In this document: positions 1-64,000 of the stretch, piece by piece | Layout: the number at the start of each line of letters is the position of its first letter | Numbering within the stretch: position 1 is the first letter of the stretch | Source of the DNA: Shewanella loihica PV-4 | GTDB taxonomy: Bacteria; Pseudomonadota; Gammaproteobacteria; Enterobacterales; Shewanellaceae | Reading direction: 5' to 3' | Assembly: GCF_000016065.1 (NCBI RefSeq) | Contig: NC_009092.1 | Coordinates: 3,844,001-3,908,000, forward strand | DNA: 64,000 bases | Position numbers and translations under genes: made by a program | The notes under the pieces: model-generated | The model's database searches: none | Told to the model about the DNA's origin: nothing | What the model saw: the letters and a program-made list of their open reading frames with translations, nothing else

Positions 1-276
1 CGCACCCACGGCATCGAATACCGCCTGTATCTCACCATCCAGCCTGAGCGCCCCGGCCGACTCTTGCTCTGCCGCCGGTTTATCAGGCCCAGTTTGAGGT
101 ACTGCCGCCGCGCCGCCAGCCCAACTTAACAAGGCCAGGCTGAGCAGCCCCAGATACCCCAGCGAACAGAGTAGCCGATAGCCTAAGCCAGCACTAATAC
201 CAGAACCTAGACCACAACTAAGACCGGAACGAAAGCCACAACTAAGACCAGACTCCGAGCTAACCCGCATTTTCAT
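1..276 (-). CDS. Secreted protein, N-terminal part (truncated by window edge)
   Basis: An open frame starts at an ATG at 276 after a purine-rich GGGGGGAAG stretch and runs off the window with no stop (92 codons seen). The first 30 residues are low-complexity, rich in Ser, Gly, Leu and Cys, and are encoded by imperfect direct repeats (ACAACTAAGACC seen twice on the + strand). A hydrophobic stretch follows at about residues 34-55 ending in Ala residues, consistent with a signal peptide. If the real signal starts further in, the repeated part may be a recent 5' extension. A second in-frame ATG lies two codons in. The visible mature part (rich in Pro, Glu, Ala) matches no family I recognise. Confidence 0.6.
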   Translation of the reverse strand, partial: MKMRVSSESGLSCGFRSGLSCGLGSGISAGLGYRLLCSLGYLGLLSLALLSWAGGAAAVPQTGPDKPAAEQESAGALRLDGEIQAVFDAVGA

Positions 277-541
277 CTTCCCCCCCACTAATCCGCATAA
301 AATCCCTGCCTCGAGTCTAGCAACTTGCCCCTGCGCCCGTGGGGGCAAACTCATGATGATTTGTGTCAAGAATCTGGCATTTTATCAAGCCATCTCAAGT
401 CTTTATTTGCAGACTGTTGTCGTGCATACTCAGTTGTTGACTATAATAAATTCAAATTGATAACCACCCTGAGCCATCATTGCCCAACATCAGCCTTAGG
501 CTGAGTGTAAGGTTAAGAGGTTTTTGCAAAGGAACCATGTC

Positions 542-1702
542 ATGCGTAAAACAGCCATAGCCCTGGCGATGACCAGCTTGCTGAGTAGCAGCGCCTTCGC
601 CGCTCTGGATCTCGAAGAACTGCGCCTCCCCAAGGCAACCCAGGCCATGCCCGACGTCGTCAACCGCTATCAAGCCCTGGTCGATAGCTTGGACGACAAG
701 TATCGTCAGCAGAAAGATGAACTCATCATGACACAGATGGTGGCCCACCAAGGCGAGCGCCTCTGGCAACAGGCCGTGAGAGACGTGCAATCCGGCGGTC
801 AGGACGACAGATCCCTCTACTGGAGTCGTCTGGCGATGAAGAAGACCCTTAAAGAGTCTAAGCCCGCCTTTAACATGGCCGACTGGCAGCGCAGCATATT
901 ACTCAAGGCGGTAGAGAAATCTTCCCGCGGCTTCAGCGACATCCACTTCGATGACGACAGCCAGATCCGTATTCTGCTCACCGGCTTCGATCCCTTCTTT
1001 CTGGATCGCAACATAGATCAGAGCAACCCATCTGGCTTAACCGCGCTGGCCCTGGACGGCTACAAGTTTAGCGTCGACGGCAAGAAGGCCCAGATAGAGA
1101 CGGTAATGATCCCGGTGCGCTTCGCCGACTTCGATCAGGGGATCATCGAGTCCCTGCTCACCCCTGTCTATCGTGAAAACAGCGTCAATGCCATCTTCAC
1201 CGTCAGCATGGGCCGTGACGACTTCGATCTGGAGCGCTTCCCCGGCCGCAACCGCAGCGCGGCAGCACCCGATAACCTCAATGTGCTGACCGGCGCCACG
1301 GCCCAGTCACCACAGGCGCCTATGTTCGATGGCAAGCCACTCTATGGCCCAGAATTCGTCGAGTTCTCGCTACCTGTCGGTGCCATGCAGTCGGTCAAGG
1401 GCAAGTGGAAGATCAATGACAACCACACAGTGACCACGCTATCGAGAGGCGAGTTCGACGCCAGCTCGCTGAGCGAGCTGCAAAACACGACTCAGGTCAA
1501 TGGCTCGGTCAATGGCTCGGGCGGCGGTTACCTGTCCAACGAAATCTCCTACCGCGCGGTGCTTCTGGGACAGCGTTTCAACAGCGGCATCAAGGTCGGT
1601 CATATCCACACCCCAAGGGTGAAGGCCTATGAGGCAGAGACGGAGATGGCGATCGTTGATCAGGTCAAGGAGATGGTCAAAGCCGCAGCAACCCGGCTAT
1701 AA
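542..1702 (+). CDS. Secreted pyroglutamyl-peptidase-like (C15 fold) protein with Cys-to-Ser substitution
   Basis: The product has 386 residues, starting at the ATG at 542, which follows an AAAGGAAC ribosome-binding site and opens directly into a signal peptide ending SSSAFA. Residues about 140-386 resemble pyroglutamyl peptidase I: ILLTGFDPF near the start of the domain, an NPS motif, a GRDDFDLERF segment that lines up with the catalytic-Glu strand, and HIHTP matching the catalytic-His segment (FIHIP). The segment that normally holds the nucleophilic Cys (TFVCNHLFY) reads YLSNEISY, so the Cys is Ser332. Glu231 and His356 are kept. A 110-residue N-terminal domain precedes the fold; family members are usually cytoplasmic and about 210 residues. 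It may be a non-peptidase or a serine variant. It is a single gene followed by a hairpin. Confidence 0.8.
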   Translation: MRKTAIALAMTSLLSSSAFAALDLEELRLPKATQAMPDVVNRYQALVDSLDDKYRQQKDELIMTQMVAHQGERLWQQAVRDVQSGGQDDRSLYWSRLAMKKTLKESKPAFNMADWQRSILLKAVEKSSRGFSDIHFDDDSQIRILLTGFDPFFLDRNIDQSNPSGLTALALDGYKFSVDGKKAQIETVMIPVRFADFDQGIIESLLTPVYRENSVNAIFTVSMGRDDFDLERFPGRNRSAAAPDNLNVLTGATAQSPQAPMFDGKPLYGPEFVEFSLPVGAMQSVKGKWKINDNHTVTTLSRGEFDASSLSELQNTTQVNGSVNGSGGGYLSNEISYRAVLLGQRFNSGIKVGHIHTPRVKAYEAETEMAIVDQVKEMVKAAATRL

Positions 1703-1717
1703 TCACTCCTCCTGAAA

Positions 1718-1740
1718 ACGCCCGCTCTCTTGGCGGGCGT
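1718..1740 (+). terminator. GC-rich hairpin after the C15-like gene
   Basis: ACGCCCGC pairs perfectly with GCGGGCGT across a 7-base loop, 16 bases after the stop codon. Only a weak T-containing tail (CTATCACC) follows, so it may be an inefficient or Rho-assisted terminator. Confidence 0.5.
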
Positions 1741-1755
1741 CTATCACCTAACGCC

Positions 1756-1790
1756 TAGGGCCTGTTGACCATTCATGTTTCGACGATTGC
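1756..1790 (+). repeat. Solo end of the MITE-like element found at 59482-59747
   Basis: The first 35 bases beginning TAGGGCCTGTTGACC closely match the left end of the element at 59481 (TAGGGTCTGTTGACC, then a shared TTC, TGTTT and TTGCA). No second end or internal part is seen downstream, so it is a fragment. It overlaps the presumed start codon of sprT (ATG at 1775). Confidence 0.5.
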
Positions 1791-2386
1791 AATCCCTGTT
1801 TCACACGCCTCCGCCAGAATCATCCAGGCTTACCTCCAAAGCGTCTAAATCAAAAACGTCTAAGCCTCCAGCAAACAGTACCGAGCTTAACGCGCATCAG
1901 CAGCTTATTCTCGAGGCCGTTGAATCTTGCTATCAAACGGCAGAGGGGCAACTTAAGCGCGACTTTCAGCGCCCCGAGGTGAACTTCAAACTCAGGGGCA
2001 AGAGCGCCGGCACCGCCCATCTGCAGCTCAACAAGCTGAGGTTCAACCCTGTGTTGTTAGAGGAAAACCTAGATGAGTTTATCCGGCAGGTGGTGCCCCA
2101 CGAGATCTGTCACCTGCTCGCCTATCAGCTCTATGGCCGGGTCAAACCCCACGGCAAGGAGTGGCAGGCCTTGATGGTGAAACTCTATGGCCTGACCCCC
2201 AGCACCACCCACAGCCTGAATACCGACTCTGTCGCCGGCCGAACCTTCGACTATCGCTGCCGCTGCGGCGTCGTGCCGCTGAGCATTCGCAGACACAACA
2301 AGGTGCAGCGCCAAGAGACCCAGTATCGCTGCCGCCGCTGCCATGAGACGCTAAGCCTCCTAGATGGCACAGACGGCGAGGCATGA
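1775..2386 (+). CDS. sprT: SprT-family zinc metalloprotease-like protein
   Basis: The product has 203 residues. It shows the SprT zinc-binding motif HEICH (His109, Glu110, His113) with a downstream PHGKEW segment likely giving the third ligand (His126), and a C-terminal zinc-ribbon with YRCRC and YRCRRC pairs. The core from about residue 40 aligns well with E. coli SprT (about 165 residues). The N-terminal 40 residues are Ser/Lys/Pro-rich and extra, and their start codon sits inside a sequence like the end of a repeat element. The true start may therefore be internal, or the extension may come from the insertion. The cellular substrate of bacterial SprT is not well established. Confidence 0.9.
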   Translation: MFRRLQSLFHTPPPESSRLTSKASKSKTSKPPANSTELNAHQQLILEAVESCYQTAEGQLKRDFQRPEVNFKLRGKSAGTAHLQLNKLRFNPVLLEENLDEFIRQVVPHEICHLLAYQLYGRVKPHGKEWQALMVKLYGLTPSTTHSLNTDSVAGRTFDYRCRCGVVPLSIRRHNKVQRQETQYRCRRCHETLSLLDGTDGEA

Positions 2387-2561
2387 TGAATCCGGCTTAA
2401 CTTGCCTGATCTGAGTCGATTCCCGTAGAATCGGCTTGAATTAGGGCGCCATATTCAGCGATACAAGATGAGTGGGCGCCATCATATAAGTTGCCACCAA
2501 GCCGGCCAAATAGAGAGCGCGGCAGAGATAGGCGACGAATTTTTATTTTTAGGGAATAGAT

Positions 2562-3317
2562 GTGCTAACTACCTCATTGAGTTTGAGGCCGCTGCTGCGC
2601 GGCGCCTTGGCGTTGCTGGCGCTTGGCTTTACCACGGGCGCCCTCGCCTCCCATCCCACCAGTTTTAATCAGGCCAAGCAGGTCGCACGCAGCATCTACA
2701 GCGAGGCGCTACCGGCCAAGAGCTTCTACTGCGGCTGCGACATCAGCATCTCGGGCAAGTTGTGGCAGCCCGACTTCGAGCGCTGCGGCTATCAGGTGCG
2801 TAAACAAGAAAAGCGCGCCAAGCGTATCGAGTGGGAACACATAGTCCCCGCCTGGGAATTTGGCCACCAGCGCCAGTGCTGGCAAGAGGGCGGTCGCAAA
2901 AACTGCGGCAAGACAGACAAACAATTTAAGAAGATGGAGAGCGACCTGCATAACCTGGTACCCGCCATCGGCGAGGTCAATGGCGATCGCAGTAACTTCC
3001 GTTTCAGCCAGTGGAACGCCAAGGCTGAGCAATATGGCCAGTGTGCCATGGTGGTCGACTTCAAGGGCAGAAAGGTGGAGCCTCCCAGCCAGACCCGCGG
3101 TCAGATAGCCCGCACCTATCTCTATATGCAACAGGCCTATGGCCTCAAGATCGCCAAAAGTCAGCTAAAACTGTTTCAGGCATGGGATAAAAGCTATCCA
3201 GTTGATACTATTGAGTGCCAGAGAGACGCCGCCATCGCGGCCAAACAGGGCAACCACAACCCCTTTGTCCAGGCCCAGTGCCAAAAACGGACAGATACCC
3301 AGCGTATCGCGGAGTAA
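2562..3317 (+). CDS. endA: Periplasmic endonuclease I
   Basis: The product has 251 residues and is a non-specific periplasmic or secreted DNase/RNase of the EndA/Vvn/Dns family. A signal peptide at residues 1-29 ends GALASHP. The conserved beta-beta-alpha-metal nuclease core is visible: [14 protein letters not shown], followed by [19 protein letters not shown], plus paired cysteines (FYCGCD, RCGYQ, QCW) typical of the periplasmic enzyme. The start is a GTG at 2562, supported by AGGGA six bases upstream. The stop lies 3 bases before the rsmE start, so the two are probably co-transcribed, as is the endA-rsmE-gshB order in enterobacteria. Confidence 0.95.
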
Positions 3318-3320
3318 TGC

Positions 3321-4052
3321 ATGAGAATTCCAAGGATCTATCAGCTCGGCAACTATGACCTTAACCAGCAGTTGATGCTGGACGAGGAAGCCGCCGGCCA
3401 CGTCGGGCGCGTATTGCGCATGGGCGCCGGCGAGCAGCTCGAGCTGTTCAACGGCGATGGCCACAACTACCTGACCGAGATCGTCACCGCCAGCAAGAAA
3501 AATGTCGAGGTGCGGGTCCTATCCAAGGAGGCGAACGACAACGAGTCGCCCCTCAACCTGCATCTGGGTCAGGTGATCTCCCGCGGCGATCGCATGGACT
3601 TCACCCTGCAAAAATCGGTCGAGCTGGGGGTCAATACTATTACCCCACTGTTTTCCGAACGCTGCGGCGTCAAGCTGACCGGCGAGCGTCTGGAGAAGAA
3701 GATCCAGCAGTGGCAGAAGATAGTGATCAGCGCCTGTGAACAGTCTGGCCGCAGCACGGTACCAGAGGTGAGACCGGCGATGCAGCTCGACGACTGGTGC
3801 GGTGAAGCCACCCAGGCCCTCAAGCTCAATCTGCACCCCAGGGCCGACCATGGTATCAATGGCCTGGTGATGGAGACTCCAAGGGTACGTCTGCTGATCG
3901 GCCCCGAAGGCGGACTGTCGCCCCAGGAGATCGCCATGACAGAGACCCATGCCTTCACCGACGTGCTGCTCGGCCCCCGCGTATTGCGCACCGAGACCGC
4001 CGCCCTGACGGCCATCAGCGCACTGCAACTTAAGTTTGGCGACCTGAGCTAA
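3321..4052 (+). CDS. rsmE: 16S rRNA m3U1498 methyltransferase
   Basis: The product has 243 residues and methylates N3 of U1498 of 16S rRNA using S-adenosylmethionine. It shows the SPOUT-class trefoil-knot signature near the C-terminus ([14 protein letters not shown], then [11 protein letters not shown]) and an N-terminal PUA-like domain with HVGRVLRM. Length equals the family norm. The start is supported by GGAG overlapping the end of endA; it sits between endA and gshB in a likely operon. Confidence 0.96.
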
Positions 4053-4090
4053 AAGGCTCGGCCCTTAGCATTAACAAAAGGAAAGATGAG

Positions 4091-5038
4091 ATGATAAAGC
4101 TTGGCATAGTGATGGATCCCATCAGCGACATTAACATCAAGAAAGACTCCAGCTTCGCCATGTTGATGGCGGCGCAGTCGCGCGGCTATCAGCTCTATTA
4201 TATGGAGATGCAAGATCTGGCCATGGTGAACGGCGTGGCCATGGGTAACATGCGTCGCCTCACGGTGAAGCAAGATCCCCAATCCTGGTACCAACTGGAA
4301 GAGGCCGTCGATACGCCGCTTGCAGATCTCGACGTGATCCTGATGCGTAAGGACCCGCCATTCGATACTGAGTTCGTCTACGCCACCTATATGTTGGAGC
4401 GCGCCGAGGAGCAAGGCACGCTGATTGTCAACAAGCCCCAGAGCCTGCGCGACGCCAACGAGAAACTGTTTACCGCCTGGTTCAGCGAATTTACTCCAGA
4501 CACAATCGTGACCCGCGATGCCCAGCGCATCCGCGCCTTCTACCAGGAGAAGGGCGATATCATCCTCAAGCCGCTGGATGGCATGGGCGGCAGCTCTATC
4601 TTCCGCGTTAAGGCACAGGATCCTAACCTAGGGGTGATCATCGAGACCCTCACCAACCATGGTCAGCAATATGCCATGGCCCAGGCCTTCATTCCGGATA
4701 TCACCGCCGGCGACAAGCGCATCCTGGTGGTAGATGGCGTCCCTGTGCCATACAGCCTGGCGCGTATTCCCCAGAAGGGCGAGACCCGGGGTAACCTGGC
4801 CGCCGGTGGTCGCGGCGTCGCTCAGCCCCTGTCTGAGAGCGACTGGGCCATCGCCAACGCCATCGGCCCAGAGCTGAAGAAGCGTGGCCTGATCTTCGTC
4901 GGCCTGGATGTGATCGGCGACAAGCTCACCGAGATCAACGTCACCAGCCCGACCTGTATCAGGGAGATCGAGGCCGCCTTCGACGTGGATATCACAGGCA
5001 TGCTGATGGACGCCATCGAGGCCCGTGTCGGTCGTTAA
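4091..5038 (+). CDS. gshB: Glutathione synthetase
   Basis: The product has 315 residues. This ATP-grasp ligase joins gamma-glutamylcysteine and glycine in the second step of glutathione synthesis. Visible family features are the N-terminal LGIVMDPISDINIKKDSS, the ATP-grasp segment ILKPLDGMGGSSIF, and the C-terminal TEINVTSPTCIREI. The start ATG follows AAAGGAAAG. Length matches E. coli GshB (316). It is preceded by rsmE and followed 12 bases later by the alkaline phosphatase gene. Confidence 0.97.
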   Translation: MIKLGIVMDPISDINIKKDSSFAMLMAAQSRGYQLYYMEMQDLAMVNGVAMGNMRRLTVKQDPQSWYQLEEAVDTPLADLDVILMRKDPPFDTEFVYATYMLERAEEQGTLIVNKPQSLRDANEKLFTAWFSEFTPDTIVTRDAQRIRAFYQEKGDIILKPLDGMGGSSIFRVKAQDPNLGVIIETLTNHGQQYAMAQAFIPDITAGDKRILVVDGVPVPYSLARIPQKGETRGNLAAGGRGVAQPLSESDWAIANAIGPELKKRGLIFVGLDVIGDKLTEINVTSPTCIREIEAAFDVDITGMLMDAIEARVGR

Positions 5039-5050
5039 TCTGGAGCCAAG

Positions 5051-6682
5051 ATGAAACTAACCCGCTTATGTTCCCTCCTCTGCCTGGGTGCCGCGCTGGT
5101 ATCGGGCAGCCTCTGGGCCGACAACCTGCTCGGCCCGCAGACGGCGCCGAGTCGTCCCAAGAATATCGTTATCATGGTGGGCGATGGCATGGGCCCTGCC
5201 TACACCAGCGCCTATCGCTACTATCAGGACAACCCCAACACCCAGGAGATAGAGCAGACGGTATTTGACCGCCTCTTGGTGGGCAACGCCAGCACCTATC
5301 CTGCGCCCGTCAGCGGCTATGTCACCGACTCGGCGGCGGCCGCCACCGCCCTGGCCACAGGGGTGAAGACCTATAACGGCGCCGTGTCGGTAGATATCGA
5401 TAAGCGCCCTGTCCCCACCCTGCTGGAGCTGGCCAAGAAACGCGGCATGAGCACAGGCGTGACAGTGACCAGCCAGATCAACCACGCCACCCCGGCCGCC
5501 TTCTTGAGTCACAACGAGAGCCGCCGTAACTATGAGGCTCTGGCCCAGAGCTACCTGAGCACAGATGCCGACGTCATGCTCGGCGGCGGTCAGAAATATT
5601 TTTCTGACAAGCTGATCAAGCAGTTCGAGGCCAAGGGGTATCGGGTACTCAAGGATTCAGCCCTGCTGGAGGGTGTAACCCAACCTAAGGTGATGGGTCT
5701 GTTCGCCGACGTACAGCTTCCCTGGGCGATCGATGAGCCGGAGGCCAGACGCCTGAGCACCATGACCGCCAAGGCGCTGGAACTACTCTCCCAGAACGAC
5801 CAAGGCTTCGTGCTTCTGGTAGAAGGCAGCCTGATCGACTGGGCCGGTCACAACAACGATATCGCCACCGCCATGGCCGAGATGCATGAATTTGCCAGCG
5901 CCATCGAGGTGGTCGAGCAGTATGTGCGTCAGCATCAAGATACTCTCTTAGTCGTCACCGCCGACCATAACACCGGCGGTCTCTCAATCGGCAAACAAGG
6001 CGAGTACCGCTGGGACAGCCAGATGCTGCGCCAGATAAGCGCCAGCCCGACACAAATCGCTAAGCAGGCATTGGCCCTGGACGAGTGGCGAAGCGGCGTG
6101 AGCGGCGCCCTAGGTTTTACCCCGAGCGATGACGAGTTTAGCGCACTGGATAACGCCAGAATGCAGGGCGAGCAGGTGCTGACCACCCAGCTTAAGAAGC
6201 TAATTGACCAGCGCTCCAACACAGGCTGGACCACGGGCGGTCATACGGGAGTGGACGTGCAGGTGTTTGCTGCCGGCCCGGCCTCATCTCTGTTTGCCGG
6301 CCATCAGGACAATACGGATATCGCCCATAAGCTGATCAGTCTGCTACCTAAAGCGGCTAAAGCTAAGCCAGAAGCTAAACAGGCTCCTGCTAAGCCTCTA
6401 GAACCTAAGGCGGCTAAGCCTGTAGAAGCTGAGCCTGAAGCGGCGCCGCAGGAGACTGAGGTGAAAGTTGAGGTTGAGAGCAAGGCCAAGGATCTCATCG
6501 ACTCACAGGTATTGCCGAAAGAAGATGTGAAACCGGCTGCCGAGGGACAGTCTGCCGCCAGCGACTCTAACGCTAAGAAGATGGACGCCAAGCAGACGCT
6601 ACAGCAAGCAGAAGATCTGCTTAGCGAGGGCGCCGAGAGTCAGTCCGCCGCCCCCGTGTCTCAGGTAGACAATCAAGACTAA
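5051..6682 (+). CDS. Secreted alkaline phosphatase with Ala/Lys/Pro/Glu-rich tail
   Basis: The product has 543 residues: a periplasmic or secreted phosphomonoesterase of the PhoA superfamily. A signal peptide ends at about residue 23. Catalytic features are MVGDGMG (metal-ligand Asp45), VTDSAAAATALATG with the nucleophile Ser94, EGSLIDWAGHNND, and ADHNTGG. A final His-containing TTGGHTGVDV segment completes the metal site. After about residue 430 the fold ends and a roughly 110-residue tail follows, rich in Ala, Lys, Pro and Glu with repeated KPEAK/KPLEPKAAKP units, probably disordered. The ATG lies 12 bases after gshB with GGAG upstream. Confidence 0.92.
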   Translation: MKLTRLCSLLCLGAALVSGSLWADNLLGPQTAPSRPKNIVIMVGDGMGPAYTSAYRYYQDNPNTQEIEQTVFDRLLVGNASTYPAPVSGYVTDSAAAATALATGVKTYNGAVSVDIDKRPVPTLLELAKKRGMSTGVTVTSQINHATPAAFLSHNESRRNYEALAQSYLSTDADVMLGGGQKYFSDKLIKQFEAKGYRVLKDSALLEGVTQPKVMGLFADVQLPWAIDEPEARRLSTMTAKALELLSQNDQGFVLLVEGSLIDWAGHNNDIATAMAEMHEFASAIEVVEQYVRQHQDTLLVVTADHNTGGLSIGKQGEYRWDSQMLRQISASPTQIAKQALALDEWRSGVSGALGFTPSDDEFSALDNARMQGEQVLTTQLKKLIDQRSNTGWTTGGHTGVDVQVFAAGPASSLFAGHQDNTDIAHKLISLLPKAAKAKPEAKQAPAKPLEPKAAKPVEAEPEAAPQETEVKVEVESKAKDLIDSQVLPKEDVKPAAEGQSAASDSNAKKMDAKQTLQQAEDLLSEGAESQSAAPVSQVDNQD

Positions 6683-6735
6683 GCGCTACTTTTCACTAGC
6701 TACTTATACTAGCATCACGCGCTAGCTTATCCTCA

Positions 6736-9213
6736 CTAGCTCCCCTGCCTAGCCAACTTAGGTTGGGGAGCCTGGCTGATGGGCCACAAGCGAGTCTCCT
6801 CTATCTCCTGCAACACCTTAAACACCGACGCCACATCCAGTGGCCGCGAGAAGTAGTAGCCCTGACCTAGCTCGCAGCGCTGACAGCTGAGGCACTCCGC
6901 CTGCTGCTGAGTCTCTATCCCCTCTGCCACCACCTGACGCCCCAGGTTATGGGCCAGCTCGATCACTGTGGTGATGATATGGGCATCGGCCTCACCATCG
7001 AGCACATTGGCGGTGAAACAGCGATCTATCTTCAAGAGATCGAAGGGCAACTGCTTGAGATAGCTCAGCGAGGAATAGCCGGTGCCGAAGTCGTCGATGG
7101 CGATCCTCACCCCCAGCGCCTTGAGCGCCGCCATGGCCGCCATGGCCTGCTCTACCTGCTCGATCACGCTCTCCTCGGTCACCTCAAGCAGCAGGGACTG
7201 AGCCGAGATCTGCTGCGCCTCCACCTCCTGGCGCACCACGTTAAGCAGATCAGGGGCCAGGAAGTGTTTGGCCGACAGGTTGACCGCGATATAAAGCTCG
7301 GGCCAGCCGGCCGACTTGAGCTGGGCGACTAACTCCGAGGCCTTACGGATCACATAGTTACCCACCTCGATGATCGCCTCGCTATGCTCGATATCGGGAA
7401 TGAAATCCCCCGGCATGATGAGGCCGCGCTCGGGATGGAACCAGCGGATCAGCGCCTCGAAGCCGCGTAGCCTGCCCGAGGGCAGCTCGACTATGGGCTG
7501 CAGGAAGAGCACCAGCTGCTCCTCGTTGATGGCCGCCCCTATGCTCTGCTCTATCATGAGGCGGTTATTGGCCTGATGTAGCATCTCTTCGCTGAACACC
7601 CGGTAGTTGCTGCGACCGGCACTCTTGGCCTGATACATGGCCAGATCCGCATGCTGAATAAGCTCCTCCGCCCTGAGCTGCGAGGTGTTGCAGTAAGCCA
7701 GGCCAATACTGGTGGTGACGATCAGCTTGTGACTGCCCAGCACAACGGGATGCTGCAGGGCCGAGAAGATCCTGTGGATCACATTGCTCACCTCCTGCTC
7801 GTCGCGCACCTGCCTGAGCAAGATAAGAAACTCATCGCCCCCCTGACGGAACACAGTATCCATCTCGCGCACGCTATTGGTCAGCCTGGCGGCCACTATC
7901 TTGAGCAGTTCGTCCCCCTGAATGTGCCCAAGGGTGTCGTTGATCCGCTTAAACTCGTCGAGATCCAGGAACATGAGCACCACACAATCTTCCTCGCTGG
8001 CGATACAGGCGATGGCGGTCTGCAGTTCGTGGTGCAGCATGGCCTTGTTGGGCAAGCCCGTCAGGGTATCCAGCATGGCGAGCCGCTCAAGCTCATGGGT
8101 GTACTCGTCCACCTCGTTTTCCATCCCCTGCATGTTGTCGGCTAGCTGTCGGGTCGCCAGATGGATCAGGTCCACCTCGTCGGGAAACCAGGATGGCTTT
8201 CTCGGCAGGCTGGTGCGTACGCTGCCAAAGTCGTGGTCCGCCAGCAGGGGCAAGAGGCTGGCGTGGCGCGCCAGGCTGACGACTGGCGACCAAGCCACTA
8301 ACAGCACCAGACCGGCGGCCAAGATCAGCCCCACCAGCAGGGTGCCAACCATCCCCAGCTGAAAGGTGGATAGCATCTGCTGCCACTGCTCCAGACTCAT
8401 CAACACCACTATCGCCGGAGCATTTTCCACCTTATCCAGCGGGAAGGACCACACCGCCCAGTGGCTGCCCTGATAGCTATAAATGCCTTCTCCGAGGGAG
8501 ATCTGCTGCCAGGAGTAGCTACCGGCCATGTGACTCAGCAGGGCGAAGCTGCTGGGGCGGTTGCTGATACTATAAAGATGACGCCCCCACAGAGGGCCTG
8601 GCTCGGCGCCGCGAGACTGGGCGCCTAACACCGCCAGCTCGATCGACTTGTCGGTGCGAAAATGACTGATCACCTCGGTGAGCGCCGACTCGAAGAAGAA
8701 CAGATGGGGCTTGCTGTTCACCAAGGTCGGCACCAGCACCTGGATCACACAGTCCTCGACACACACCACCCTGGAGGTGAGTTCATAGGAGGCCTCACTC
8801 TGCATCAGCCACTGGAGATCGTCCTGAGAGTGTGGCTCGCCCGCGTGGGCCAGTCGTTCACCGTTTAGCTGATACAGGCCGAAGCCCTTGAGATCCCAAT
8901 AGAGCTGTACGTCGGGCCAGTTCTCACTCAGCAACAGCTGATAACCCTCGGCACCATCATCGCCCTTGGCATTGGCCACAAACCCAAGCTGCATCGCCGC
9001 CTGCAGCGAATGTTCCACCGCCGTGCTCATGGAGAAGGAGAGGCTCTGGGCCAGCTTGTCCCGCTGGGCCTCCAGTAACATCTTCTGCTGGTTCAGTAGC
9101 TGCTGGTAGGCCAAGGTACAGATCACCCCACCCACCAGGGTCAAGATCAGAATCACCGCGATGAGGAGTTTCCATTTGATACTCAAGAAGCGATTGGGGT
9201 GATTCACTATCAT
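6736..9213 (-). CDS. Membrane GGDEF-EAL cyclic-di-GMP enzyme
   Basis: The product has 825 residues. Two membrane segments (about residues 12-34 and 286-310) flank a periplasmic sensor region of about 250 residues. The GGDEF domain has an intact GGDEF at 458-462 and an RxxD inhibitory site (REMD) five residues before it. The EAL domain has FEALIRW at about 585-591, NLSAKHF, DDFGTGYSSL and EGIE, so both cyclase and phosphodiesterase sites look intact. I place the start at the ATG at 9213, four bases after the stop of the upstream barrel gene; an upstream TTG would overlap that gene. It is the last gene of a three-gene operon with a barrel and a binding-protein-like gene, suggesting envelope-solute input. 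Confidence 0.9.
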   Translation of the reverse strand: MIVNHPNRFLSIKWKLLIAVILILTLVGGVICTLAYQQLLNQQKMLLEAQRDKLAQSLSFSMSTAVEHSLQAAMQLGFVANAKGDDGAEGYQLLLSENWPDVQLYWDLKGFGLYQLNGERLAHAGEPHSQDDLQWLMQSEASYELTSRVVCVEDCVIQVLVPTLVNSKPHLFFFESALTEVISHFRTDKSIELAVLGAQSRGAEPGPLWGRHLYSISNRPSSFALLSHMAGSYSWQQISLGEGIYSYQGSHWAVWSFPLDKVENAPAIVVLMSLEQWQQMLSTFQLGMVGTLLVGLILAAGLVLLVAWSPVVSLARHASLLPLLADHDFGSVRTSLPRKPSWFPDEVDLIHLATRQLADNMQGMENEVDEYTHELERLAMLDTLTGLPNKAMLHHELQTAIACIASEEDCVVLMFLDLDEFKRINDTLGHIQGDELLKIVAARLTNSVREMDTVFRQGGDEFLILLRQVRDEQEVSNVIHRIFSALQHPVVLGSHKLIVTTSIGLAYCNTSQLRAEELIQHADLAMYQAKSAGRSNYRVFSEEMLHQANNRLMIEQSIGAAINEEQLVLFLQPIVELPSGRLRGFEALIRWFHPERGLIMPGDFIPDIEHSEAIIEVGNYVIRKASELVAQLKSAGWPELYIAVNLSAKHFLAPDLLNVVRQEVEAQQISAQSLLLEVTEESVIEQVEQAMAAMAALKALGVRIAIDDFGTGYSSLSYLKQLPFDLLKIDRCFTANVLDGEADAHIITTVIELAHNLGRQVVAEGIETQQQAECLSCQRCELGQGYYFSRPLDVASVFKVLQEIEETRLWPISQAPQPKLARQGS

Positions 9214-9217
9214 GGGA

Positions 9218-10414
9218 TCACCACTGGAACTTGTAGGATATTTCGATGGCAAACAGCGACCAGTCCTTGTCCTGCACCGCCGGATTCGGCAGCAGGATAG
9301 GCGTCACCCAGGCGGCGCCGCGTACCTTGTGGTATTCCGCCGCCACCATCCAATCTTTCGCAGGCAGCCAGCGGGTCCCAATGGTCCAGTCGTGGGCGTA
9401 GCCGAAGTAGCCGGGCAGCCCTCGTTCGGCCAGCTTGTCGCCATCTGGGTCCTTCTCATCCTGTACCTGATGATCGTAGCGAACAAACACCTCGACATCC
9501 CCCGGCAGATAGCCGCGCACATCCAGGTAGTAGCCATAGCCCCTCACCTCATAGATGCCCAGCTCAGGCGGCACAAACACCCCGCCCACATAGCGATCCC
9601 AGTGCAGGTATTCGCCGGTAAATTCGAGGAAGTTAATCCGGTACTGGGCCGACACTATCCAGTGTTTGGATCGCAGGCTGCCATCGGCAAAAGGTCCCCC
9701 CAGATGGGACTGATAACGACTCTTGGCGTCGAAATAGGTGAGCCCTAGCCTCAGGCTGTCGTCCTGATACTCGAGATCCGCGCCCCAATAGCCATCGGCA
9801 TCGAAGCGGCCAAACTCCTCTGAGCCCACCACGTTACGGGTCAGATCGTCAGAGGTTTGTGCATCCCCCAGAGTCAGGTGCCATTCCAGTGAGCCGTCCA
9901 GCAGTGGATGGCCACCAAACAGCTCGCCGCCAGTGATATGCAGCAGGGCATCACGAAGATAGTCGCTATAGACAGACTGGGGCAGCAAGATCCCCGGCCG
10001 GGTAAAGGAGACATCCCGGGTACTGGTGTAGAAGCCGGCCTCACTCTTAAACAGACCGCCCCTGGCCCCCACATACCCCTGATCTAAGATGAACTTATAC
10101 TCGGCAAACAGATAGTCGGCGGAGAGACCTGACTCATCCAGGTTCCCCCACTGGCGATAACGGGCGGCCCCCGCCACACGGAAGTGCTCATCCGGCATCC
10201 AGGAGAGGTGCAGCGCCGCCTCGGTGACATCGAAAGTGTCTCCCGACTCGCCAACGATAAACTCGCTGCCATCGGCTGAAATATAGCCCTGACCGATAAA
10301 GCCATTGACCTGCCATTGATTGCTTTGAGCCTGTGCGGCAAGGGGCAGGCAGAGGGCCATCGGCAAACCTAAGATGCCTGCCAATAGGGTTAAGCGACTA
10401 GTGCTCGGCTTCAT
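9218..10414 (-). CDS. Outer membrane beta-barrel (porin-like) protein
   Basis: The product has 398 residues. The start at ATG 10414 follows AAGGAGGACAAG and a signal peptide ending LAAQAQS. The rest is a run of alternating amphipathic strands with many Tyr, Trp, Gly and Asp residues (for example RYRQWGNLDESGLSADY, LSWMPDEHFRVAGAARY). The C-terminus EISYKFQW ends in an aromatic residue as expected for Bam-dependent barrels. The substrate is not evident. It overlaps the upstream gene by 17 bases and ends four bases before the GGDEF-EAL gene, so the three are co-expressed. Confidence 0.82.
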   Translation of the reverse strand: MKPSTSRLTLLAGILGLPMALCLPLAAQAQSNQWQVNGFIGQGYISADGSEFIVGESGDTFDVTEAALHLSWMPDEHFRVAGAARYRQWGNLDESGLSADYLFAEYKFILDQGYVGARGGLFKSEAGFYTSTRDVSFTRPGILLPQSVYSDYLRDALLHITGGELFGGHPLLDGSLEWHLTLGDAQTSDDLTRNVVGSEEFGRFDADGYWGADLEYQDDSLRLGLTYFDAKSRYQSHLGGPFADGSLRSKHWIVSAQYRINFLEFTGEYLHWDRYVGGVFVPPELGIYEVRGYGYYLDVRGYLPGDVEVFVRYDHQVQDEKDPDGDKLAERGLPGYFGYAHDWTIGTRWLPAKDWMVAAEYHKVRGAAWVTPILLPNPAVQDKDWSLFAIEISYKFQW

Positions 10415-10838
10415 CTTGTCCTCCTTGACGCTCGATACCAACCTCGACGGCCAGCGCGCCGCCACCACCAGACACATAGCCTATTGCCCCGGGCGTGCTG
10501 GCCACCTTCTCGCGCATCTGCGCCTCGGAATCCAGGGTGACCGGCCGCTCGCCGACGCCGGAAAACACCAGGCGGTCCCAGCGATGACGCAGCACATAGG
10601 GCATCATTTCCAGCTGCTGATAGCAAAATTCTTCATGTATGGGGGAGTTGCTGGGGAGGACGAAGACCTGGATCTTCTGACCGTCGGACCAATAGAGCTT
10701 CTGCATGGCGAAGATCAGCTTGAGATCTTTCGGGGTGATGTCGGCGATCTCCACAGAAGAGTTGACGATCACCTGAGCGGCGAAAACGTTAGCGCAACAA
10801 AGGCCCAGTAGGCACATCCATGTCGACAATCGCCGCAT
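10398..10838 (-). CDS. Small periplasmic PstS-like substrate-binding protein
   Basis: The product has 146 residues with a signal peptide ending NVFAAQ. The mature part resembles the short PBP-like (phosphate-binding, PstS-type) proteins of proteobacteria: VNSSVEIADITPKDLKLIFAMQ near the N-terminus and PGAIGYVSG near the C-terminus. At about 125 mature residues it is roughly half the length of a full two-lobe binding protein and has no transporter genes nearby. It is the first gene of the operon, preceded by GAGGAGCGAGG, and may present a ligand to the sensor part of the GGDEF-EAL protein. That role is inference. Confidence 0.78.
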   Translation of the reverse strand: MRRLSTWMCLLGLCCANVFAAQVIVNSSVEIADITPKDLKLIFAMQKLYWSDGQKIQVFVLPSNSPIHEEFCYQQLEMMPYVLRHRWDRLVFSGVGERPVTLDSEAQMREKVASTPGAIGYVSGGGGALAVEVGIERQGGQDEAEH

Positions 10839-11020
10839 CCTCGCTCCTCTATCTCCTATAGACCTCAGTTATGCGCCAAATCTCACATAACAAAGGATAT
10901 TTATCCTCTAATGAGATATAGCTTAGGCAAGAATCGGCAAACTGGCATAATAAATGTTACTGATAATATAGTGGCTTGGGCTATAATTGCCGCAAATTCC
11001 CCTTTGGCCTGTGGTTGCGC

Positions 11021-12049
11021 GTGTTATCTAATCCTTCTCAAGTCGTCCTAAGAAATATCGAACTGTTTGAATCAAAGAATGTTTTACTCATCAATCATGA
11101 GTGCGATCTTCTGGCGACGGCCCTGTTGGAAGATGCCGCAAAAGTCACGACTCTGGCCCTGGATTTCAACCATTTTCAACGCATCAAAAGCCATGAAAAT
11201 GCCCGTCTGCAGTGCCATTTCGGCCATCAGCTGCCATCGACGCAAACTTTCGATGCCGTGGTGCTCTTCTACCCCAAATCTAAGAGCCTGGCACCCTACC
11301 TGCTCAACCTGGCCGGGCGCCATCTGATCCCGGGTGGCGAGCTGGTGATCGTCGGTGAGAAGAAGGGCGGCATCCGCTCTATCACCAAGCAGCTGCCTGA
11401 CTACTTCGATGGCGGCATCAAGCTAGACAACGCCCGTCACTGCATGCTCTACAGCAGCAGCCTGCTAAGCGAGGCGCCAGAGATCAAACTCAGCGACTGG
11501 GTCAAAGACTATGTGCTGAGCACGCCGCAGGGGGAGCTGACCATCTGCAACCTGGTGGGCGTCTTTAGCGAGAAGCGACTCGACGAGGGCACAGAGCTGC
11601 TGCTTGAGCACCTGCCCACACTTAAGGGGCGCGTGCTCGACTTTGGCTGCGGCGCCGGGGTGATCACCGCCGCGCTGCTCAAGGCCAATCCAGATCTCGA
11701 ACTCGAGTGCGTCGACATCAACGCAATGGCGCTGGCCTCCTGCGAGCTGACCCTGGCGGCTAACGGCATGCAGGCCAAGGTCTATGCCTCGGACGGCCTG
11801 ACACAGACCCAGGGCATGTTCGACGCCATCATCTCCAACCCACCGTTTCACGATGGCTTGGACAGCACCACAGAGATAGCGACCCGCTTCGTGCAGGAGA
11901 GTGAGGCCCAGCTTAAGTCTGGCGGTATTTTTCAGATAGTGGCCAACCGCCACCTGCCCTACAGTGACACCATAGCCAAATTCTTCAAAACCGTGAATGT
12001 GGCTGCCGAGAACAACAAATACAAGATCTACGCCAACCGCAAGGCGTAA
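11021..12049 (+). CDS. rsmC: 16S rRNA m2G1207 methyltransferase
   Basis: The product has 342 residues, against 343 for E. coli RsmC. The GTG at 11021 is chosen because the sequence [15 protein letters not shown] directly after it matches the family N-terminus; the frame is open 15 codons further upstream without homology. The C-terminal domain has the SAM-binding [11 protein letters not shown] and the catalytic [10 protein letters not shown] (NPPF) motif; the N-terminal half is the degenerate duplicated methyltransferase domain typical of RsmC. It methylates G1207 of 16S rRNA. It is a single gene divergent from the GGDEF-EAL operon. Confidence 0.94.
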
Positions 12050-12086
12050 CTTGCTAAAAAAACACTGTTTAATCTGTTGTTTAACG

Positions 12087-12107
12087 CCGGGATCGCCCGA
12101 CTTTTTT
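12087..12107 (+). terminator. Possible weak terminator after rsmC
   Basis: CGGG pairs with CCCG around a four-base loop, followed after two bases by six T residues. The stem is short, so this is tentative. Confidence 0.4.
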
Positions 12108-12234
12108 CGCACGAGATCTCATTTCAATCATGCGCTTCATCTACATCATAAAATAGGGCTTCATAGGTCAAACTTTATGCTGTTATACTCGGGAGAATAC
12201 TAACTAAAATAATAATTAACCTGCGGAAATCTCT

Positions 12235-13905
12235 ATGCTGGATCCTGGACTGATAGAACTGAGTAGTGACGGAAACTTAGCCGAATTAAAAGTCATTCCC
12301 AATACCCATGGCCCACTGACGGTGGATGCCATTCTCGAACTGCTCACCCTCCCCGAATTTTGCCAGCTTTTCCCCCGTAAGAATGTTATCGAAAAGGCCG
12401 TCGCCCAGGTCAACAAGGTCATCGGCCAGGACGATGGTCAGTATGAACTCTTCTTCGAGATCGCCGAGCGCCGCGACGCCGAAATAGCCATCACCCTCAG
12501 CGACGACAAGATGAGCGCCGAGATGACGCTCACCGCCCCCTGGGGGGGCAAGTCACTGACACTGCAAGATATCTTAAGGGCCCTCAAGGCCGAGCAGATC
12601 AGCATGGGGCTGAGCAAGGTCAAGATAGAGGCTCTGCTGGCCAAGCTGCCGACCCTGGCCCCCGGCGAGAGTTGCAGCGAGGTGTTCGCCCACGGCAAGC
12701 CCGCCATCAATGGCACCAACGCCATCGTCGAGCGCAAGGTGCCGCTGGCGAGGGAGCGTCTGCTGCAACCCCAGGAGCGCGCCGACGGCACGGTGGACAT
12801 GCGTAACCTGGGCGAGATCATCATGGTCAAACCCAACGACAAGTTGATGGTTAAGATCCCCGCCACCGAAGGCACTAAGGGCTACAACGTTCAGGGTGAG
12901 CCGCTACTGCCGATCGCAGGCAAAGATCTTAAACTCACCGCGGGCACGGGCGCCGAACTACTGGAGTCCGACCCCAATGTGTTAGTCGCCACGGTCGCCG
13001 GCCAGCCGGTGGAGACCAAGACAGGCATGCAGGTCGATGACGTGCTGCAGATAAAGGATGTGGATATCGGCTACGGCAACGTCGACTTCAAGGGCAGTGT
13101 CTTGGTTACGGGCGACGTGCATGAAGGCATGGTGGTCAAGTCCACCGGTGATATTACCGTGATGGGCTTCGTCGACTCGGCCCAGCTGATCGCCGACGGT
13201 GACATCACCGTCAGCAAAGGGGTGATCGGCCGCCAGCTCAAGGAAGATCAACTCTCCACCAAGCTATCTGCCAAGGGGCAGATCTCCGCCCAGTTCGTAC
13301 AATACTCTGAGCTGCAGGCCGAAGGCGACATCCTGGTCACCAAGCAGCTGCTGCACAGCCACACCCAGACAGCAGGGAAACTGATCGTCAGCGATGCCAA
13401 CGGCCGCCGCGGCGACCTGGTGGGCGGCGTGGCCCAGGCCGATAAGGGGGTCAAGGCGGTGATCATTGGCGCCACGGCCGGTACCCGCACCGAGGTGTTC
13501 TGTGCCATGAAGTGCGGCGAGCTGAAAGAGGAGCTCAAGCAGCTGGATCACGGGATAAAACACATGGTGGTGGCCAAGCTCAATATCGAGGCCAGCCTCA
13601 ACAAGCTGCCCCCCAAGGCCGAATGGCAGGACGACGCCCTCATGGTCGAGCAGGTCAAGGGGATGCTGGAAGAGAAGCGCCGCATCACCGAGGAGTGGTC
13701 CCGGGAGGAGCAGGAGTTCAACGCCATCAAACAGGAAGTGGAAAACTATTATCAGGAGTACCGCATCGAGGCCTGCAAGCATATCTTCGCCAACGTCGAG
13801 CTGCATATCGGCCCGGCCTTTAACCGCACCCAGCGCGAACACGGCCCCTGCATAGTGGTCAACGAAGGCCAAGAGATCAGCTTCGACTACAGCAATCGTA
13901 AGTGA
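12235..13905 (+). CDS. DUF342/FapA-family protein
   Basis: The product has 556 residues. It resembles the FapA (DUF342, once called flagellar assembly protein A) family: an N-terminal region, then a right-handed beta-helical central part with repeated VDIGYGNVDFKGSVLVTGDVHEGMVVKSTG-type rungs (about residues 270-420), then a C-terminal helical, probably coiled-coil segment (about 430-510, EEKRRITEEWSREEQEFNAI). The family is described as polymer-forming and membrane- or curvature-associated, with no settled enzymatic role. No flagellar genes are nearby. A strong terminator follows the stop. Confidence 0.85.
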   Translation: MLDPGLIELSSDGNLAELKVIPNTHGPLTVDAILELLTLPEFCQLFPRKNVIEKAVAQVNKVIGQDDGQYELFFEIAERRDAEIAITLSDDKMSAEMTLTAPWGGKSLTLQDILRALKAEQISMGLSKVKIEALLAKLPTLAPGESCSEVFAHGKPAINGTNAIVERKVPLARERLLQPQERADGTVDMRNLGEIIMVKPNDKLMVKIPATEGTKGYNVQGEPLLPIAGKDLKLTAGTGAELLESDPNVLVATVAGQPVETKTGMQVDDVLQIKDVDIGYGNVDFKGSVLVTGDVHEGMVVKSTGDITVMGFVDSAQLIADGDITVSKGVIGRQLKEDQLSTKLSAKGQISAQFVQYSELQAEGDILVTKQLLHSHTQTAGKLIVSDANGRRGDLVGGVAQADKGVKAVIIGATAGTRTEVFCAMKCGELKEELKQLDHGIKHMVVAKLNIEASLNKLPPKAEWQDDALMVEQVKGMLEEKRRITEEWSREEQEFNAIKQEVENYYQEYRIEACKHIFANVELHIGPAFNRTQREHGPCIVVNEGQEISFDYSNRK

Positions 13906-13929
13906 TCTCAATTGATTAGACGACTAAGG

Positions 13930-13962
13930 AGGCCCGGCAAAATTGTCGGGCCTCTTTTCTTT
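13930..13962 (+). terminator. Rho-independent terminator of the DUF342 gene
   Basis: AGGCCCG pairs with CGGGCCT around a 10-base loop that is itself partly self-complementary, followed by CTTTTCTTT. It lies within the open 5' extension of the next gene, which argues for a downstream start there. Confidence 0.85.
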
Positions 13963-14020
13963 GCCATGGCTTTACAGGCATAATCCCCGCCAGATAGCGG
14001 TAACGGATAACGGAAAACAC

Positions 14021-15121
14021 GTGGAACTACTGAGAATAGACTGTTTAGGCAAAGAGTTGCGCCTTGAAGGCTCACTTGCCGGTTGGCAACAACTCTTCTG
14101 GGACAATCAGCTGGTGTCGGTCAAGGAGGCCTGTGCCGAGAACCAAGGGCTGAGAAACCACGAGTTTGAGTTAAGCCGCCACGACCCGCAGCAAGAGACG
14201 GTGCAGAAGATCCCCCTCACCCTGGAGGTGGACCTCATCTGGCAACCCTTCACGCTCAACTATCGCCTGCTGAGCGAAGACGCCGTACTGAGCGAAGGCA
14301 GCCGCAACGCCAAGGATATCGAGCGCCAGACACCGGTCACCCCAGTTAAGGCGCCACAGAAACTGAGCCTGGTGGGCCTGGCCTCCTTGGGCTTTAAGCT
14401 GCTCAAGAGCGCTAAGGTGATCAAGGTGGTGCTGGCCGGTGCCAGCGTGGCCGCCTACTCCTGGCTCTTCTCCTTCCAGTTTGCCCTGGCGCTGATCGCC
14501 TGTCTCATGTTCCACGAGTATGGCCATATTCGCGCCATGAAATATTTCGGCATGAAGACCAAGGGGATCTACCTCATCCCCTTCATGGGTGGTCTTGCGC
14601 TCAGCGATGAGAAGATCAACACCCGCTGGCAGGATGTAGTGATCTCCATCATGGGGCCCACCTTCGGCCTCTTGATGTCGATAGCGGCCCTGGTCGCCTA
14701 CTGGATCACAGATAACCCGCTGTTTGCCGGGCTTGCCGCCTTCAACGCCCTGCTGAACCTGTTCAACCTGCTGCCCATATTGCCGCTGGATGGCGGCCAT
14801 ATCCTCAAGAGCATCAGCTTCTCCATGAATAGCCTGATGGGGCTGGTCGCCTGTGTGGCCGGCGCCGCCATCGGCGTCTTCATCAGCTATAGCCTGGGGC
14901 TTGCGTTACTGGGCTTCCTGCTGCTGATCGGCAGCCTGGAGATCGTCTTCGAGTGGAAGAGCCGTCACCAGAGCCATCTGCTGCCGCTGGACAGATACGG
15001 GCAGATCTTCTCTACCATCTGGTATCTGCTGACCGTCGGCGCCCTGGTCGCCATCATCTGGTACCTGGCCGGTAGCGGCGATAACATGCTTGGGCTGCCG
15101 CTCAAGATACTGCAGAGCTAA
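14021..15121 (+). CDS. Membrane zinc metalloprotease, M50 (site-2 protease) family
   Basis: The product has 366 residues from the GTG at 14021. The frame is open back to a TTG at 13943, but that part overlaps the upstream terminator, so I take the later start. The first 120 residues are soluble. Then come several membrane segments with the zinc motif FHEYGH (His165, Glu166, His169) and the distal LLPILPLDGGH (Asp257), which is the M50 signature. Such enzymes cleave within or next to membranes; the substrate here is unknown. No PDZ domain is seen. A run of hydrophobic helices ends the protein. Confidence 0.85.
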   Translation: MELLRIDCLGKELRLEGSLAGWQQLFWDNQLVSVKEACAENQGLRNHEFELSRHDPQQETVQKIPLTLEVDLIWQPFTLNYRLLSEDAVLSEGSRNAKDIERQTPVTPVKAPQKLSLVGLASLGFKLLKSAKVIKVVLAGASVAAYSWLFSFQFALALIACLMFHEYGHIRAMKYFGMKTKGIYLIPFMGGLALSDEKINTRWQDVVISIMGPTFGLLMSIAALVAYWITDNPLFAGLAAFNALLNLFNLLPILPLDGGHILKSISFSMNSLMGLVACVAGAAIGVFISYSLGLALLGFLLLIGSLEIVFEWKSRHQSHLLPLDRYGQIFSTIWYLLTVGALVAIIWYLAGSGDNMLGLPLKILQS

Positions 15122-15530
15122 GTCATCTAAGAAGCTCAACCTCTATCGCCTCGCCCTCTTTGAGGGCGGGGCCCCCTCAACAAAGCAGCCTTCCTAAGAA
15201 AGCCAGTCCTTCTCTTTCTACAGTCCCATCCCAAACAAGGTGAACAAAAGGTAAATTTTTTCACATTTTTTCGCCAACTCATCGCCAAGCCAACGGCAAA
15301 AATATTTATTCAAATAAAACAGATAAATAAACAAACAAAAACTAGCCGTTAATTGACCTTTTTTAGTCAAAAAAACAGCAAATATAGGTATTTTCCGATC
15401 CCCACCTAGGGACATTTGCGGATATTTTTAAAAGTTACAATAACGTTACAATCGATACATCATCAGAGGATGACCAAGAGCAAATAGATAAAATTTTATT
15501 TAAAAACAGATAGTTTTTTTGAGGTGCAAC
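15122..15530. other. AT-rich intergenic region
   Basis: A 10-bp GC-rich hairpin (CCTCGCCCTC with GAGGGCGGGG, 15149-15171) without a T-run closes the M50 gene. The rest is AT-rich with a TTGAC-N8-GTCAA inverted repeat near 15354 and two direct copies of GTTACAAT (15434 and 15445), plausible promoter or operator material for the Crp/Fnr-family gene. I see no gene in it. Confidence 0.5.
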
Positions 15531-16301
15531 ATGATTAAGTCCATATCGACAGGTAGAACACAGCAGGGTTATTTCAGCCCGGTTGAAAAACAGATGTTCG
15601 GCGCTGCGTTACTGGCCGACCCCGACACCTCAAGCCCATTCTCCGATGTACTCAGCATTGCAGAAAGTGGATGTTCAAGCAGTTTGCTACAGCAACTCAC
15701 CAGCGTCACCAAGCGTTTTCGCCACCTCAAGCCGGAGCAATATCTGCTGCGCCAACAGGACCAGTTTGACTCGCTGTTTGTGGTCAAGAAGGGCGCCCTC
15801 AAGAGCTATCGTCTGACCCCGGAAGGCGAAGAGATAGTGACTGGCTTCTATATGGAGGGCGACGTCATAGGCGCCGGCGGCTTGGGTAACCACAAACACT
15901 TCTACTCTGTGGTGGCGCTGGAACCTTCGAGCCTGTATGAGATCCCCTTCGCCAAGTTGCTGCAACAATCCGCCATGGAGCCGATAGTGCAGCAGCTGAT
16001 GCTCAAGCTACTCAGTCAGGAGATGCAGGCAGATCAAAGCCTGAGACTTATCCAGCTTAAGCAGGTCAAGGCGGCCATCGCCTCGCTGATCCTCAACATC
16101 GCCAACCGCCTGACGGCAACCCAGATCACCCTGCCCATGAGCCGAGTGGATATCGCCAACCTGTTGGGGGTTGCCTCGGAGACCGTCTGCCGCGAGTTCA
16201 CCCGCCTGCAGAAGCAGGGGCTGCTGTCGGTCAACCGTAAGCATATCGTGATTAACGATCTTCCCCAGCTGCAGCTGGCGGCGGGCGGAGATTGCTACTA
16301 A
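15531..16301 (+). CDS. Crp/Fnr-family transcription regulator without Fnr cysteines
   Basis: The product has 256 residues; the ATG at 15531 is preceded by GAGGTG at the right distance. A cyclic-nucleotide-binding-type beta-roll (about residues 60-150, RHLKPEQYLLRQQDQFDSLFVVKKG) is followed by a dimer helix and a C-terminal winged HTH (SRVDIANLLGVASETVCREFTRLQKQGLL). The recognition-helix pattern is E-T-V-C-R, close to the Fnr E-x-x-S-R but with Cys for Ser. The N-terminal region has only one Cys (near GCSSS) instead of the Fnr 4Fe-4S cluster set, so oxygen sensing by a cluster is unlikely. The effector is unknown. Confidence 0.85.
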   Translation: MIKSISTGRTQQGYFSPVEKQMFGAALLADPDTSSPFSDVLSIAESGCSSSLLQQLTSVTKRFRHLKPEQYLLRQQDQFDSLFVVKKGALKSYRLTPEGEEIVTGFYMEGDVIGAGGLGNHKHFYSVVALEPSSLYEIPFAKLLQQSAMEPIVQQLMLKLLSQEMQADQSLRLIQLKQVKAAIASLILNIANRLTATQITLPMSRVDIANLLGVASETVCREFTRLQKQGLLSVNRKHIVINDLPQLQLAAGGDCY

Positions 16302-16323
16302 GCAATCATTCATCAAAAACTAA

Positions 16324-16341
16324 GGCACCCATCTGGGTGCC
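16324..16341. terminator. Bidirectional terminator between Crp/Fnr-like and LamG genes
   Basis: GGCACCCA and TGGGTGCC form a perfect inverted repeat with a very short loop. On the reverse strand it is followed by TTAGTTTTTG, so it most plausibly ends the LamG/kinase transcript; it also lies 22 bases after the forward gene. Confidence 0.6.
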
Positions 16342-16360
16342 ATTTGGTGCTTCATTTTAG

Positions 16361-16449
16361 TTAATTTAAATTGCCTTTCGGGGCTAATTAAAGTGCCTTT
16401 TGCGGCTAATTAACGCCTTTCTGCGCTAATTTAAAGTGCCTTTGGGCAC
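16361..16449 (-). repeat. Four imperfect tandem copies of the 3' end of the LamG gene
   Basis: Units of 20-24 bases (each with GCCTTT and TAATTAA or TTTAAA parts) occur four times: 16361-16384, 16385-16406, 16407-16426 and 16427-16449. The last is inside the LamG coding sequence and encodes its final residues and stop region; the other three are downstream copies. This looks like tandem duplication of a gene end. Confidence 0.7.
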
Positions 16450-17277
16450 TAGGCCATAGATAGCTCTGACATCCTTGGCGGAGAAGATCCGCTCAGACAT
16501 CACAAATTCATCGATGATCCCCGGGAAACGCGCCTGGCCGAAGTTGGGATAGCCGCTGGGGATCCCGCCGATAAAGAAGTCATTCATGATAGAACCTACC
16601 TTGCGATCCAGGGTATCGCTGGCATCCAGCTCACCGTCGATATAGAGGTTGGCCTGATGACCATCGTGTACCAGGGCGATGTGGTACCAGCGATCGTTAC
16701 TGAGCACTGTGCGGGAGCGCACCGCCACCTCGGGGGAGAAGCCTGAGGCGTCATAGATCAGCAGCTCAAGATGCCCCTGATTGATCCTTAACTTGTTGCT
16801 CTGCACATCGCCATACCAGCCGCCGAGCAGAGGATAGATATCCTGTTCGTTGATAGCTAAAGGTTTAATCCACATCCCCATGCTGATACCGCCAAAGTCG
16901 AAGGTGATCTCCCGCCCTCTGGCCCGCTTCATCTCATCGCTCTTACAACAGATGTCGAACGCCACATAAGCCTGCTCATTGGCCTGCTCATTGGCAGAGA
17001 AGTCTATCCCCTGCCCCTTGATGCCAGGTACCCGCTTGCCACCCACCAGAGTACCTGTCCACACGGATCTGAAGGTATCGATAACTTCTTGATTTTGTTC
17101 CTCGAAAGACATCAAGGATGAGTGGCCATAGATGTTGACCTCCACCACCTTGAGCAGAGGATCGCCCTTACCGGCCCCCGAATCCAGCGGCTCATGCTGC
17201 CACAGGGTGATGCCAATGAAGCCGATAAGGATCAGAGACAGGGCGCCGGCGAGTTTGAGCAGAGGCGCATGCTTCAT
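16426..17277 (-). CDS. Membrane-anchored LamG/concanavalin-fold protein
   Basis: The product has 283 residues. An N-terminal hydrophobic segment (about residues 7-26) acts as a signal anchor or signal peptide. Residues about 80-270 look like a LamG-like jelly-roll domain: GGISMGMWIKPL, WYHIALVHDGHQANLYIDGELDASD, FFIGGIPSG and FPGIIDEFVMSERIFSAKDVRAIY are characteristic of that fold. Its ATG overlaps the TGA of the histidine kinase gene by four bases, so it is translated with the kinase and may be an extracytoplasmic partner of it. The ligand (carbohydrate or protein) is unknown. Confidence 0.82.
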   Translation of the reverse strand: MKHAPLLKLAGALSLILIGFIGITLWQHEPLDSGAGKGDPLLKVVEVNIYGHSSLMSFEEQNQEVIDTFRSVWTGTLVGGKRVPGIKGQGIDFSANEQANEQAYVAFDICCKSDEMKRARGREITFDFGGISMGMWIKPLAINEQDIYPLLGGWYGDVQSNKLRINQGHLELLIYDASGFSPEVAVRSRTVLSNDRWYHIALVHDGHQANLYIDGELDASDTLDRKVGSIMNDFFIGGIPSGYPNFGQARFPGIIDEFVMSERIFSAKDVRAIYGLVPKGTLN

Positions 17278-18770
17278 GATACCGGCCCCTGTTCGCTCTG
17301 CGGCTTGTTTTCCGATTGTGATTCAGGCTCAGCGACCAACTTCTCCCCCTGGGGCAGCAGCATGGTGAAGTCACAACCGCCAAACTCGTTGATACTAAAG
17401 AGCAGTTCGCCGTTGTGGGCATCGATGATGGTCTTACAGATGGCCAGGCCCATGCCCATCCCCTCCTGCTTAGTGGTAAAGAAGGGGGCAAAGATCTCCT
17501 TAGCCGCCTCGGCGTCTATGCCGCAGCCTCTATCGCGAATGCGTAAGCTTACCTTATCGCCACACACCTCGACCCAGATCTCGATAATGCTGTCGGGCGG
17601 GCTGGCCTCCATGGCGTTGCGCAGCAGGTTAAACAGCACCTGCTGTAGCTGCACCAGATCGCCGATAACCGTGAGCCGCTCGTCGGCGAGCCCTTGCACC
17701 AGGCTGACCTTATATTGTGACTCAAGTGTCTCCAGCAGATGGCTGGTGCTGGTCAGCAGCGCCTTGACCCCAATCTCGCTGCGACTGCTGGCCTGCTTGC
17801 TGATGAACTGACGTATGGTGCGGATCACCTCGCCGGCCCGCAGCGCCTGTTCGGTGATCTTCTCCAGCGCGTTAATCAGCGCCTCAGGCACACGCTCATC
17901 GCCCTTGTTAGTGCGCAGCGCGGCCTGGGCATAGGTGGCGATGGCCGTCAGCGGCTGGTTGATCTCGTGGGCGATGCTGCTGGCGATCTCCTCCATGCTG
18001 GTGACCCTGTCCATGTGGGCCAGCTGCTCGCGGCTGCTGCGGCTGTCAAATTCCGCCTCCTCCCTAAGCCTTAGCTCCTGCGCCAGCCTGGTCTGCATCT
18101 CGTTGAGCGCCGTCACCACAGTATCTAACTCATCCACCTCACCTCGGCGCGCAGGCATTCTGTCCAGAGTCAGGGCCGGCGCGTGGCCGTTAAGGGTTAA
18201 GGTGTGGGCGTACTGGCTGATCTTATTCAGATGGCGGGTCACCAGGTACTGGAACAGCAGCAGGATAAAGGCGGCGATCAGAAAGGTCTTCACCGCGGTG
18301 GCGATCAGGATAAACCAGATCTTCTGTTTGAGGCGCTCATAGAGGGGATCTAGCCCTGCCACCAGATGCAGTGTGCCCAGCGGCTCCTTGGCGTCTACAC
18401 TTTTCGTGGGATAGAGCAGGAACTTGGTATCTATCACCCTATCGGACATCACCTCGCCGGTGCGCTGTAACACGCGATCCCGCGCTATGATGCTGATGCG
18501 CTCGATATCCGGCAACTTGACCAGGCCGTCGATCAACAGCTGTAGCTGAGCGGGATTATTCTGCTCCAGGTAGTGGGCGATGCCGTCGAGGTGGGAATTT
18601 TGCACCTGCTCGATCTGCTGCTCAATCTGGACCACCTCGTCTTGATATTCCACATAGAGCTGCAGCGCCGACGACAGGATAGTGATCAGCACACTGAATA
18701 AAATAATGTATAAGATTAACCGCTTAGCGGTTCTACCGGTAAATGCGCCCAAATTGAATTTGCTTATCAT
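17274..18770 (-). CDS. FixL-like membrane sensor histidine kinase
   Basis: The product has 498 residues. Two membrane helices (about 16-39 and 151-175) enclose a periplasmic sensor of about 110 residues with LIDGLVKLPDIERISII. A HAMP-like linker (residues 178-235) is followed by the phospho-acceptor IASSIAHEINQPLTAIATYAQAALR (His268) and an ATPase domain with NLLRNAMEAS, DRGCGID, FFTTKQEGMGMGL. This H-box and catalytic type is that of FixL/DctB-class kinases, which pair with FixJ-type regulators; the only such regulator here is at 29857-30480. The C-terminus carries a short Gln/Ser/Glu tail. The LamG gene overlaps its end. Confidence 0.9.
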   Translation of the reverse strand: MISKFNLGAFTGRTAKRLILYIILFSVLITILSSALQLYVEYQDEVVQIEQQIEQVQNSHLDGIAHYLEQNNPAQLQLLIDGLVKLPDIERISIIARDRVLQRTGEVMSDRVIDTKFLLYPTKSVDAKEPLGTLHLVAGLDPLYERLKQKIWFILIATAVKTFLIAAFILLLFQYLVTRHLNKISQYAHTLTLNGHAPALTLDRMPARRGEVDELDTVVTALNEMQTRLAQELRLREEAEFDSRSSREQLAHMDRVTSMEEIASSIAHEINQPLTAIATYAQAALRTNKGDERVPEALINALEKITEQALRAGEVIRTIRQFISKQASSRSEIGVKALLTSTSHLLETLESQYKVSLVQGLADERLTVIGDLVQLQQVLFNLLRNAMEASPPDSIIEIWVEVCGDKVSLRIRDRGCGIDAEAAKEIFAPFFTTKQEGMGMGLAICKTIIDAHNGELLFSINEFGGCDFTMLLPQGEKLVAEPESQSENKPQSEQGPVS

Positions 18771-18927
18771 AATCTGTGATCACTTCCCATAGTGTCATAT
18801 TGGGGCACACTTCTCCAGCATCGCCGCCAGCGCCCATTGCCCATAGGCACAGGGCCTCGCTCTTGCCACAAGGCTTAATCAAACTGCCCTAACTACCTCT
18901 TATCAGGCATCCTCTTTTTGCATGAGC

Positions 18928-19353
18928 TTATTCTTGTCGCGGGTTATCGCACTCGGGCTTAGATTCACCCGGTTTTAGCTTTTCATTCTTTGCCTGAGGT
19001 GTACTCTGATTTGTCTGCCCTGTGGGTTCCGCCTGGCAGGGAACGCTTTCTTGTCCTGGCTGGGCTTGTGCTTCTTTTCCGCTCTTGCTCTTATCGGCCT
19101 GCTCGTCGAGCTGCTGCTCGAACGGCAGCCTGTGGTTAGGCACGGTGCGATCCCCTTTTGACTTGTCGGCGGGCTTATTGTCATTATTGGCGGGCACCAT
19201 GTCGCTGACCGCTTGCGAGCTGCTCTGGGCCGCACTCTGCTGCACCTTAGGCTTGTTCTTGGCCTTCTCGGCATCGCTATTGGATTCGCAGGCCATCGCG
19301 CCTCCTAGCAGGGGGAGTGTCAGTAAGATGATTGCCAGATTGTGATTACTCAT
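18928..19353 (-). CDS. Putative lipoprotein, Lys/Gln/Ser-rich
   Basis: The product has 141 residues. The N-terminus is a signal sequence ending LLGGAMAC, compatible with a lipobox (the Met at -2 and Ala at -3 make it non-canonical). The rest is hydrophilic and low-complexity with many Lys, Gln, Ser, Asn and Pro and two later Cys; probably disordered. The start follows AGAGAGGTAAC. It lies just downstream of the first giant gene, beyond a terminator, and upstream of the kinase. I do not recognise a family. Confidence 0.6.
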   Translation of the reverse strand: MSNHNLAIILLTLPLLGGAMACESNSDAEKAKNKPKVQQSAAQSSSQAVSDMVPANNDNKPADKSKGDRTVPNHRLPFEQQLDEQADKSKSGKEAQAQPGQESVPCQAEPTGQTNQSTPQAKNEKLKPGESKPECDNPRQE

Positions 19354-19375
19354 TGTCTGTTACCTCTCTACAGGT

Positions 19376-19401
19376 AAAAAAGGTGCCCGAAGGCACCTTT
19401 T
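19376..19401. terminator. Terminator after the first giant secreted-protein gene
   Basis: AAAAGGTGCC pairs with GGCACCTTTT around CGAA, with T-runs on both strands. It is six bases beyond the stop of the giant gene and just upstream of the lipoprotein gene. Confidence 0.85.
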
Positions 19402-19406
19402 ATCGT

Positions 19407-22400
19407 TTAACGATTCACTCTTCTGCGCCATCCGAAGGCGAGCAAGGCACCCAGCAGTAGCTGTAGACCCGCGCCCCCTTTCGACGAGCTGGTGTTATCG
19501 ACAATGTTGACGTTGGCAATGCTGTTGTCAGAGACGGCAACTTGCTCATCATCGCTCGACAGGACCAGGCTGAAGGACTCGGTCGCCTCCTCCTTGTCGT
19601 CCGCGCTGATGGCAACCACTATCTCCTTGGCCGCAGCGTCTTGGTCGGCCCAGATCAGCGTACCTTCCGCCAGGGTGAAGTCTTCACCGGCAGTGGCTGT
19701 ACCATCGACGGCGCGGTAGTTAACGCTCACCTCACCATCGACACCACCGAGACGCTCAACCATCAGGGTCACGCTGCCATCGGCCTCGTTCACCTCATAG
19801 CTTGTGGCCTTAAAGCCCACGGCGCCCGGCACCTTGGCTTCTACCGTCAGTGACAGCGGAATCGCCTGAGTACCATATGGAGTATCGCTTTGCAGCAGTA
19901 GCTGTACCTGATGCACGCCAGGCGCCAGGTCGCTGGTATCGACATCGAAGGTCACCTCTTGCTCACCGGCCACACTCAGCTGACCGCTGGTGTGAGACAC
20001 GTCAAGCCAGGTCACATCCTTATGGTCGCACACGCCGGTCTCACCAGAGGAGACGGTGAACATCTTGCTGCCTTCGATATCGACCAGACGCAGGTTGCCG
20101 TCACAGTCGATATCCAGACCCGTCTGACCATAGTTGCTCATGCCAGGGACATCGAGCGCGCCGATCATGCGGAAGTCGTCATGGCTATCCACAGTGTAGA
20201 TATCCAGCGCCTGATCCACCTTCTCTGAACCGGGATCTGCAGGACCATTGGTACTGATAAACAGGTGTCCCGTAGCCGAGTTGTAGGCCAGACCCGCAGG
20301 CGCAATGCCGACGTCCTTGGTCAGATGCACTTCGCCATCTTCGTTGAAGTAACTAATGCTCATCTTGTTAGAAACACCAGCGATGAAGTCACCCGATACA
20401 GGATCATAGGCCAGACCCGAGATGCCACCCACGCCTGGGCAGATTCGCTTACCTGTCACCATCAGCTTATTAGGATCGATCTCATGGATACAGTTGTCGG
20501 CAAACAGCGCCGCCTGCCACAACATGCCGGTGCGGCTGTTGAAGGCCAGATCGGTCACCAGAGCGTTTTCTGGTAGCATGGCGCTGAAGTCGATCACTTC
20601 ACCTATTAGCTTACCCTCGGCGCTATAGCGATACAGCTTATTGTCGCCACCAAACAACTTAACGTTGTTAACCCAGAGGTCTCCGGTGTTACGGTCGATA
20701 GTCGCGCTGTAGGGTACCGCCAGTCCCAGGCTAGACTTCTCGATAGACTCGCCAAAGCCAAGCTCTGCTTCCAACACAGGATTTTCCAGCTCGCCCTCGA
20801 CGGTCGCCGCCAGTTCACCCAGTCGGTAGTTCACTCCTCGGCTACCTACGTTCTTCACCGTCAGGCTCAGCTCGCTCTGCTTACCGCTACGCACGGTTGC
20901 TGCAAGCTCTGGCTTGTCCACTTCCAGCATACCCGCCTTAAGGCTAAGGTGCTGTACGGCAATCTTATTGTCGGTAACCGTCAACTGACTGTTGCTCACG
21001 CCATAGCCACTCTGGGTTGCCGAGATCACCTGATTACCAGCACTTTCAAACAGTCGATATTGCCCTTCGGTGTTGGTCGCTACCTGAGTATCGCCTAGCC
21101 ATACCTTGGCCTGTGCGATCGCCTCTTGGGTGTTGGCGTCTGTGATGTTACCCACGGCCAGACCACCCTGCTCCATGGAGCAGCCCAGACCAAACTCGAC
21201 ATCGTCGATCTGCGCCCACCAATCCCAGGCGAATTCGTTGGCATTATGGTAGCGCCAACGCAGACGGAAGTTGCTACCGCCCACCAAGGCTTCGCCGATA
21301 TCGACGTTAACCACAGTGCCTTGTTCGCTGGCATTGGCCGAGTGCAGGGTCTGCCACTCGCCGCCATCGACGCTGATATCCATGTCCAGGGCCGAGTCGC
21401 CGGATGGGCGGAAGCCCTCCTTGAAACGCACCGTGGTGAAGCCGCCCAGCTCGGCGACCGACATGATAGGCGTTAACAGTGATGAGTCGTATGCCTTACG
21501 GCCGCCCTTATCACTGTCGATCGAGGCCGCAAGCCCCTCACCCGTGGTGTTGTTAGGACGTTCCCACTGCTCGTTGGTCTTCCAGACAATGCCAGTACCC
21601 GCGGCATCGACCACTGTCCAGCCCTGAGGCGGGAAGTCTGGCGATTCAAAGTTCACCAGTGATGCGGTATTGGTATCTATCTTGCGATAACCCAGGGCGC
21701 TACAGACCTGCTTGTCTACCGCCAGGTTAAAGGCGAGACCACTCACGCCATCGCTACCAGGCACCAGATCCATGGTCTCTGGCTGATAGCCAGGTGCACG
21801 GGCGGTGATCGCCACGGGCCAGCCTTCGTAGCCTACGACGCTGAAGCTGCCATCGATCGCATCGGTAGCAATAGGCATAGTAGGGATCAGCTCACCGTTT
21901 TGGCTGATCGCACCGGGTACGCCCCAGCCGTGGCCTGAACCATCGCTGATCTTGCCCGAAATCGTTACCTGAGGCATCTCGGTCAAGACCACGTTGCGCT
22001 CAAGATCGGCATCCTTGGCCACAGAGACACTGCCCTGACTCGCCTTGGTATGACCGTAGGCACGGGCCGACACCTGATAATCACCCACAGGCAGTTGCAG
22101 CTGATACTTACCTTCCTCATCGGCCACAGTGCTGTAAGGTCCGGCAACCACTTCGGCGTTCGCCAGTGGCAGGCCAGTGACGCTGTCGGTCACCACACCG
22201 TGAAGCATACCGGTAGGATCGGCCACACAGTTAGGGAAGCTGAACTTGCCGATACGGGTAGCCCACATAGACTCGAAGTCATGGTCGGCGCCATATTCCT
22301 GGGTATACCAGAAGCTACAATCGTCCGTCGGATCGATTGTCATCATGCTGCGCTTACCATAGTGACCATCGAAGGAGTTCACCTGGGCCGCCTCGGCGTC

Positions 22401-23945
22401 CACCAGCACCTGCTCAGCCAATGAGATCTGACCCAGTGGATCGCCATTCAGGCGACCGGTATAGCGTACAGAAGGCAGCATCTCTTCACCCGAGATGGCA
22501 AAACCCATGCCTATGTTGCCCGAGGCATCCATCGCCATACTCGCCAGCCAGCGGTGGTTAACATCAGGGGCATAGCTGCCCTGCTGGAAGATCTCGGCAC
22601 CTGCACCCAGGTTGCGGATCTCATACCAACGTACGCCGAAGTGTTGCTCGCCCACGTCAACCGTATGGTTAACCACCAGGCTCTGGTGATCGCCAAATTG
22701 TCTGAAGGCGGCGCGGTACATCAGCTTATCCTGGTAGGCTTTCAGGGCGTTGTAAGAATCGCCGCCCCAGGAATCCTGCTCGATACAGGTATTGCCACAG
22801 GCCTCATTGATATCGAATGGCTCGGTCGCCAGCGCGGCAACCTGGCTGAACTGACTGTTTTGCGGGTTGTTCCAGTCGGCCTTGAAGGCCCACACCTGGA
22901 TCTCATCCTGGGCGCTGCCATGGACCTTGTCGTCCTGCAGGCTGAGGAAGTAGTTAGGGGTACCGGCGGCAGGGGCGCGCTTACCGTCGAGATCCACCGG
23001 CAGCAGGTTAGCTGTCAGCGGCGCATCGAAATAGATAGAACGTGCGGGTACGCCGTAGAGCATCTTGTCACGCTCAAACACCACGGCGGCGGTGCCGGCT
23101 TTGCTGTTGTCGCTCTTGTTGTGTTGATTGGCCGACAGATAGTAACCGTCGCTCCATACGCCGAGCTGGGCGCCGTTGTGCCACTTGTCGCCGTTTAATT
23201 CAAATTCATACAGATGCCAGTCGCCGGTAGGATCGCTGGTCTTTGAGACGGCGAAACACTGACGGCTCTCTTTACCCGAGACATAGGCGTTTTGGGTCAC
23301 GACCCAGCGGTCGGCGAGCTGATCGTAAAGCACGATAGGCTCACGCTCAGTGGTCGGGCTCTCCCAGGGTTTAGCGGGAGCCGGGTTGGCATTAGGGTCG
23401 CCACAGACACCGCCCAGACGCTTCCAGAACTCTGTCATCGGGGTGCGGTCAACCAGCAGGTTACCCTCTTTGTCCCACACGGCAAACGCCATGTTAACCA
23501 CCTGAACATAGTGGTCACGGCCGACATCGCCCGCCGCATCAGGCATTGGTGCCTCATCGAAACCGCTACGGGTCAGGCCATCGAAGTTCAGCTCGGGGGC
23601 CGGCATGGCGCCCGAGCCTGGCTCGGCTTGCACCGCGGTGTCGCTGTACTGTTCCAGTGCCACGGCCGAGGCCATCTGCTCCTGGTATTGGGCTTCCATC
23701 AGCGCCTGGTTCGACGCCGAGATGCTAGGTTTGGCCAGTTTGGTCTGAGCTGTCGGTTGGAATTTTAGTTTATTACTCACCAGCATCTTGTTGGCGAGTT
23801 TCACCAAAGGTGTCGACGACGCTTGGTTCAATGACTCCCCGACGACCGGAGAGCTGGCTGCACAAGAAAAGGCGCTGACCGTCGCCAATAATCCCGCTAG
23901 CCCCACAGAGCTGCAGCCTTGCCATGTTGACTTTTTGATACCCAT
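19407..23945 (-). CDS. Giant secreted multidomain protein 1 with GlyGly-CTERM
   Basis: The product has 1512 residues. The start at ATG 23945 is supported by AAGGAG seven bases upstream and a signal peptide (about residues 1-30). Residues about 120-575 form an uncharacterised module (DAAGDVGRDHYVQVVN, EPIVLYDQLADRWVVTQ, CFAVSKTSDPTGDWHLYEF, LGVWSDGYYLSANQ). Then come a carboxypeptidase-regulatory-like domain (about 580-655), a second beta domain, a choice-of-anchor-J/MAM-like domain (about 765-922), another regulatory-like domain (about 928-1003), NHL/propeller-like repeats (about 1075-1310), a Calx-beta domain (about 1375-1480) and a C-terminal Gly-Gly, hydrophobic helix, Arg-Arg-Arg tail (GlyGly-CTERM, a rhombosortase substrate). 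Paralogous to the gene at 24848-29455. It is likely exported by type II secretion. Function unknown. Confidence 0.88.
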   Translation of the reverse strand: MGIKKSTWQGCSSVGLAGLLATVSAFSCAASSPVVGESLNQASSTPLVKLANKMLVSNKLKFQPTAQTKLAKPSISASNQALMEAQYQEQMASAVALEQYSDTAVQAEPGSGAMPAPELNFDGLTRSGFDEAPMPDAAGDVGRDHYVQVVNMAFAVWDKEGNLLVDRTPMTEFWKRLGGVCGDPNANPAPAKPWESPTTEREPIVLYDQLADRWVVTQNAYVSGKESRQCFAVSKTSDPTGDWHLYEFELNGDKWHNGAQLGVWSDGYYLSANQHNKSDNSKAGTAAVVFERDKMLYGVPARSIYFDAPLTANLLPVDLDGKRAPAAGTPNYFLSLQDDKVHGSAQDEIQVWAFKADWNNPQNSQFSQVAALATEPFDINEACGNTCIEQDSWGGDSYNALKAYQDKLMYRAAFRQFGDHQSLVVNHTVDVGEQHFGVRWYEIRNLGAGAEIFQQGSYAPDVNHRWLASMAMDASGNIGMGFAISGEEMLPSVRYTGRLNGDPLGQISLAEQVLVDAEAAQVNSFDGHYGKRSMMTIDPTDDCSFWYTQEYGADHDFESMWATRIGKFSFPNCVADPTGMLHGVVTDSVTGLPLANAEVVAGPYSTVADEEGKYQLQLPVGDYQVSARAYGHTKASQGSVSVAKDADLERNVVLTEMPQVTISGKISDGSGHGWGVPGAISQNGELIPTMPIATDAIDGSFSVVGYEGWPVAITARAPGYQPETMDLVPGSDGVSGLAFNLAVDKQVCSALGYRKIDTNTASLVNFESPDFPPQGWTVVDAAGTGIVWKTNEQWERPNNTTGEGLAASIDSDKGGRKAYDSSLLTPIMSVAELGGFTTVRFKEGFRPSGDSALDMDISVDGGEWQTLHSANASEQGTVVNVDIGEALVGGSNFRLRWRYHNANEFAWDWWAQIDDVEFGLGCSMEQGGLAVGNITDANTQEAIAQAKVWLGDTQVATNTEGQYRLFESAGNQVISATQSGYGVSNSQLTVTDNKIAVQHLSLKAGMLEVDKPELAATVRSGKQSELSLTVKNVGSRGVNYRLGELAATVEGELENPVLEAELGFGESIEKSSLGLAVPYSATIDRNTGDLWVNNVKLFGGDNKLYRYSAEGKLIGEVIDFSAMLPENALVTDLAFNSRTGMLWQAALFADNCIHEIDPNKLMVTGKRICPGVGGISGLAYDPVSGDFIAGVSNKMSISYFNEDGEVHLTKDVGIAPAGLAYNSATGHLFISTNGPADPGSEKVDQALDIYTVDSHDDFRMIGALDVPGMSNYGQTGLDIDCDGNLRLVDIEGSKMFTVSSGETGVCDHKDVTWLDVSHTSGQLSVAGEQEVTFDVDTSDLAPGVHQVQLLLQSDTPYGTQAIPLSLTVEAKVPGAVGFKATSYEVNEADGSVTLMVERLGGVDGEVSVNYRAVDGTATAGEDFTLAEGTLIWADQDAAAKEIVVAISADDKEEATESFSLVLSSDDEQVAVSDNSIANVNIVDNTSSSKGGAGLQLLLGALLAFGWRRRVNR

Positions 23946-24080
23946 CAAAAGTCTCCTTATTATAGGTTTACCTTGGCTCACGTCGTCATTGGGCGCCCTA
24001 AGACACACTCTTATCTAAAGTCGCCGCTAAAGTTGACGTGATTTGCCGTTATTCGATGCTTGTGTGTATACCAGTGATAC

Positions 24081-24086
24081 AAACTA
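24081..24086 (-). promoter_or_regulatory. -10-like element of giant gene 1
   Basis: TAGTTT on the reverse strand starts 18 bases after the end of the 22-bp inverted repeat, the same spacing as TAGTGT and TAAGGT at the two other copies. The weak match to TATAAT fits an activator-dependent promoter. Confidence 0.55.
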
Positions 24087-24103
24087 CCCGTTATTGCGCG
24101 CGG

Positions 24104-24125
24104 CCAACTGACAAAGATCAGTTGG
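24104..24125 (-). promoter_or_regulatory. 22-bp inverted-repeat operator, copy 1 (giant gene 1)
   Basis: Perfect 8-bp inverted repeat: CCAACTGA, spacer TCTTTG, TCAGTTGG when read toward the giant gene at 23945. It is identical to the copy at 30613-30634 and nearly identical to that at 29603-29624, all in the same orientation relative to their genes. It lies about 160 bases before the start codon and immediately after the stop codon of the gene at 24128. Confidence 0.85.
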
Positions 24126-24127
24126 GC

Positions 24128-24778
24128 TCAAAGATTGTGCGCTAACTGCGCCTTAAGCTTTTTGGCCTTGGCCAGTAACGCCTGTTGCTGGGCCTGATAG
24201 GCAGGCACGGCATCTACCAGCGTGTTGCCCACGGTGAAGGCGGCGGCATACTTGGGCTGCTTGATACGCTCTTTCTTATCCAGATACTTGTCGCTGCCAT
24301 GCTTGAACTGCTCGAGACGCGGTGACAGCGCCGCAATGGCGTCCAGTGACTTATTGGTCGCCTGAATCACCTGGGCCAGCTTGGCCGGGTCTTGCTCGGC
24401 TTCGATGGCCACATCCAGCTTGGCGTTGACCTCGCTCGCCTGCGCCAGATAGGCGTTCAGTTGCTCGGCGTAGGGATAGCTGCCCTGACTGAAATCCACC
24501 GAACTGAGCGGCGATAGGGTGTTAAGCGCCGGCAGGTAGTTGTCGCGCTGATCCTTGGCGAAATGGGCCGAGATGGCCATAAAATCCAGCATCAGCTGTG
24601 ATTGATCTTGATTGAGTTGATGATAGGGATCGTTGGCCACCTCGCGGGCATGGGCCAGATCGCGCCAGCCTACCGTTTGGGTTTCGGCTTGGGCGTGTGT
24701 TTCGGTTTGAGTTTCGGCCTGAGCGCCGCTCGCCAGCAGGGCGATAGAGATGGTAAAAGCAGAGAGGAAACGTGACAT
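24128..24778 (-). CDS. Small secreted helical protein
   Basis: The product has 216 residues. A signal peptide ends LLASGAQA, followed by a short Gln/Thr/Glu-rich stretch and a mostly helical, Ala/Gln/Leu/Lys-rich body. The start follows GGAGAA. No motif or catalytic residues are recognised. It sits between the two giant paralogues on the same strand, behind a terminator (24811-24838), and its stop codon is two bases from the operator of the next gene, so transcription may partly depend on read-through. It probably works with the giant proteins, but that is only context. Confidence 0.75.
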   Translation of the reverse strand: MSRFLSAFTISIALLASGAQAETQTETHAQAETQTVGWRDLAHAREVANDPYHQLNQDQSQLMLDFMAISAHFAKDQRDNYLPALNTLSPLSSVDFSQGSYPYAEQLNAYLAQASEVNAKLDVAIEAEQDPAKLAQVIQATNKSLDAIAALSPRLEQFKHGSDKYLDKKERIKQPKYAAAFTVGNTLVDAVPAYQAQQQALLAKAKKLKAQLAHNL

Positions 24779-24810
24779 ATCGAATTCTCCAATGTGAATG
24801 CTAAAGGTAA

Positions 24811-24838
24811 AAAGCCAGCGCGAGGCTTCGCGCTGGCT
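24811..24838 (-). terminator. Terminator after the second giant secreted-protein gene
   Basis: GCCAGCGCGA pairs with TCGCGCTGGC around GGCT; on the reverse strand it is followed by TTTTTACC. Confidence 0.85.
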
Positions 24839-24847
24839 TAATCACAC

Positions 24848-27800
24848 TTATGAACGACGCGCTTGGCGACGGTTAAACAGTGAACCGACACCCAGTAGCA
24901 GAAGCAGGACTGGGCCTAAGCTACCGCCGCTGGACTTTTTGTCTTCCAGCTCAACCGTGGCAATGGTTGCCGAGTTCAGGGTCGCACCACCCGTAGGTTG
25001 TGACAGGGCGACGCTGAAGGACTCCATCGACTCCTCGACATCATCGCTTAGCAGCTTGACGCTGATGGTCTTGTCGGCCATGTCCATGTCGTCCCACTTG
25101 ATGACGCCCCAGGCGGCTTCGAAGTCTTCACCCGCCTTGGCCGTTGCATCCAGAGTGCGGTACTCCAGGGTCAGGGCGTTGTCGCTACCACCTTGACGTG
25201 AAACCGTCAGGGTCACAGTGCCATCGGCCTCGTTAGCCTCATAGTGAGTCACGGCAAAGCCAAGTACGCCAGGGACACGTTCATTCACGGTCAGTTTCAC
25301 CGGAATAGACTGCATCTTGTATGGGCTGTTGCTGTTGAGCAGCACCTGAACCTCATACTCGCCCGGCGCCATGTTGGCGGCGTCCACATCCAGGGTCACC
25401 TGCTGGTTACCCGCGACGCTCAGGTCACCGACGTTAGGCTGTAGCGACAACCAGTTCACATCCTGGAAGTCACACACGCCAGTCTCGCCAGACTCGATCT
25501 CGAACAGCTGCTGCGCCTCGATATCCAGTGCCCAAAGATGGCCCTGACAGTCAATCGTCAGACCCGAGCCACCGCCGTCGGCACGACCGTCGATAGCGTA
25601 ACCGCCGATCACCTGGTAATCGTTAGCCACATCCAGGATGTAGATATCGATATCCATAGGCTTAAAGCTGTTGGTCGCCACAAACAGGTGCTGTGATGTT
25701 GGGTTGAAGGCTAAGCCTGCGATAGGCAGACCCACATCGGTCGACTCAAGCAGAGTGCCGTCGCTGCCAAAGCGATGGATCAGGCCGTCGATGAATGAAC
25801 CCGAGAAGAACTGGTCGTTCACCGCGTCATAGGCCAGGCCGCGCTGCGAGGTAGTCACATCTGGACAAAGACGCTTGCCAGTGGCCTGCTTCTCAACCGG
25901 ATCCAACTCGTAGATACAACGCTCACCGCCCACCATGATCTGCCACAACTTGCCGGTGCGGCTGTTGTAGGTCATACCGGCGTGGGCACCACGGGTAGTC
26001 ATCAGCGGATGCAGGTCGATCTTGTCTTCTGTCTTGGTACCATCTTGCTTGAAGCGATAGACCTTATCGTCACCACCAAACACACCCAGGTTGTTGATCC
26101 AGAGATCGCCCGTTGACTGGTCGAACACCACGCCGTTAGAGGCAACCAGATCGACTGCCCAGCTCTGTACCACCTGGCTCTCTTCGAGATCCGCCTGTGG
26201 CAGAATGTAAGGCACGCGGATCTTACGTGTCGTCAGATCCCACAGGTTCTTAGGTCCAAACTTACGACCACCGATAGCCAGCTTAGGCCCTTCGACAGGT
26301 GCGGCTAACGGCGCGTTGATCTCGCCTAGCTTAAAGGTCAGATCGTTGCTGCCCGAGTTTTGGATCTCAAAGGTTTCGCTCAGATTACGACCACTGGTCA
26401 CCGCCAGCTCGATGGTTTCAGTTTCAGAGCTGAGACGACCCGCCTTGACACTGAAGTCCTTGGCAGTGACGTCATCGGCAGTCACGCTGACATTTTCATT
26501 GACGTCGGCGTAGCCTGCCTGATGCAGGTTAATCTGCTGCTCACCCTCGGCCGAGAAGATCACATACTGACCCTGATGATCGCTCACCGCCTTGTTGCCC
26601 AGACCGTCGACGATCTCGACGTTAGCCACAGGCAGCTGAGTGTTGAAGTCGGTAATGGTACCGGCCACCAGGCCACCCTCTACCGAGCTACAACCGCGGG
26701 CGATTGAGATATCGTCCACCTGAGCCCAGTTATCCCACTGCTTGGTATCGCCATAGATGTGGTGATAGTGCCAACGCAGGCGGAACTCGGTCGCACCGGC
26801 CACTTCACCGGCCAGGTCGTAGTCCACCAGACGCTCACGAGTCGTATCTGGATAGCTCAGTAGCGTCTTCCAGGCACCACCATCGACACTGATATCCAGG
26901 TCAACCATAGAGCCGCCGAAGATGCCGCCGACGAAGTCCAACTTGAACTGCAGCGCGGTGCTATCTTCCAGGGCACTGACCTGAATGCTTGGCGAGACCA
27001 GACTGGTGTCATACTTACCCCAGCCGTAACGGTCGTTATCTACTGCCGCCGACTTGCCGCTACCACCGGTAAAGTTAGGGCGATCCCAAGCGGTATTAGT
27101 ACGCCACTCGATATCATCACCAGTTGCATCATTAACCACTGTCCAGCCCGCAGGTGGAAAGGTTTCGCCGTCGAAGTCTTCGACGATACCGTAGGCCTTG
27201 TAACCCGGGGCACTACAGACGCTGTTGTTTACATCCAGCGCTAAGGTGACACCGTTGGCGATCTGAGTATCGCTCGCCACGAAGTCCAGCGACTTCTCGT
27301 TGTAGCCGTTCAGCGCCGTAGAAGCGGTTATCTTATAGCCCCAGCCCTGGTACACCTCGACGCTAAACTCACCGGTTGCCGGGTCGTTCATCAGCTCAAA
27401 GTTTGGTGCCAATTCGCCAGCAAGGGCCAGCTTGGCCGCCAATGGCCAGCCGTGACCACTGTTATCCACTACCTTACCGGTTAGGGTAACCAGAGGTAGC
27501 GGCGACAGTGAATCGCTCAGCGTCTGCTCACTATCTTCGGCGATCGCCAGATCCGCGTGCTTGGCTTCTTGGTAGCCGTAGGCGCGAACGCTCACGTCAT
27601 AGCTGCCCACAGGCATGGTCACTTCATAGTGGCCGTTCTCGTCGGTAAAGGCGGTTACTGCGCCGGCTTTCACCATGGCGTTAGCCAGTGGCTTGCCTTC
27701 GACGCCGGTCACTGTGCCGACCAGGGTACCCTGAGGACCCGTAGTACAGTTAGGGAACTTGAAGGAGCCGATGCGAGTCATCCAGTCGATGTCGCCGGCG

Positions 27801-29455
27801 TTCAAGTCGCCATAGTATTCCTGGGTATACCAGAAGGTACAATCATCCACAGGATCCACGCTCATGGTGCTGTAGTCACCCCAGCGACCGTTGGCGCCGC
27901 GTTGTGAACTACCACCGGCTACCAGCTCGTTTTCACCCTGTGGCATGGTATTTAGGGGATCCGATGCCAGACGGCCGGTATAACGTACCGACGGATAGGT
28001 GTTAGGGCCAGAGACTGTGTAACCCAGGGCGATGTTGCCCACGGCGTCCATGGCGACACTGCCCATCCAGCGGGTATCGCCATCAGGCGCGTAGCTGCTC
28101 TGCTGGTGAACCGTCGGCGTGGTGCTTGGGTTGCGGATCTCGTACCAACGTGGGCTCCAGCGGTTGGTATCGGCGTCACCGGTAAACACTGTGTGGTTGA
28201 GCACCATGGCCTCGTGATCGCCAAAGTTACGATAGGCGAGACGGAACATGAGACGATAAGGAATACGGTCCAGATAGTCTTCGCTGCTCACGTCAGGCTG
28301 AGGAATACAGCCGCCCTTACAGCCACTGAACTCCATGCCGGTCACCGGCAACATGGCGATCTGCTCGAAGGTAGACTGCTCTGGATTTTGCCAATCTGTC
28401 TTGAAGGCCCAGATATGCAGCTCATCGGTGGCAGGCCCCTGGCTGTCATCGATAGGTTGCACGAAGTAGTTTGGTGCGCCTTCGGGTGGCGGCGTCAGAC
28501 CATCGAGGTCGGCCGGTAGCATACCGCCCAGCTCTGGTGCAGGATCGTCGAAGTAGACCATGCGGGCTGGTTCGCCGCGCAGCATCTTCTCACGCTCGAA
28601 CACCACGGCGCCGGCGCCGCCCCACTGATCTTCACGACCATCGAGGTAGAATTGGTTCACCGACATATAGTAACCGTCTGGCCACACACCGAAGTGCGGG
28701 TAGTCGTTCATCTTGATGTCGCTGATCTTAAAGTCATACAGGTGCCATTCACCGGTAGGATCCGGCGTCTTAGACACGGCGACACACTCGTGGTAGTCAG
28801 ACTGGTTGATGGCGAACTGGCTCATCATCCAGCGATCCGCCAGGGAATCGTAGAGCACGATAGGGTCACCATCGTTGTTCTGGGCACAGATGCCCCCCAG
28901 GCTCTTCCAAATCGCATTGGTGGGCGTTGGCGGGATCAGTTGATTGCCCTGCTTGTCCCAGATGGCGAAAGAGACGTTAACCATCTGCACATAGTGATTC
29001 GGGCCGACATCGCCTGTGGTATCGGGCGGGGCAACACGGTTGATATTGTCGATGCCGTCGAAGCTCATCAGCGGCGATGGCATGTTGTCGCCGAGGAAGT
29101 CACGCTGCACGGGATCGGCTGCGCCCAGGGCTAGGACGCCCATCGTCTTATTGGATTTGCTCAGGCCAGAGGCGCTCTTACCCATGCCACCAACGAAGGG
29201 GAGTTCGAAGTTTTGGATGATTTCGCTGGTCTTACGGGTGGTTTCACCGGACGCCGAATCCATCTTACCGCGCACAAGACGTGCCTTGGTATCTTTGCTC
29301 AAGTTGAGCGCAATATCGCGCAGCGCAGGGATAGTGACGTTATTAACAGACTTACTAACCACAGGTGCTGACGCAGCAGCCTGGGCGTGATTCACCGCCA
29401 TCAGGCTGACAAAGCCGAGACACAGGCTGTTGTATAATGTTGACTTTTTGAACAT
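24848..29455 (-). CDS. Giant secreted multidomain protein 2 with GlyGly-CTERM
   Basis: The product has 1535 residues, starting at ATG 29455 after AGGAGGC, with a signal peptide ending NHAQA. It has the same domain order as the protein at 19407-23945: the uncharacterised N-terminal module (DTTGDVGPNHYVQMVN, DPIVLYDSLADRWMMSQF, HFGVWPDGYYMSVNQF), carboxypeptidase-regulatory-like domain, choice-of-anchor-J-like domain (DGETFPPAGWTVVND), a second regulatory-like domain, a propeller region (NGVVFDQSTGDLWINNLG), a Calx-beta domain (VTHYEANEADGTVTLTVSR) and a C-terminal Gly-Gly, Leu-rich, Arg-rich tail. The two genes arose by duplication and have diverged considerably. It is likely exported by type II secretion and trimmed by rhombosortase. 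Function unknown. Confidence 0.88.
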   Translation of the reverse strand: MFKKSTLYNSLCLGFVSLMAVNHAQAAASAPVVSKSVNNVTIPALRDIALNLSKDTKARLVRGKMDSASGETTRKTSEIIQNFELPFVGGMGKSASGLSKSNKTMGVLALGAADPVQRDFLGDNMPSPLMSFDGIDNINRVAPPDTTGDVGPNHYVQMVNVSFAIWDKQGNQLIPPTPTNAIWKSLGGICAQNNDGDPIVLYDSLADRWMMSQFAINQSDYHECVAVSKTPDPTGEWHLYDFKISDIKMNDYPHFGVWPDGYYMSVNQFYLDGREDQWGGAGAVVFEREKMLRGEPARMVYFDDPAPELGGMLPADLDGLTPPPEGAPNYFVQPIDDSQGPATDELHIWAFKTDWQNPEQSTFEQIAMLPVTGMEFSGCKGGCIPQPDVSSEDYLDRIPYRLMFRLAYRNFGDHEAMVLNHTVFTGDADTNRWSPRWYEIRNPSTTPTVHQQSSYAPDGDTRWMGSVAMDAVGNIALGYTVSGPNTYPSVRYTGRLASDPLNTMPQGENELVAGGSSQRGANGRWGDYSTMSVDPVDDCTFWYTQEYYGDLNAGDIDWMTRIGSFKFPNCTTGPQGTLVGTVTGVEGKPLANAMVKAGAVTAFTDENGHYEVTMPVGSYDVSVRAYGYQEAKHADLAIAEDSEQTLSDSLSPLPLVTLTGKVVDNSGHGWPLAAKLALAGELAPNFELMNDPATGEFSVEVYQGWGYKITASTALNGYNEKSLDFVASDTQIANGVTLALDVNNSVCSAPGYKAYGIVEDFDGETFPPAGWTVVNDATGDDIEWRTNTAWDRPNFTGGSGKSAAVDNDRYGWGKYDTSLVSPSIQVSALEDSTALQFKLDFVGGIFGGSMVDLDISVDGGAWKTLLSYPDTTRERLVDYDLAGEVAGATEFRLRWHYHHIYGDTKQWDNWAQVDDISIARGCSSVEGGLVAGTITDFNTQLPVANVEIVDGLGNKAVSDHQGQYVIFSAEGEQQINLHQAGYADVNENVSVTADDVTAKDFSVKAGRLSSETETIELAVTSGRNLSETFEIQNSGSNDLTFKLGEINAPLAAPVEGPKLAIGGRKFGPKNLWDLTTRKIRVPYILPQADLEESQVVQSWAVDLVASNGVVFDQSTGDLWINNLGVFGGDDKVYRFKQDGTKTEDKIDLHPLMTTRGAHAGMTYNSRTGKLWQIMVGGERCIYELDPVEKQATGKRLCPDVTTSQRGLAYDAVNDQFFSGSFIDGLIHRFGSDGTLLESTDVGLPIAGLAFNPTSQHLFVATNSFKPMDIDIYILDVANDYQVIGGYAIDGRADGGGSGLTIDCQGHLWALDIEAQQLFEIESGETGVCDFQDVNWLSLQPNVGDLSVAGNQQVTLDVDAANMAPGEYEVQVLLNSNSPYKMQSIPVKLTVNERVPGVLGFAVTHYEANEADGTVTLTVSRQGGSDNALTLEYRTLDATAKAGEDFEAAWGVIKWDDMDMADKTISVKLLSDDVEESMESFSVALSQPTGGATLNSATIATVELEDKKSSGGSLGPVLLLLLGVGSLFNRRQARRS

Positions 29456-29579
29456 AGTCAAAAGCCTCCTAGTTATTTTATTACTACCAAAATTGCACCT
29501 TAAGTCCGTGTTACCCACTTAGCATCGATGCGAATTTTTGTCGTTTGAGTGTGGTTGGTTCGTATACACAAGCTGTTTC

Positions 29580-29585
29580 ACACTA
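29580..29585 (-). promoter_or_regulatory. -10-like element of giant gene 2
   Basis: TAGTGT on the reverse strand begins 18 bases after the operator, the spacing shared by all three copies. Confidence 0.55.
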
Positions 29586-29602
29586 CAGGCAGAAATAAAT
29601 AA

Positions 29603-29624
29603 CCAACTGACAAAGATCAGTTTG
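29603..29624 (-). promoter_or_regulatory. 22-bp inverted-repeat operator, copy 2 (giant gene 2)
   Basis: Reads CAAACTGA, TCTTTG, TCAGTTGG toward the giant gene at 29455, one base different from copies 1 and 3 in the distal half-site. It is about 148 bases before the start codon. Confidence 0.8.
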
Positions 29625-29856
29625 GCGAAAAAAAGCGCCGGCTCACTCGGCTCGGCACGCAGGAACGCCGTCGCCAGAGCCGATTGGCTTGAACTCGCGG
29701 CTGACCGAGCAGGCAAAAAATTGAGCAAGAAGTTCGAGACAGAAGATTGAGATAGAAGATTAAAATGGAGAATTCGATGTAACGAAAACTATCTTAGCTT
29801 AGAAAGCCAAGACGGTTAGCGAATGAATGAGTAGGTGGTGAGGCGGACGCCCTAGG

Positions 29857-30480
29857 TCAGGCGTCTGAAGACTTGATCAACGTGATGTCGTGTACCAGTT
29901 CGGCCAGGGAGTCGCAGGTCATCTTCTCCATCACCCGGGCGCGGTGGATCTCCACGGTGCGTTGACTCAGCTCAAGCTCGATGGCGATAAGCTTGTTGGA
30001 TTTCCCCATGACGATATTGTCGAGGATCTCCCGCTCACGTCCGGTAAGAGTCGCCAGGCGTTCTTTTATCTGACTCAGCTGCTGATGCACCAGACGCAGC
30101 TGCGCCTCCTGCTCCAGCGCCAGATTGATGCGATCCAGCAGCTCCTGATCGCGAAACGGCTTGGGGATGAAGTCGAAGGCGCCTTGGCGCATCGCCTTGA
30201 CCGCCATGGGCACATCGCCATGACCGCTGATGAAGATGATAGGTAGGGATACCTGACGCTCGTTTAGCTTCTGCTGCAGCTCCATGCCGCTCATCTTGGG
30301 CATGCGCACGTCCAGCACCAGACAGCCTCTCATCTGCGGCGAATAGTCGTCGAGAAACTCCTGCGCCGAGCAGTACAGCTTGCAGGGTAGGCCGACGGAC
30401 TCCATCAGGAAGGCCATCGCCTCGCGGATCGCCTCGTCGTTATCGACAATGTATACGGTTTGCTCTATTTGTTGCGCCAT
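29857..30480 (-). CDS. FixJ/TtrR-type response regulator
   Basis: The product has 207 residues. The receiver domain has IVDNDEA, the phospho-acceptor CLVLDVRMPKMSG (Asp57), FISGHGDVPMAV and the Lys in IPKPF. A C-terminal LuxR/FixJ HTH (TGREREILDNIVMGKSNKLIAIELELSQRTVEIHRARVMEKM) follows. It is very close in type to TtrR and FixJ. No kinase is adjacent; the FixL-like kinase at 17274-18770 is the likely partner, and the ttr operon at 34-39 kb is an alternative target. It is divergent from the TonB receptor gene, with one operator copy between them. Confidence 0.92.
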   Translation of the reverse strand: MAQQIEQTVYIVDNDEAIREAMAFLMESVGLPCKLYCSAQEFLDDYSPQMRGCLVLDVRMPKMSGMELQQKLNERQVSLPIIFISGHGDVPMAVKAMRQGAFDFIPKPFRDQELLDRINLALEQEAQLRLVHQQLSQIKERLATLTGREREILDNIVMGKSNKLIAIELELSQRTVEIHRARVMEKMTCDSLAELVHDITLIKSSDA

Positions 30481-30612
30481 CGGCTCATAGGGTCTCGTTT
30501 TGTTATCTATCTAGGGTATTGCATCGAACTGGGTGAATTCAATCTAATTTTCCCGCACATCTGTCGCCCCGCCCCTCAGGCCCATTTACTTGCCTAGGAA
30601 AAATAGTTTTGC

Positions 30613-30634
30613 CCAACTGATCTTTGTCAGTTGG
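30613..30634 (+). promoter_or_regulatory. 22-bp inverted-repeat operator, copy 3 (TonB receptor gene)
   Basis: CCAACTGA, TCTTTG, TCAGTTGG, a perfect 8-bp inverted repeat identical to copy 1 and oriented toward the receptor gene. It lies 52 bases before the receptor ATG and about 130 bases before the response regulator start on the other strand. Confidence 0.85.
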
Positions 30635-30651
30635 CCGGGCCAGCGCCTTGC

Positions 30652-30657
30652 TAAGGT
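30652..30657 (+). promoter_or_regulatory. -10-like element of the TonB receptor gene
   Basis: TAAGGT starts 18 bases after the operator, matching the spacing at copies 1 and 2. The proximal half-site thus covers the -35 region. Confidence 0.55.
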
Positions 30658-30686
30658 ATGCCCCTAAGCACACTGGAGTAAGCCGC

Positions 30687-32579
30687 ATGTCTTTATCTTT
30701 GAACAGAATCACTTCATCGATACTCACATCGCTCCTCGTGTTGACCTCTTCATCGGGGTTGGCCGCGCAGTCGATTGAACGTATCACCATCAATGGCAAC
30801 AGGAATGCCACTCAGAGTCCTGTTGCCACGACGGCGAACGTCAATACCCTTAATCCGGACGACAGCGATTCGACCCCGACTAACCTAGCACGTTTGTTGC
30901 ATTCCGTTCCCGGAATTAGTTTTGTCGGCCAGGGAGGGCTTTTTCAAACCGTCGGACTCAGGGGGATGTCCCGTTGGCGAGTGCCAACCTTTATCGGTGA
31001 CATTCCGCTCTACACAGAACGCCGGGCCGGAACGACAGCTTCATTCATACCGCCGCAATTTCTCGAATCGGTCAATGTGATCAAGGGGCCCTCCTCCACC
31101 TACTATGGCTCAGGAGCCCTGGGTGGTCTGGTGCAGCTCAACCCCAAGCACGCCCACAATGTGGCGGCCAGCCTGACCCTGACCGATGCCAAGTATGATC
31201 AGCAGACCCTGGAAGCCGGTAACGAGCAGTGGTCCGTGGCGTTGTCGAGACAACACGCCGGCAATAGCGAAGATGTGCAGGGCAACACCCTATATGATCA
31301 TTTCGACCAGCAATCTGCGCTGATCGATCACCACTGGGCATTCGACAATGGCCTGGAGAGCGACACCTTTTACCTCTACAGCAATGGCGACGACATAGGT
31401 AAGTCCAGCAAGGACTATCCCAACAAGAAGATCGTCTCCTACCCGGACGAGCAGCACCACCTGCTGCAATGGCGCCTGACACGGCCTCACGACTGGAGCC
31501 TGAGCCTGTTCGCCCACGACCAGAGCCTGGAGACTGAGACCATACGCCCGGCAAAACGGGTCAACACTGTCAGTAACGAGTCGCTGGATCTTGGTGGTCA
31601 CTGGGTCAAGGAGTGGCAAGGCGGCGACTTCAATGGCCGCTGGGGCGCCGATTATATCGCACGTCGTGGCGTCAAGGCTTCGGAGTTCGAGCGGTCGCTG
31701 AAAAATGACAGCACCAGCCAGCAGCAGAATATCGATGCCAGCCAGGATGAATACGCCCTATTTGCCGACGCCAGCACTCAACTGGATAGCTGGCAACTGG
31801 TGGCGGGGATGCGCGCCGCGCGCTATCAACAGTCCGGCGAGGGGGCAGAGGATCACTCAGACACCGCCGTCACCGGATTTATCGGCGCCGTCTATACCCG
31901 CGGCGAGCAGCAGGAGTGGAAGATTAACCTGGGCAACGCCTACCGCTTCCCTTCGCTGACCGAACACTACTACAGCGGCAGCACGGGACGTGGCACCATA
32001 GTGGCCAATAGCGACCTAGTGCCAGAAAAATCCACCACGGCCGAGCTGACCCTCACCGATGTCTATGGCGACTTCGCCTGGCAGCTGGCGGCCTACTACT
32101 CACGCGTCAGCGACTATATCGAGCGCGTCAGCATCGCCGAGGAGACGCTCAGCTATCGCAACGTCGACAGCGGCAGCATCAAGGGGCTGGAATATCGCAT
32201 CGACTGGCGCCCCAGCGAGCAGTTTACCCTGGGTAGCACGGGCCAGTGGATAGACGCCGTCAGCGACGAGGGCGATCGCCTGGCCGATGCCGGTCGCAAC
32301 GAGCTTGGCGTCAACATGGAATACAGATGGTCTGACTTTAGTTTCAGCACAGGCTATCGCTACCTGGCACCGGTCAAGGAGCCCGCCTCGGGCGAGCTGA
32401 CCCGCGATGCCGCCAACCTGGTCGAGGCCGCCATGCGCTATCAGATCACCCCGAACCTGTCGGCAAAGGTGTGGAGCGAGAACCTCACCAACGAGAGCTA
32501 CTTCTATAGCAGCGACGAGTTAGCGACCCTGGCTCGGGGCAGGCAGTTTGGCATCACCCTGAGCTATCAATTTCAGTAA
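30687..32579 (+). CDS. TonB-dependent outer membrane receptor
   Basis: The product has 630 residues. The ATG at 30687 follows GGAGTAAG and opens a signal peptide ending SGLAAQ. A plug domain (about residues 50-160) shows LARLLHSVPGISFVGQGG, VGLRGMSRWRVPTFIGDIPL and VIKGPSSTYYGSGALGGLVQL; the 22-strand barrel follows, ending with an ITLSYQFQ strand. NAYRFPSLTEHYY and GLEYRIDWRP are typical of heme/siderophore-type receptors, but the substrate cannot be told. It carries the same promoter operator as the two giant genes, so it may import what their products bind or release. Confidence 0.9.
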   Translation: MSLSLNRITSSILTSLLVLTSSSGLAAQSIERITINGNRNATQSPVATTANVNTLNPDDSDSTPTNLARLLHSVPGISFVGQGGLFQTVGLRGMSRWRVPTFIGDIPLYTERRAGTTASFIPPQFLESVNVIKGPSSTYYGSGALGGLVQLNPKHAHNVAASLTLTDAKYDQQTLEAGNEQWSVALSRQHAGNSEDVQGNTLYDHFDQQSALIDHHWAFDNGLESDTFYLYSNGDDIGKSSKDYPNKKIVSYPDEQHHLLQWRLTRPHDWSLSLFAHDQSLETETIRPAKRVNTVSNESLDLGGHWVKEWQGGDFNGRWGADYIARRGVKASEFERSLKNDSTSQQQNIDASQDEYALFADASTQLDSWQLVAGMRAARYQQSGEGAEDHSDTAVTGFIGAVYTRGEQQEWKINLGNAYRFPSLTEHYYSGSTGRGTIVANSDLVPEKSTTAELTLTDVYGDFAWQLAAYYSRVSDYIERVSIAEETLSYRNVDSGSIKGLEYRIDWRPSEQFTLGSTGQWIDAVSDEGDRLADAGRNELGVNMEYRWSDFSFSTGYRYLAPVKEPASGELTRDAANLVEAAMRYQITPNLSAKVWSENLTNESYFYSSDELATLARGRQFGITLSYQFQ

Positions 32580-32956
32580 GCAGAGTTAACCCCTGAGGTC
32601 GGCGTCAAGAGACGGGCACCCACCTCTTTTAACCTTAGCTATACTCCCAAAGCATGGATGCTTCTTTTTTTTAAGGCTTGCTAGTCAAGCCCATTAGCTC
32701 GCCCTTATCTCCGGCGTTTCCAGCGACTATTTTGGAGACCTTTTTAATTGAATACTCGTCTATTAAATATTCACCTATTAAAAATGTTTATGACTTGGAT
32801 TTGAGCGCCATTATCGCCTTTAAAAAATAATTGTCCGGGCCATTAGGCTTTAGTCGATAAAAGCCAACCTGACACACAGAATTGCCAGGCCAATTTGTTT
32901 GATGCCTAGGTAAAATGGTAAAAATTAACCAATAAAAACCGTTAATTCCTCTCCCC
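32580..32956. other. Intergenic region between TonB receptor and LysR genes
   Basis: A terminator-like hairpin sits at 32650-32672; the remainder is AT-rich and probably holds the LysR gene promoter. No gene is seen. Confidence 0.5.
32650..32672 (+). terminator. Terminator of the TonB receptor gene
   Basis: AAGCAT and ATGCTT flank a two-base centre, followed by C and eight T residues. Confidence 0.7.
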
Positions 32957-33919
32957 ATGAATATTGATAAACTCGATTATCATTCGCTGATCATTTTCGA
33001 ATCCATCAGTCGTCACTTGAATGCAGGCCTGGTCGCCAATGAGCTGGGGATGAGCATCTCTTCGGTCAGCCGTCACCTTGGCATACTGCGCGATATCTTT
33101 AAGGACGTACTCTTCATCCGCCGGGCACAAGGGTTTGTCTTATCAGACAAAGCCATACAACTCCTGCCTTACATCAAGCAGTTGCTCCATGACTATCAGG
33201 TGATCAAACACAACCATATTCATTTCAATCCGCTCACCGCCCGGGGCCACTTTAAGATCTACGCCTATAACGAATTCACCTATGTGATCAACAAGGTGAT
33301 TCATCAATATATATTGCCTCAGGCGCCTAATTTAACCTTCGAGGTGCGCACCCTCTCCAGCGACTGTAGCCGCGCCATAGAACATGGCGAGATTGACTTT
33401 GCCGTCGTCTACGAAAGGTTTAAAGATCACAAGATCATCTGTGAGATGTTTTCCCCCACCGAGGAGCTGTTTTTAATCGCCAAGGAGGGACATGCGGTAT
33501 TTGAAGATGAATTTACCTTGGCCAACTTATGCCAATATGATTATTTCGCCCTGGATAATTATAACGATCTGCCCATGCCGCTACTGGAACAACTGGGTAA
33601 GACGGAAGGCAAGGCGGTTAACGTGCTCGGTGCCACAGACAATATCGCCGCCCTGAGCCGTCATATTCTCGATGGACGCGCCATCTCCATGAGCTGTAAC
33701 GTCTTCACCCGCGAGTTTTATTCGCTGATCAAGGGAATACGAACCGCCACACTACCAAGCGCTCTCACCGAACGCCTACTCAAGCAGATCACCGTTGGTC
33801 GCACGGTCGGCAATTACCTCATCTACTCGGAGATCAACCAGTCTCCCACCCACCACTGGCTCAAGCAGCAGCTATTTAACGGCATACGTGATGAGTGGTA
33901 TCTGGCCATGGGCCGCTAA
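32957..33919 (+). CDS. LysR-family transcription regulator
   Basis: The product has 320 residues. An N-terminal winged HTH (DYHSLIIFESISRHLNAGLVANELGMSISSVSRHLGILRDIF) is followed by a substrate-binding-type effector domain (from about residue 95: GHFKIYAYNEF). It is convergent with the ttr operon, which lies just downstream, so it could regulate it, but LysR proteins more often control a divergent gene and the upstream neighbour is the TonB receptor. The effector is unknown. Confidence 0.87.
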   Translation: MNIDKLDYHSLIIFESISRHLNAGLVANELGMSISSVSRHLGILRDIFKDVLFIRRAQGFVLSDKAIQLLPYIKQLLHDYQVIKHNHIHFNPLTARGHFKIYAYNEFTYVINKVIHQYILPQAPNLTFEVRTLSSDCSRAIEHGEIDFAVVYERFKDHKIICEMFSPTEELFLIAKEGHAVFEDEFTLANLCQYDYFALDNYNDLPMPLLEQLGKTEGKAVNVLGATDNIAALSRHILDGRAISMSCNVFTREFYSLIKGIRTATLPSALTERLLKQITVGRTVGNYLIYSEINQSPTHHWLKQQLFNGIRDEWYLAMGR

Positions 33920-33937
33920 AAAGAAAAAACTCTATCT

Positions 33938-33962
33938 ATCAAAGCTAAGGATAAATAGAGTA
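33938..33962 (-). terminator. Terminator of the ttr operon side
   Basis: ACTCTAT and ATAGAGT pair across an imperfect 14-base interval, and on the reverse strand the hairpin is followed by TTTTTTCTTTTT. It lies beyond the end of ttrA and just after the LysR gene. Confidence 0.55.
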
Positions 33963-34061
33963 TCTAGGTAAAACCTTGGTCGCTAAGACAGGAGATGGGG
34001 GCAAGAGTGTCCTATCCGAGTGATTGACGACAAAGGCGGCCTAACAACAGCGTAATAAGAT

Positions 34062-34090
34062 GCGCCGCCTCGAAATGACGCGGCGCTTTC
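34062..34090. terminator. Hairpin between LysR and ttrA
   Basis: GCGCCGC pairs with GCGGCGC around an 11-base loop and is followed on the + strand by TTTCTTT. It lies seven bases beyond the ttrA stop. Confidence 0.6.
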
Positions 34091-34096
34091 TTTGGG

Positions 34097-37000
34097 TCAG
34101 ACCTTACGGATCGCCACAGGCACACCATGTCTGGCGGTCGAACCAAAGGTTCGGTCCCGGTAGAGGCTGGCGCCCTTACGGCTAGGATCCACTATGTTGA
34201 AGGGGTTAGGACAGACACCCGTTCCTCTCGATGGAATGCCGGGAATCACCTGGCCATCCACCTCCAGATCGCTGGCGCCGAAGCACCAGTGGCCATAACC
34301 CATGCCCACCACTATGGTGTTGCGAGCCACCGTCTTATCGGCCTGCACTATCCCCTCGATATGTTTCCCCTTAGGAGACAGCACCTGCGCCCTATCGCCA
34401 TCCTTGATGTCGAACTTGGCGGCATCATCCTCGTGCAGATGGATATAGTTGGTCTCACCCAGGGCCGTGATGCGTGGCAGCGCCACAGAATAAGGGCTAC
34501 GAAGATGCAGCTTGAAGGTCGACAGGTTAAAGGGATACTCATTCACCTTCCACAGCGCACGCACCGCCGAGCCGTCCCAGAAGCGATCCACATCATAGAC
34601 GGGTTGGCCGTCGTTATACTCGCCACTGTAGGAGTCTTTCACCCGGGCCAGGGACTCGTTGTACACCTGGAACTGAGTGTCCATGCGCATCATGGGGTTG
34701 AAAAACTCCCCTTCGTAACGCTCATCCACCCGCTCGTAACGTCCCCCACGGGTCAGCATGTAGGCGGTCGGCCCCACCTCCTCGGGCTTGAGTCTGGCCT
34801 TGAACAGCGGCAGCACACGATCCACGCTGGTAAAGGCGATATCTTCCTCCGTGGGCGATGGCAGCACAGATCCTGTGTGAGCGATATTGGCAAACAGCGG
34901 CACATAGAAGTCGGCCGGCTCATGAATCGGTAAGTCGCGTCCCTCGATGTCCTTAAACGCCTTGTCACCAAAGCCTGGCAAGCCTATCGCCTTGCTGATA
35001 TCGATCAAGAACTGCTCCATGTTGACCTCTTGGCCATGGGCTGTCTTGACGTTACGCGAAGCCACCACGGGCACACAGGCCACGTCGCCGACAAACTCGC
35101 TGCCCCACATGCGTGAGTTGGCCCACTGCTCATACTGCAATGAGTCAGGCACTATATAGTCGGCGAACACATTGGTCTCGTTGATATAGGGATCCAGGGC
35201 GATGATTAGCCCCAGCTGCTTAGGATCTCTGATGGAGTCCTCCACCTGATCCTGCAGGCCTGAGCAGCCATAGATGGGGTTGGTTGCCCAGGTGATCCAG
35301 GCCTTGAACTGGAACGGGTTCTTGTTGGCATGGGCCACCAGCAGCTCGCCGCTGTTATCCTGCACAAAGGTGTTGTTCCAGGGCTGCTCCGCCGGGTAAG
35401 GGTTTATCCCCTTGGCCAGCTTCTGTTGATACTCATGGCTCAGCTCATAATCGCCGGAGCGCTCGGCGTTATAGCCGGTCAACGAGGTGTGCTCAAAATC
35501 CATCAGGTTATAGAGAGGGCCATCGTAGATGTCGTACATGGCGGCGTAGCCCACGCCCCCCATGTGCATCATGCCGCCCTTAGCGTTATGGGCGCCAACC
35601 AGAGTGCCCAGCATGATCATGGCGAAGGTAAACTGACCGCCGTCTGAGGCATTACAGCCGGTACAGGTCTCAATAGCCACGCTACGCCCGTGGGAGGTGA
35701 ACTCCTTAGCCAACTCCTCTATTTTGGCCACAGGGATGCCGCAGCGCTCGGAGAGCAGGCGCATCGGATAGCCGTTCACCCTCTGCTTAAGCAGTGAGAA
35801 GGCTGTCTCCACCTGCAGCTCGACGCCATTACCGATCGCCAGTTTGCCCTTATAGAAGAGCTCGGCCGGTTGTTCGCTCTCGCCTGTCACCAGCTGACCC
35901 GTAGCCTTGTCGATCACCATCTTGATCTCGGCCTCGCCCACGCCACAAGCTTCGGCGGTCAGGAACTGGTTATACAGGGGATGACCAGGCTCTTTCACCA
36001 CCAGATAGGTGGCGTTGGTGTAGTTGATCTCGCCGATGGCATCGGCGCAGGCCTGGCTGGGCGCCTCAAGATAGGCACGGCGATAGCGATCATGATTGAT
36101 GATGTATTGCATCATAGCGAACATCAGCGCGGTATCGCCGCCCGAGACGATGGGCAGCCACTCGCCCTGGCCGTTATCCACCTCTGAGGTTAAGGAGCGC
36201 AAGATGGGATCGACCACCACATACTTAAAATCGGGGCGATCGCTACGGGCCTTGGCCAGGCGGCGCGAGCCCACGTTGAGACCGTTGCCACTGAGCCCAG
36301 GGTTGGTGCCTATGAAGATGGCAAACTTGGTCTCTTCATAGTCCACCTGAGGCAAGGCCATCTCGTCGACAGCATCGAAACAACCCAGGGCGCAACCCGC
36401 CACCTGTTGGTGACCACAGTAGGAGTCTTTATTGCCTATGTTGGGTGTGCCCCAGGACTCCTTGACGAAGCGGTGTAAAAAATCGGCCCGAGCCCCCTGC
36501 TCAGAGGAGGTAGAGACCAGCAGTTGATTCTTCACCGGACCGAAATCTGGATAACGCGGATTGGCCAGCGCAGGATTATCATGAATCGCCCTCAGCCCCT
36601 CGACCTTGCCCTCGCCAAACAGATCGCCGCCCTCAATCACCTCCTTGAGCAGCTGCTCATAGGAGATGCTCTGCCAGCGATTCTCACCTCGCTTGCCCAC
36701 CCGCTTGAGGCACTGGGTGATACGGTGCTTATCCTCGAACGCATCGGGCACCGCATTACCGCGGCCACACAGAGTAGCGCGATTGCTTTGGCTCAGGCCG
36801 CTGACGGCGGAGAGTTGTAACATCGCCTCCTTAGGCGGCGTCTCCATGGTAAAGGGCTGGCCTGCGTTATTGGTCAGGGTATAGGGATTACCCACGGCGC
36901 GTAGCACCTTGTCTGTCTTGTTGTCTATGCTGACCCGAGCACCGCAGACGTTAAAGCAACCGAAACACTTGGAGAAGGCGAAACGCTGCTCAGGGTTTTC

Positions 37001-37171
37001 CACCAGTTGCTTGTCCTGATCAAAATAGTACTCAGGGGTCAGCGAGGTTGGGGCATAGCGGCTGATCTCGGCGTCGCTCGTGCTCGCCTTTGTTGCGGCC
37101 TTGGCGCCCAGCGCGCCAGTTGTCATCACGGCGGCAACCGAACCCGCCTTTAAAAAATCTCTACGATCCAT
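34097..37171 (-). CDS. ttrA: Tetrathionate reductase catalytic subunit (molybdopterin)
   Basis: The product has 1024 residues, close to Salmonella TtrA (about 1020). A Tat signal (DRRDFLKAG) leads to a 4Fe-4S site at Cys69, Cys72, Cys76 and Cys135 (KCFGCFNVC, LCGRG), then the molybdenum cofactor domains; the probable Mo ligand is Cys252 in SYCGHQQ. Long stretches match TtrA closely: KRVGKRGENRWQSISYEQL, VEGLRAIHDNP, ERCGIPVAKIEEL. Function: periplasmic respiratory reduction of tetrathionate to thiosulfate with quinol electrons. It is third in a ttrC-ttrB-ttrA order, four bases after ttrB. A related sulfur or selenium substrate cannot be excluded. Confidence 0.87.
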   Translation of the reverse strand: MDRRDFLKAGSVAAVMTTGALGAKAATKASTSDAEISRYAPTSLTPEYYFDQDKQLVENPEQRFAFSKCFGCFNVCGARVSIDNKTDKVLRAVGNPYTLTNNAGQPFTMETPPKEAMLQLSAVSGLSQSNRATLCGRGNAVPDAFEDKHRITQCLKRVGKRGENRWQSISYEQLLKEVIEGGDLFGEGKVEGLRAIHDNPALANPRYPDFGPVKNQLLVSTSSEQGARADFLHRFVKESWGTPNIGNKDSYCGHQQVAGCALGCFDAVDEMALPQVDYEETKFAIFIGTNPGLSGNGLNVGSRRLAKARSDRPDFKYVVVDPILRSLTSEVDNGQGEWLPIVSGGDTALMFAMMQYIINHDRYRRAYLEAPSQACADAIGEINYTNATYLVVKEPGHPLYNQFLTAEACGVGEAEIKMVIDKATGQLVTGESEQPAELFYKGKLAIGNGVELQVETAFSLLKQRVNGYPMRLLSERCGIPVAKIEELAKEFTSHGRSVAIETCTGCNASDGGQFTFAMIMLGTLVGAHNAKGGMMHMGGVGYAAMYDIYDGPLYNLMDFEHTSLTGYNAERSGDYELSHEYQQKLAKGINPYPAEQPWNNTFVQDNSGELLVAHANKNPFQFKAWITWATNPIYGCSGLQDQVEDSIRDPKQLGLIIALDPYINETNVFADYIVPDSLQYEQWANSRMWGSEFVGDVACVPVVASRNVKTAHGQEVNMEQFLIDISKAIGLPGFGDKAFKDIEGRDLPIHEPADFYVPLFANIAHTGSVLPSPTEEDIAFTSVDRVLPLFKARLKPEEVGPTAYMLTRGGRYERVDERYEGEFFNPMMRMDTQFQVYNESLARVKDSYSGEYNDGQPVYDVDRFWDGSAVRALWKVNEYPFNLSTFKLHLRSPYSVALPRITALGETNYIHLHEDDAAKFDIKDGDRAQVLSPKGKHIEGIVQADKTVARNTIVVGMGYGHWCFGASDLEVDGQVIPGIPSRGTGVCPNPFNIVDPSRKGASLYRDRTFGSTARHGVPVAIRKV

Positions 37172-37175
37172 GCTG

Positions 37176-37892
37176 CTACCTCTGCCAGGTTTGGGGAGAA
37201 TTGATACTGTATGCCCTGTCGCTCTCGTCTTGGGTCAAGCCGATATAGAACACATTGGGGGAGGTTTGCTTACCGGCCTGCAACACCAGCGGCCTGTGCT
37301 GACGTATCAGCCTGGAGACCTCGCTCTCGGGGTCGTTAATGTCACCAAAGACACGGGCACCACCGGTACAGGTCTCGACACAGGCAGGCAGCAAGCCGCG
37401 GCTGGTTCGCTGAATACAGAAGTTACATTTATCCACGGTGCCCGTGGCTGAATGGGTGAAACGCACCCCATCGTAGGGGCAAGCCTGGATGCAGTAGTTA
37501 CAACCGATACACAGCTCTGAGTCCACCACCACTATGCCGTCCTGCTCGCGCTTGAAGGTGGCGCCCGTCGGGCAGACAGACACGCAGGAGGGCCTGTCGC
37601 AGTTGTTGCAGAGGATCGGCATGTTAAACACATACTGCTTGCCATTCAGATCCACGCTGTGTTGCGGCACCTGGGTTCTATGCTCGTCAGGCAGGTTGCC
37701 GTTCTCTATACCACAGGAGACCACACAGGCCTTGCAACCGTTGCAGCGACCGAGATCGATCACCATGGCCAGACGCTTCTTACCCTGACGACGAATATCG
37801 GCGATCACAGGATCGGCGGGGATAAACATCATGCCTGTGGTTGCGATGGCGCCGCCAGCCAGGAGTTTGAGTGTTCTTCTTCTATCTAACAT
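37176..37892 (-). CDS. ttrB: Tetrathionate reductase iron-sulfur subunit
   Basis: The product has 238 residues with a Tat-like N-terminus (DRRRTLKLLAGG). Four Cys clusters for four 4Fe-4S centres are visible: CNGCKACVVSC, CNNCDRPSCVSVC, CIGCNYCIQAC and CNFC...CVETC. The sequence IRRQGKKRLAMVIDLGRCNGC to VFGDINDPES follows Salmonella TtrB throughout. It passes electrons from the membrane subunit to TtrA. It is between ttrC and ttrA, ten and four bases away. Confidence 0.88.
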   Translation of the reverse strand: MLDRRRTLKLLAGGAIATTGMMFIPADPVIADIRRQGKKRLAMVIDLGRCNGCKACVVSCGIENGNLPDEHRTQVPQHSVDLNGKQYVFNMPILCNNCDRPSCVSVCPTGATFKREQDGIVVVDSELCIGCNYCIQACPYDGVRFTHSATGTVDKCNFCIQRTSRGLLPACVETCTGGARVFGDINDPESEVSRLIRQHRPLVLQAGKQTSPNVFYIGLTQDESDRAYSINSPQTWQR

Positions 37893-37901
37893 CTTTAGCT
37901 C

Positions 37902-38798
37902 CTAATAAGACTGACCGGCCAGTAACACCGAATAACGTAAGCAGAAGGCGCCGACTAAGGTGAGTGCGGCGATACCATACTCCTTAGCGTGAGACACGCC
38001 GACTCTGCCCATGATAGAGGTAAGGTTGAGTAGCAGTGGCAGCAACAGGCCAACCACTACGGCGCCGAGCCACCAGATCTTACCGGCCGATGTCGCCATC
38101 CCCAGCAGGTTATCCAGGCCATAGAACTTGCTCACATTGGCGATGGCGTAGACGAAGATACCCAGTACAAACAGCTCGATGAGCATCACCATGGAATCTG
38201 CCTTGGCGAAGTGATGATGTGGGTCGCTCTGCTTTAGCCAGGTCTTGACGATCAGCACCACGGCGGCGCCTGACGAGATGGCAGACACTAGGAAGATCAC
38301 CACCAAGATGCTGTTAGACCAAACTATGTTGTGCTTGATGTCACCGATCAGCAGTGCCGTATAGGAGGCGACGCAGATCGCGAGGATCAGATTGATCAGC
38401 GCATAGCCACGGCTGGTAAAGGTCTCCTGATTACGCCGCTTGAAGGAGAAGCAAAACAGCAGCGCGAAGATGATCGCCAGGGTCAGCAGCCAGGTACCTA
38501 TGCTCATCATGGAGCTGGGCTCGAAGGTCATAAACAGGCGATAGAAGCGCAGCAGCTTACTCATGTCGCCATTGAAGATGCCGTACTGGAACGAGGTCAG
38601 ATCGAAGACGATCATCCCAGTGCCCAACATCAAGAGTAACAGGCCCGCGATGGCGCTAAACTTCGCGGTCGACCAGTGGTGGGCGTGAACCACCTTTTCG
38701 GACAGAACCAGGGCGCCACTGATAAACAAGGCCCCCGCTCCCGCACCGGCCAAGAACAGATAGGCTGCCACCAACAGCCCCCAATGCACTTCGCTCAT
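37902..38798 (-). CDS. ttrC: Tetrathionate reductase membrane anchor, NrfD family
   Basis: The product has 298 residues if started at the second ATG (38798), which has AAGGA at a proper distance; the ATG at 38804 touches the same site. About eight or nine membrane helices (for example WGLLVAAYLFLAGAGAGALFISGALV) mark the NrfD/PsrC family, which oxidises menaquinol or ubiquinol and feeds the iron-sulfur subunit. It is the first gene of the ttr operon; no ttrSR sensor pair adjoins it, unlike in Salmonella. Confidence 0.85.
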   Translation of the reverse strand: MSEVHWGLLVAAYLFLAGAGAGALFISGALVLSEKVVHAHHWSTAKFSAIAGLLLLMLGTGMIVFDLTSFQYGIFNGDMSKLLRFYRLFMTFEPSSMMSIGTWLLTLAIIFALLFCFSFKRRNQETFTSRGYALINLILAICVASYTALLIGDIKHNIVWSNSILVVIFLVSAISSGAAVVLIVKTWLKQSDPHHHFAKADSMVMLIELFVLGIFVYAIANVSKFYGLDNLLGMATSAGKIWWLGAVVVGLLLPLLLNLTSIMGRVGVSHAKEYGIAALTLVGAFCLRYSVLLAGQSY

Positions 38799-39354
38799 AG
38801 ACATTCCTTATTATTCTATTTACCTCTTTATTCCAGCCGATTAATTGATTGGCGTAGACATAAAGAAATTTAAGATGATATATAACAGACCAAACGGGAG
38901 AAATAGACTTATTCACCCTTATTAAAATCATACAAATCAAACCAAAATAAATAAGGAGCCAGATCACACTAACTATTAAGCGTATTCCCTCAATGGTGAG
39001 AATTTGAAGAAAGTGGTTATTTTCACTTTTCGAGAAATCATTTTGCGACTAACCCACAAAGTACCCAAGCATCACGAACAATACTTTAAGCAATTAAAAT
39101 CAACAAGATAACAGTAACCCATTGAACATTTATTATCCTCATTATTCTCCTGCAAGATGCAAATTGCATTTTTACCAAAACAGAAAAAAGTCATTCAATC
39201 ACAAATAAACAATATTTTAATAAAGGGTGATTATTTTATTTAAATCTATTTATTACAATCTAAGAACCACAATAAAAGTGGCAATCAAATAAATTAAAAC
39301 AAGTTTAATACCAAGGTTTATTAGAACAGACTAAAAATAGTTTAAGGGTTGATA
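38799..39354. other. AT-rich divergent promoter region between ttr operon and TorF-type gene
   Basis: About 550 AT-rich bases with no gene. It must hold the promoters for both the ttr operon and the outer membrane protein gene. It has a Crp-like half-site (AGATCACA near 38961) and a weak Fnr-like ATCAT-N4-ATCAA (near 38928), neither convincing. Confidence 0.5.
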
Positions 39355-40032
39355 ATGAATAAGATAATACTCTCCTCTTGCGCCTTAGCCATCGCCTGCA
39401 CCATGAGCCAACCACTAGCGGCCGAAGAAAGTCAATTCGCCGCCTCAGGCGTACTCATGGGCCTCAGCAACTACCTATGGCGCGGCCAAACCATCAGCGA
39501 CAACAAGCCCACCCTGCAGGGCGACCTCATGGTGGAACATGAAAGCGGCTTCTATCTGGGGACCTCATTCGAGACCTATCGATATGAAGACGAAGGCAGT
39601 ATCTACAACGATTATGAGATAGATTACTACGGCGGCTACTACCAGATGGTCACCGAGGATCTGGGCCTGGGTTTCAATGCCATGAAATACACCTATGGGG
39701 CCGGTGGCTACAGCGTCGAGTATGCAGTAAGCATCGACTACAAGGCCCTCAATCTGACGGTGAACTACGATCAGGATGTGGAAGCTTGGTATACCGAGGT
39801 TAACTATGGCTTAGATCTGTTTAACGAGAGTCAACTGGTCGCGCACGTGGGCCTGTTTACCGATGCGGAAAACTATGGCTATCTCGACAATGGCAAGGTG
39901 GCCGATAGCATCTACGATGTTGGATTGCGCTATCGCTACCCACTGCTATCTCAGTTGGATCTCATGCTAGAGGCCAGCTACCAGGAGTTCGAACACGACC
40001 ACTATATGATAGGTCTCGCCTACAACTTCTAG
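39355..40032 (+). CDS. TorF-family putative outer membrane protein
   Basis: The product has 225 residues from the ATG at 39355 (AAGGG upstream). A signal peptide ends PLAAEES. The mature part, starting GVLMGLSNYLWRGQTISDNKP, matches the TIGR02001 (TorF) family of small barrels found near respiratory reductases, and the C-terminus HYMIGLAYNF ends in Phe. It is next to the ttr operon, consistent with a role in substrate passage across the outer membrane. This role is inference. Confidence 0.83.
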   Translation: MNKIILSSCALAIACTMSQPLAAEESQFAASGVLMGLSNYLWRGQTISDNKPTLQGDLMVEHESGFYLGTSFETYRYEDEGSIYNDYEIDYYGGYYQMVTEDLGLGFNAMKYTYGAGGYSVEYAVSIDYKALNLTVNYDQDVEAWYTEVNYGLDLFNESQLVAHVGLFTDAENYGYLDNGKVADSIYDVGLRYRYPLLSQLDLMLEASYQEFEHDHYMIGLAYNF

Positions 40033-40068
40033 TTGCAGTCATACACAGAGTTAAAATAAGCAAGAGAT

Positions 40069-40087
40069 GGGGCGCCGAAGGCGCTCC
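40069..40087 (+). terminator. Hairpin after the TorF-type gene
   Basis: GGGGCGCC and GGCGCTCC form an 8-bp stem with a 3-base loop. The downstream T content is poor, so termination is uncertain. Confidence 0.5.
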
Positions 40088-40210
40088 AGCTGTTTAGGCT
40101 AGAGGCTTGCGACTACTTGCTATTACTAGCAACTCAGCAGAGGCTGTTAAGAGCTGTCAATTAAGGGGAGATGCAGGCGAGATTATTAAACAGACACAAA
40201 TTTCAGGCAT

Positions 40211-40235
40211 AAAAAAACCTGCTATTAAGCAGGTT
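40211..40235 (-). terminator. Terminator of the tRNA-Leu operon
   Basis: AACCTGC pairs with GCAGGTT around TATTAA, followed on the reverse strand by seven T residues, 35 bases after the CAG tRNA. Confidence 0.85.
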
Positions 40236-40269
40236 CTTATCTCTTCTAGAGAGGAGTGCATCAACAAGT

Positions 40270-40356
40270 TGGTACAGATGGCGAGACTTGAACTCGCACG
40301 GCCGTTAAGCCACTAGCACCTGAAGCTAGCGTGTCTACCAATTCCACCACATCTGC
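40270..40356 (-). tRNA. tRNA-Leu (CAG)
   Basis: An 87-base class II tRNA with encoded CCA. The acceptor GCAGATG pairs with CATCTGT (G1-U72 wobble), the D arm has GGAATTGGTAGACA, the anticodon loop TTCAGGT gives CAG, a long variable arm follows, and the T arm has GTTCAAGTC. It resembles E. coli tRNA-Leu(CAG) closely. Confidence 0.95.
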
Positions 40357-40407
40357 ATCTTGTCTGTCTGATCTTACCGCTATTCTCTCGAGGAGAGCAA
40401 CTGATAA

Positions 40408-40492
40408 TGGTACCGAAGGACGGACTTGAACCGTCACTCCCGAAGGAAACGGATTTTGAATCCGTCGTGTCTACCAATTCCACCACTCCGGC
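40408..40492 (-). tRNA. tRNA-Leu (CAA)
   Basis: An 85-base class II tRNA with encoded CCA. The acceptor GCCGGAG pairs with CTTCGGT (G1-U72 and one more wobble), the anticodon stem ACGGA/TCCGT encloses TTCAAAA giving CAA, and the T arm has GTTCAAGTC. It precedes the CAG tRNA by about 50 bases in one transcript. Confidence 0.95.
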
Positions 40493-40535
40493 TCATCAAT
40501 CAGACCTTACTCTCTGTCTCGAGTAAGTGAACGGA

Positions 40536-40563
40536 ATTATACCTTTGCTTTTACTAATGGCAA
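40536..40563 (-). promoter_or_regulatory. Promoter of the tRNA-Leu operon
   Basis: On the reverse strand TTGCCA (40558-40563) and a perfect TATAAT (40536-40541) lie 16 bases apart, about 45 bases upstream of the CAA tRNA. Confidence 0.75.
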
Positions 40564-40804
40564 GCCTTTTGCGACACCTTTATTACCGACTGCCGATTTT
40601 TCATCCTAAGCGGTTAAAACTCGTCACAACCGCCCCGTTTGCAGGGGGGAAATTTGCCACCAGGCTCACAAAATTTAGCAAAACGATGATAGGGCGCTAT
40701 CAAATTGACAGCATTCATTGATCGAGATCAGCATTTCTCATATCCATTCGCGCTAATTTAGCTTCAGACAACGATATAAACAGCTGCAAAAGAGGATTTC
40801 TCAC

Positions 40805-40933
40805 ATGGCATTTTGGTTAGATTTAATGTTCGGTAACCCCATTGGCCTGCTATCTATGATAGTGATCTTCACCACCATTGGCATAATGTCATACATCATG
40901 TGGTTGTTTATCTCGAAGTCGAAACCAGAATAG
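40805..40933 (+). CDS. 42-residue membrane peptide, DUF3149-like
   Basis: The product has 42 residues and begins MAFWLDLMFGNPIGLLSM followed by one membrane helix and a short basic end. This fits the DUF3149 group of tiny inner membrane proteins in marine gammaproteobacteria, function unknown. The ATG follows AGAGGA at a good distance and a strong terminator lies 42 bases after the stop, so it forms a complete unit. Confidence 0.8.
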   Translation: MAFWLDLMFGNPIGLLSMIVIFTTIGIMSYIMWLFISKSKPE

Positions 40934-40974
40934 ATAGGACTTAGAAGTCCAGAAAATCATATTTCTAATGCAAA

Positions 40975-41000
40975 TGGGGGCTTATGCCCCCACTTTTTTT
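40975..41000 (+). terminator. Terminator of the small membrane peptide gene
   Basis: TGGGGGC pairs with GCCCCCA around TTAT, followed by C and seven T residues. Confidence 0.9.
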
Positions 41001-41065
41001 ATCTAGCGCTCGGTGTTTCCACACCCAACTTCCTACACAGTTCTTACCAAATCCCCAAAACGAGA

Positions 41066-41677
41066 TTAGGCGGCGTGCTTCCGGCTCGGCACCACACTGT
41101 GGATAAAGTGGGGTCTGGCCTTGATCAGCAGCTGTAGCTGCTCTTGATTAGGCTCGCCCTGTGGCAGACGCAACACCTGGCGGTTGAGATGGGATCTCGC
41201 CTCCATAGCGATCTTAAAATCTGCCGTCGGCCCGTGGATGGCGTACTGCTGCTTGTTGCCCAGATACTGCAAGATGTTGGCCTGCAGCAGGCTCTGCACC
41301 GCGGCCTCATTTTCCGGCAGGGTCAGTACCGTCTCCCCTTGCAGGAAGAACTCTCGCAGCAGGGCGCGCTCTGTGGGATCCAGCAACCTCACCTTCTTCT
41401 CGATCGTCTCCTTGGTGCGCTTGCCCTTTAGGTGCTTAATCGCCTCGTCGAGAAAATAGTTGGTCACCTGAGTCAGCAGATAGGCGGCGCCGACAATCAG
41501 CCCTAGGCCGATGAAGTGGGCATACTGGTTAACCAGCAGCTCTAACCTCAGGGTCTGCATCAAGGAGGTGGGTGCAAAGAGTAAGGCGGCGCTGATCAGG
41601 GTCAGCCACAACATCAAATTAAAGATCACTTGTTTGGGACTCGTCTGTTTAAACAGCATCAGATTTACTTTTTCCAT
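41066..41677 (-). CDS. Superinfection exclusion B-like membrane protein
   Basis: The product has 203 residues if started at the ATG at 41677 (MEKVNLMLFKQTSPKQV); an earlier ATG at 41743 would add a 22-residue hydrophobic segment. Two membrane helices (LMLWLTLISAALLFAP and FIGLGLIVGAAYLL) are followed by a cytoplasmic part with LLDPTERALLREFFLQG. This layout is that of the SieB (P22 superinfection-exclusion B) family seen widely in bacterial chromosomes. No phage genes are near, so the anti-phage role is not shown. Confidence 0.7.
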   Translation of the reverse strand: MEKVNLMLFKQTSPKQVIFNLMLWLTLISAALLFAPTSLMQTLRLELLVNQYAHFIGLGLIVGAAYLLTQVTNYFLDEAIKHLKGKRTKETIEKKVRLLDPTERALLREFFLQGETVLTLPENEAAVQSLLQANILQYLGNKQQYAIHGPTADFKIAMEARSHLNRQVLRLPQGEPNQEQLQLLIKARPHFIHSVVPSRKHAA

Positions 41678-41906
41678 CTTGATACCTAGTGTCAAAAAAC
41701 CTGCAGTAAGCAGAATAACTGCAAGTAAAATGCCAACACGCATAGCTACATAAAGACTTTACAAACATCATCTTGGCGACATTTTTATCCCTTAACCCGA
41801 GCAGAAGATAATAATCAGGCTATGCTTAAAGCTATGTGATCTGGACACTGCACCTAGCGTCAATCGTCGGCCGTTCTTATGGTGCTTAGGATAAGCGAAC
41901 CCATAA

Positions 41907-43547
41907 ATGGCAAACCACACAGCGCAGCTACTCAAGAGTCCCATCGGCAGAAAACTCACCCTGTCGATCATCCTCTTTAGTTCCTTGATCACCCTGCTCA
42001 CCACGGGCTTTCAGCTGATCAACGACTATCGTAGCGACGTCAACCGCATCACCCGCCAATTCGACAGCATAGAGAAGGTCAATCTCGACGTGCTGGCGGC
42101 CAGCATCTGGGTGATCGACGAGCGGCTGATCAACACCCAGATAGATGGCCTCATCCAACTGCCGGACATCACCTATATTGAGATAGACGACGACAGTGGC
42201 CAGCATTGGCAGGCGGGCACGGCCACGCCGGAGAACACCATAGAGCGCAGCTTCAAGTTGGTCTACAGCTCGGGCAACGAGAATATCGATGTGGGTACCC
42301 TGCTGGTGCAGGCAGATCTTAGGGTGGTGTATGAGAAACTGCTGGATCGCGCCATCGTCATACTGCTCTCCAACGCCATCAAGACCTTCATCGTGGCCGG
42401 CTTCATCCTCTTCCTGGTCTGGTATCTGGTGACTCGCCACCTGCATAAGCTCAGCGACTATAGCCAAAACATCAACCTGGAAGGCGAGTTCGAGCCCCTG
42501 GTATTCGTCAAGGACAGCCATAAGAATGACGAGTTCTGGTTGGTTGCCGAGGCGATAAATAAGATGCAGCAGCAACTCAGACGCTCCTTCGACGACATCA
42601 AGGCCTCCAAACTGGAGCTACAGGAAGCCCTGGCGGATCGCGAGCGCTTACTGGAGCTGGAACGTAGCTACAAGGATGAGCTGGCCCGCCAGGTGAAGGA
42701 ACGCACCCAGGAGCTGGAACAGTCCCTCTTAGTGCTCAAGCGTGCCCAGCAGGTGTTGGTCGAGCAGGAGAAGATGGCGGCCCTCGGCGGCCTGGTCTCT
42801 GGCGTGGCCCACGAGATCAACACCCCCATAGGCATCTGTCTCACCGCCGCCAGCACTCAGCTGATCCATATCGAGGAGTTGATCAAACTGATCCACAGCG
42901 AGAACGCGACCCTGGAGGAGATCAACGCCATCCTGGAAGAGTACCAGCAGAGCTGTGAGCTGATCATCAGCAACATCACCCGTGCCAGCAGCCTGATCCA
43001 GAAGTTCAAGACCATAGCGGCCGAGCAGAGCCTGGAAGATAAGCGCAGCATCAACCTCAAACAGGGGCTAGAGGAGCACCACGAGTCGATGCGATTTATC
43101 TACGGCGATAAGCTTGCCGAGGTGGAGTATCGGGTCGATCCCGACCTCAACATACTCACCAACCTGAGCCTATTTAAGCAGATAGTCACTAACCTCTTCT
43201 CCAACGCCTATGCCCATGGCTTCAAGGGCCGCAGTCAGGGGAAAATCAGGATAGATGCCGAGGTGGACGCGGGAATGCTCAAGATCTGTATTCAGGACGA
43301 TGGACCGGGGATCGACAGCGAGGCTACCGGCCATATCTTCGAGCCCTTCTATACCACCACGCGATCTGAAGGCGGCACGGGCCTAGGCCTCTCCGCCGCC
43401 TTCAACGCCGTCACCCTGCTCCAAGGCAATATTCGCTATCGCGACGACGGCGAGCTGGGCGGGGCCTGTTTCGAGGTGAGCTTCCCGGTGGAGGTACTGG
43501 ACAATCAGGCCGTCGAGCTCAACCTCTCCAACCCATCGGGCTTTTAA
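41907..43547 (+). CDS. Orphan membrane sensor histidine kinase
   Basis: The product has 546 residues. Two membrane helices (about 15-38 and 152-175) flank a periplasmic domain of about 110 residues with DGLIQLPDITYIEI. A HAMP-like linker, a long coiled coil (about 215-290) and the phospho-acceptor LGGLVSGVAHEINTPIGI (His302) follow, then an ATPase domain with NLFSNAYAHG, DDGPGID and GGTGLGLS. The sensor half is strikingly like that of the kinase at 17274-18770. No response regulator is adjacent. Confidence 0.88.
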   Translation: MANHTAQLLKSPIGRKLTLSIILFSSLITLLTTGFQLINDYRSDVNRITRQFDSIEKVNLDVLAASIWVIDERLINTQIDGLIQLPDITYIEIDDDSGQHWQAGTATPENTIERSFKLVYSSGNENIDVGTLLVQADLRVVYEKLLDRAIVILLSNAIKTFIVAGFILFLVWYLVTRHLHKLSDYSQNINLEGEFEPLVFVKDSHKNDEFWLVAEAINKMQQQLRRSFDDIKASKLELQEALADRERLLELERSYKDELARQVKERTQELEQSLLVLKRAQQVLVEQEKMAALGGLVSGVAHEINTPIGICLTAASTQLIHIEELIKLIHSENATLEEINAILEEYQQSCELIISNITRASSLIQKFKTIAAEQSLEDKRSINLKQGLEEHHESMRFIYGDKLAEVEYRVDPDLNILTNLSLFKQIVTNLFSNAYAHGFKGRSQGKIRIDAEVDAGMLKICIQDDGPGIDSEATGHIFEPFYTTTRSEGGTGLGLSAAFNAVTLLQGNIRYRDDGELGGACFEVSFPVEVLDNQAVELNLSNPSGF

Positions 43548-43554
43548 GCACTAA

Positions 43555-44784
43555 TCAGGCTTTCAGCTGCTTGGCCGTCAGCTGACAGATCGCCATGATC
43601 ACCTCGGTCGCCTTCACCATAGATTCCAGGCAGATAAACTCATGCTTGCCATGGAAGTTATGGCCACCGGTAAACAGATTAGGACAAGGCAGCCCCATGT
43701 AGGAGAGACGACTGCCATCGGTGCCGCCGCGGATAGGTTTGATCTTGGGAGTAATACCAAGGTCAGTCATCGCCTGCTTGGCGATCTCGACGATATGGGG
43801 ATGGGGGATCAGCTGATCGCGCATATTGTAGTAGCTGTCTGTGATGCTGACGCTTAATGAGCCCTGCTGCAGCTGAGCATCGCAGGCCTCGACCCGCTCG
43901 ACAAGCCAACGCTTGCGCTGCTCAAACTGGTCAAGGTCGAAATCGCGGATCAGATAGGTGAGCTGCGCCTCTTCGGTCACCCCCTTCATCTCAATAAGAT
44001 GGAAGAATCCGGCGTAATCCAGGCTGTTCTCCGGGGTATCACCGAGGGGCATCTTGGCATGAAAACGCGCCGCCATGGTCTGGGCGTTGACCATGACGCC
44101 GTAGGCCGAACCCGGGTGACAGTTGTTGCCCTTGGCGGTCACCACGGCCGTGGCGCCGTTGAAGTTTTCGAACTCCAGCCCACCTAGCTCGCCGCCATCT
44201 ACCGTGTAGGCCCACTCGGCCTTGAAGGCGTCGAAGTCAAACTTATCGGCGCCGCGCCCTATCTCCTCATCCGGCGTGAAACAGAGATAGATATCGCCAT
44301 GGCGACTGTCGGGATCTTGCAGAAGGGTCGATAGCGCTGTGATGATCTCGGCGATCCCCGCCTTGTCGTCGGCGCCCAGCAGACTACTGCCATCTGTGGT
44401 GATCAACGTCTGTCCCAGGTAGTGATCTAACTCGGGAAACTCCTCGGGGGAGAGTCTATGCTGCGCGCCGAGGGAAATATCGCCGCCATCATAGTTCTCG
44501 ATCAGCTGAGGACGAACATTGGCACCGCTAAAGTCGGGCGCCGTGTCTAGGTGGGCGATAAAGCCGATGGGTGGAACCCCTTCAACTGTCGCGGGCACCA
44601 GGGCCGTCAGATAGCCAGTAGCGGAAAGCGCTACCTGACTGAAGCCTAACTTGATCAGCTCCTCTCTGAGTTGATCCGCCAGCGCCATCTGCCCCTGGGT
44701 ACTGGGGCAGCAGCTTTGGCTCCCGTCAGACTGAGTATCAAATTGCACATAGCGTAAGAATCGATTTAACAGGGCCTGTTTCAT
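43555..44784 (-). CDS. pepT: Peptidase T (tripeptidase)
   Basis: The product has 409 residues. It is an M20B zinc aminotripeptidase acting in the cytoplasm. Metal-binding and catalytic motifs are visible: HLDTAP, LLGADDKAGIAEI, PDEEIGRGAD, and a late GGTDGSRLS and GHNFHGKHEF. The ATG at 44784 has GGTGA upstream. Length matches E. coli PepT (408). Confidence 0.95.
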   Translation of the reverse strand: MKQALLNRFLRYVQFDTQSDGSQSCCPSTQGQMALADQLREELIKLGFSQVALSATGYLTALVPATVEGVPPIGFIAHLDTAPDFSGANVRPQLIENYDGGDISLGAQHRLSPEEFPELDHYLGQTLITTDGSSLLGADDKAGIAEIITALSTLLQDPDSRHGDIYLCFTPDEEIGRGADKFDFDAFKAEWAYTVDGGELGGLEFENFNGATAVVTAKGNNCHPGSAYGVMVNAQTMAARFHAKMPLGDTPENSLDYAGFFHLIEMKGVTEEAQLTYLIRDFDLDQFEQRKRWLVERVEACDAQLQQGSLSVSITDSYYNMRDQLIPHPHIVEIAKQAMTDLGITPKIKPIRGGTDGSRLSYMGLPCPNLFTGGHNFHGKHEFICLESMVKATEVIMAICQLTAKQLKA

Positions 44785-44896
44785 AATCAATCACCAGCAA
44801 AAAATGTCGACTGAGTCTAACAAGTGACCAAAGGGTGACTTTAGACTTAAATCAAGTTTTTGGTGATTTACGCCTCAGGCCAGCAGGCGATATCGG

Positions 44897-45709
44897 CTAT
44901 GCCTTGGCGGCAAGCTTGGTCAGCACCCGGCTCACGGCGGTAAAGCCGAAGCTACCTGTCACCACTGTGACGGCGCCAAAGCCAGAGGTACAGTCCATGC
45001 GCATGCTGCCCTCGGCCGTGGCCTTGACGTTGCAGACGCTGCCATCGGACTGGGGATAGACCAGCTGCTCGGTGGAGAACACAGCCTCGATACTGAAACG
45101 GCGCTGCACATTCTTAGAGAAATTGTATTCGCGGCGCAGCAGATTACGCACCTTGGCCAGCAGAGGATCTTGATAGGTCTTGGCCAGATCCGCCACCTGG
45201 ATCTGAGTGGGATCTGTCTGACCGCCGGCGCCGCCTACCGTCACTATCGGCAGTTTCTGGCGCTTACAGTGGGCGATCAATGCCGCCTTAGGTTTGACCG
45301 CATCGATACAGTCGACCACGTAGTCCAGGCTACCGCCCTGCTTACGACCGGTAAAATAGTCATTCAGGTTATCTGTGGTGATGAAATCTTCCACCTGATT
45401 GACCCGGCACTCGGGGTTGATCTGCATGATACGCTCGGCCATCACCGCCACCTTAGACTCGCCTATCGTCTCCTTGAGGGCGTGCAGCTGGCGGTTGGTG
45501 TTGGTGACACAGATATCGTCGAGATCGATCAGGGTGATCTCGCCTATGCCGCTACGGGCCAGTGCCTCGGCTACCCAGGTACCTACCCCGCCTATGCCGA
45601 CCACAGCCACATGGGACTGCGCAAATCGGGTCAGTGCCTTGGCGCCATATAGGCGGCCAATGCCGGCAAAGCGATTGAGATAGGCGTCAGAGAGTTCAGG
45701 TTGGCTCAA
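44897..45709 (-). CDS. tcdA: tRNA threonylcarbamoyladenosine dehydratase
   Basis: The product has 270 residues from a TTG at 45709, chosen because CGGAG lies at the right distance and the homologous region starts just after it; E. coli TcdA has 268. It is an E1-like enzyme that cyclises t6A37 to ct6A in tRNA using ATP. Visible are the nucleotide-binding VVGIGGVGTWVAEALARSG, DLDDICVTNTNRQ, the catalytic Cys region VDCIDAVKPKAALI and VTVGGAGGQTDPTQI. The frame is open further upstream but without homology. Confidence 0.93.
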   Translation of the reverse strand: MSQPELSDAYLNRFAGIGRLYGAKALTRFAQSHVAVVGIGGVGTWVAEALARSGIGEITLIDLDDICVTNTNRQLHALKETIGESKVAVMAERIMQINPECRVNQVEDFITTDNLNDYFTGRKQGGSLDYVVDCIDAVKPKAALIAHCKRQKLPIVTVGGAGGQTDPTQIQVADLAKTYQDPLLAKVRNLLRREYNFSKNVQRRFSIEAVFSTEQLVYPQSDGSVCNVKATAEGSMRMDCTSGFGAVTVVTGSFGFTAVSRVLTKLAAKA

Positions 45710-45916
45710 GGTGGGCTCCGGTAAGATAACTAAAAACCCGCCGATTTTACCGCAATCCCAGGCAAAATCCCAAAAAGAAAAACGGTGACAAGTGTTAAGC
45801 CTATGGGGCGATTGCAGCAACCTGGCAAGCAGAGGGTGACACAGGGTAAAGAGCAAATTAACCCACTGTTTTTAAATGTAAAACAACATGATAAAACTCA
45901 CGTAAAACCAATGATT

Positions 45917-45932
45917 TGCGACACGGATCACA
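45917..45932 (+). promoter_or_regulatory. Probable CRP site upstream of the first porin
   Basis: TGCGA, six bases, TCACA: nine of ten bases of the CRP consensus TGTGA-N6-TCACA. It lies about 145 bases before the porin start codon. Confidence 0.5.
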
Positions 45933-46076
45933 CCTCAGCATTGCACTTCTGGGCACACTGACGCCGCGACACAGCATAAGCGGCCAAGAAAGCTCCCTCT
46001 GGGCCCATGACTCTCGTTAGCTAAAAAAATCAAAGGCCCTCTTTGAGATGGCCATAATCGCTACAGGAAGATGACA

Positions 46077-47135
46077 ATGAAAAAATCTGTTCTATCGGCA
46101 AGCATTTTCGCCACCCTCGCAGCCACCTCATTCACCGCGCTCGCCGACGGTCCTCAGTTCTATGGCCGTGCCGATCTTGCCTTCACTCACTCGGATAATG
46201 GCATCGCCACTCAAAACCAGAAAGATGGCACCATCATAGAAAACAACTTCTCTTGGTTAGGGGTGAAGGGCAGCGAAAAAGTCGCCGACGGCCTGGAAGT
46301 GATCTACCAGATGGAATTTGGTGTCAGCAACTATGACAACTCAGGCAACACCTTTGCCGCGCGTAACACCTACCTGGGGCTAAGAAGCGTCATAGGTACC
46401 GCCCTTGTGGGTCGTAACGACACCGTATTTAAGGCATCCGAAGGTGGCTTCGACCTCTTTGGTAACACCAACTCAGATATCGATCTGCTGGCCGCCGGTC
46501 AGTCGCGTACCGCAGACGGTATCACCTACTACTCGCCTAAGATCGCCGATCTCATCACATTAAATGCCACCTACCTGGTGGAAGACAACTATGTGACTTA
46601 TAAAGACGAGAAACGTGTGACGCCAGATAACATGTATGCCCTCAGCGCCACCTTAGGTGATAAGGCGCTCAAGGCGCAGAACTACTATGTTGCCGCGGCC
46701 TACAACGACAACATCGATGACGTGAAAGCCTATCGCGGCGTGGCACAGGTTAAATTTGGCCAGGTGATTCTGGGCGCCCTGTATCAGAACAGTGAACATG
46801 TGGACAGCAAGTACGCCAACCTAGAAGGCGATACCTACTTTATCAACGCCGCCTATGTGATGGGTAACCTGAAGCTTAAGGCGATGTACGGTAAGGACGA
46901 TTCGGGTCTGGGCAAGTATGTGAAGCGTTATGTGGGTGGTAGCGATGGCGCGGGCATGGAAACCGTGTCAGACGTAGATCTACAACAGTTCAGCATAGGT
47001 GCCGACTACCGCATCAGCAAGAGCACACTATTTTATGGTCACTACACTAAATATGATGGTGACCTGAAACTGGCTGGCATGAAGCAAGATCTGGGTGACG
47101 ACATAGTCACCATAGGCATGCGCTTCGACTTCTAA
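46077..47135 (+). CDS. General outer membrane porin (Gram-negative porin family), paralogue 1
   Basis: The product has 352 residues. The ATG at 46077 has AGGAAG at proper distance; a signal peptide ends FTALADG. The mature N-terminus PQFYGRADLAFTHSDNG and internal LGVKGSEKVADGLEVIYQMEFG are typical of the trimeric 16-stranded porins of this group, and the C-terminus TIGMRFDF ends in Phe. It is about 60 percent like the porin at 54387-55415 by eye. A strong terminator follows. Confidence 0.93.
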   Translation: MKKSVLSASIFATLAATSFTALADGPQFYGRADLAFTHSDNGIATQNQKDGTIIENNFSWLGVKGSEKVADGLEVIYQMEFGVSNYDNSGNTFAARNTYLGLRSVIGTALVGRNDTVFKASEGGFDLFGNTNSDIDLLAAGQSRTADGITYYSPKIADLITLNATYLVEDNYVTYKDEKRVTPDNMYALSATLGDKALKAQNYYVAAAYNDNIDDVKAYRGVAQVKFGQVILGALYQNSEHVDSKYANLEGDTYFINAAYVMGNLKLKAMYGKDDSGLGKYVKRYVGGSDGAGMETVSDVDLQQFSIGADYRISKSTLFYGHYTKYDGDLKLAGMKQDLGDDIVTIGMRFDF

Positions 47136-47150
47136 GTCTATCAGCTTAAG

Positions 47151-47176
47151 AAAAGGCGGCCCCAAGGCCGCCTTTT
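47151..47176 (+). terminator. Terminator of the first porin gene
   Basis: AAAAGGCGGCC pairs with GGCCGCCTTTT around CCAA. Confidence 0.9.
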
Positions 47177-47248
47177 ACGTTACATGACATTAGCTCTGTG
47201 TAAGAACTGCTTACTGTCGAATCAGCTATCGAATCAGCTGCCCACTCG

Positions 47249-47512
47249 TCAGTCACTGGTGGAAAATCGATTGTAAAAGATCGCGATTAACCATCCGACT
47301 AGACCGGCAACCAGTGCCCAGACTATGCCCCCAAGCACAAATCCACTGAAGTTCATCTGCCACCCCATGGTTTGCCAGTTGGTATGTAGCATGTGCCCCG
47401 TCATGTCAGACATCATCATGGGCATAGCCACCACCAAGAGGGAACAGACTATCCAGATTAAGGCGAAGGCAAGTGCACAGGCAAAGGCAAATGCCGTTTC
47501 ATTTAATTTCAT
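47249..47512 (-). CDS. Small membrane protein, DUF5676-like
   Basis: The product has 87 residues with two membrane helices (about 8-32 and 52-80) joined by a Met-rich loop (MPMMMSDMTGHML). The C-terminal half GGIVWALVAGLVGWLIAIFYNRF fits the DUF5676 family often found in copper clusters. AGGAGGG precedes the ATG. It is the last gene of the copper cluster on this strand; the Met-rich loop suggests copper contact. Confidence 0.75.
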   Translation of the reverse strand: MKLNETAFAFACALAFALIWIVCSLLVVAMPMMMSDMTGHMLHTNWQTMGWQMNFSGFVLGGIVWALVAGLVGWLIAIFYNRFSTSD

Positions 47513-47674
47513 TTTACCCTCCTATTTCCTCTTCGGTGGTCGAGGCTTAGATGGCGCTCGGCCTCTCCCTAACTGATGCTGGCTTAAGCCTGCTTATGAC
47601 AACGTCGTGAGGTAAAAACAACGTCCTTGCGCCATACAACATCGGCGTTAAGACTTAACCTTGTTTAGGCACTG

Positions 47675-48235
47675 TCAGTGATGACCGCCGCTGTCTTGCT
47701 CCCCTCTTGCCGTCAGGATCTGATACTGCTCCGAAGATAGCTCGGGCAATCGCTCCAGGAAGGCCACCATGTTCCAGATCCGCTCATCATCATGGGTCGG
47801 CCCCCAGGCAGGCATTCCAGAGGCCTTGATGCCATGTTTGATGATCCAAAAGTGCTCTTTACGTCTTTGAGCAATATCCTCTTCACCCGCCTTTAGGCGA
47901 CTCAGGTTGGGCGGCGAGGGATAAAGCCCCTGAGTGAAATCACTCTGAGTCCGCCCCGGCCTGAGATGACACCCAGAACACATCTCATTGTAATCGGGAC
48001 CACCCGCTAACAGTCGTGAGGGCGTTCCTAAGTCGGCAGGGACTTGGATCGCTTTTGCCGCGCGCGCCACCGAGTTTTCTCTCAGGGTCTCCAATGCCCA
48101 AAAGGTCAACTTGTTGTGCGGCGTATCTGCACCAATGGGATAAAGACCCGAGTACAGGTACCCTGCCAACATCACCACGCCCAACAGCCCGACTATCAAC
48201 AGACTCTTGGCAAAAATCGTTACTCTCGATGCCAT
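47675..48235 (-). CDS. Membrane-anchored or secreted monoheme cytochrome c
   Basis: The product has 186 residues from the ATG at 48235 with AGAGGAGT upstream. A hydrophobic N-terminal helix (about 9-28) anchors or exports it. The heme site is CSGCH (Cys86, Cys89, His90), and Met141 in KASGMPAWGP is the likely sixth ligand, giving a class I c-type cytochrome with an ERIWNMVAFLERLP end. It is in the cop cluster, where it could take electrons from, or donate electrons to, copper redox steps. That link is inference. Confidence 0.82.
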   Translation of the reverse strand: MASRVTIFAKSLLIVGLLGVVMLAGYLYSGLYPIGADTPHNKLTFWALETLRENSVARAAKAIQVPADLGTPSRLLAGGPDYNEMCSGCHLRPGRTQSDFTQGLYPSPPNLSRLKAGEEDIAQRRKEHFWIIKHGIKASGMPAWGPTHDDERIWNMVAFLERLPELSSEQYQILTARGEQDSGGHH

Positions 48236-48286
48236 TATTACTCCTCTATAAATTCGGCTCGCCTCAACGGCAAACCTGATATCCAA

Positions 48287-48760
48287 TTATCCCTGTGAAT
48301 GGCCCTTACCATGCTGGTCCATCATATGGTGATCGTCTTTATCTTGAGGCTGCTCCTTCATGCACTTTTCTCTCAACGCCTGCATCACAGGATCGTTCAT
48401 ATCCATCTGGCCTTGGTGCATATGCATCTGACTCTGATCCTTATGCATCTGATCTTGATTCATATGCATCTGGCTCTGATCCTTATGCATCTGGTCTTGA
48501 TTCATCTGCATCTGGCTCTGGTCCTTATGCATTTGATCCTGATTCATCTGCATCTGGCTCTGGCCCTTATGCATCTGATCTTGATTCATATGCATCTGAT
48601 CTTGATTCATATGCATCTGACTCTGGTCCATTTGCATTATGGCCGCACAATCAGGTTGCTCGCCGTTTGTCATATGCTCCTTGGGATCATGGGCCTGAGC
48701 CGACAATGACAATAAGAGCGCCGATACGGCGACCAGGGAAGTGTGTATGTTAGTTTTCAT
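48287..48760 (-). CDS. Periplasmic Met/His/Gln repeat protein, probable copper binder
   Basis: The product has 157 residues from ATG 48760 (AAGGAGT upstream). A signal peptide ends LSAQAHD. Residues about 42-118 are eleven consecutive seven-residue units of the type M-(H/Q)-(M/K)-(N/D/G)-Q-(D/S)-Q, then a His/Met/Asp-rich end. Met- and His-rich repeats of this kind bind Cu(I) and Cu(II) in periplasmic copper proteins. It lies between copB and the cytochrome gene. The unit regularity (21 bp, with a 42-bp superperiod) means copy number may vary between strains. Confidence 0.82.
   Translation of the reverse strand: MKTNIHTSLVAVSALLLSLSAQAHDPKEHMTNGEQPDCAAIMQMDQSQMHMNQDQMHMNQDQMHKGQSQMQMNQDQMHKDQSQMQMNQDQMHKDQSQMHMNQDQMHKDQSQMHMHQGQMDMNDPVMQALREKCMKEQPQDKDDHHMMDQHGKGHSQG
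48407..48637 (-). repeat. Eleven 21-bp coding repeats in the Met-rich copper protein
   Basis: The repeat lies in frame, so length changes keep the reading frame. Alternating units with MHKDQSQ and M(H/Q)MNQDQ give a 42-bp higher-order period. Confidence 0.85.
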
Positions 48761-48792
48761 GGGTGACTCCTTCTGTCGTTTGACTAATAGGG

Positions 48793-49749
48793 TTAAAACC
48801 AAAATCGAATACCCGCCAGTACACGGGTGTCTCCAGCCGATTCTCCGGCCGCTTCAAGATAATCGGCGGTTGCGCCGAATGTTTCTCTGCGCTCGATACC
48901 CACATAAGGTGCGAATTGACGAGAAAACTCATAACGTAATCTGAGGCCAAGACTGGCATCGGATAGACCACTGCCTATGCTGTTTTGCGGATCATCCTTG
49001 CCATATAGGGTCAGCTCGACGCGGGGTTGTAAGATCAACCGCTGAGTCAGCAGCCACTCATACTCGACCTGCAGACTCAAGGCACTGCGCCCCTGCTCTC
49101 CCAGATAAGCGGTCAGATCCAACTCGAACCAGTAGGGAGCGAGCCCCTGCACGCCAACGGCCAGCCATTGACGGTTCTGACCTTCTGCGTAGTAGTCAAA
49201 GCGTGTCCCCAGCTGAAAGTCGAAGTAGCTGCTGATGGCATGTCCCCAGAGCAACTCTGCTTGAGTTTCCTCGAGTCCATCTTGGCTATAATCTCCCTCT
49301 AACTTCAGCCATATACGGTCGTAGGTTCCGCCGTACCAAGCCGATAGATCGAAGGCGATATTGTCATCGTTATCGTATTCAAGACGTTCACCCATGACCG
49401 CCCAAAAGGCAGCTTCGTCCGCCATCCGAATCCGTTGTGATTCGGGCAGGGCATAGGGACCATTACTCAGGCTGTATCCCCCTGAATAGGCATGGGGATC
49501 GCGGCTATCAGCTGGTGCATCGCCACCCTGCATCTGCATCTCTGCCATGGCAGGCATTGAAGCGGTTTTCATCCTTGCTAACATCTTATCGCCATCCATG
49601 TTGGACGTAGCACCGTTTGCCACAGCTTTGTTTGGCACTGCACTGTTTGACACAGCTTCGTTCGATATAGCAGCACCCGCCGCTACCGCCTGAGTTGAAA
49701 GCGAGATCAGGGATGCGGCAATTACATTCACTAAGTAGGCATTTTTCAT
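48793..49749 (-). CDS. copB: Outer membrane copper resistance protein CopB
   Basis: The product has 318 residues from ATG 49749 with GGGAGGTG upstream; its ATG overlaps the copA TGA. A signal peptide ends AVAAGAA. After an Ala/Asn/Val-rich and Met-containing linker (MLARMKTASMPAMAEMQMQGG) comes the PcoB/CopB barrel: YDRIWLKLEGDYSQDGLEETQAELLWGHAISSYFDFQLGTRFD, ending GIRFWF. In characterised systems it is an outer membrane protein that works with CopA in copper resistance. Confidence 0.92.
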   Translation of the reverse strand: MKNAYLVNVIAASLISLSTQAVAAGAAISNEAVSNSAVPNKAVANGATSNMDGDKMLARMKTASMPAMAEMQMQGGDAPADSRDPHAYSGGYSLSNGPYALPESQRIRMADEAAFWAVMGERLEYDNDDNIAFDLSAWYGGTYDRIWLKLEGDYSQDGLEETQAELLWGHAISSYFDFQLGTRFDYYAEGQNRQWLAVGVQGLAPYWFELDLTAYLGEQGRSALSLQVEYEWLLTQRLILQPRVELTLYGKDDPQNSIGSGLSDASLGLRLRYEFSRQFAPYVGIERRETFGATADYLEAAGESAGDTRVLAGIRFWF

Positions 49750-51602
49750 GATACAAGCACCTCCCTGAACATACCGGCATCCATGTGGAACAGCAGGTGA
49801 CAATGCCAGGCCCAGCGCCCGACCTCCTGTGGCGTGGCTAAGAAACTAATACGTTGGGCGGGTTGTACGGGAATGGTGTGACGCCTGACCCTTAATTGTC
49901 CTTGAGCATCTTCAAGATCGCTCCACATCCCGTGCAAGTGCATGGGATGAGTCATCATAGTATCGTTCTGTAAAATGATACGAACCCGCTCATTGTGCTT
50001 GAGGGCGACCGGCGTACTCTTGCCAAATTCCAGTCCGTCAAAAGACCAAGTGTAACGCTCCATGTTGCCGGTAAGGTGAAGCTCCAACTCCCGAACAGGC
50101 ATGTTTGTGTCAGTCAGTACGCCATCGACAGAGCAAAGATCGTCTAGGGTCAACACCCGGCGACCATTGTCCCTCAGCCCAACGCCAGGGTCATCCAGGC
50201 TGGTTCTCGGCATATCGACGCGCATATCAACCGAAGGACCATATTCGCTAGCGGCATGACGCACCTTCTGAGATGGGGTCGCAAGCGAATGCATGCCTTG
50301 ATGCTGACTATGATCCATCGCCATACTTTGATCCATCGACATACCTTGATTCATCGACATGCCATGCTCCATAGCCATGCTTTGCTTCATCGACTGCTCA
50401 TGCCCTTGGTGTTGCATGCCGCCATGCTGCATAGAAGAGTGGTCCATGCCGCCCATAGCCCCCATCATATCGGCCATGGTCAGCCATTGGATCTTATCGA
50501 GTGTGGGGACGGGAGCCGATAAACCATCGCGCACCGCAAGCGTTCCCTTGGCATAGCCGCTTCGATCCATCGACTGGGCAAAAATGGTATAGACATCATC
50601 CTTAGGAGTAACCAACACATCGTAGGTTTCGCCAGGGCCGAAGCGGAATTCATCCACCGACACTGGCTCGATATTTTGCCCATCTGCCTGAATAACCGTC
50701 ATGGTAAGGTTGGGAATACGAACGTCGAAAAACGTGTTACTCGCCCCATTCACAAATCGCAGACGTACGGTTTCACCTGGCTTAAAGATGCCCGTCCAAT
50801 TGCCGTTAGGCGGCTGCCCGTTAAATAGGTAGGTGAGCGTGGACGCCGACAGGTCGGCGAGATCGGTGGGATTCATCCGCATCTCATTCCACATCTCACG
50901 TTTCGCCAACGCGGTGCGAAGATCGTAACGGGATAGATCCTCGAAGAAGTCGCCCATAGTTGGCTGGGCATAGTTGTAGTAATCGCTCTGCTGCTTGAGC
51001 TTAGCGAACACTTCCATCGGATTTTCGTCAGTCCAGTCAGATAGCTGCACCACAAAATCCCTATCAACCTTCACCCCGTCGCCTTCTCTAGGCAGGATAA
51101 TGAGGCTTCCGTACATACCTGACATCTCCTGGAAACCAGTATGGGAGTGGTACCAGTAGGTGCCCGATTGCTGTACCCGAAATCTATAGGTAAAGGTCTT
51201 TCCTGGTGCAATCCCCGAATAACTCAACCCGGGAACCCCATCCATCTGATAGGGCAGGATAATGCCGTGCCAATGCACGGATGTGGGCACCGACAATCGG
51301 TTGGTCACCCGCAGCGTAATGATGTCACCCTCTCGCCAGATCAGGGTCGGCGCGGGAATAGAACCATTTATCATGATCCCAGTGTTGGCTTGACCGGTAA
51401 AATTAACCGGCCCTTGGTCGATCACTAAATCGAACTCGGTCCCTTTCAACACATCGGGGCTTCTTGTGCCATAGGCGGTAGGTTTTCCCATGGCAAAGCT
51501 GGGCATACTGGTGCCCAAAACACTTGTTCCAGCGATCAACCCTTGCACAAAACGGCGGCGGCTGAGGCTAAACGTCGCACTATTTTTCATGTCCATACTC
51601 AT
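49746..51602 (-). CDS. copA: Multicopper oxidase CopA
   Basis: The product has 618 residues with a Tat signal (LSRRRFVQG). The copper sites are complete: HWHG (His110, His112), YHSH (His152, His154), HPMHLHG and HCHLLFHMDAGM near the C-terminus. A Met/His/Gln-rich segment (about residues 390-440, GMDHSSMQHGG, MSMNQGMSMDQ) is inserted before the last domain, as in CopA/PcoA of the Cop/Pco system, and is the usual Cu(I)-binding part. It oxidises Cu(I) in the periplasm. Several ATGs within the first five codons leave the exact start unsure. It is the first gene of the cop operon. Confidence 0.94.
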   Translation of the reverse strand: MSMDMKNSATFSLSRRRFVQGLIAGTSVLGTSMPSFAMGKPTAYGTRSPDVLKGTEFDLVIDQGPVNFTGQANTGIMINGSIPAPTLIWREGDIITLRVTNRLSVPTSVHWHGIILPYQMDGVPGLSYSGIAPGKTFTYRFRVQQSGTYWYHSHTGFQEMSGMYGSLIILPREGDGVKVDRDFVVQLSDWTDENPMEVFAKLKQQSDYYNYAQPTMGDFFEDLSRYDLRTALAKREMWNEMRMNPTDLADLSASTLTYLFNGQPPNGNWTGIFKPGETVRLRFVNGASNTFFDVRIPNLTMTVIQADGQNIEPVSVDEFRFGPGETYDVLVTPKDDVYTIFAQSMDRSGYAKGTLAVRDGLSAPVPTLDKIQWLTMADMMGAMGGMDHSSMQHGGMQHQGHEQSMKQSMAMEHGMSMNQGMSMDQSMAMDHSQHQGMHSLATPSQKVRHAASEYGPSVDMRVDMPRTSLDDPGVGLRDNGRRVLTLDDLCSVDGVLTDTNMPVRELELHLTGNMERYTWSFDGLEFGKSTPVALKHNERVRIILQNDTMMTHPMHLHGMWSDLEDAQGQLRVRRHTIPVQPAQRISFLATPQEVGRWAWHCHLLFHMDAGMFREVLVS

Positions 51603-51630
51603 TTCGCAATTTAGGTATTTTACTTGGATG

Positions 51631-51651
51631 CCTAATATTTAGGTGTCTAAA
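51631..51651. promoter_or_regulatory. Overlapping inverted repeats in the copA leader
   Basis: CCTAA-TAT-TTAGG (51631-51643) overlaps TTTAG-GTGT-CTAAA (51638-51651). They could be an operator or an RNA hairpin 30 bases upstream of copA. No regulator is known to me for this shape. Confidence 0.4.
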
Positions 51652-51692
51652 TTAAAGATAGTGGCCGGTACCTGACTGAGAAATGACGTAAT

Positions 51693-51710
51693 GATTACAA
51701 AGTTGTAATC
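51693..51710. promoter_or_regulatory. CopR/CusR-type box between copA and copR
   Basis: GATTACAA, AG, TTGTAATC: a perfect inverted repeat with a two-base centre, resembling the CusR/CopR/PcoR box (ATGACAANNTTGTCAT type). It is placed between the divergent cop operon and copRS. Confidence 0.8.
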
Positions 51711-51781
51711 TTGATCTTATGTGAGCAATTGCATGGTTAAATATGCAAATCGGCTTAAACAAGTTAAAGGCTTGCAGGCAA

Positions 51782-52459
51782 ATGCGAATATTAGTGATCG
51801 AAGACGAGATCAAGATAGGCGACTATCTCAAGAAGGGATTGGAAGAAGCCGGATATACCATCAGCCTGTGTCGCAATGGCTTGGATGGCTATCACTGCGC
51901 CATCTCTGAACATTTTGATCTTATTATTCTCGATGTGATGCTACCCGACATGAACGGGTGGCAAATCCTCGAAAAAATCCGCCTCAACAATTCAGATATC
52001 CCGGTCATGTTCCTGACCGCGAAGGACAGCCTGGAAGACAAGATCAACGGGCTCGAATCCGGCGCCGATGACTACCTGGTAAAGCCCTTTGCCTTTGCCG
52101 AACTGCTGGCACGTGTAAAAACCCTATTACGCAGAGGCACGAAACAGCTCCAGTCTGACACCCTAACCCTTCATGGGTTAAAACTGGATATAACAAAACG
52201 CCGGGCCAGCCGGGAACAAACGAAACTGCATCTCACCAATAAGGAGTTTTCCCTACTCGAGTTATTGGTACGCCATCAGGGTGAAGTGCTCACCCGCTCT
52301 TTCATCGCATCTCAGGTATGGGACATGAATTTCGATAGCGACACCAATGTGATCGATGTCGCCATCAGGCGCCTAAGGGCCAAGGTTGACGATCCCTTCT
52401 CGGTAAAGCTTATCCATACCGTACGCGGCATGGGATATAAACTGGACACGGAAGCCTGA
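51782..52459 (+). CDS. copR: Copper-responsive OmpR-type response regulator
   Basis: The product has 225 residues from ATG 51782 (RILVIEDE follows). The receiver has Asp51 in LIILDVMLPDMNG, FLTAKD and VKPFAF; the C-terminal OmpR-type winged HTH has VLTRSFIASQVWDMNFDSDTNVIDVAIRRLR and RGMGYKL. This is the CusR/CopR subfamily. Its stop is one base before copS. It likely binds the box at 51693. Confidence 0.9.
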   Translation: MRILVIEDEIKIGDYLKKGLEEAGYTISLCRNGLDGYHCAISEHFDLIILDVMLPDMNGWQILEKIRLNNSDIPVMFLTAKDSLEDKINGLESGADDYLVKPFAFAELLARVKTLLRRGTKQLQSDTLTLHGLKLDITKRRASREQTKLHLTNKEFSLLELLVRHQGEVLTRSFIASQVWDMNFDSDTNVIDVAIRRLRAKVDDPFSVKLIHTVRGMGYKLDTEA

Positions 52460-52460
52460 C

Positions 52461-53849
52461 ATGTTTACCCGTCATCCTCAGATCTCACTCAAAACCCGTA
52501 CTCTCTATTTAGTGGGCGGCACACTGCTCGCCTGCTTCCTGCTGCTTGGGGTCATGATCGATTCTCAGGTCAAAGGGCATTTCCTACATCAGGATGAGGA
52601 TGAGCTGAACGTAGTGGCAGACTCGGTGAAGGGAATGCTGAGCTCACTGTCTAAGCCTCAAGATCGCCATCAGATTGATAACTCCCTCTCCCAGGCGGTT
52701 GTCGGCCATCACGGCATCTTTTATGCGCTTTACAATAATGACAATCAGTTGATTTATAGCAATAAAGACTCTGATCTTTCCCATTTTCTCCTGCTAGATG
52801 CCAAAGAACGCGTCAAAGCCTCAGCCTTAGTTGTCGTTGAAGTACAAGAGCAACACTTACGAGGCGCCCTGCTCGGGGTGACGCTTCCCGATGGGCGGAG
52901 CGGCAAGTTAGTCGTTGCCAACGACATCGACTTTCACCTGGCATTTCTAAGCGAATTTCACCGGACACTCTGGTCGACACTGTTTCTGGTTTGGCTCTTA
53001 ACCATATTGGCAGCTTGGCTGGCCATAAGGTTCGGACTGCGGCCACTGCAACGATTGAGTAAAGAGATCAGTGGCATAACTACCGAACGCCTAGATCTGA
53101 GATTGAAACCCGAATTAGCCCCCATTGAATTATCGGAATTGATCGCCGCCTTCAATCACATGATTGGTGAAGTTGAACTCGGTTTCAAACGCCTTAGCCA
53201 CTTCTCGGCGGATATCGCCCATGAGCTTAGGACACCACTCACGGCATTGGCGATGCAGAATGAAGTCCTATTGAGTCAGTCTCGCAGCACTGAGGAATAT
53301 CAAGAATTAATTTATTCCAACCTGGAAGAATTGGAGCGACTCACCGTCATGGTCAATGATATGTTGTGGCTGGCGAAATCGGACAATGGATTAATTGAGC
53401 CCAAGAAACAAAAAATTGCACTGGATAAAGAGGCCGACAAGGTGATCGACTATCTAAGTGTACTCGCCGATGAAAAAAATGTATCCATCGTCAGAGATGG
53501 CAGTGGCGAGATCTATGCCGACAACGGAATGATGCAGCGGGCGCTGAGTAACCTCATAGGTAACGCCGTTCGCCATGCCGAGCCCGGATCTGAAATAACC
53601 GTCGGCATAGCACAAACCCCTGAGGCGACATACGTGAAGGTCAATAATCTGGGAACGCCCATCCCTGAGCAGCATGTCAACCACCTGTTTGACCGCTTCT
53701 ATAAAGTCGAAGCGGCCAGACAAAGAGAAGGTAGCAGCACAGGCCTGGGCCTGGCTATCGTCAAGTCTATTGCGGATATACACGGCGGAAAGGTTAGCGC
53801 TAGGAGTCGCGACGGCAACACCTGTTTCACTCTGACGCTGCCAAAATGA
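52461..53849 (+). CDS. copS: Heavy-metal sensor histidine kinase
   Basis: The product has 462 residues. Membrane helices lie at about 15-33 and 169-190 with a periplasmic sensor of about 130 residues, a HAMP domain, the phospho-acceptor HFSADIAHELRTPLTAL (His254) and an ATPase domain with NLIGNAVRHA and STGLGLAIV. This is the CusS/CopS heavy-metal family. It begins two bases after the copR stop and completes the copper cluster. Confidence 0.9.
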   Translation: MFTRHPQISLKTRTLYLVGGTLLACFLLLGVMIDSQVKGHFLHQDEDELNVVADSVKGMLSSLSKPQDRHQIDNSLSQAVVGHHGIFYALYNNDNQLIYSNKDSDLSHFLLLDAKERVKASALVVVEVQEQHLRGALLGVTLPDGRSGKLVVANDIDFHLAFLSEFHRTLWSTLFLVWLLTILAAWLAIRFGLRPLQRLSKEISGITTERLDLRLKPELAPIELSELIAAFNHMIGEVELGFKRLSHFSADIAHELRTPLTALAMQNEVLLSQSRSTEEYQELIYSNLEELERLTVMVNDMLWLAKSDNGLIEPKKQKIALDKEADKVIDYLSVLADEKNVSIVRDGSGEIYADNGMMQRALSNLIGNAVRHAEPGSEITVGIAQTPEATYVKVNNLGTPIPEQHVNHLFDRFYKVEAARQREGSSTGLGLAIVKSIADIHGGKVSARSRDGNTCFTLTLPK

Positions 53850-54386
53850 TTAGGTTCGGCCTAGAGAGATTAAGGGACTTCAAGATGTTTGGGTTTCAGC
53901 CTATCAGCAACTGTCCCGACGAAAATTGAGCCCAACCAGCTTATGACTTGAAGCTCATAGCTGCTAACCCCGCATTAAAACCATCCCTAAGGACTATTCA
54001 GCGCGCCAATATTTGTGCGTAAGCGCACACTTTTTAAACATATTTATGCTTTCTCAAGCAAAACGCCTACAATTTTAGCAACTTCTTAATAAGTTACAGT
54101 TTGTTTACATCAACAGCAGAGTGCATACCCCTTTGGGAGTAGTCGTAATACGTTAAATTTACAAGGATTGGCTGTTTTTTAAACGGATGAGACAGATCTG
54201 TCACAAATTCCTCGTAAAGCTAACCTTGATAAGCAGAAATTTGATCTGCGCCACACTCTTACTGCCATAAAACTGTAAACTTCTGGCCAACTTTGTTACG
54301 AGAACGGACCCTCGGAGCAAATTATGGAAACTATGTTAATAACCATTAAAAAATGGAAAAGAACTCAGTTCTTGGGAGCACAATAC
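53850..54386. other. Intergenic region upstream of the second porin
   Basis: It has no gene. It holds an imperfect CAGCTTATGA/TCATAGCTG hairpin (about 53940-53966), a perfect TGTGCG-TAAG-CGCACA inverted repeat (54014-54029) that resembles a CRP-like site with altered inner bases, and a 12-bp palindrome GACAGATCTGTC (54191-54202). These look like operators for the porin gene. Confidence 0.5.
54014..54029. promoter_or_regulatory. CRP-like inverted repeat upstream of the second porin
   Basis: TGTGC-N6-GCACA differs from TGTGA-N6-TCACA only at one symmetric position in each half. Regulator uncertain. Confidence 0.45.
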
Positions 54387-55415
54387 ATGAAAAAATCTCT
54401 AATCTCTGCATCAGTAGCATCTGTTATTGCACTGACCTCATTCGGCGCGCTAGCCGATGGCCCTAACTTCTACGGTCGTTTAGACCTTTCTGTGACTAAC
54501 TCTGACAAGGGTTACACCACTCAAAACAGTAAAGAAGGTACTGTTCTAGAGAACAACTTCTCTAACCTAGGTGTGAAAGGTTCTGAAAAGATTTCTGACG
54601 GTATCGATGTTATCTACCAAATGGAATTCCAGGTTGAAAACACTACCCAAACTAAAGACAAGAGCGGCGACGACGTTGTCTTTAAAGCACGTAACACATT
54701 CCTAGGTCTTAAGAGCGCAGCTGGTACTGTTCTTGTTGGTCGTAACGACACAGTATTCAAGCAATCTGAAGGTGGCATCGACCTATTCGGTAACACCAAC
54801 GCCGATATCGACCGTCTGGTAGGCGCGCAAACTCGTAGCGCCGACGGTATCTGGTACTACTCTCCAAAGATCGCCGACCTGATCACTGTAAACGCAACCT
54901 ATCTTGTAGAAGATAACCAGAGTTCAGATGATAGCCAATATGCATTAAGCGCGACTCTGGGTGACAAGAAGTTCAAGGCACAAAACTACTATGTAGCAGT
55001 AGCTTACAACAAAGGCATCTCTGGTATCGACGCATACCGTGGTGTTGCTCAAGTTAAGCTAGGCGACTTCAAAGTTGGCGGTCTATTCCAAAACTCTGAA
55101 AGCATCGTTGACGGTTCAGAAGACAACAACACTTACATCGTGAACGTTGCCTACAACCTGAACGGCGTTAACCTGAAGGCTGAGTACGGTAAAGACGAAG
55201 CTGGCTTCGGTAGATACTACAGCAAAGCTAAAGGTGTAGCAGGTACTGACATCAACGTGACTAACATCACTGTGGGTGCTGACTACCGCGTAGCTAAATC
55301 AACTCTGATCTACGGTCACTATGCAATGTACGAAGGCGACCACAAAGTTGCTGGCATGAAAGTTGACCTAGAAGACGACAACATCTTCACCGTTGGTGTT
55401 CGTTACGACTTCTAA
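54387..55415 (+). CDS. General outer membrane porin, paralogue 2 (highly expressed type)
   Basis: The product has 342 residues from the ATG at 54387 (GGGAG at proper distance; an ATG 63 bases earlier would precede the signal peptide). A signal peptide ends FGALADG; the mature start PNFYGRLDLSVTNSDKGYTTQN parallels the porin at 46077. Compared with neighbouring genes its codons are T- and A-ending more often (GGT, GCT, GTT, CTA), the usual sign of a very highly expressed porin. The C-terminus TVGVRYDF ends in Phe. A strong terminator follows. Confidence 0.93.
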   Translation: MKKSLISASVASVIALTSFGALADGPNFYGRLDLSVTNSDKGYTTQNSKEGTVLENNFSNLGVKGSEKISDGIDVIYQMEFQVENTTQTKDKSGDDVVFKARNTFLGLKSAAGTVLVGRNDTVFKQSEGGIDLFGNTNADIDRLVGAQTRSADGIWYYSPKIADLITVNATYLVEDNQSSDDSQYALSATLGDKKFKAQNYYVAVAYNKGISGIDAYRGVAQVKLGDFKVGGLFQNSESIVDGSEDNNTYIVNVAYNLNGVNLKAEYGKDEAGFGRYYSKAKGVAGTDINVTNITVGADYRVAKSTLIYGHYAMYEGDHKVAGMKVDLEDDNIFTVGVRYDF

Positions 55416-55439
55416 TTCGACGAGCCTCAGGCTCTGATG

Positions 55440-55466
55440 AAAAAGGCGACCTCTGGTCGCCTTTTT
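55440..55466 (+). terminator. Terminator of the second porin gene
   Basis: AAAAAGGCGACC pairs with GGTCGCCTTTTT around TCT. Confidence 0.93.
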
Positions 55467-55523
55467 GCTTTCTAACGCTTAATTTTTTATAGCTTAAGTT
55501 TCTTTAGCTTAAGTTGCTGTAGT

Positions 55524-56180
55524 TTAACGCCTCACCAGACGATAGACAGACTCGGTCAGCCAGGGCACCTGCTTCTTCACGAACCTAGGGTTTTCGGCCA
55601 GCACATCCTGGGTGCTGAGGCACTCGATCTCGAAATAGGGGCTCATATGCTCCTGGATCCAGGCATCGGATACCGCAAATGGCGGGCCGTTTAGCGCTTC
55701 CTGGGGATAGTCTAAGGTGATCAGCAAGCCTATGCTCTTAGGCGGCAATAACCCGGCCAGGCACTCCACATACTGCTGGCGCATCTCTGGGGGCCAGGCG
55801 ATCAGCGCCGCCCTGTCATAGAAGCCGCTCACCGCCTCCAGGGGTTCCTTTGGCAGACGGAACAGATCCCCCTGGTAGATGCTCACCTGCTCGGTGCGGT
55901 AACACTCATGCTCGCCGCTCGATTGGCGCTCGACCGGCAGCTCATTGTCGCTGAAGAACTGCTCCACCGCGCTCTGGTTCAGCTCACAGCCGATCACCTC
56001 CAGCCCCTGCTCGGCCAGATAACAGAGATCTAAGGTTTTACCACACAGGGGAACGAAGACCTGGCTGCCGGCAGCCAACTCGAGCTGCGGCCAATAGTCG
56101 ATAAGAAGGGCGTTGACCTCGTCGAGATGAAAACCTATCTGCTGTGAGGCCCATTTGTCGTGCCAAAAACTGGGTTGCAT
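55524..56180 (-). CDS. tpm: Thiopurine S-methyltransferase family protein
   Basis: The product has 218 residues, the length of bacterial Tpm. It is a SAM-dependent methyltransferase; bacterial members methylate selenium and tellurium compounds. Seen: [46 protein letters not shown] (SAM site), [13 protein letters not shown] and TLDYPQE. It is a single gene. Confidence 0.93.
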
Positions 56181-56285
56181 CGTTAGCTCCGCATAAGCAA
56201 GTGTCTCATTATGCAGGCTACTCTAATCTCTCGTCGGCCAAGATGCCAGCTTACCGATTATTTCGGCAAGCTTTTCTCTTGGTCG

Positions 56286-56630
56286 TTATTGAATATCCAG
56301 GACTTTCTGTACCCGTCTGAGCCAGACACAGTTTTCACATTCGCAGTTACGGCGCGACAGGTGATGGGGGGTGAGGCTGGAATCGATAAAATCGACCGCG
56401 ATCAGCAGCTGTTGCTTCAGCTCGGCAACCGACTTGCGTTCGACGGCCACCAGCTCGTCGTTATGATTCATCCAGACGCACTCCATCCCTTGATAGCAAT
56501 GGATGCACTGGGGGTCTGTGCTATTGAAAAAACCCGCGTGAGGACAAAACTTTAGCTCCATCGACTGCACGATGCGCTTCCTCGGATATTCTAATAATTC
56601 AATTAATAGGGCTTTGTTTAGTTCCGTCAT
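56286..56630 (-). CDS. Small Cys-rich protein, probable zinc binder
   Basis: The product has 114 residues from ATG 56630 (GAGGAGGGCGAA upstream; another ATG lies seven codons earlier). It has Cys pairs in FCPHAGFF, QCIHCYQGMEC and NCECENC, and a conserved-looking CVWMNHNDELV segment. The arrangement suggests one or two zinc sites. I do not recognise a family or function. Neighbours are tpm and the kinase gene on the other strand. Confidence 0.65.
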   Translation of the reverse strand: MTELNKALLIELLEYPRKRIVQSMELKFCPHAGFFNSTDPQCIHCYQGMECVWMNHNDELVAVERKSVAELKQQLLIAVDFIDSSLTPHHLSRRNCECENCVWLRRVQKVLDIQ

Positions 56631-56841
56631 TTCGCCCTCCTCACTCATCAAAGTCGCTCAAAAATGAAGCTTAGTTTTATATTAGCTTCAGGTTACCTGT
56701 ATGTGTATGTAACAGAATTGATATAGGTCAACATCTCATCCGAAAATATCGGTTAGGCATCGCACTGCTGAAAAATCTAGCTATTGTGCCTAGCCGCCGC
56801 TTCTTGCTATAAAAACATATCGATATTCAGTGAAATGACCC

Positions 56842-58677
56842 ATGCCCAACAGCCAAGCCCCCAGCCCTGAGCTACAACACTTTTATATCTCCGAAGAGCA
56901 GTCTATCTACCTGCTCAAGGCCGATGACGCCCGCAAACACAGGGCGTGGATCAGGCTCTGTAAACAGCAGCTAAGTAAGCTGGGCTACTCAGATATCGAA
57001 CTGGTGGGCAAGGGCGCCTACGGCTTCGTGTTCGCCGGCATCAATAGCCATGGCCAGGCGCACGTGTTCAAGTTCTCCCGTATCACCCTGCCCCAACAGA
57101 TCCAGGACAGGCTGGAGGAGGAGGCCTATATGCTCTCCCAGGTGATCCACCCTAATGTGCCGCCGGTGATCAAGTTTGAGCATGTGGGCAAGCAGGGGAT
57201 ATTGGTAATGGCCAGGGCGCCGGGGGAAGATCTCGACAAACTCTGCCTCAGGCATGGCGCCCTGCCGGCGCGCATCATAGTCAGTATCGCCCGCCAGCTG
57301 GCGCAGATCCTCAACTATCTGCACAACGGCCGCCCCCTGGTACATGGCGACATCAAGCCCTCTAACCTGGTGTACGACATGGAGCGGGATCATCTCTCGC
57401 TGATCGACTGGGGCTCGGCGGTATTTGCCCAGCGCGATGGCGAGGGCAATCCGGTCAACGGCAACGTGATGGATCTGCTCTCCAGTGATCAGCAACACAC
57501 CAACGCCCGCATGGGGGATGTCTATTTCATCGGCGAGGAGCAGCTCAGCGGCGCCCTCTCCAGCCCCAGGTTCGACGAGCAAGGGGTGGCGGCGACCCTC
57601 TACGCCCTGGCCTCGGGTCAGGCCAGCCGTTTCGGCAGCAAGGTGATCCCCGCCAGCAGCATAGGCCTGCCCATAGAACTGGCCCGCACCCTTGATGGCA
57701 TGCTCAGCGAGGATCCCGCCACCCGTAACCGGGCCGGGGATTACTTTCTCAAGAGCATGGCCCATAGCCATCGTCTGCATCTGCCGGATCTGCCCACGGC
57801 GCCGCTGCAGCCTGAGATCCCAGTATGGACCCTCAAGCAGGCCAAAGATGTTGAGACTGTCACCTACAGCTCGCGTAAATCCTTCCTGCGGGAGCACAAC
57901 GAAGATGAGCCGATAGAGAAGATGGACGATCTCCAGCTGGAGAAGTACTACCGCAACTTCATGGCGGGCATGGGAGACACAGAGAAGGGCTTTATCGCCG
58001 CAGTCAGCCGGGTGGGCCAATATTCCCTGGTAGGCGGCCTGGCGATCCACTGGCAGGAGTCCGGGGTGTTTATCGACTCTAACCTGGCCACCTATAACGC
58101 CGAGGAGAAGGCGGCGCTCATCTTGGCGGTGAACAACATGGTGACCCTGGCGCGGGGCATCCGCCGTATCGGGGTGTTTAAGGCCTGCTTCTTCAACGCC
58201 CGCGACACCCTGCATCTGGAGCGTGACGACACCAGCCAACCCTTCAGGCCGAGCCCAGACCAGCAGCTACCCTTTGAAGTGGGCGATGTGCCTTCGCTGG
58301 AGGATAAATCCCGGCTGCACTCCTACTTCGAGGATGGCCGCGACCCGGATGAAAATCTGGAGCTGCCCAAGGAGATCATGACTGAGCTTGGCTGGATCAA
58401 CCAGATCCATCACACCGGCTGCATCATCTTCGAGGTGTTACCTAACCATATGAAGATCCACAGTTATCTGCGTCTGTTGAATCCCCGTAAGCAGGCGGCC
58501 TTCAGGGCCAGCCTGGACAGGATCCTCAGCCATGTGGATAAGATTCAGGGGAAAGGGGTGTCGGGCTTCATGAAACTCCCCTACAAGAACACCCGCCGTT
58601 TTCAACATATCGACAGGAAGACGGACCACTTCTACCCCAGAAACCCCAAGGAAGTGATGGCCCAGCTAGATGAGTAA
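56842..58677 (+). CDS. Ser/Thr protein kinase with uncharacterised C-terminal domain
   Basis: The product has 611 residues. An N-terminal eukaryotic-type kinase domain (about 50-310) has a glycine loop VGKGAYGFVF, the Lys in HVFKFSR (Lys77), catalytic HGDIKPSNL (Asp170; Gly for the usual Arg) and LIDWGSA (Asp189; Trp for Phe of DFG). The activation segment contains an extra loop (FAQRDGEGNPVNGNVMDLLSSDQQ). Residues about 320-611 form a second domain with no fold I recognise (YYRNFMAGMGDTEKGFIAAVSRVGQYSLVGGLAIHW). No membrane segment or phosphatase neighbour is seen. The kinase is probably active. Confidence 0.82.
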   Translation: MPNSQAPSPELQHFYISEEQSIYLLKADDARKHRAWIRLCKQQLSKLGYSDIELVGKGAYGFVFAGINSHGQAHVFKFSRITLPQQIQDRLEEEAYMLSQVIHPNVPPVIKFEHVGKQGILVMARAPGEDLDKLCLRHGALPARIIVSIARQLAQILNYLHNGRPLVHGDIKPSNLVYDMERDHLSLIDWGSAVFAQRDGEGNPVNGNVMDLLSSDQQHTNARMGDVYFIGEEQLSGALSSPRFDEQGVAATLYALASGQASRFGSKVIPASSIGLPIELARTLDGMLSEDPATRNRAGDYFLKSMAHSHRLHLPDLPTAPLQPEIPVWTLKQAKDVETVTYSSRKSFLREHNEDEPIEKMDDLQLEKYYRNFMAGMGDTEKGFIAAVSRVGQYSLVGGLAIHWQESGVFIDSNLATYNAEEKAALILAVNNMVTLARGIRRIGVFKACFFNARDTLHLERDDTSQPFRPSPDQQLPFEVGDVPSLEDKSRLHSYFEDGRDPDENLELPKEIMTELGWINQIHHTGCIIFEVLPNHMKIHSYLRLLNPRKQAAFRASLDRILSHVDKIQGKGVSGFMKLPYKNTRRFQHIDRKTDHFYPRNPKEVMAQLDE

Positions 58678-58710
58678 TGGCTCAACTGGAAGCCTAATGG
58701 CTAAGCCGAT

Positions 58711-59304
58711 TTACTTTGGCTCGCGCTTGTCCTCGTCGCTCGCCTTATCGCCATCAGGCTTGTCGCCTAACTGACGATCTTCATCGAGCTTATCGGAAGG
58801 ATCTGGCTTGCGCTCATAGTCGCCGTCGAAGGTGTTGCCCTGCTCATCGAAGGGAGAGTGGTCGAAAGGCGAGCGGCCACCGGCCGAACCATTTGACCCA
58901 AATGGCCCCTGCCCAAACTGGCCGTGAAAGCCTCCCTGCTGACTCACCTTGACCTGCATCCGCTTATAGAGGAAGGCGGCGATGGGCGCGCGGGTGAGCG
59001 GGGTTAATAGCAATAAACCGATAAAATCGGTCACGAAGCCAGGGATCAGCAGCAATAGACCAGCCATGGCCAGCATCATGCCCTCGACGATCTCCTGACC
59101 CGGCGCCTCGCCGCGCGCCAGCTTCTGCTGCACCTGCATCAAGGTGTGTATTCCCTGACTACGCACCAGAGAGACCCCCACCACGGCGGTGAAGATCACC
59201 AGCCCCACGGTTGTCCAGCTGCCTAAGGTTTCGCCAACGCGGATCAGCACATTGAGCTCAATAACGGGAATGAGAACAAAGATAATCAATAGGATGAAAA
59301 ACAC
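58711..59304 (-). CDS. fxsA: FxsA-family inner membrane protein
   Basis: The product has 197 residues from the GTG at 59304, chosen because GAGG lies six bases upstream and the FxsA sequence begins right there (FFILLIIFVLIPVIELNVLIRVG). Three or four membrane helices span about residues 1-110, with VGVSLVRSQG and the LLLIPGFVTDFIGLLLL segment. FxsA overexpression relieves F-exclusion of phage T7 in E. coli; its normal role is unknown. The tail (about 120-197) is Gly/Asp/Lys-rich and disordered. Confidence 0.85.
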   Translation of the reverse strand: MFFILLIIFVLIPVIELNVLIRVGETLGSWTTVGLVIFTAVVGVSLVRSQGIHTLMQVQQKLARGEAPGQEIVEGMMLAMAGLLLLIPGFVTDFIGLLLLTPLTRAPIAAFLYKRMQVKVSQQGGFHGQFGQGPFGSNGSAGGRSPFDHSPFDEQGNTFDGDYERKPDPSDKLDEDRQLGDKPDGDKASDEDKREPK

Positions 59305-59481
59305 GCTGACCTCACAAACTGACGAAATTTCTAATTGATTGAAAACTAAATGGGGGCGAACGGGTCTACTTTCAAGTCGGACGGCTTTTTTAGCGAATTT
59401 ATCCCAGTGACAAACTTGGGATAAGCTCACTATTTTAGCAATAGCTTAATGCAAGTCGCCGACAAAACACGTAAAGTAGCT

Positions 59482-59747
59482 AGGGTCTGTTGACCTTTCC
59501 TGTTTGTTTTTGCAGCATTTTGTAGGGGATTTATACAAGGCAGAGCCTGTGTAGTGTAGTTAATCTACATGAACAGGAGATAACGCCGTAGAAATGGCCT
59601 ACAAAAGCTGCCCGAAGGGTTCATTTAAACGCGCCTTGCCCTGTGTTGCGTGCTTTTTACATAGAATAACTATGCGACACAGCACGCGCCTTGAGCAAAA
59701 CGCGTTTAGATTGAACAAAAATTAAACCTGAAAGATAAACAGACCCT
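59482..59747. mobile_element. MITE-like inverted-repeat element, no coding capacity
   Basis: A 266-bp stretch bounded by AGGGTCTGTT and AACAGACCCT (perfect 10-bp ends; about 20 of the first 24 bases match between the ends). The inner part has a TTGCGTGC/GCACGCG-type inverted pairing around a TTTTTACATAGAATAACTAT segment and no gene. No transposase is nearby. A fragment of the same left end is at 1756-1790, so the family is dispersed in the genome. No clear target-site duplication is visible. Confidence 0.75.
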
Positions 59748-59829
59748 GATGCTCACGATACCCTTGTGAGCCAGTATAACCCGGTTACCTTAACACCCAA
59801 TTAATGACCATACAGGGTAATAGCAACAG

Positions 59830-60153
59830 ATGCAGGAAAAATGTCTACTCGTCACCACCAGCTGCCCGGACAATGAGACGGCCAGCATCCTGGCCCGCGC
59901 CTTAGTGGAAGCCAAGCTGGCGGCCTGTATTCAGATCTCCGCCCCCGTCACCTCACTCTACACCTGGGAGGGTGAAGTGTGCCAGGAGACAGAGGTGTGC
60001 CTGCAGATAAAATGTCTCGCCCGTCATTACGACAAGCTGGAGCAACTCCTCTTGTCGCTGCACCCCTACCAAGTTCCCGAGCTGATCGCCACAGAGATCC
60101 ACACAGGTTCGGCGGCTTACTTAGCATGGATAAAAGAAACCTCACTATCATGA
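59830..60153 (+). CDS. cutA: Divalent cation tolerance protein CutA
   Basis: The product has 107 residues. It is a small trimeric cytoplasmic or periplasmic protein linked to copper tolerance. Family features are TSCPDNETASILARALVEAKLAACIQISAPVTSLYTWEGEV and YQVPELIATEIHTGSAAYLAWI. Its TGA overlaps the dsbD start (ATGA), the same gene order as in E. coli. Confidence 0.94.
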   Translation: MQEKCLLVTTSCPDNETASILARALVEAKLAACIQISAPVTSLYTWEGEVCQETEVCLQIKCLARHYDKLEQLLLSLHPYQVPELIATEIHTGSAAYLAWIKETSLS

Positions 60154-61958
60154 AGAAAATACTGTTCCTCTTCCTCTCGACCCTGCTGTTGATCGCCCCC
60201 GGGGCGCAAAGTGAAAGCCTGTTCAGCAACAGTAAGTTTGATTTTCTTAAAGATGAACCTCAGCTGATGCCTGTGGATCAGGCCTTCGTCTTCGATGCCC
60301 AACAAGAGGGCAACCTGGTCAAGATCAGCTGGGTGATCGCCGACGGTTACTACCTGTATCGCGACAAGCTCAAGTTCACCGCCGACGGCGCGACCCTGGG
60401 TGAGATCCAGCTGCCTAAGGGCAAGGCTCACAGCGATGAGTATTTCGGCGAGCAGCAGGTCTACTACTCTTACGTCGAGGTGCCTGTGGCTCTCAAGGAA
60501 GCCACGGCCGAGGCCAACATCAGCGTGACCTTCATGGGCTGCGCCGAGGGTAAGCTCTGCTTCCCGCCCACGACGCGTAGCGCGCCCCTTACTCAGGTTG
60601 CCGCCAACGCGGGCTTGCTACCCGAGGCGATGAAGGCGACACCAGTTGCGAGTGAAACCGCTAGCAATCAGGCACCTATCACCCAACAGGATTCTCTCAG
60701 CCAGATGCTTTCTGGCGACAACCTGCTGTGGACCCTGGTGATCTTCTTCGGCCTGGGTATAGGCCTGGCGCTGACCCCCTGCGTCTTCCCCATGTACCCG
60801 ATCCTGTCTGGCATCATTGTCGGCCAAGGCGAGAAGCTCTCTACCGGCAAGGCCTTCAGCCTCTCCATGGTCTATGTACAGGGAATGGCGATCACCTATT
60901 CGCTGCTGGGGCTTATCGTCGCCTCGGCGGGCATGAAATATCAGGCCGCATTACAACACCCTGCCGTGTTAGTGGGGCTGGCGATCCTCTTCTTAGTGCT
61001 CAGCCTCTCAATGTTCGGCCTGTACGAGCTACGCCTGCCGTCTAGCTGGCAGGAGAAGATGAATCGCTTCTCTAACAACCAAAAAGGCGGCAACGTCTTG
61101 GGCGTGTTTGTCATGGGGATCATCTCGGGTCTGGTGGCATCCCCTTGCACCACGGCGCCGCTGTCGGGCGCCCTGGTCTATGTGGCGCAAACCGGCGACC
61201 TGATGCAAGGCTTCCTGGCCCTCTATGTGCTCAGCATGGGCATGGGTCTGCCGCTGCTGATCATCGGTTCATCGGGCGGTAAGCTGCTGCCACGTGCCGG
61301 CGCCTGGATGGATGTGATCAAGACGGTGTTCGGCTTCCTGCTGATCGCAGTCTCTATCCTGATGATAGGCCGTATTTGGACCGGACTGGTGTCGGATCTG
61401 CTCTGGGCCCTGTGGGGCGTCAGTCTGACCGCCTATCTGATGCATCAGAACAAACTCACCGAGTTTAACTGGAAGCAGACGGTACGTTCTGTTCTCTTGT
61501 TACTGGCACTGCTGGGTAGCTTCTCCTATGGCTTCCAGGCCGTCATGACCAGCCTGGGCTATCAGGCCCATACGGGTGCGGTCAGCCATAAGGTGAGCCA
61601 CAAGACCATCAAGAGCCTTGAAGATCTACAGGCCGAGGTGGCCGCCGCCAGCGCCCAGGGTAAGCCTGTGATGCTGGATCTCTACGCCGACTGGTGTGTC
61701 GCCTGTAAGGAGTTTGAGAAGATCACCTTCGTCGACCCTGAGGTGCAGGCCCGTCTGTCGCAGATGGTGTTCCTCCAGGCCGACGTGACCAAAAACGACG
61801 CCATCGATATCGAGCTGCTGGAGCACTACGAGGTGTTGGGCCTACCTACCCTCTTGATGTTCGACGCCAAGGGCGAGATCCGCGACGAGCTGCGCGTCAC
61901 TGGCTTCATGAAGCCTGCCGAATTTGCCGCCCATCTGGATCACCTGCTAGCCAAATAA
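60150..61958 (+). CDS. dsbD: Thiol:disulfide interchange protein DsbD
   Basis: The product has 602 residues from ATG 60150, in ATGA overlap with cutA; an ATG at 60126 is an alternative. A signal peptide (KKILFLFLSTLLLIAPGAQS) leads to the N-terminal domain with the redox pair Cys131 and Cys137 (GCAEGKLC), then eight membrane helices with Cys in ALTPCVFPMYPIL (Cys211) and VASPCTTAPLSG, then a thioredoxin-like domain with YADWCVACKEF. It carries electrons from cytoplasmic thioredoxin to the periplasm for isomerases and cytochrome c maturation. A terminator follows. Confidence 0.95.
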   Translation: MKKILFLFLSTLLLIAPGAQSESLFSNSKFDFLKDEPQLMPVDQAFVFDAQQEGNLVKISWVIADGYYLYRDKLKFTADGATLGEIQLPKGKAHSDEYFGEQQVYYSYVEVPVALKEATAEANISVTFMGCAEGKLCFPPTTRSAPLTQVAANAGLLPEAMKATPVASETASNQAPITQQDSLSQMLSGDNLLWTLVIFFGLGIGLALTPCVFPMYPILSGIIVGQGEKLSTGKAFSLSMVYVQGMAITYSLLGLIVASAGMKYQAALQHPAVLVGLAILFLVLSLSMFGLYELRLPSSWQEKMNRFSNNQKGGNVLGVFVMGIISGLVASPCTTAPLSGALVYVAQTGDLMQGFLALYVLSMGMGLPLLIIGSSGGKLLPRAGAWMDVIKTVFGFLLIAVSILMIGRIWTGLVSDLLWALWGVSLTAYLMHQNKLTEFNWKQTVRSVLLLLALLGSFSYGFQAVMTSLGYQAHTGAVSHKVSHKTIKSLEDLQAEVAAASAQGKPVMLDLYADWCVACKEFEKITFVDPEVQARLSQMVFLQADVTKNDAIDIELLEHYEVLGLPTLLMFDAKGEIRDELRVTGFMKPAEFAAHLDHLLAK

Positions 61959-61984
61959 GCTCAGGCGGCCTCGCATAAGCTACC

Positions 61985-62010
61985 TAAAAACCTCCTGCGG
62001 GAGGTTTTTT
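61985..62010 (+). terminator. Terminator of cutA-dsbD
   Basis: AACCTCC pairs with GGAGGTT around TGCG, with five A before and further T residues after. Confidence 0.9.
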
Positions 62011-62110
62011 ATTAAGGGCTAAAAGATAGCTCGCTCATCAAAGTTTTCATTTATAGTTAACCCAATTCCTATACAATCAGGGGTATACCTCACGGACCTC
62101 TAGGAGCAAC

Positions 62111-63739
62111 ATGGAACCCGCCATCCTCATCATCACCTTAGCCTGTGGCATGCTTGTCAGTCGTATCGGTTTACCACCACTCATAGGTTATCTGGTCGCG
62201 GGCTTCGTATTGTTCCTCTTCGGTATCGACGAGAGCAGCCTGCCCCTATTGGAACAGCTGGCCGAGCTGGGTGTGACCCTGCTGCTGTTTGCCATCGGCC
62301 TCAAGCTGGATATTCGTAGCCTGTTTAAGGCCGAGGTGTGGGCGGGATCCAGCCTGCATCTGATGGGATCTATCATCTTCCTGGTGCCCCTGCTTAAGCT
62401 GCTCGGCCTGCTGGGGCTGGAGCAGCTGAGTGGCCTGGCCTTCAATCAGCTTACCCTGCTGGCCTTCGCGCTGAGCTTCTCCAGCACCATCTTCGCCGTC
62501 AAGGTGCTCGAAGATAAGGGCGACATGCAGTCCCTCTATGGCCGCGTCGCTATCGGTATTCTGATCATGCAGGATATCTTCGCCGTCGCCTTCCTCACCA
62601 TATCCAAGGGGGATATCCCCTCCATCTGGGCCCTGGGGCTCCTGCTGCTGCCCTTCGCTAAGCCGCTCATCTACAAGGCGTTCGACAAGGTCGGTCACGG
62701 CGAGCTCTTGGTGCTCTTCGGTCTGGTGATGGCCCTGGTGGTGGGTGCTGGCCTATTCGAACTGGTCGGCCTCAAGCCGGATCTTGGCGCGCTTATCATA
62801 GGCATACTGCTGGCGGGTCACGCCAAGTCGTCTGAGCTGGCCAAGTCGCTCTTCTACTTCAAAGAACTGTTTCTGGTGGCCTTCTTCCTCACGGTCGGTC
62901 TCAACGGCCTGCCGAGCTTCGCCGACATCGGTCTGGCGGCCCTCTTGGTGCTTATCGTCCCAGTGAAGATAGTGCTCTTCCTCTATCTGCTGACCCACTT
63001 CAGGTTGCGTTCGCGCACCTCCTTGATGACCTCGTTCAACCTGGGCAACTACAGCGAATTTGGCCTGATCGTCGCCGCCGTGGCCACCAGCAAGGGCTGG
63101 CTACCCGGGCAATGGTTGGTGATCCTAGCAGTAGCCCTCAGCCTCAGCTTTTTGTTTGCCGCGCCGCTTAACGCCGCCTCGGCTCGCCTGTATCAGAAGT
63201 TTCAAAGTCGCTTGCAGAAGCTGGAAAGACACCCGCTACACCCCGAAGACAGACAGATCCCCGTGGGCAACCCCCGCTTCCTCATCCTGGGGATGGGACG
63301 TATCGGTAGCGGTGCCTACGACGAGCTGGCCAACCAGTTTGACGGTGAGATCCTGGGGATAGAACACAAGCAAGATCTGGTGGACTTCCATCGCCAACAG
63401 GGCCGCAACGTGGTTCAAGGCGATGCCTCGGATACCGACTTCTGGGAGAAGCTGGACAGGGCGCCGAATCTCGAGCTGGTGCTGCTGGCCATGCCCCACC
63501 ACGCGGGTAACCAGTTTGCGGTGGAGCAACTAAAACGCTTGGATTATCAGGGCAAGCTCAGCGCGATCGTGCAATACAGCGAGGATGCCCAGTCCCTCAA
63601 GGCCGCCGGGGTACACAGCGTGTTCAACCTCTACGAGGCCGCCGGCGCCGGTTTTGTCGAGCATGTGGTTTGCGAGCTCAAGTCCGGCAAGCAGCACGAG
63701 GCCGATATCGCCGTCGAGACTCAGGAGATCACAGGCTAG
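62111..63739 (+). CDS. KefB/YbaL-type cation:proton antiporter with TrkA-N domain
   Basis: The product has 542 residues. About twelve membrane helices (residues 1-370) form a CPA2 Na+/H+ exchanger domain (GLPPLIGYLVAGFVLFLFGID, LGVTLLLFAIGLKLDIRSL, VGLKPDLGALIIGILLAGHAKS). A C-terminal TrkA-N/RCK domain has the nucleotide-binding FLILGMGRIGSGAYDEL. This suits K+/H+ antiport or efflux. Start ATG follows TAGGAGCAAC. No TrkA-C part is evident. Confidence 0.88.
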   Translation: MEPAILIITLACGMLVSRIGLPPLIGYLVAGFVLFLFGIDESSLPLLEQLAELGVTLLLFAIGLKLDIRSLFKAEVWAGSSLHLMGSIIFLVPLLKLLGLLGLEQLSGLAFNQLTLLAFALSFSSTIFAVKVLEDKGDMQSLYGRVAIGILIMQDIFAVAFLTISKGDIPSIWALGLLLLPFAKPLIYKAFDKVGHGELLVLFGLVMALVVGAGLFELVGLKPDLGALIIGILLAGHAKSSELAKSLFYFKELFLVAFFLTVGLNGLPSFADIGLAALLVLIVPVKIVLFLYLLTHFRLRSRTSLMTSFNLGNYSEFGLIVAAVATSKGWLPGQWLVILAVALSLSFLFAAPLNAASARLYQKFQSRLQKLERHPLHPEDRQIPVGNPRFLILGMGRIGSGAYDELANQFDGEILGIEHKQDLVDFHRQQGRNVVQGDASDTDFWEKLDRAPNLELVLLAMPHHAGNQFAVEQLKRLDYQGKLSAIVQYSEDAQSLKAAGVHSVFNLYEAAGAGFVEHVVCELKSGKQHEADIAVETQEITG

Positions 63740-63789
63740 CCCTAACTGCGCTCAAATCATAGATTGTATACATTATCCCAAATATCTTG

Positions 63790-63830
63790 TATTGTACTTG
63801 CCATCCTGCGATAAGATGGGAAGTACAATA
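63790..63830. promoter_or_regulatory. Long inverted repeat before the last gene
   Basis: A 16-base arm TATTGTACTTGCCATC (63790-63805) pairs with GATGGGAAGTACAATA (63815-63830) with one mismatch around a nine-base loop. It ends two bases before the assumed GTG start. It could be an operator for a dimeric repressor or an RNA hairpin hiding the ribosome-binding site; there is no T-run. Confidence 0.6.
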
Positions 63831-63832
63831 CT

Positions 63833-64000
63833 GTGCCGACAAAAAAACAAAAAACTAATCAATACAATACTTTCGGAAACATACTCAAGACCAGTCTCTG
63901 CCTATTAGCTGGCGCGACCGCTCAGGTCAGCGCCGCGGGCTATGACATCTGGCTCTATCCCTTAGCCAAACAGGCCGAGGCCCCCCACTGGCGACTCGGC
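63833..64000 (+). CDS. Secreted protein, N-terminal part (truncated by window edge)
   Basis: An open frame from a GTG at 63833 gives 56 residues and leaves the window. A basic start (PTKKQKTNQYNTF) is followed by a signal-peptide-like GNILKTSLCLLAGATAQVSAAG and then YDIWLYPLAKQAEAPHWRLG. The family is not identifiable from this stretch. The start codon is uncertain because of the adjoining inverted repeat. Confidence 0.55.
   Translation, partial: MPTKKQKTNQYNTFGNILKTSLCLLAGATAQVSAAGYDIWLYPLAKQAEAPHWRLG

Follow-up and report, generated by a model that had tools for sequence, protein, structure and literature searches.

A 22-bp inverted repeat at three promoters of Shewanella loihica PV-4 is likely a class II activator site of an FNR-like regulator encoded in the same block

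Two genes for giant secreted proteins and one for a TonB-dependent receptor lie in a 64,000-nucleotide stretch of the Shewanella loihica PV-4 genome (hereafter the window), each preceded by a copy of a 22-bp inverted repeat, CCAACTGATCTTTGTCAGTTGG, which raises the question of what reads this sequence and whether it ties the three promoters into one regulon. A pattern search of the window found three copies, at 24104-24125 and 29603-29624 (minus strand) and at 30613-30634 (plus strand), exactly where a sequence-only reading of this DNA had put them, and bore out its description of copies 1 and 3 as identical and of copy 2 as one base off (base 2, C to A). The downstream genes are those named in that reading, with every copy in the same orientation relative to its gene: giant secreted protein 1 (19407-23945, minus strand; Calx-beta and CarboxypepD_reg domains), giant secreted protein 2 (24848-29455, minus strand; a beta-propeller predicted at residues 106-590) and the TonB-dependent receptor (30687-32579, plus strand). 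Copy 1 starts two bases past the stop codon of a gene for a 216-aa protein (24128-24778, minus strand), which itself lies 69 bp downstream of giant gene 2 on the same strand and is presumably co-transcribed with it. As set out below, we consider the 22-mer a likely CRP/FNR-type class II activator site, to which an FNR-like regulator encoded at 15531-16301 (plus strand) would bind and so drive all three promoters.

The palindrome is two-fold symmetric, with a layout of 8+6+8 over its 22 bp and a TGA-N6-TCA core; TGA-N6-TCA within 22 bp is the spacing of CRP/FNR sites. At all three promoters the half-site is CTGA (CTGA-N6-TCAG, with CCAA/TTGG flanks) and not that of TTGA-N6-TCAA; relative to FNR's TTGA, the TGA is kept and the first base is changed from T to C. 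Dinucleotide shuffles of the window contained no match to the 22-mer at up to three mismatches, and the three sites are all that the whole genome (one contig, 4,602,594 bases) holds at that threshold, with none of the many unrelated matches that the sequence-only reading had named as grounds for abandoning the idea. The exact core AACTGA-N6-TCAGTT occurs precisely three times in S. loihica PV-4 and in each of two other genomes of the genus, G040 and G044. Cores with one mismatch number 7, 7 and 4 in these genomes, near the 4, 3 and 6 obtained with a reversed-pattern control, and were rejected as further regulon members; six of the seven in S. loihica PV-4 coincide at least in part with stop-to-stop frames 80 or more residues long (in one case only with frames of 116 and 85). 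The seventh, TACTGAAATTGCTCAGTT at position 396673 of this genome (L243:1074), one mismatch from the core, lies outside such frames and is present in all three genomes; to judge by its sequence, it is a possible weak fourth site. In keeping with the earlier statement that no described operator of this sequence is known, the central CTGATCTTTGTCAG, looked for in one orientation, was not found printed in the open literature searched.

The conservation of the operator was assessed in 129 genomes of the genus, S. loihica PV-4 included. The 22-mer occurs at up to three mismatches in 12 of these, and the full trio in three (S. loihica PV-4, G040 and G044; nine sites, each with 0 or 1 mismatch), a comparison that rests on three near relatives inheriting the whole block together. 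The nine other genomes have one three-mismatch match each, and the reversed control pattern gave 4 matches in 3 genomes. A search upstream of orthologues in related species, which had been proposed as a check, thus finds the motif in two related genomes, where copies 1 and 2 are unchanged and copy 3 is unchanged in G044 and altered at base 21 (G to T) in G040. Together with the C to A at base 2 of copy 2, this alteration amounts to one and the same base-pair substitution at two mirror-image positions, which is what a site read by a symmetric dimer should show. The asymmetric spacer TCTTTG, correctly described as conserved in the sequence-only reading, is identical and in the same orientation in all nine copies, and a symmetric dimer gives no requirement for this. 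Part of the spacer can be read as an FNR-like TGAT, in the upstream half only. A LysR-type regulator encoded downstream of the receptor gene (32957-33919) is also close by and conserved (92-99%) in both other genomes, but LysR sites have the form T-N11-A, whereas the palindrome is even, with TGA-N6-TCA, and we regard binding by this protein as highly unlikely.

What the three promoters share beyond the 22-mer is a spacing. It had been noted that a TAnnnT -10-like hexamer begins 18 bases downstream of every copy, and the gap is indeed 17 bp in all three (TAGTTT at 24081-24086 and TAGTGT at 29580-29585, minus strand; TAAGGT at 30652-30657, plus strand), the sole TAnnnT gap common to the three copies among gaps of 0 to 59. 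In mononucleotide shuffles, any common TAnnnT gap within 10-25 arose in 9 of 100,000 trials, a figure that is not a clean probability because TAnnnT had been chosen after the fact. The 17-bp gaps of the three copies are unrelated in sequence (2, 6 and 0 of 17 bases in common), and the aligned receptor promoters show the 22-mer clearly set off from diverged 5' flanks. Since the sequences outside the 22-mer are unrelated, the spacing appears to have been kept, rather than whole promoters having descended together. In G044 the hexamer of copy 3 is TAATGT, in which T, A and T are kept and the middle is altered. TATACA at copy 1 (gap 33) and TATACG at copy 2 (gap 36) match TATAAT at four of six positions, against three of six for the common hexamers, but the latter are preferred because copy 3 has no such second candidate.

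With the -10 placed at -12 to -7, the centre of the palindrome falls near -41, over the -35 region, and by eye none of the three promoters has a TTGACA-like -35, as would be expected of activator-dependent promoters. The class II arrangement previously suggested is therefore supported by the position over the -35 and the 17-bp gap, that is, by position relative to predicted starts. In the public record of E. coli nirB the gap from operator to -10 hexamer is likewise 17 bp, and TAAGGT, the hexamer of copy 3, is what we take to be the -10 of nirB. Were the palindrome to act in RNA instead, as a hairpin serving as terminator or 5' leader element, its stems of 9, 7 and 9 pairs in copies 1-3 (z -2.64, -2.19 and -0.89) and the place of copy 1 directly behind a stop codon would make sense; but no T run follows copies 1 and 3, 34 of 200 shuffles fold as well as copy 3, and neither the constant distance to TAnnnT nor the identity of the loop would be explained, making this reading very improbable.

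Which protein might bind at these promoters? A search for Crp-type helix-turn-helix domains in eight genomes identified one in the window (16077-16274), counterparts near the cluster in G040 and G044, and none in the five others. The 256-aa product of 15531-16301 scores above the cut-off for PF00027, PF13545 and PF00325 (cNMP_binding, HTH_Crp_2 and Crp); the combination of a cNMP-binding-like domain with a Crp-type helix-turn-helix places it in the CRP/FNR superfamily, and the best matches of its structure model are FNR crystal structures (ranks 1-11). This gene, which the sequence-only reading does not name, is a good fit for the site in three respects: the geometry, the recognition helix and the distribution. 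Its orthologues (86-97%) are found in 3 of the 129 genus genomes, its own included, and these are exactly the holders of the trio; 125 others have a single match at 32-37%, and one has none at threshold. Two of these 32-37% proteins, one from S. loihica PV-4 itself (L182) and another from elsewhere (L210), are FNR/EtrA-like, with the cysteines and VETISR.

The recognition helix of the regulator, SETVCREF, keeps the Glu and Arg of FNR, has Cys (Cys220) in place of Ser-212 and has Ser as the residue before Glu; FNR's recognition set of Glu-209, Ser-212 and Arg-213 is thus incomplete. To judge from sequence, the change in the helix (Ser to Cys) fits that in the site (TTGA to CTGA), which is suggestive. 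Cysteines are found only at positions 48, 220 and 255: the regulator lacks the N-terminal cysteines that its FNR-like relatives have, and where those relatives have the Cys of CEIPF it has Tyr. Because these ligands are absent, the regulator is not FNR proper and should be unable to sense oxygen in FNR's way, and its signal would not be an FNR-type [4Fe-4S] cluster. Only candidates with short words in common were compared in a search of 5.8 billion proteins, and the nearest relatives it returned were two Shewanella orthologues (P0001, 91%; P0002, 86%) and one further close relative (P0003, 51%; helix SEAVCREF). SE(T/A)VCREF is common to the window protein and P0001-P0003, and P0004-P0012 are FNR-like, with ET(V/I)SR. 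The genome encoding P0003 was looked for in sets without a known positive, with outcomes of 0 of 3, 0 of 40 and, of 152 genomes, just the three known ones. When an order sample of 394 was searched with the window protein, nothing above 39% was found outside its own genome.

The changed half-site also bears on whether EtrA, the FNR of this genome, or Crp could bind the 22-mer as a degenerate FNR or CRP box. Both are encoded in the genome and the geometry of the site is the same, but both half-sites differ from TTGA, and likewise from TGTGA, at the same base, and we consider such binding quite improbable. An FNR-like match is present in nearly all genus genomes while the trio is confined to 3 of 129, an argument that weighs little because the target genes are also restricted to the three trio genomes (plus 39-48% homologues in two more). 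The available portion of a survey of Shewanella regulons names Fnr, Dnr and, for nucleoside use, the new Crp-family regulators DeoR* and PnuR, and contains no mention of the 15531-16301 gene (PMC3223726).

The binder put forward in the sequence-only reading was the response regulator at 29857-30480 (minus strand), which, phosphorylated by the sensor histidine kinase at 17274-18770 (minus strand; CHASE5, HisKA), would bind the 22-mer and activate. This protein belongs to the same block, its gene is transcribed divergently from that of the receptor and lies at most 250 bp from two operators, and its orthologues (98-99%) occur in the same two other genomes of the 129, with remaining matches at 44% or less; the kinase, too, is present in the blocks of both relatives. 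Distribution therefore does not single out the binder, since the response regulator has the same distribution as the FNR-like gene. Its family membership argues the other way: it is FixJ-like over its full length (244.5 bits against NF006900 FixJ, cut-off 255), whereas the published FixJ sites given in the available portion of PMC4999443 (TAAGTAATTTCCCTTA, GTAGTTTCCC and GTAMGTAG) are unlike the palindrome, as judged by eye for TAAGTAATTTCCCTTA and GTAMGTAG. In addition, the half-site pattern was absent, with as many as 3 of 16 mismatches allowed, from 21 loci with relatives of this response regulator at most 55% identical to it (404,036 bases; 21 of 80 loci found). The response regulator is thus an unlikely reader of the 22-mer, and the earlier choice of binder was probably wrong.

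With the FNR-like regulator as preferred binder, the response regulator could, by analogy with FixJ acting on fixK, possibly work upstream, on the FNR-like gene. A FixJ-like site upstream of that gene, TAGGTATTTTCCGATC at 15385, seemed convincing by eye; it scores 11 of 16 and was not counted, because 193 of 400 mononucleotide shuffles score at least 11. The distance from the FNR-like gene to the nearest operator is 7.8 kb, and no operator-like site was found upstream of this gene at up to 5 of 16 mismatches. Long blocks upstream of the gene, at 15376-15450, are conserved, among them GTTACA-N5-GTTACA and a pair, GCAAATATAGGT...ACCTAGGGACATTTGC, that forms an imperfect inverted repeat.

As for the targets, the two giant proteins are paralogues (42-44% identity in matched parts) with Calx-beta and carboxypeptidase-regulatory-like domains, and the receptor is nearest to haemin receptors, under the family cut-off. 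Outside the three genomes, 16 giant-gene loci from 14 genomes were retrieved with their surroundings, and 13 of these stretches hold a receptor homologue, 12 of them on the same strand (L163, L170 and L171 have none); six of the loci come from one genus and hence are not independent. The operator thus joins genes that are often neighbours elsewhere. When 17 stretches holding giant-gene homologues from genomes other than these three (318,401 bases in all) were scanned, the best hits were 2 with 3 of 16 mismatches, so nothing suggests that the giant/receptor pair had the operator ancestrally. At one locus (L159, in G054) the giant-gene homologue, beside a receptor-gene homologue, has internal stops. 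Behind giant gene 1 in the window follow a 141-aa gene and then the kinase gene, all on the same strand, an order from which operator 1 may also drive the kinase.

Further sequence features were noted around the starts of the giant genes. Both start codons lie inside short inverted repeats of the form TTGA-N6-TCAA (23930-23952, ACTTTTGATGGGTATCAAAAAGT, and 29444-29464, CTTTTGACTATGTTCAAAAAG; minus strand), which could represent either DNA palindromes resembling an FNR box or mRNA hairpins across the start codon; apart from one loop base of ACTTTTGATGGGTATCAAAAAGT changed in G044, they are unchanged in G040 and G044. Between operator and start, GCTTGTGTGTATAC (24058-24071) and GTATACACAAGC (29562-29573), both given for the plus strand, are near reverse complements of one another.

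Taken from sequence comparison of three near relatives, the arrangement is most probably a class II activator regulon private to an FNR paralogue that has no Fe-S cysteines. As a homodimer, this FNR-like regulator would read the two CTGA half-sites in adjacent major grooves and, seated over the -35 region with its centre near -41, would recruit RNA polymerase to three weak promoters, so that the two giant secreted proteins and the TonB-dependent receptor would be switched on together; the two-component pair of the block may set the level of the regulator or act beside it. One elaboration, which taken as a whole we find unlikely, is that Cys220 not only sets the altered CTGA specificity but also serves as sensor in place of the iron-sulphur cluster that was lost, with oxidation, nitrosation or metal binding at this DNA-contact residue switching the regulon off; the conserved asymmetric spacer would then reflect a second, directional input, for instance from the FixJ-like regulator. 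If the FNR-like regulator is indeed the activator, this would be an FNR paralogue without the oxygen-sensing cluster whose half-site has shifted by one base and whose base-reading residue has changed to match: a small example of joint divergence, in which a regulator and its operator have moved away from a global regulator and towards a three-promoter regulon. It would also give giant surface propeller proteins and a TonB receptor, which form an uncharacterised pair in several genera, a place in a single regulated function.

Among the closest known systems are the class II promoters of FNR (E. coli nirB; FF-41.5), with which the three promoters share a two-fold TGA-N6-TCA, the 17-bp gap to the -10 (nirB) and the regulator fold. 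The three promoters differ in having a CTGA half-site with CCAA/TTGG flanks where FNR has TTGA, a regulator without the [4Fe-4S] cysteines, and three genomic sites where FNR has a global regulon. The Cys in place of Ser-212 is shared with P. putida PP_3287, an FNR-family protein for which the available portion of PMC4505428 reports a [4Fe-4S] cluster and, in preliminary gel shifts, binding to a TTGAT site; Ser-212 to Cys alone therefore need not give CTGA specificity. In gene content the block recalls the FixLJ-FixK cascade of rhizobia, since it brings together a FixJ-like regulator, a kinase leaning towards FixL (the best score of its catalytic part, at 170.7 of 850 bits and far under the cut-off) and an Fe-S-less FNR relative that has FixK2 among its structure matches (4i2o, rank 13). 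Here, however, the kinase has a CHASE5 sensor domain, the FNR-like gene has no significant FixJ site upstream, and the targets are a receptor and secreted proteins, reached through CTGA rather than TTGA.
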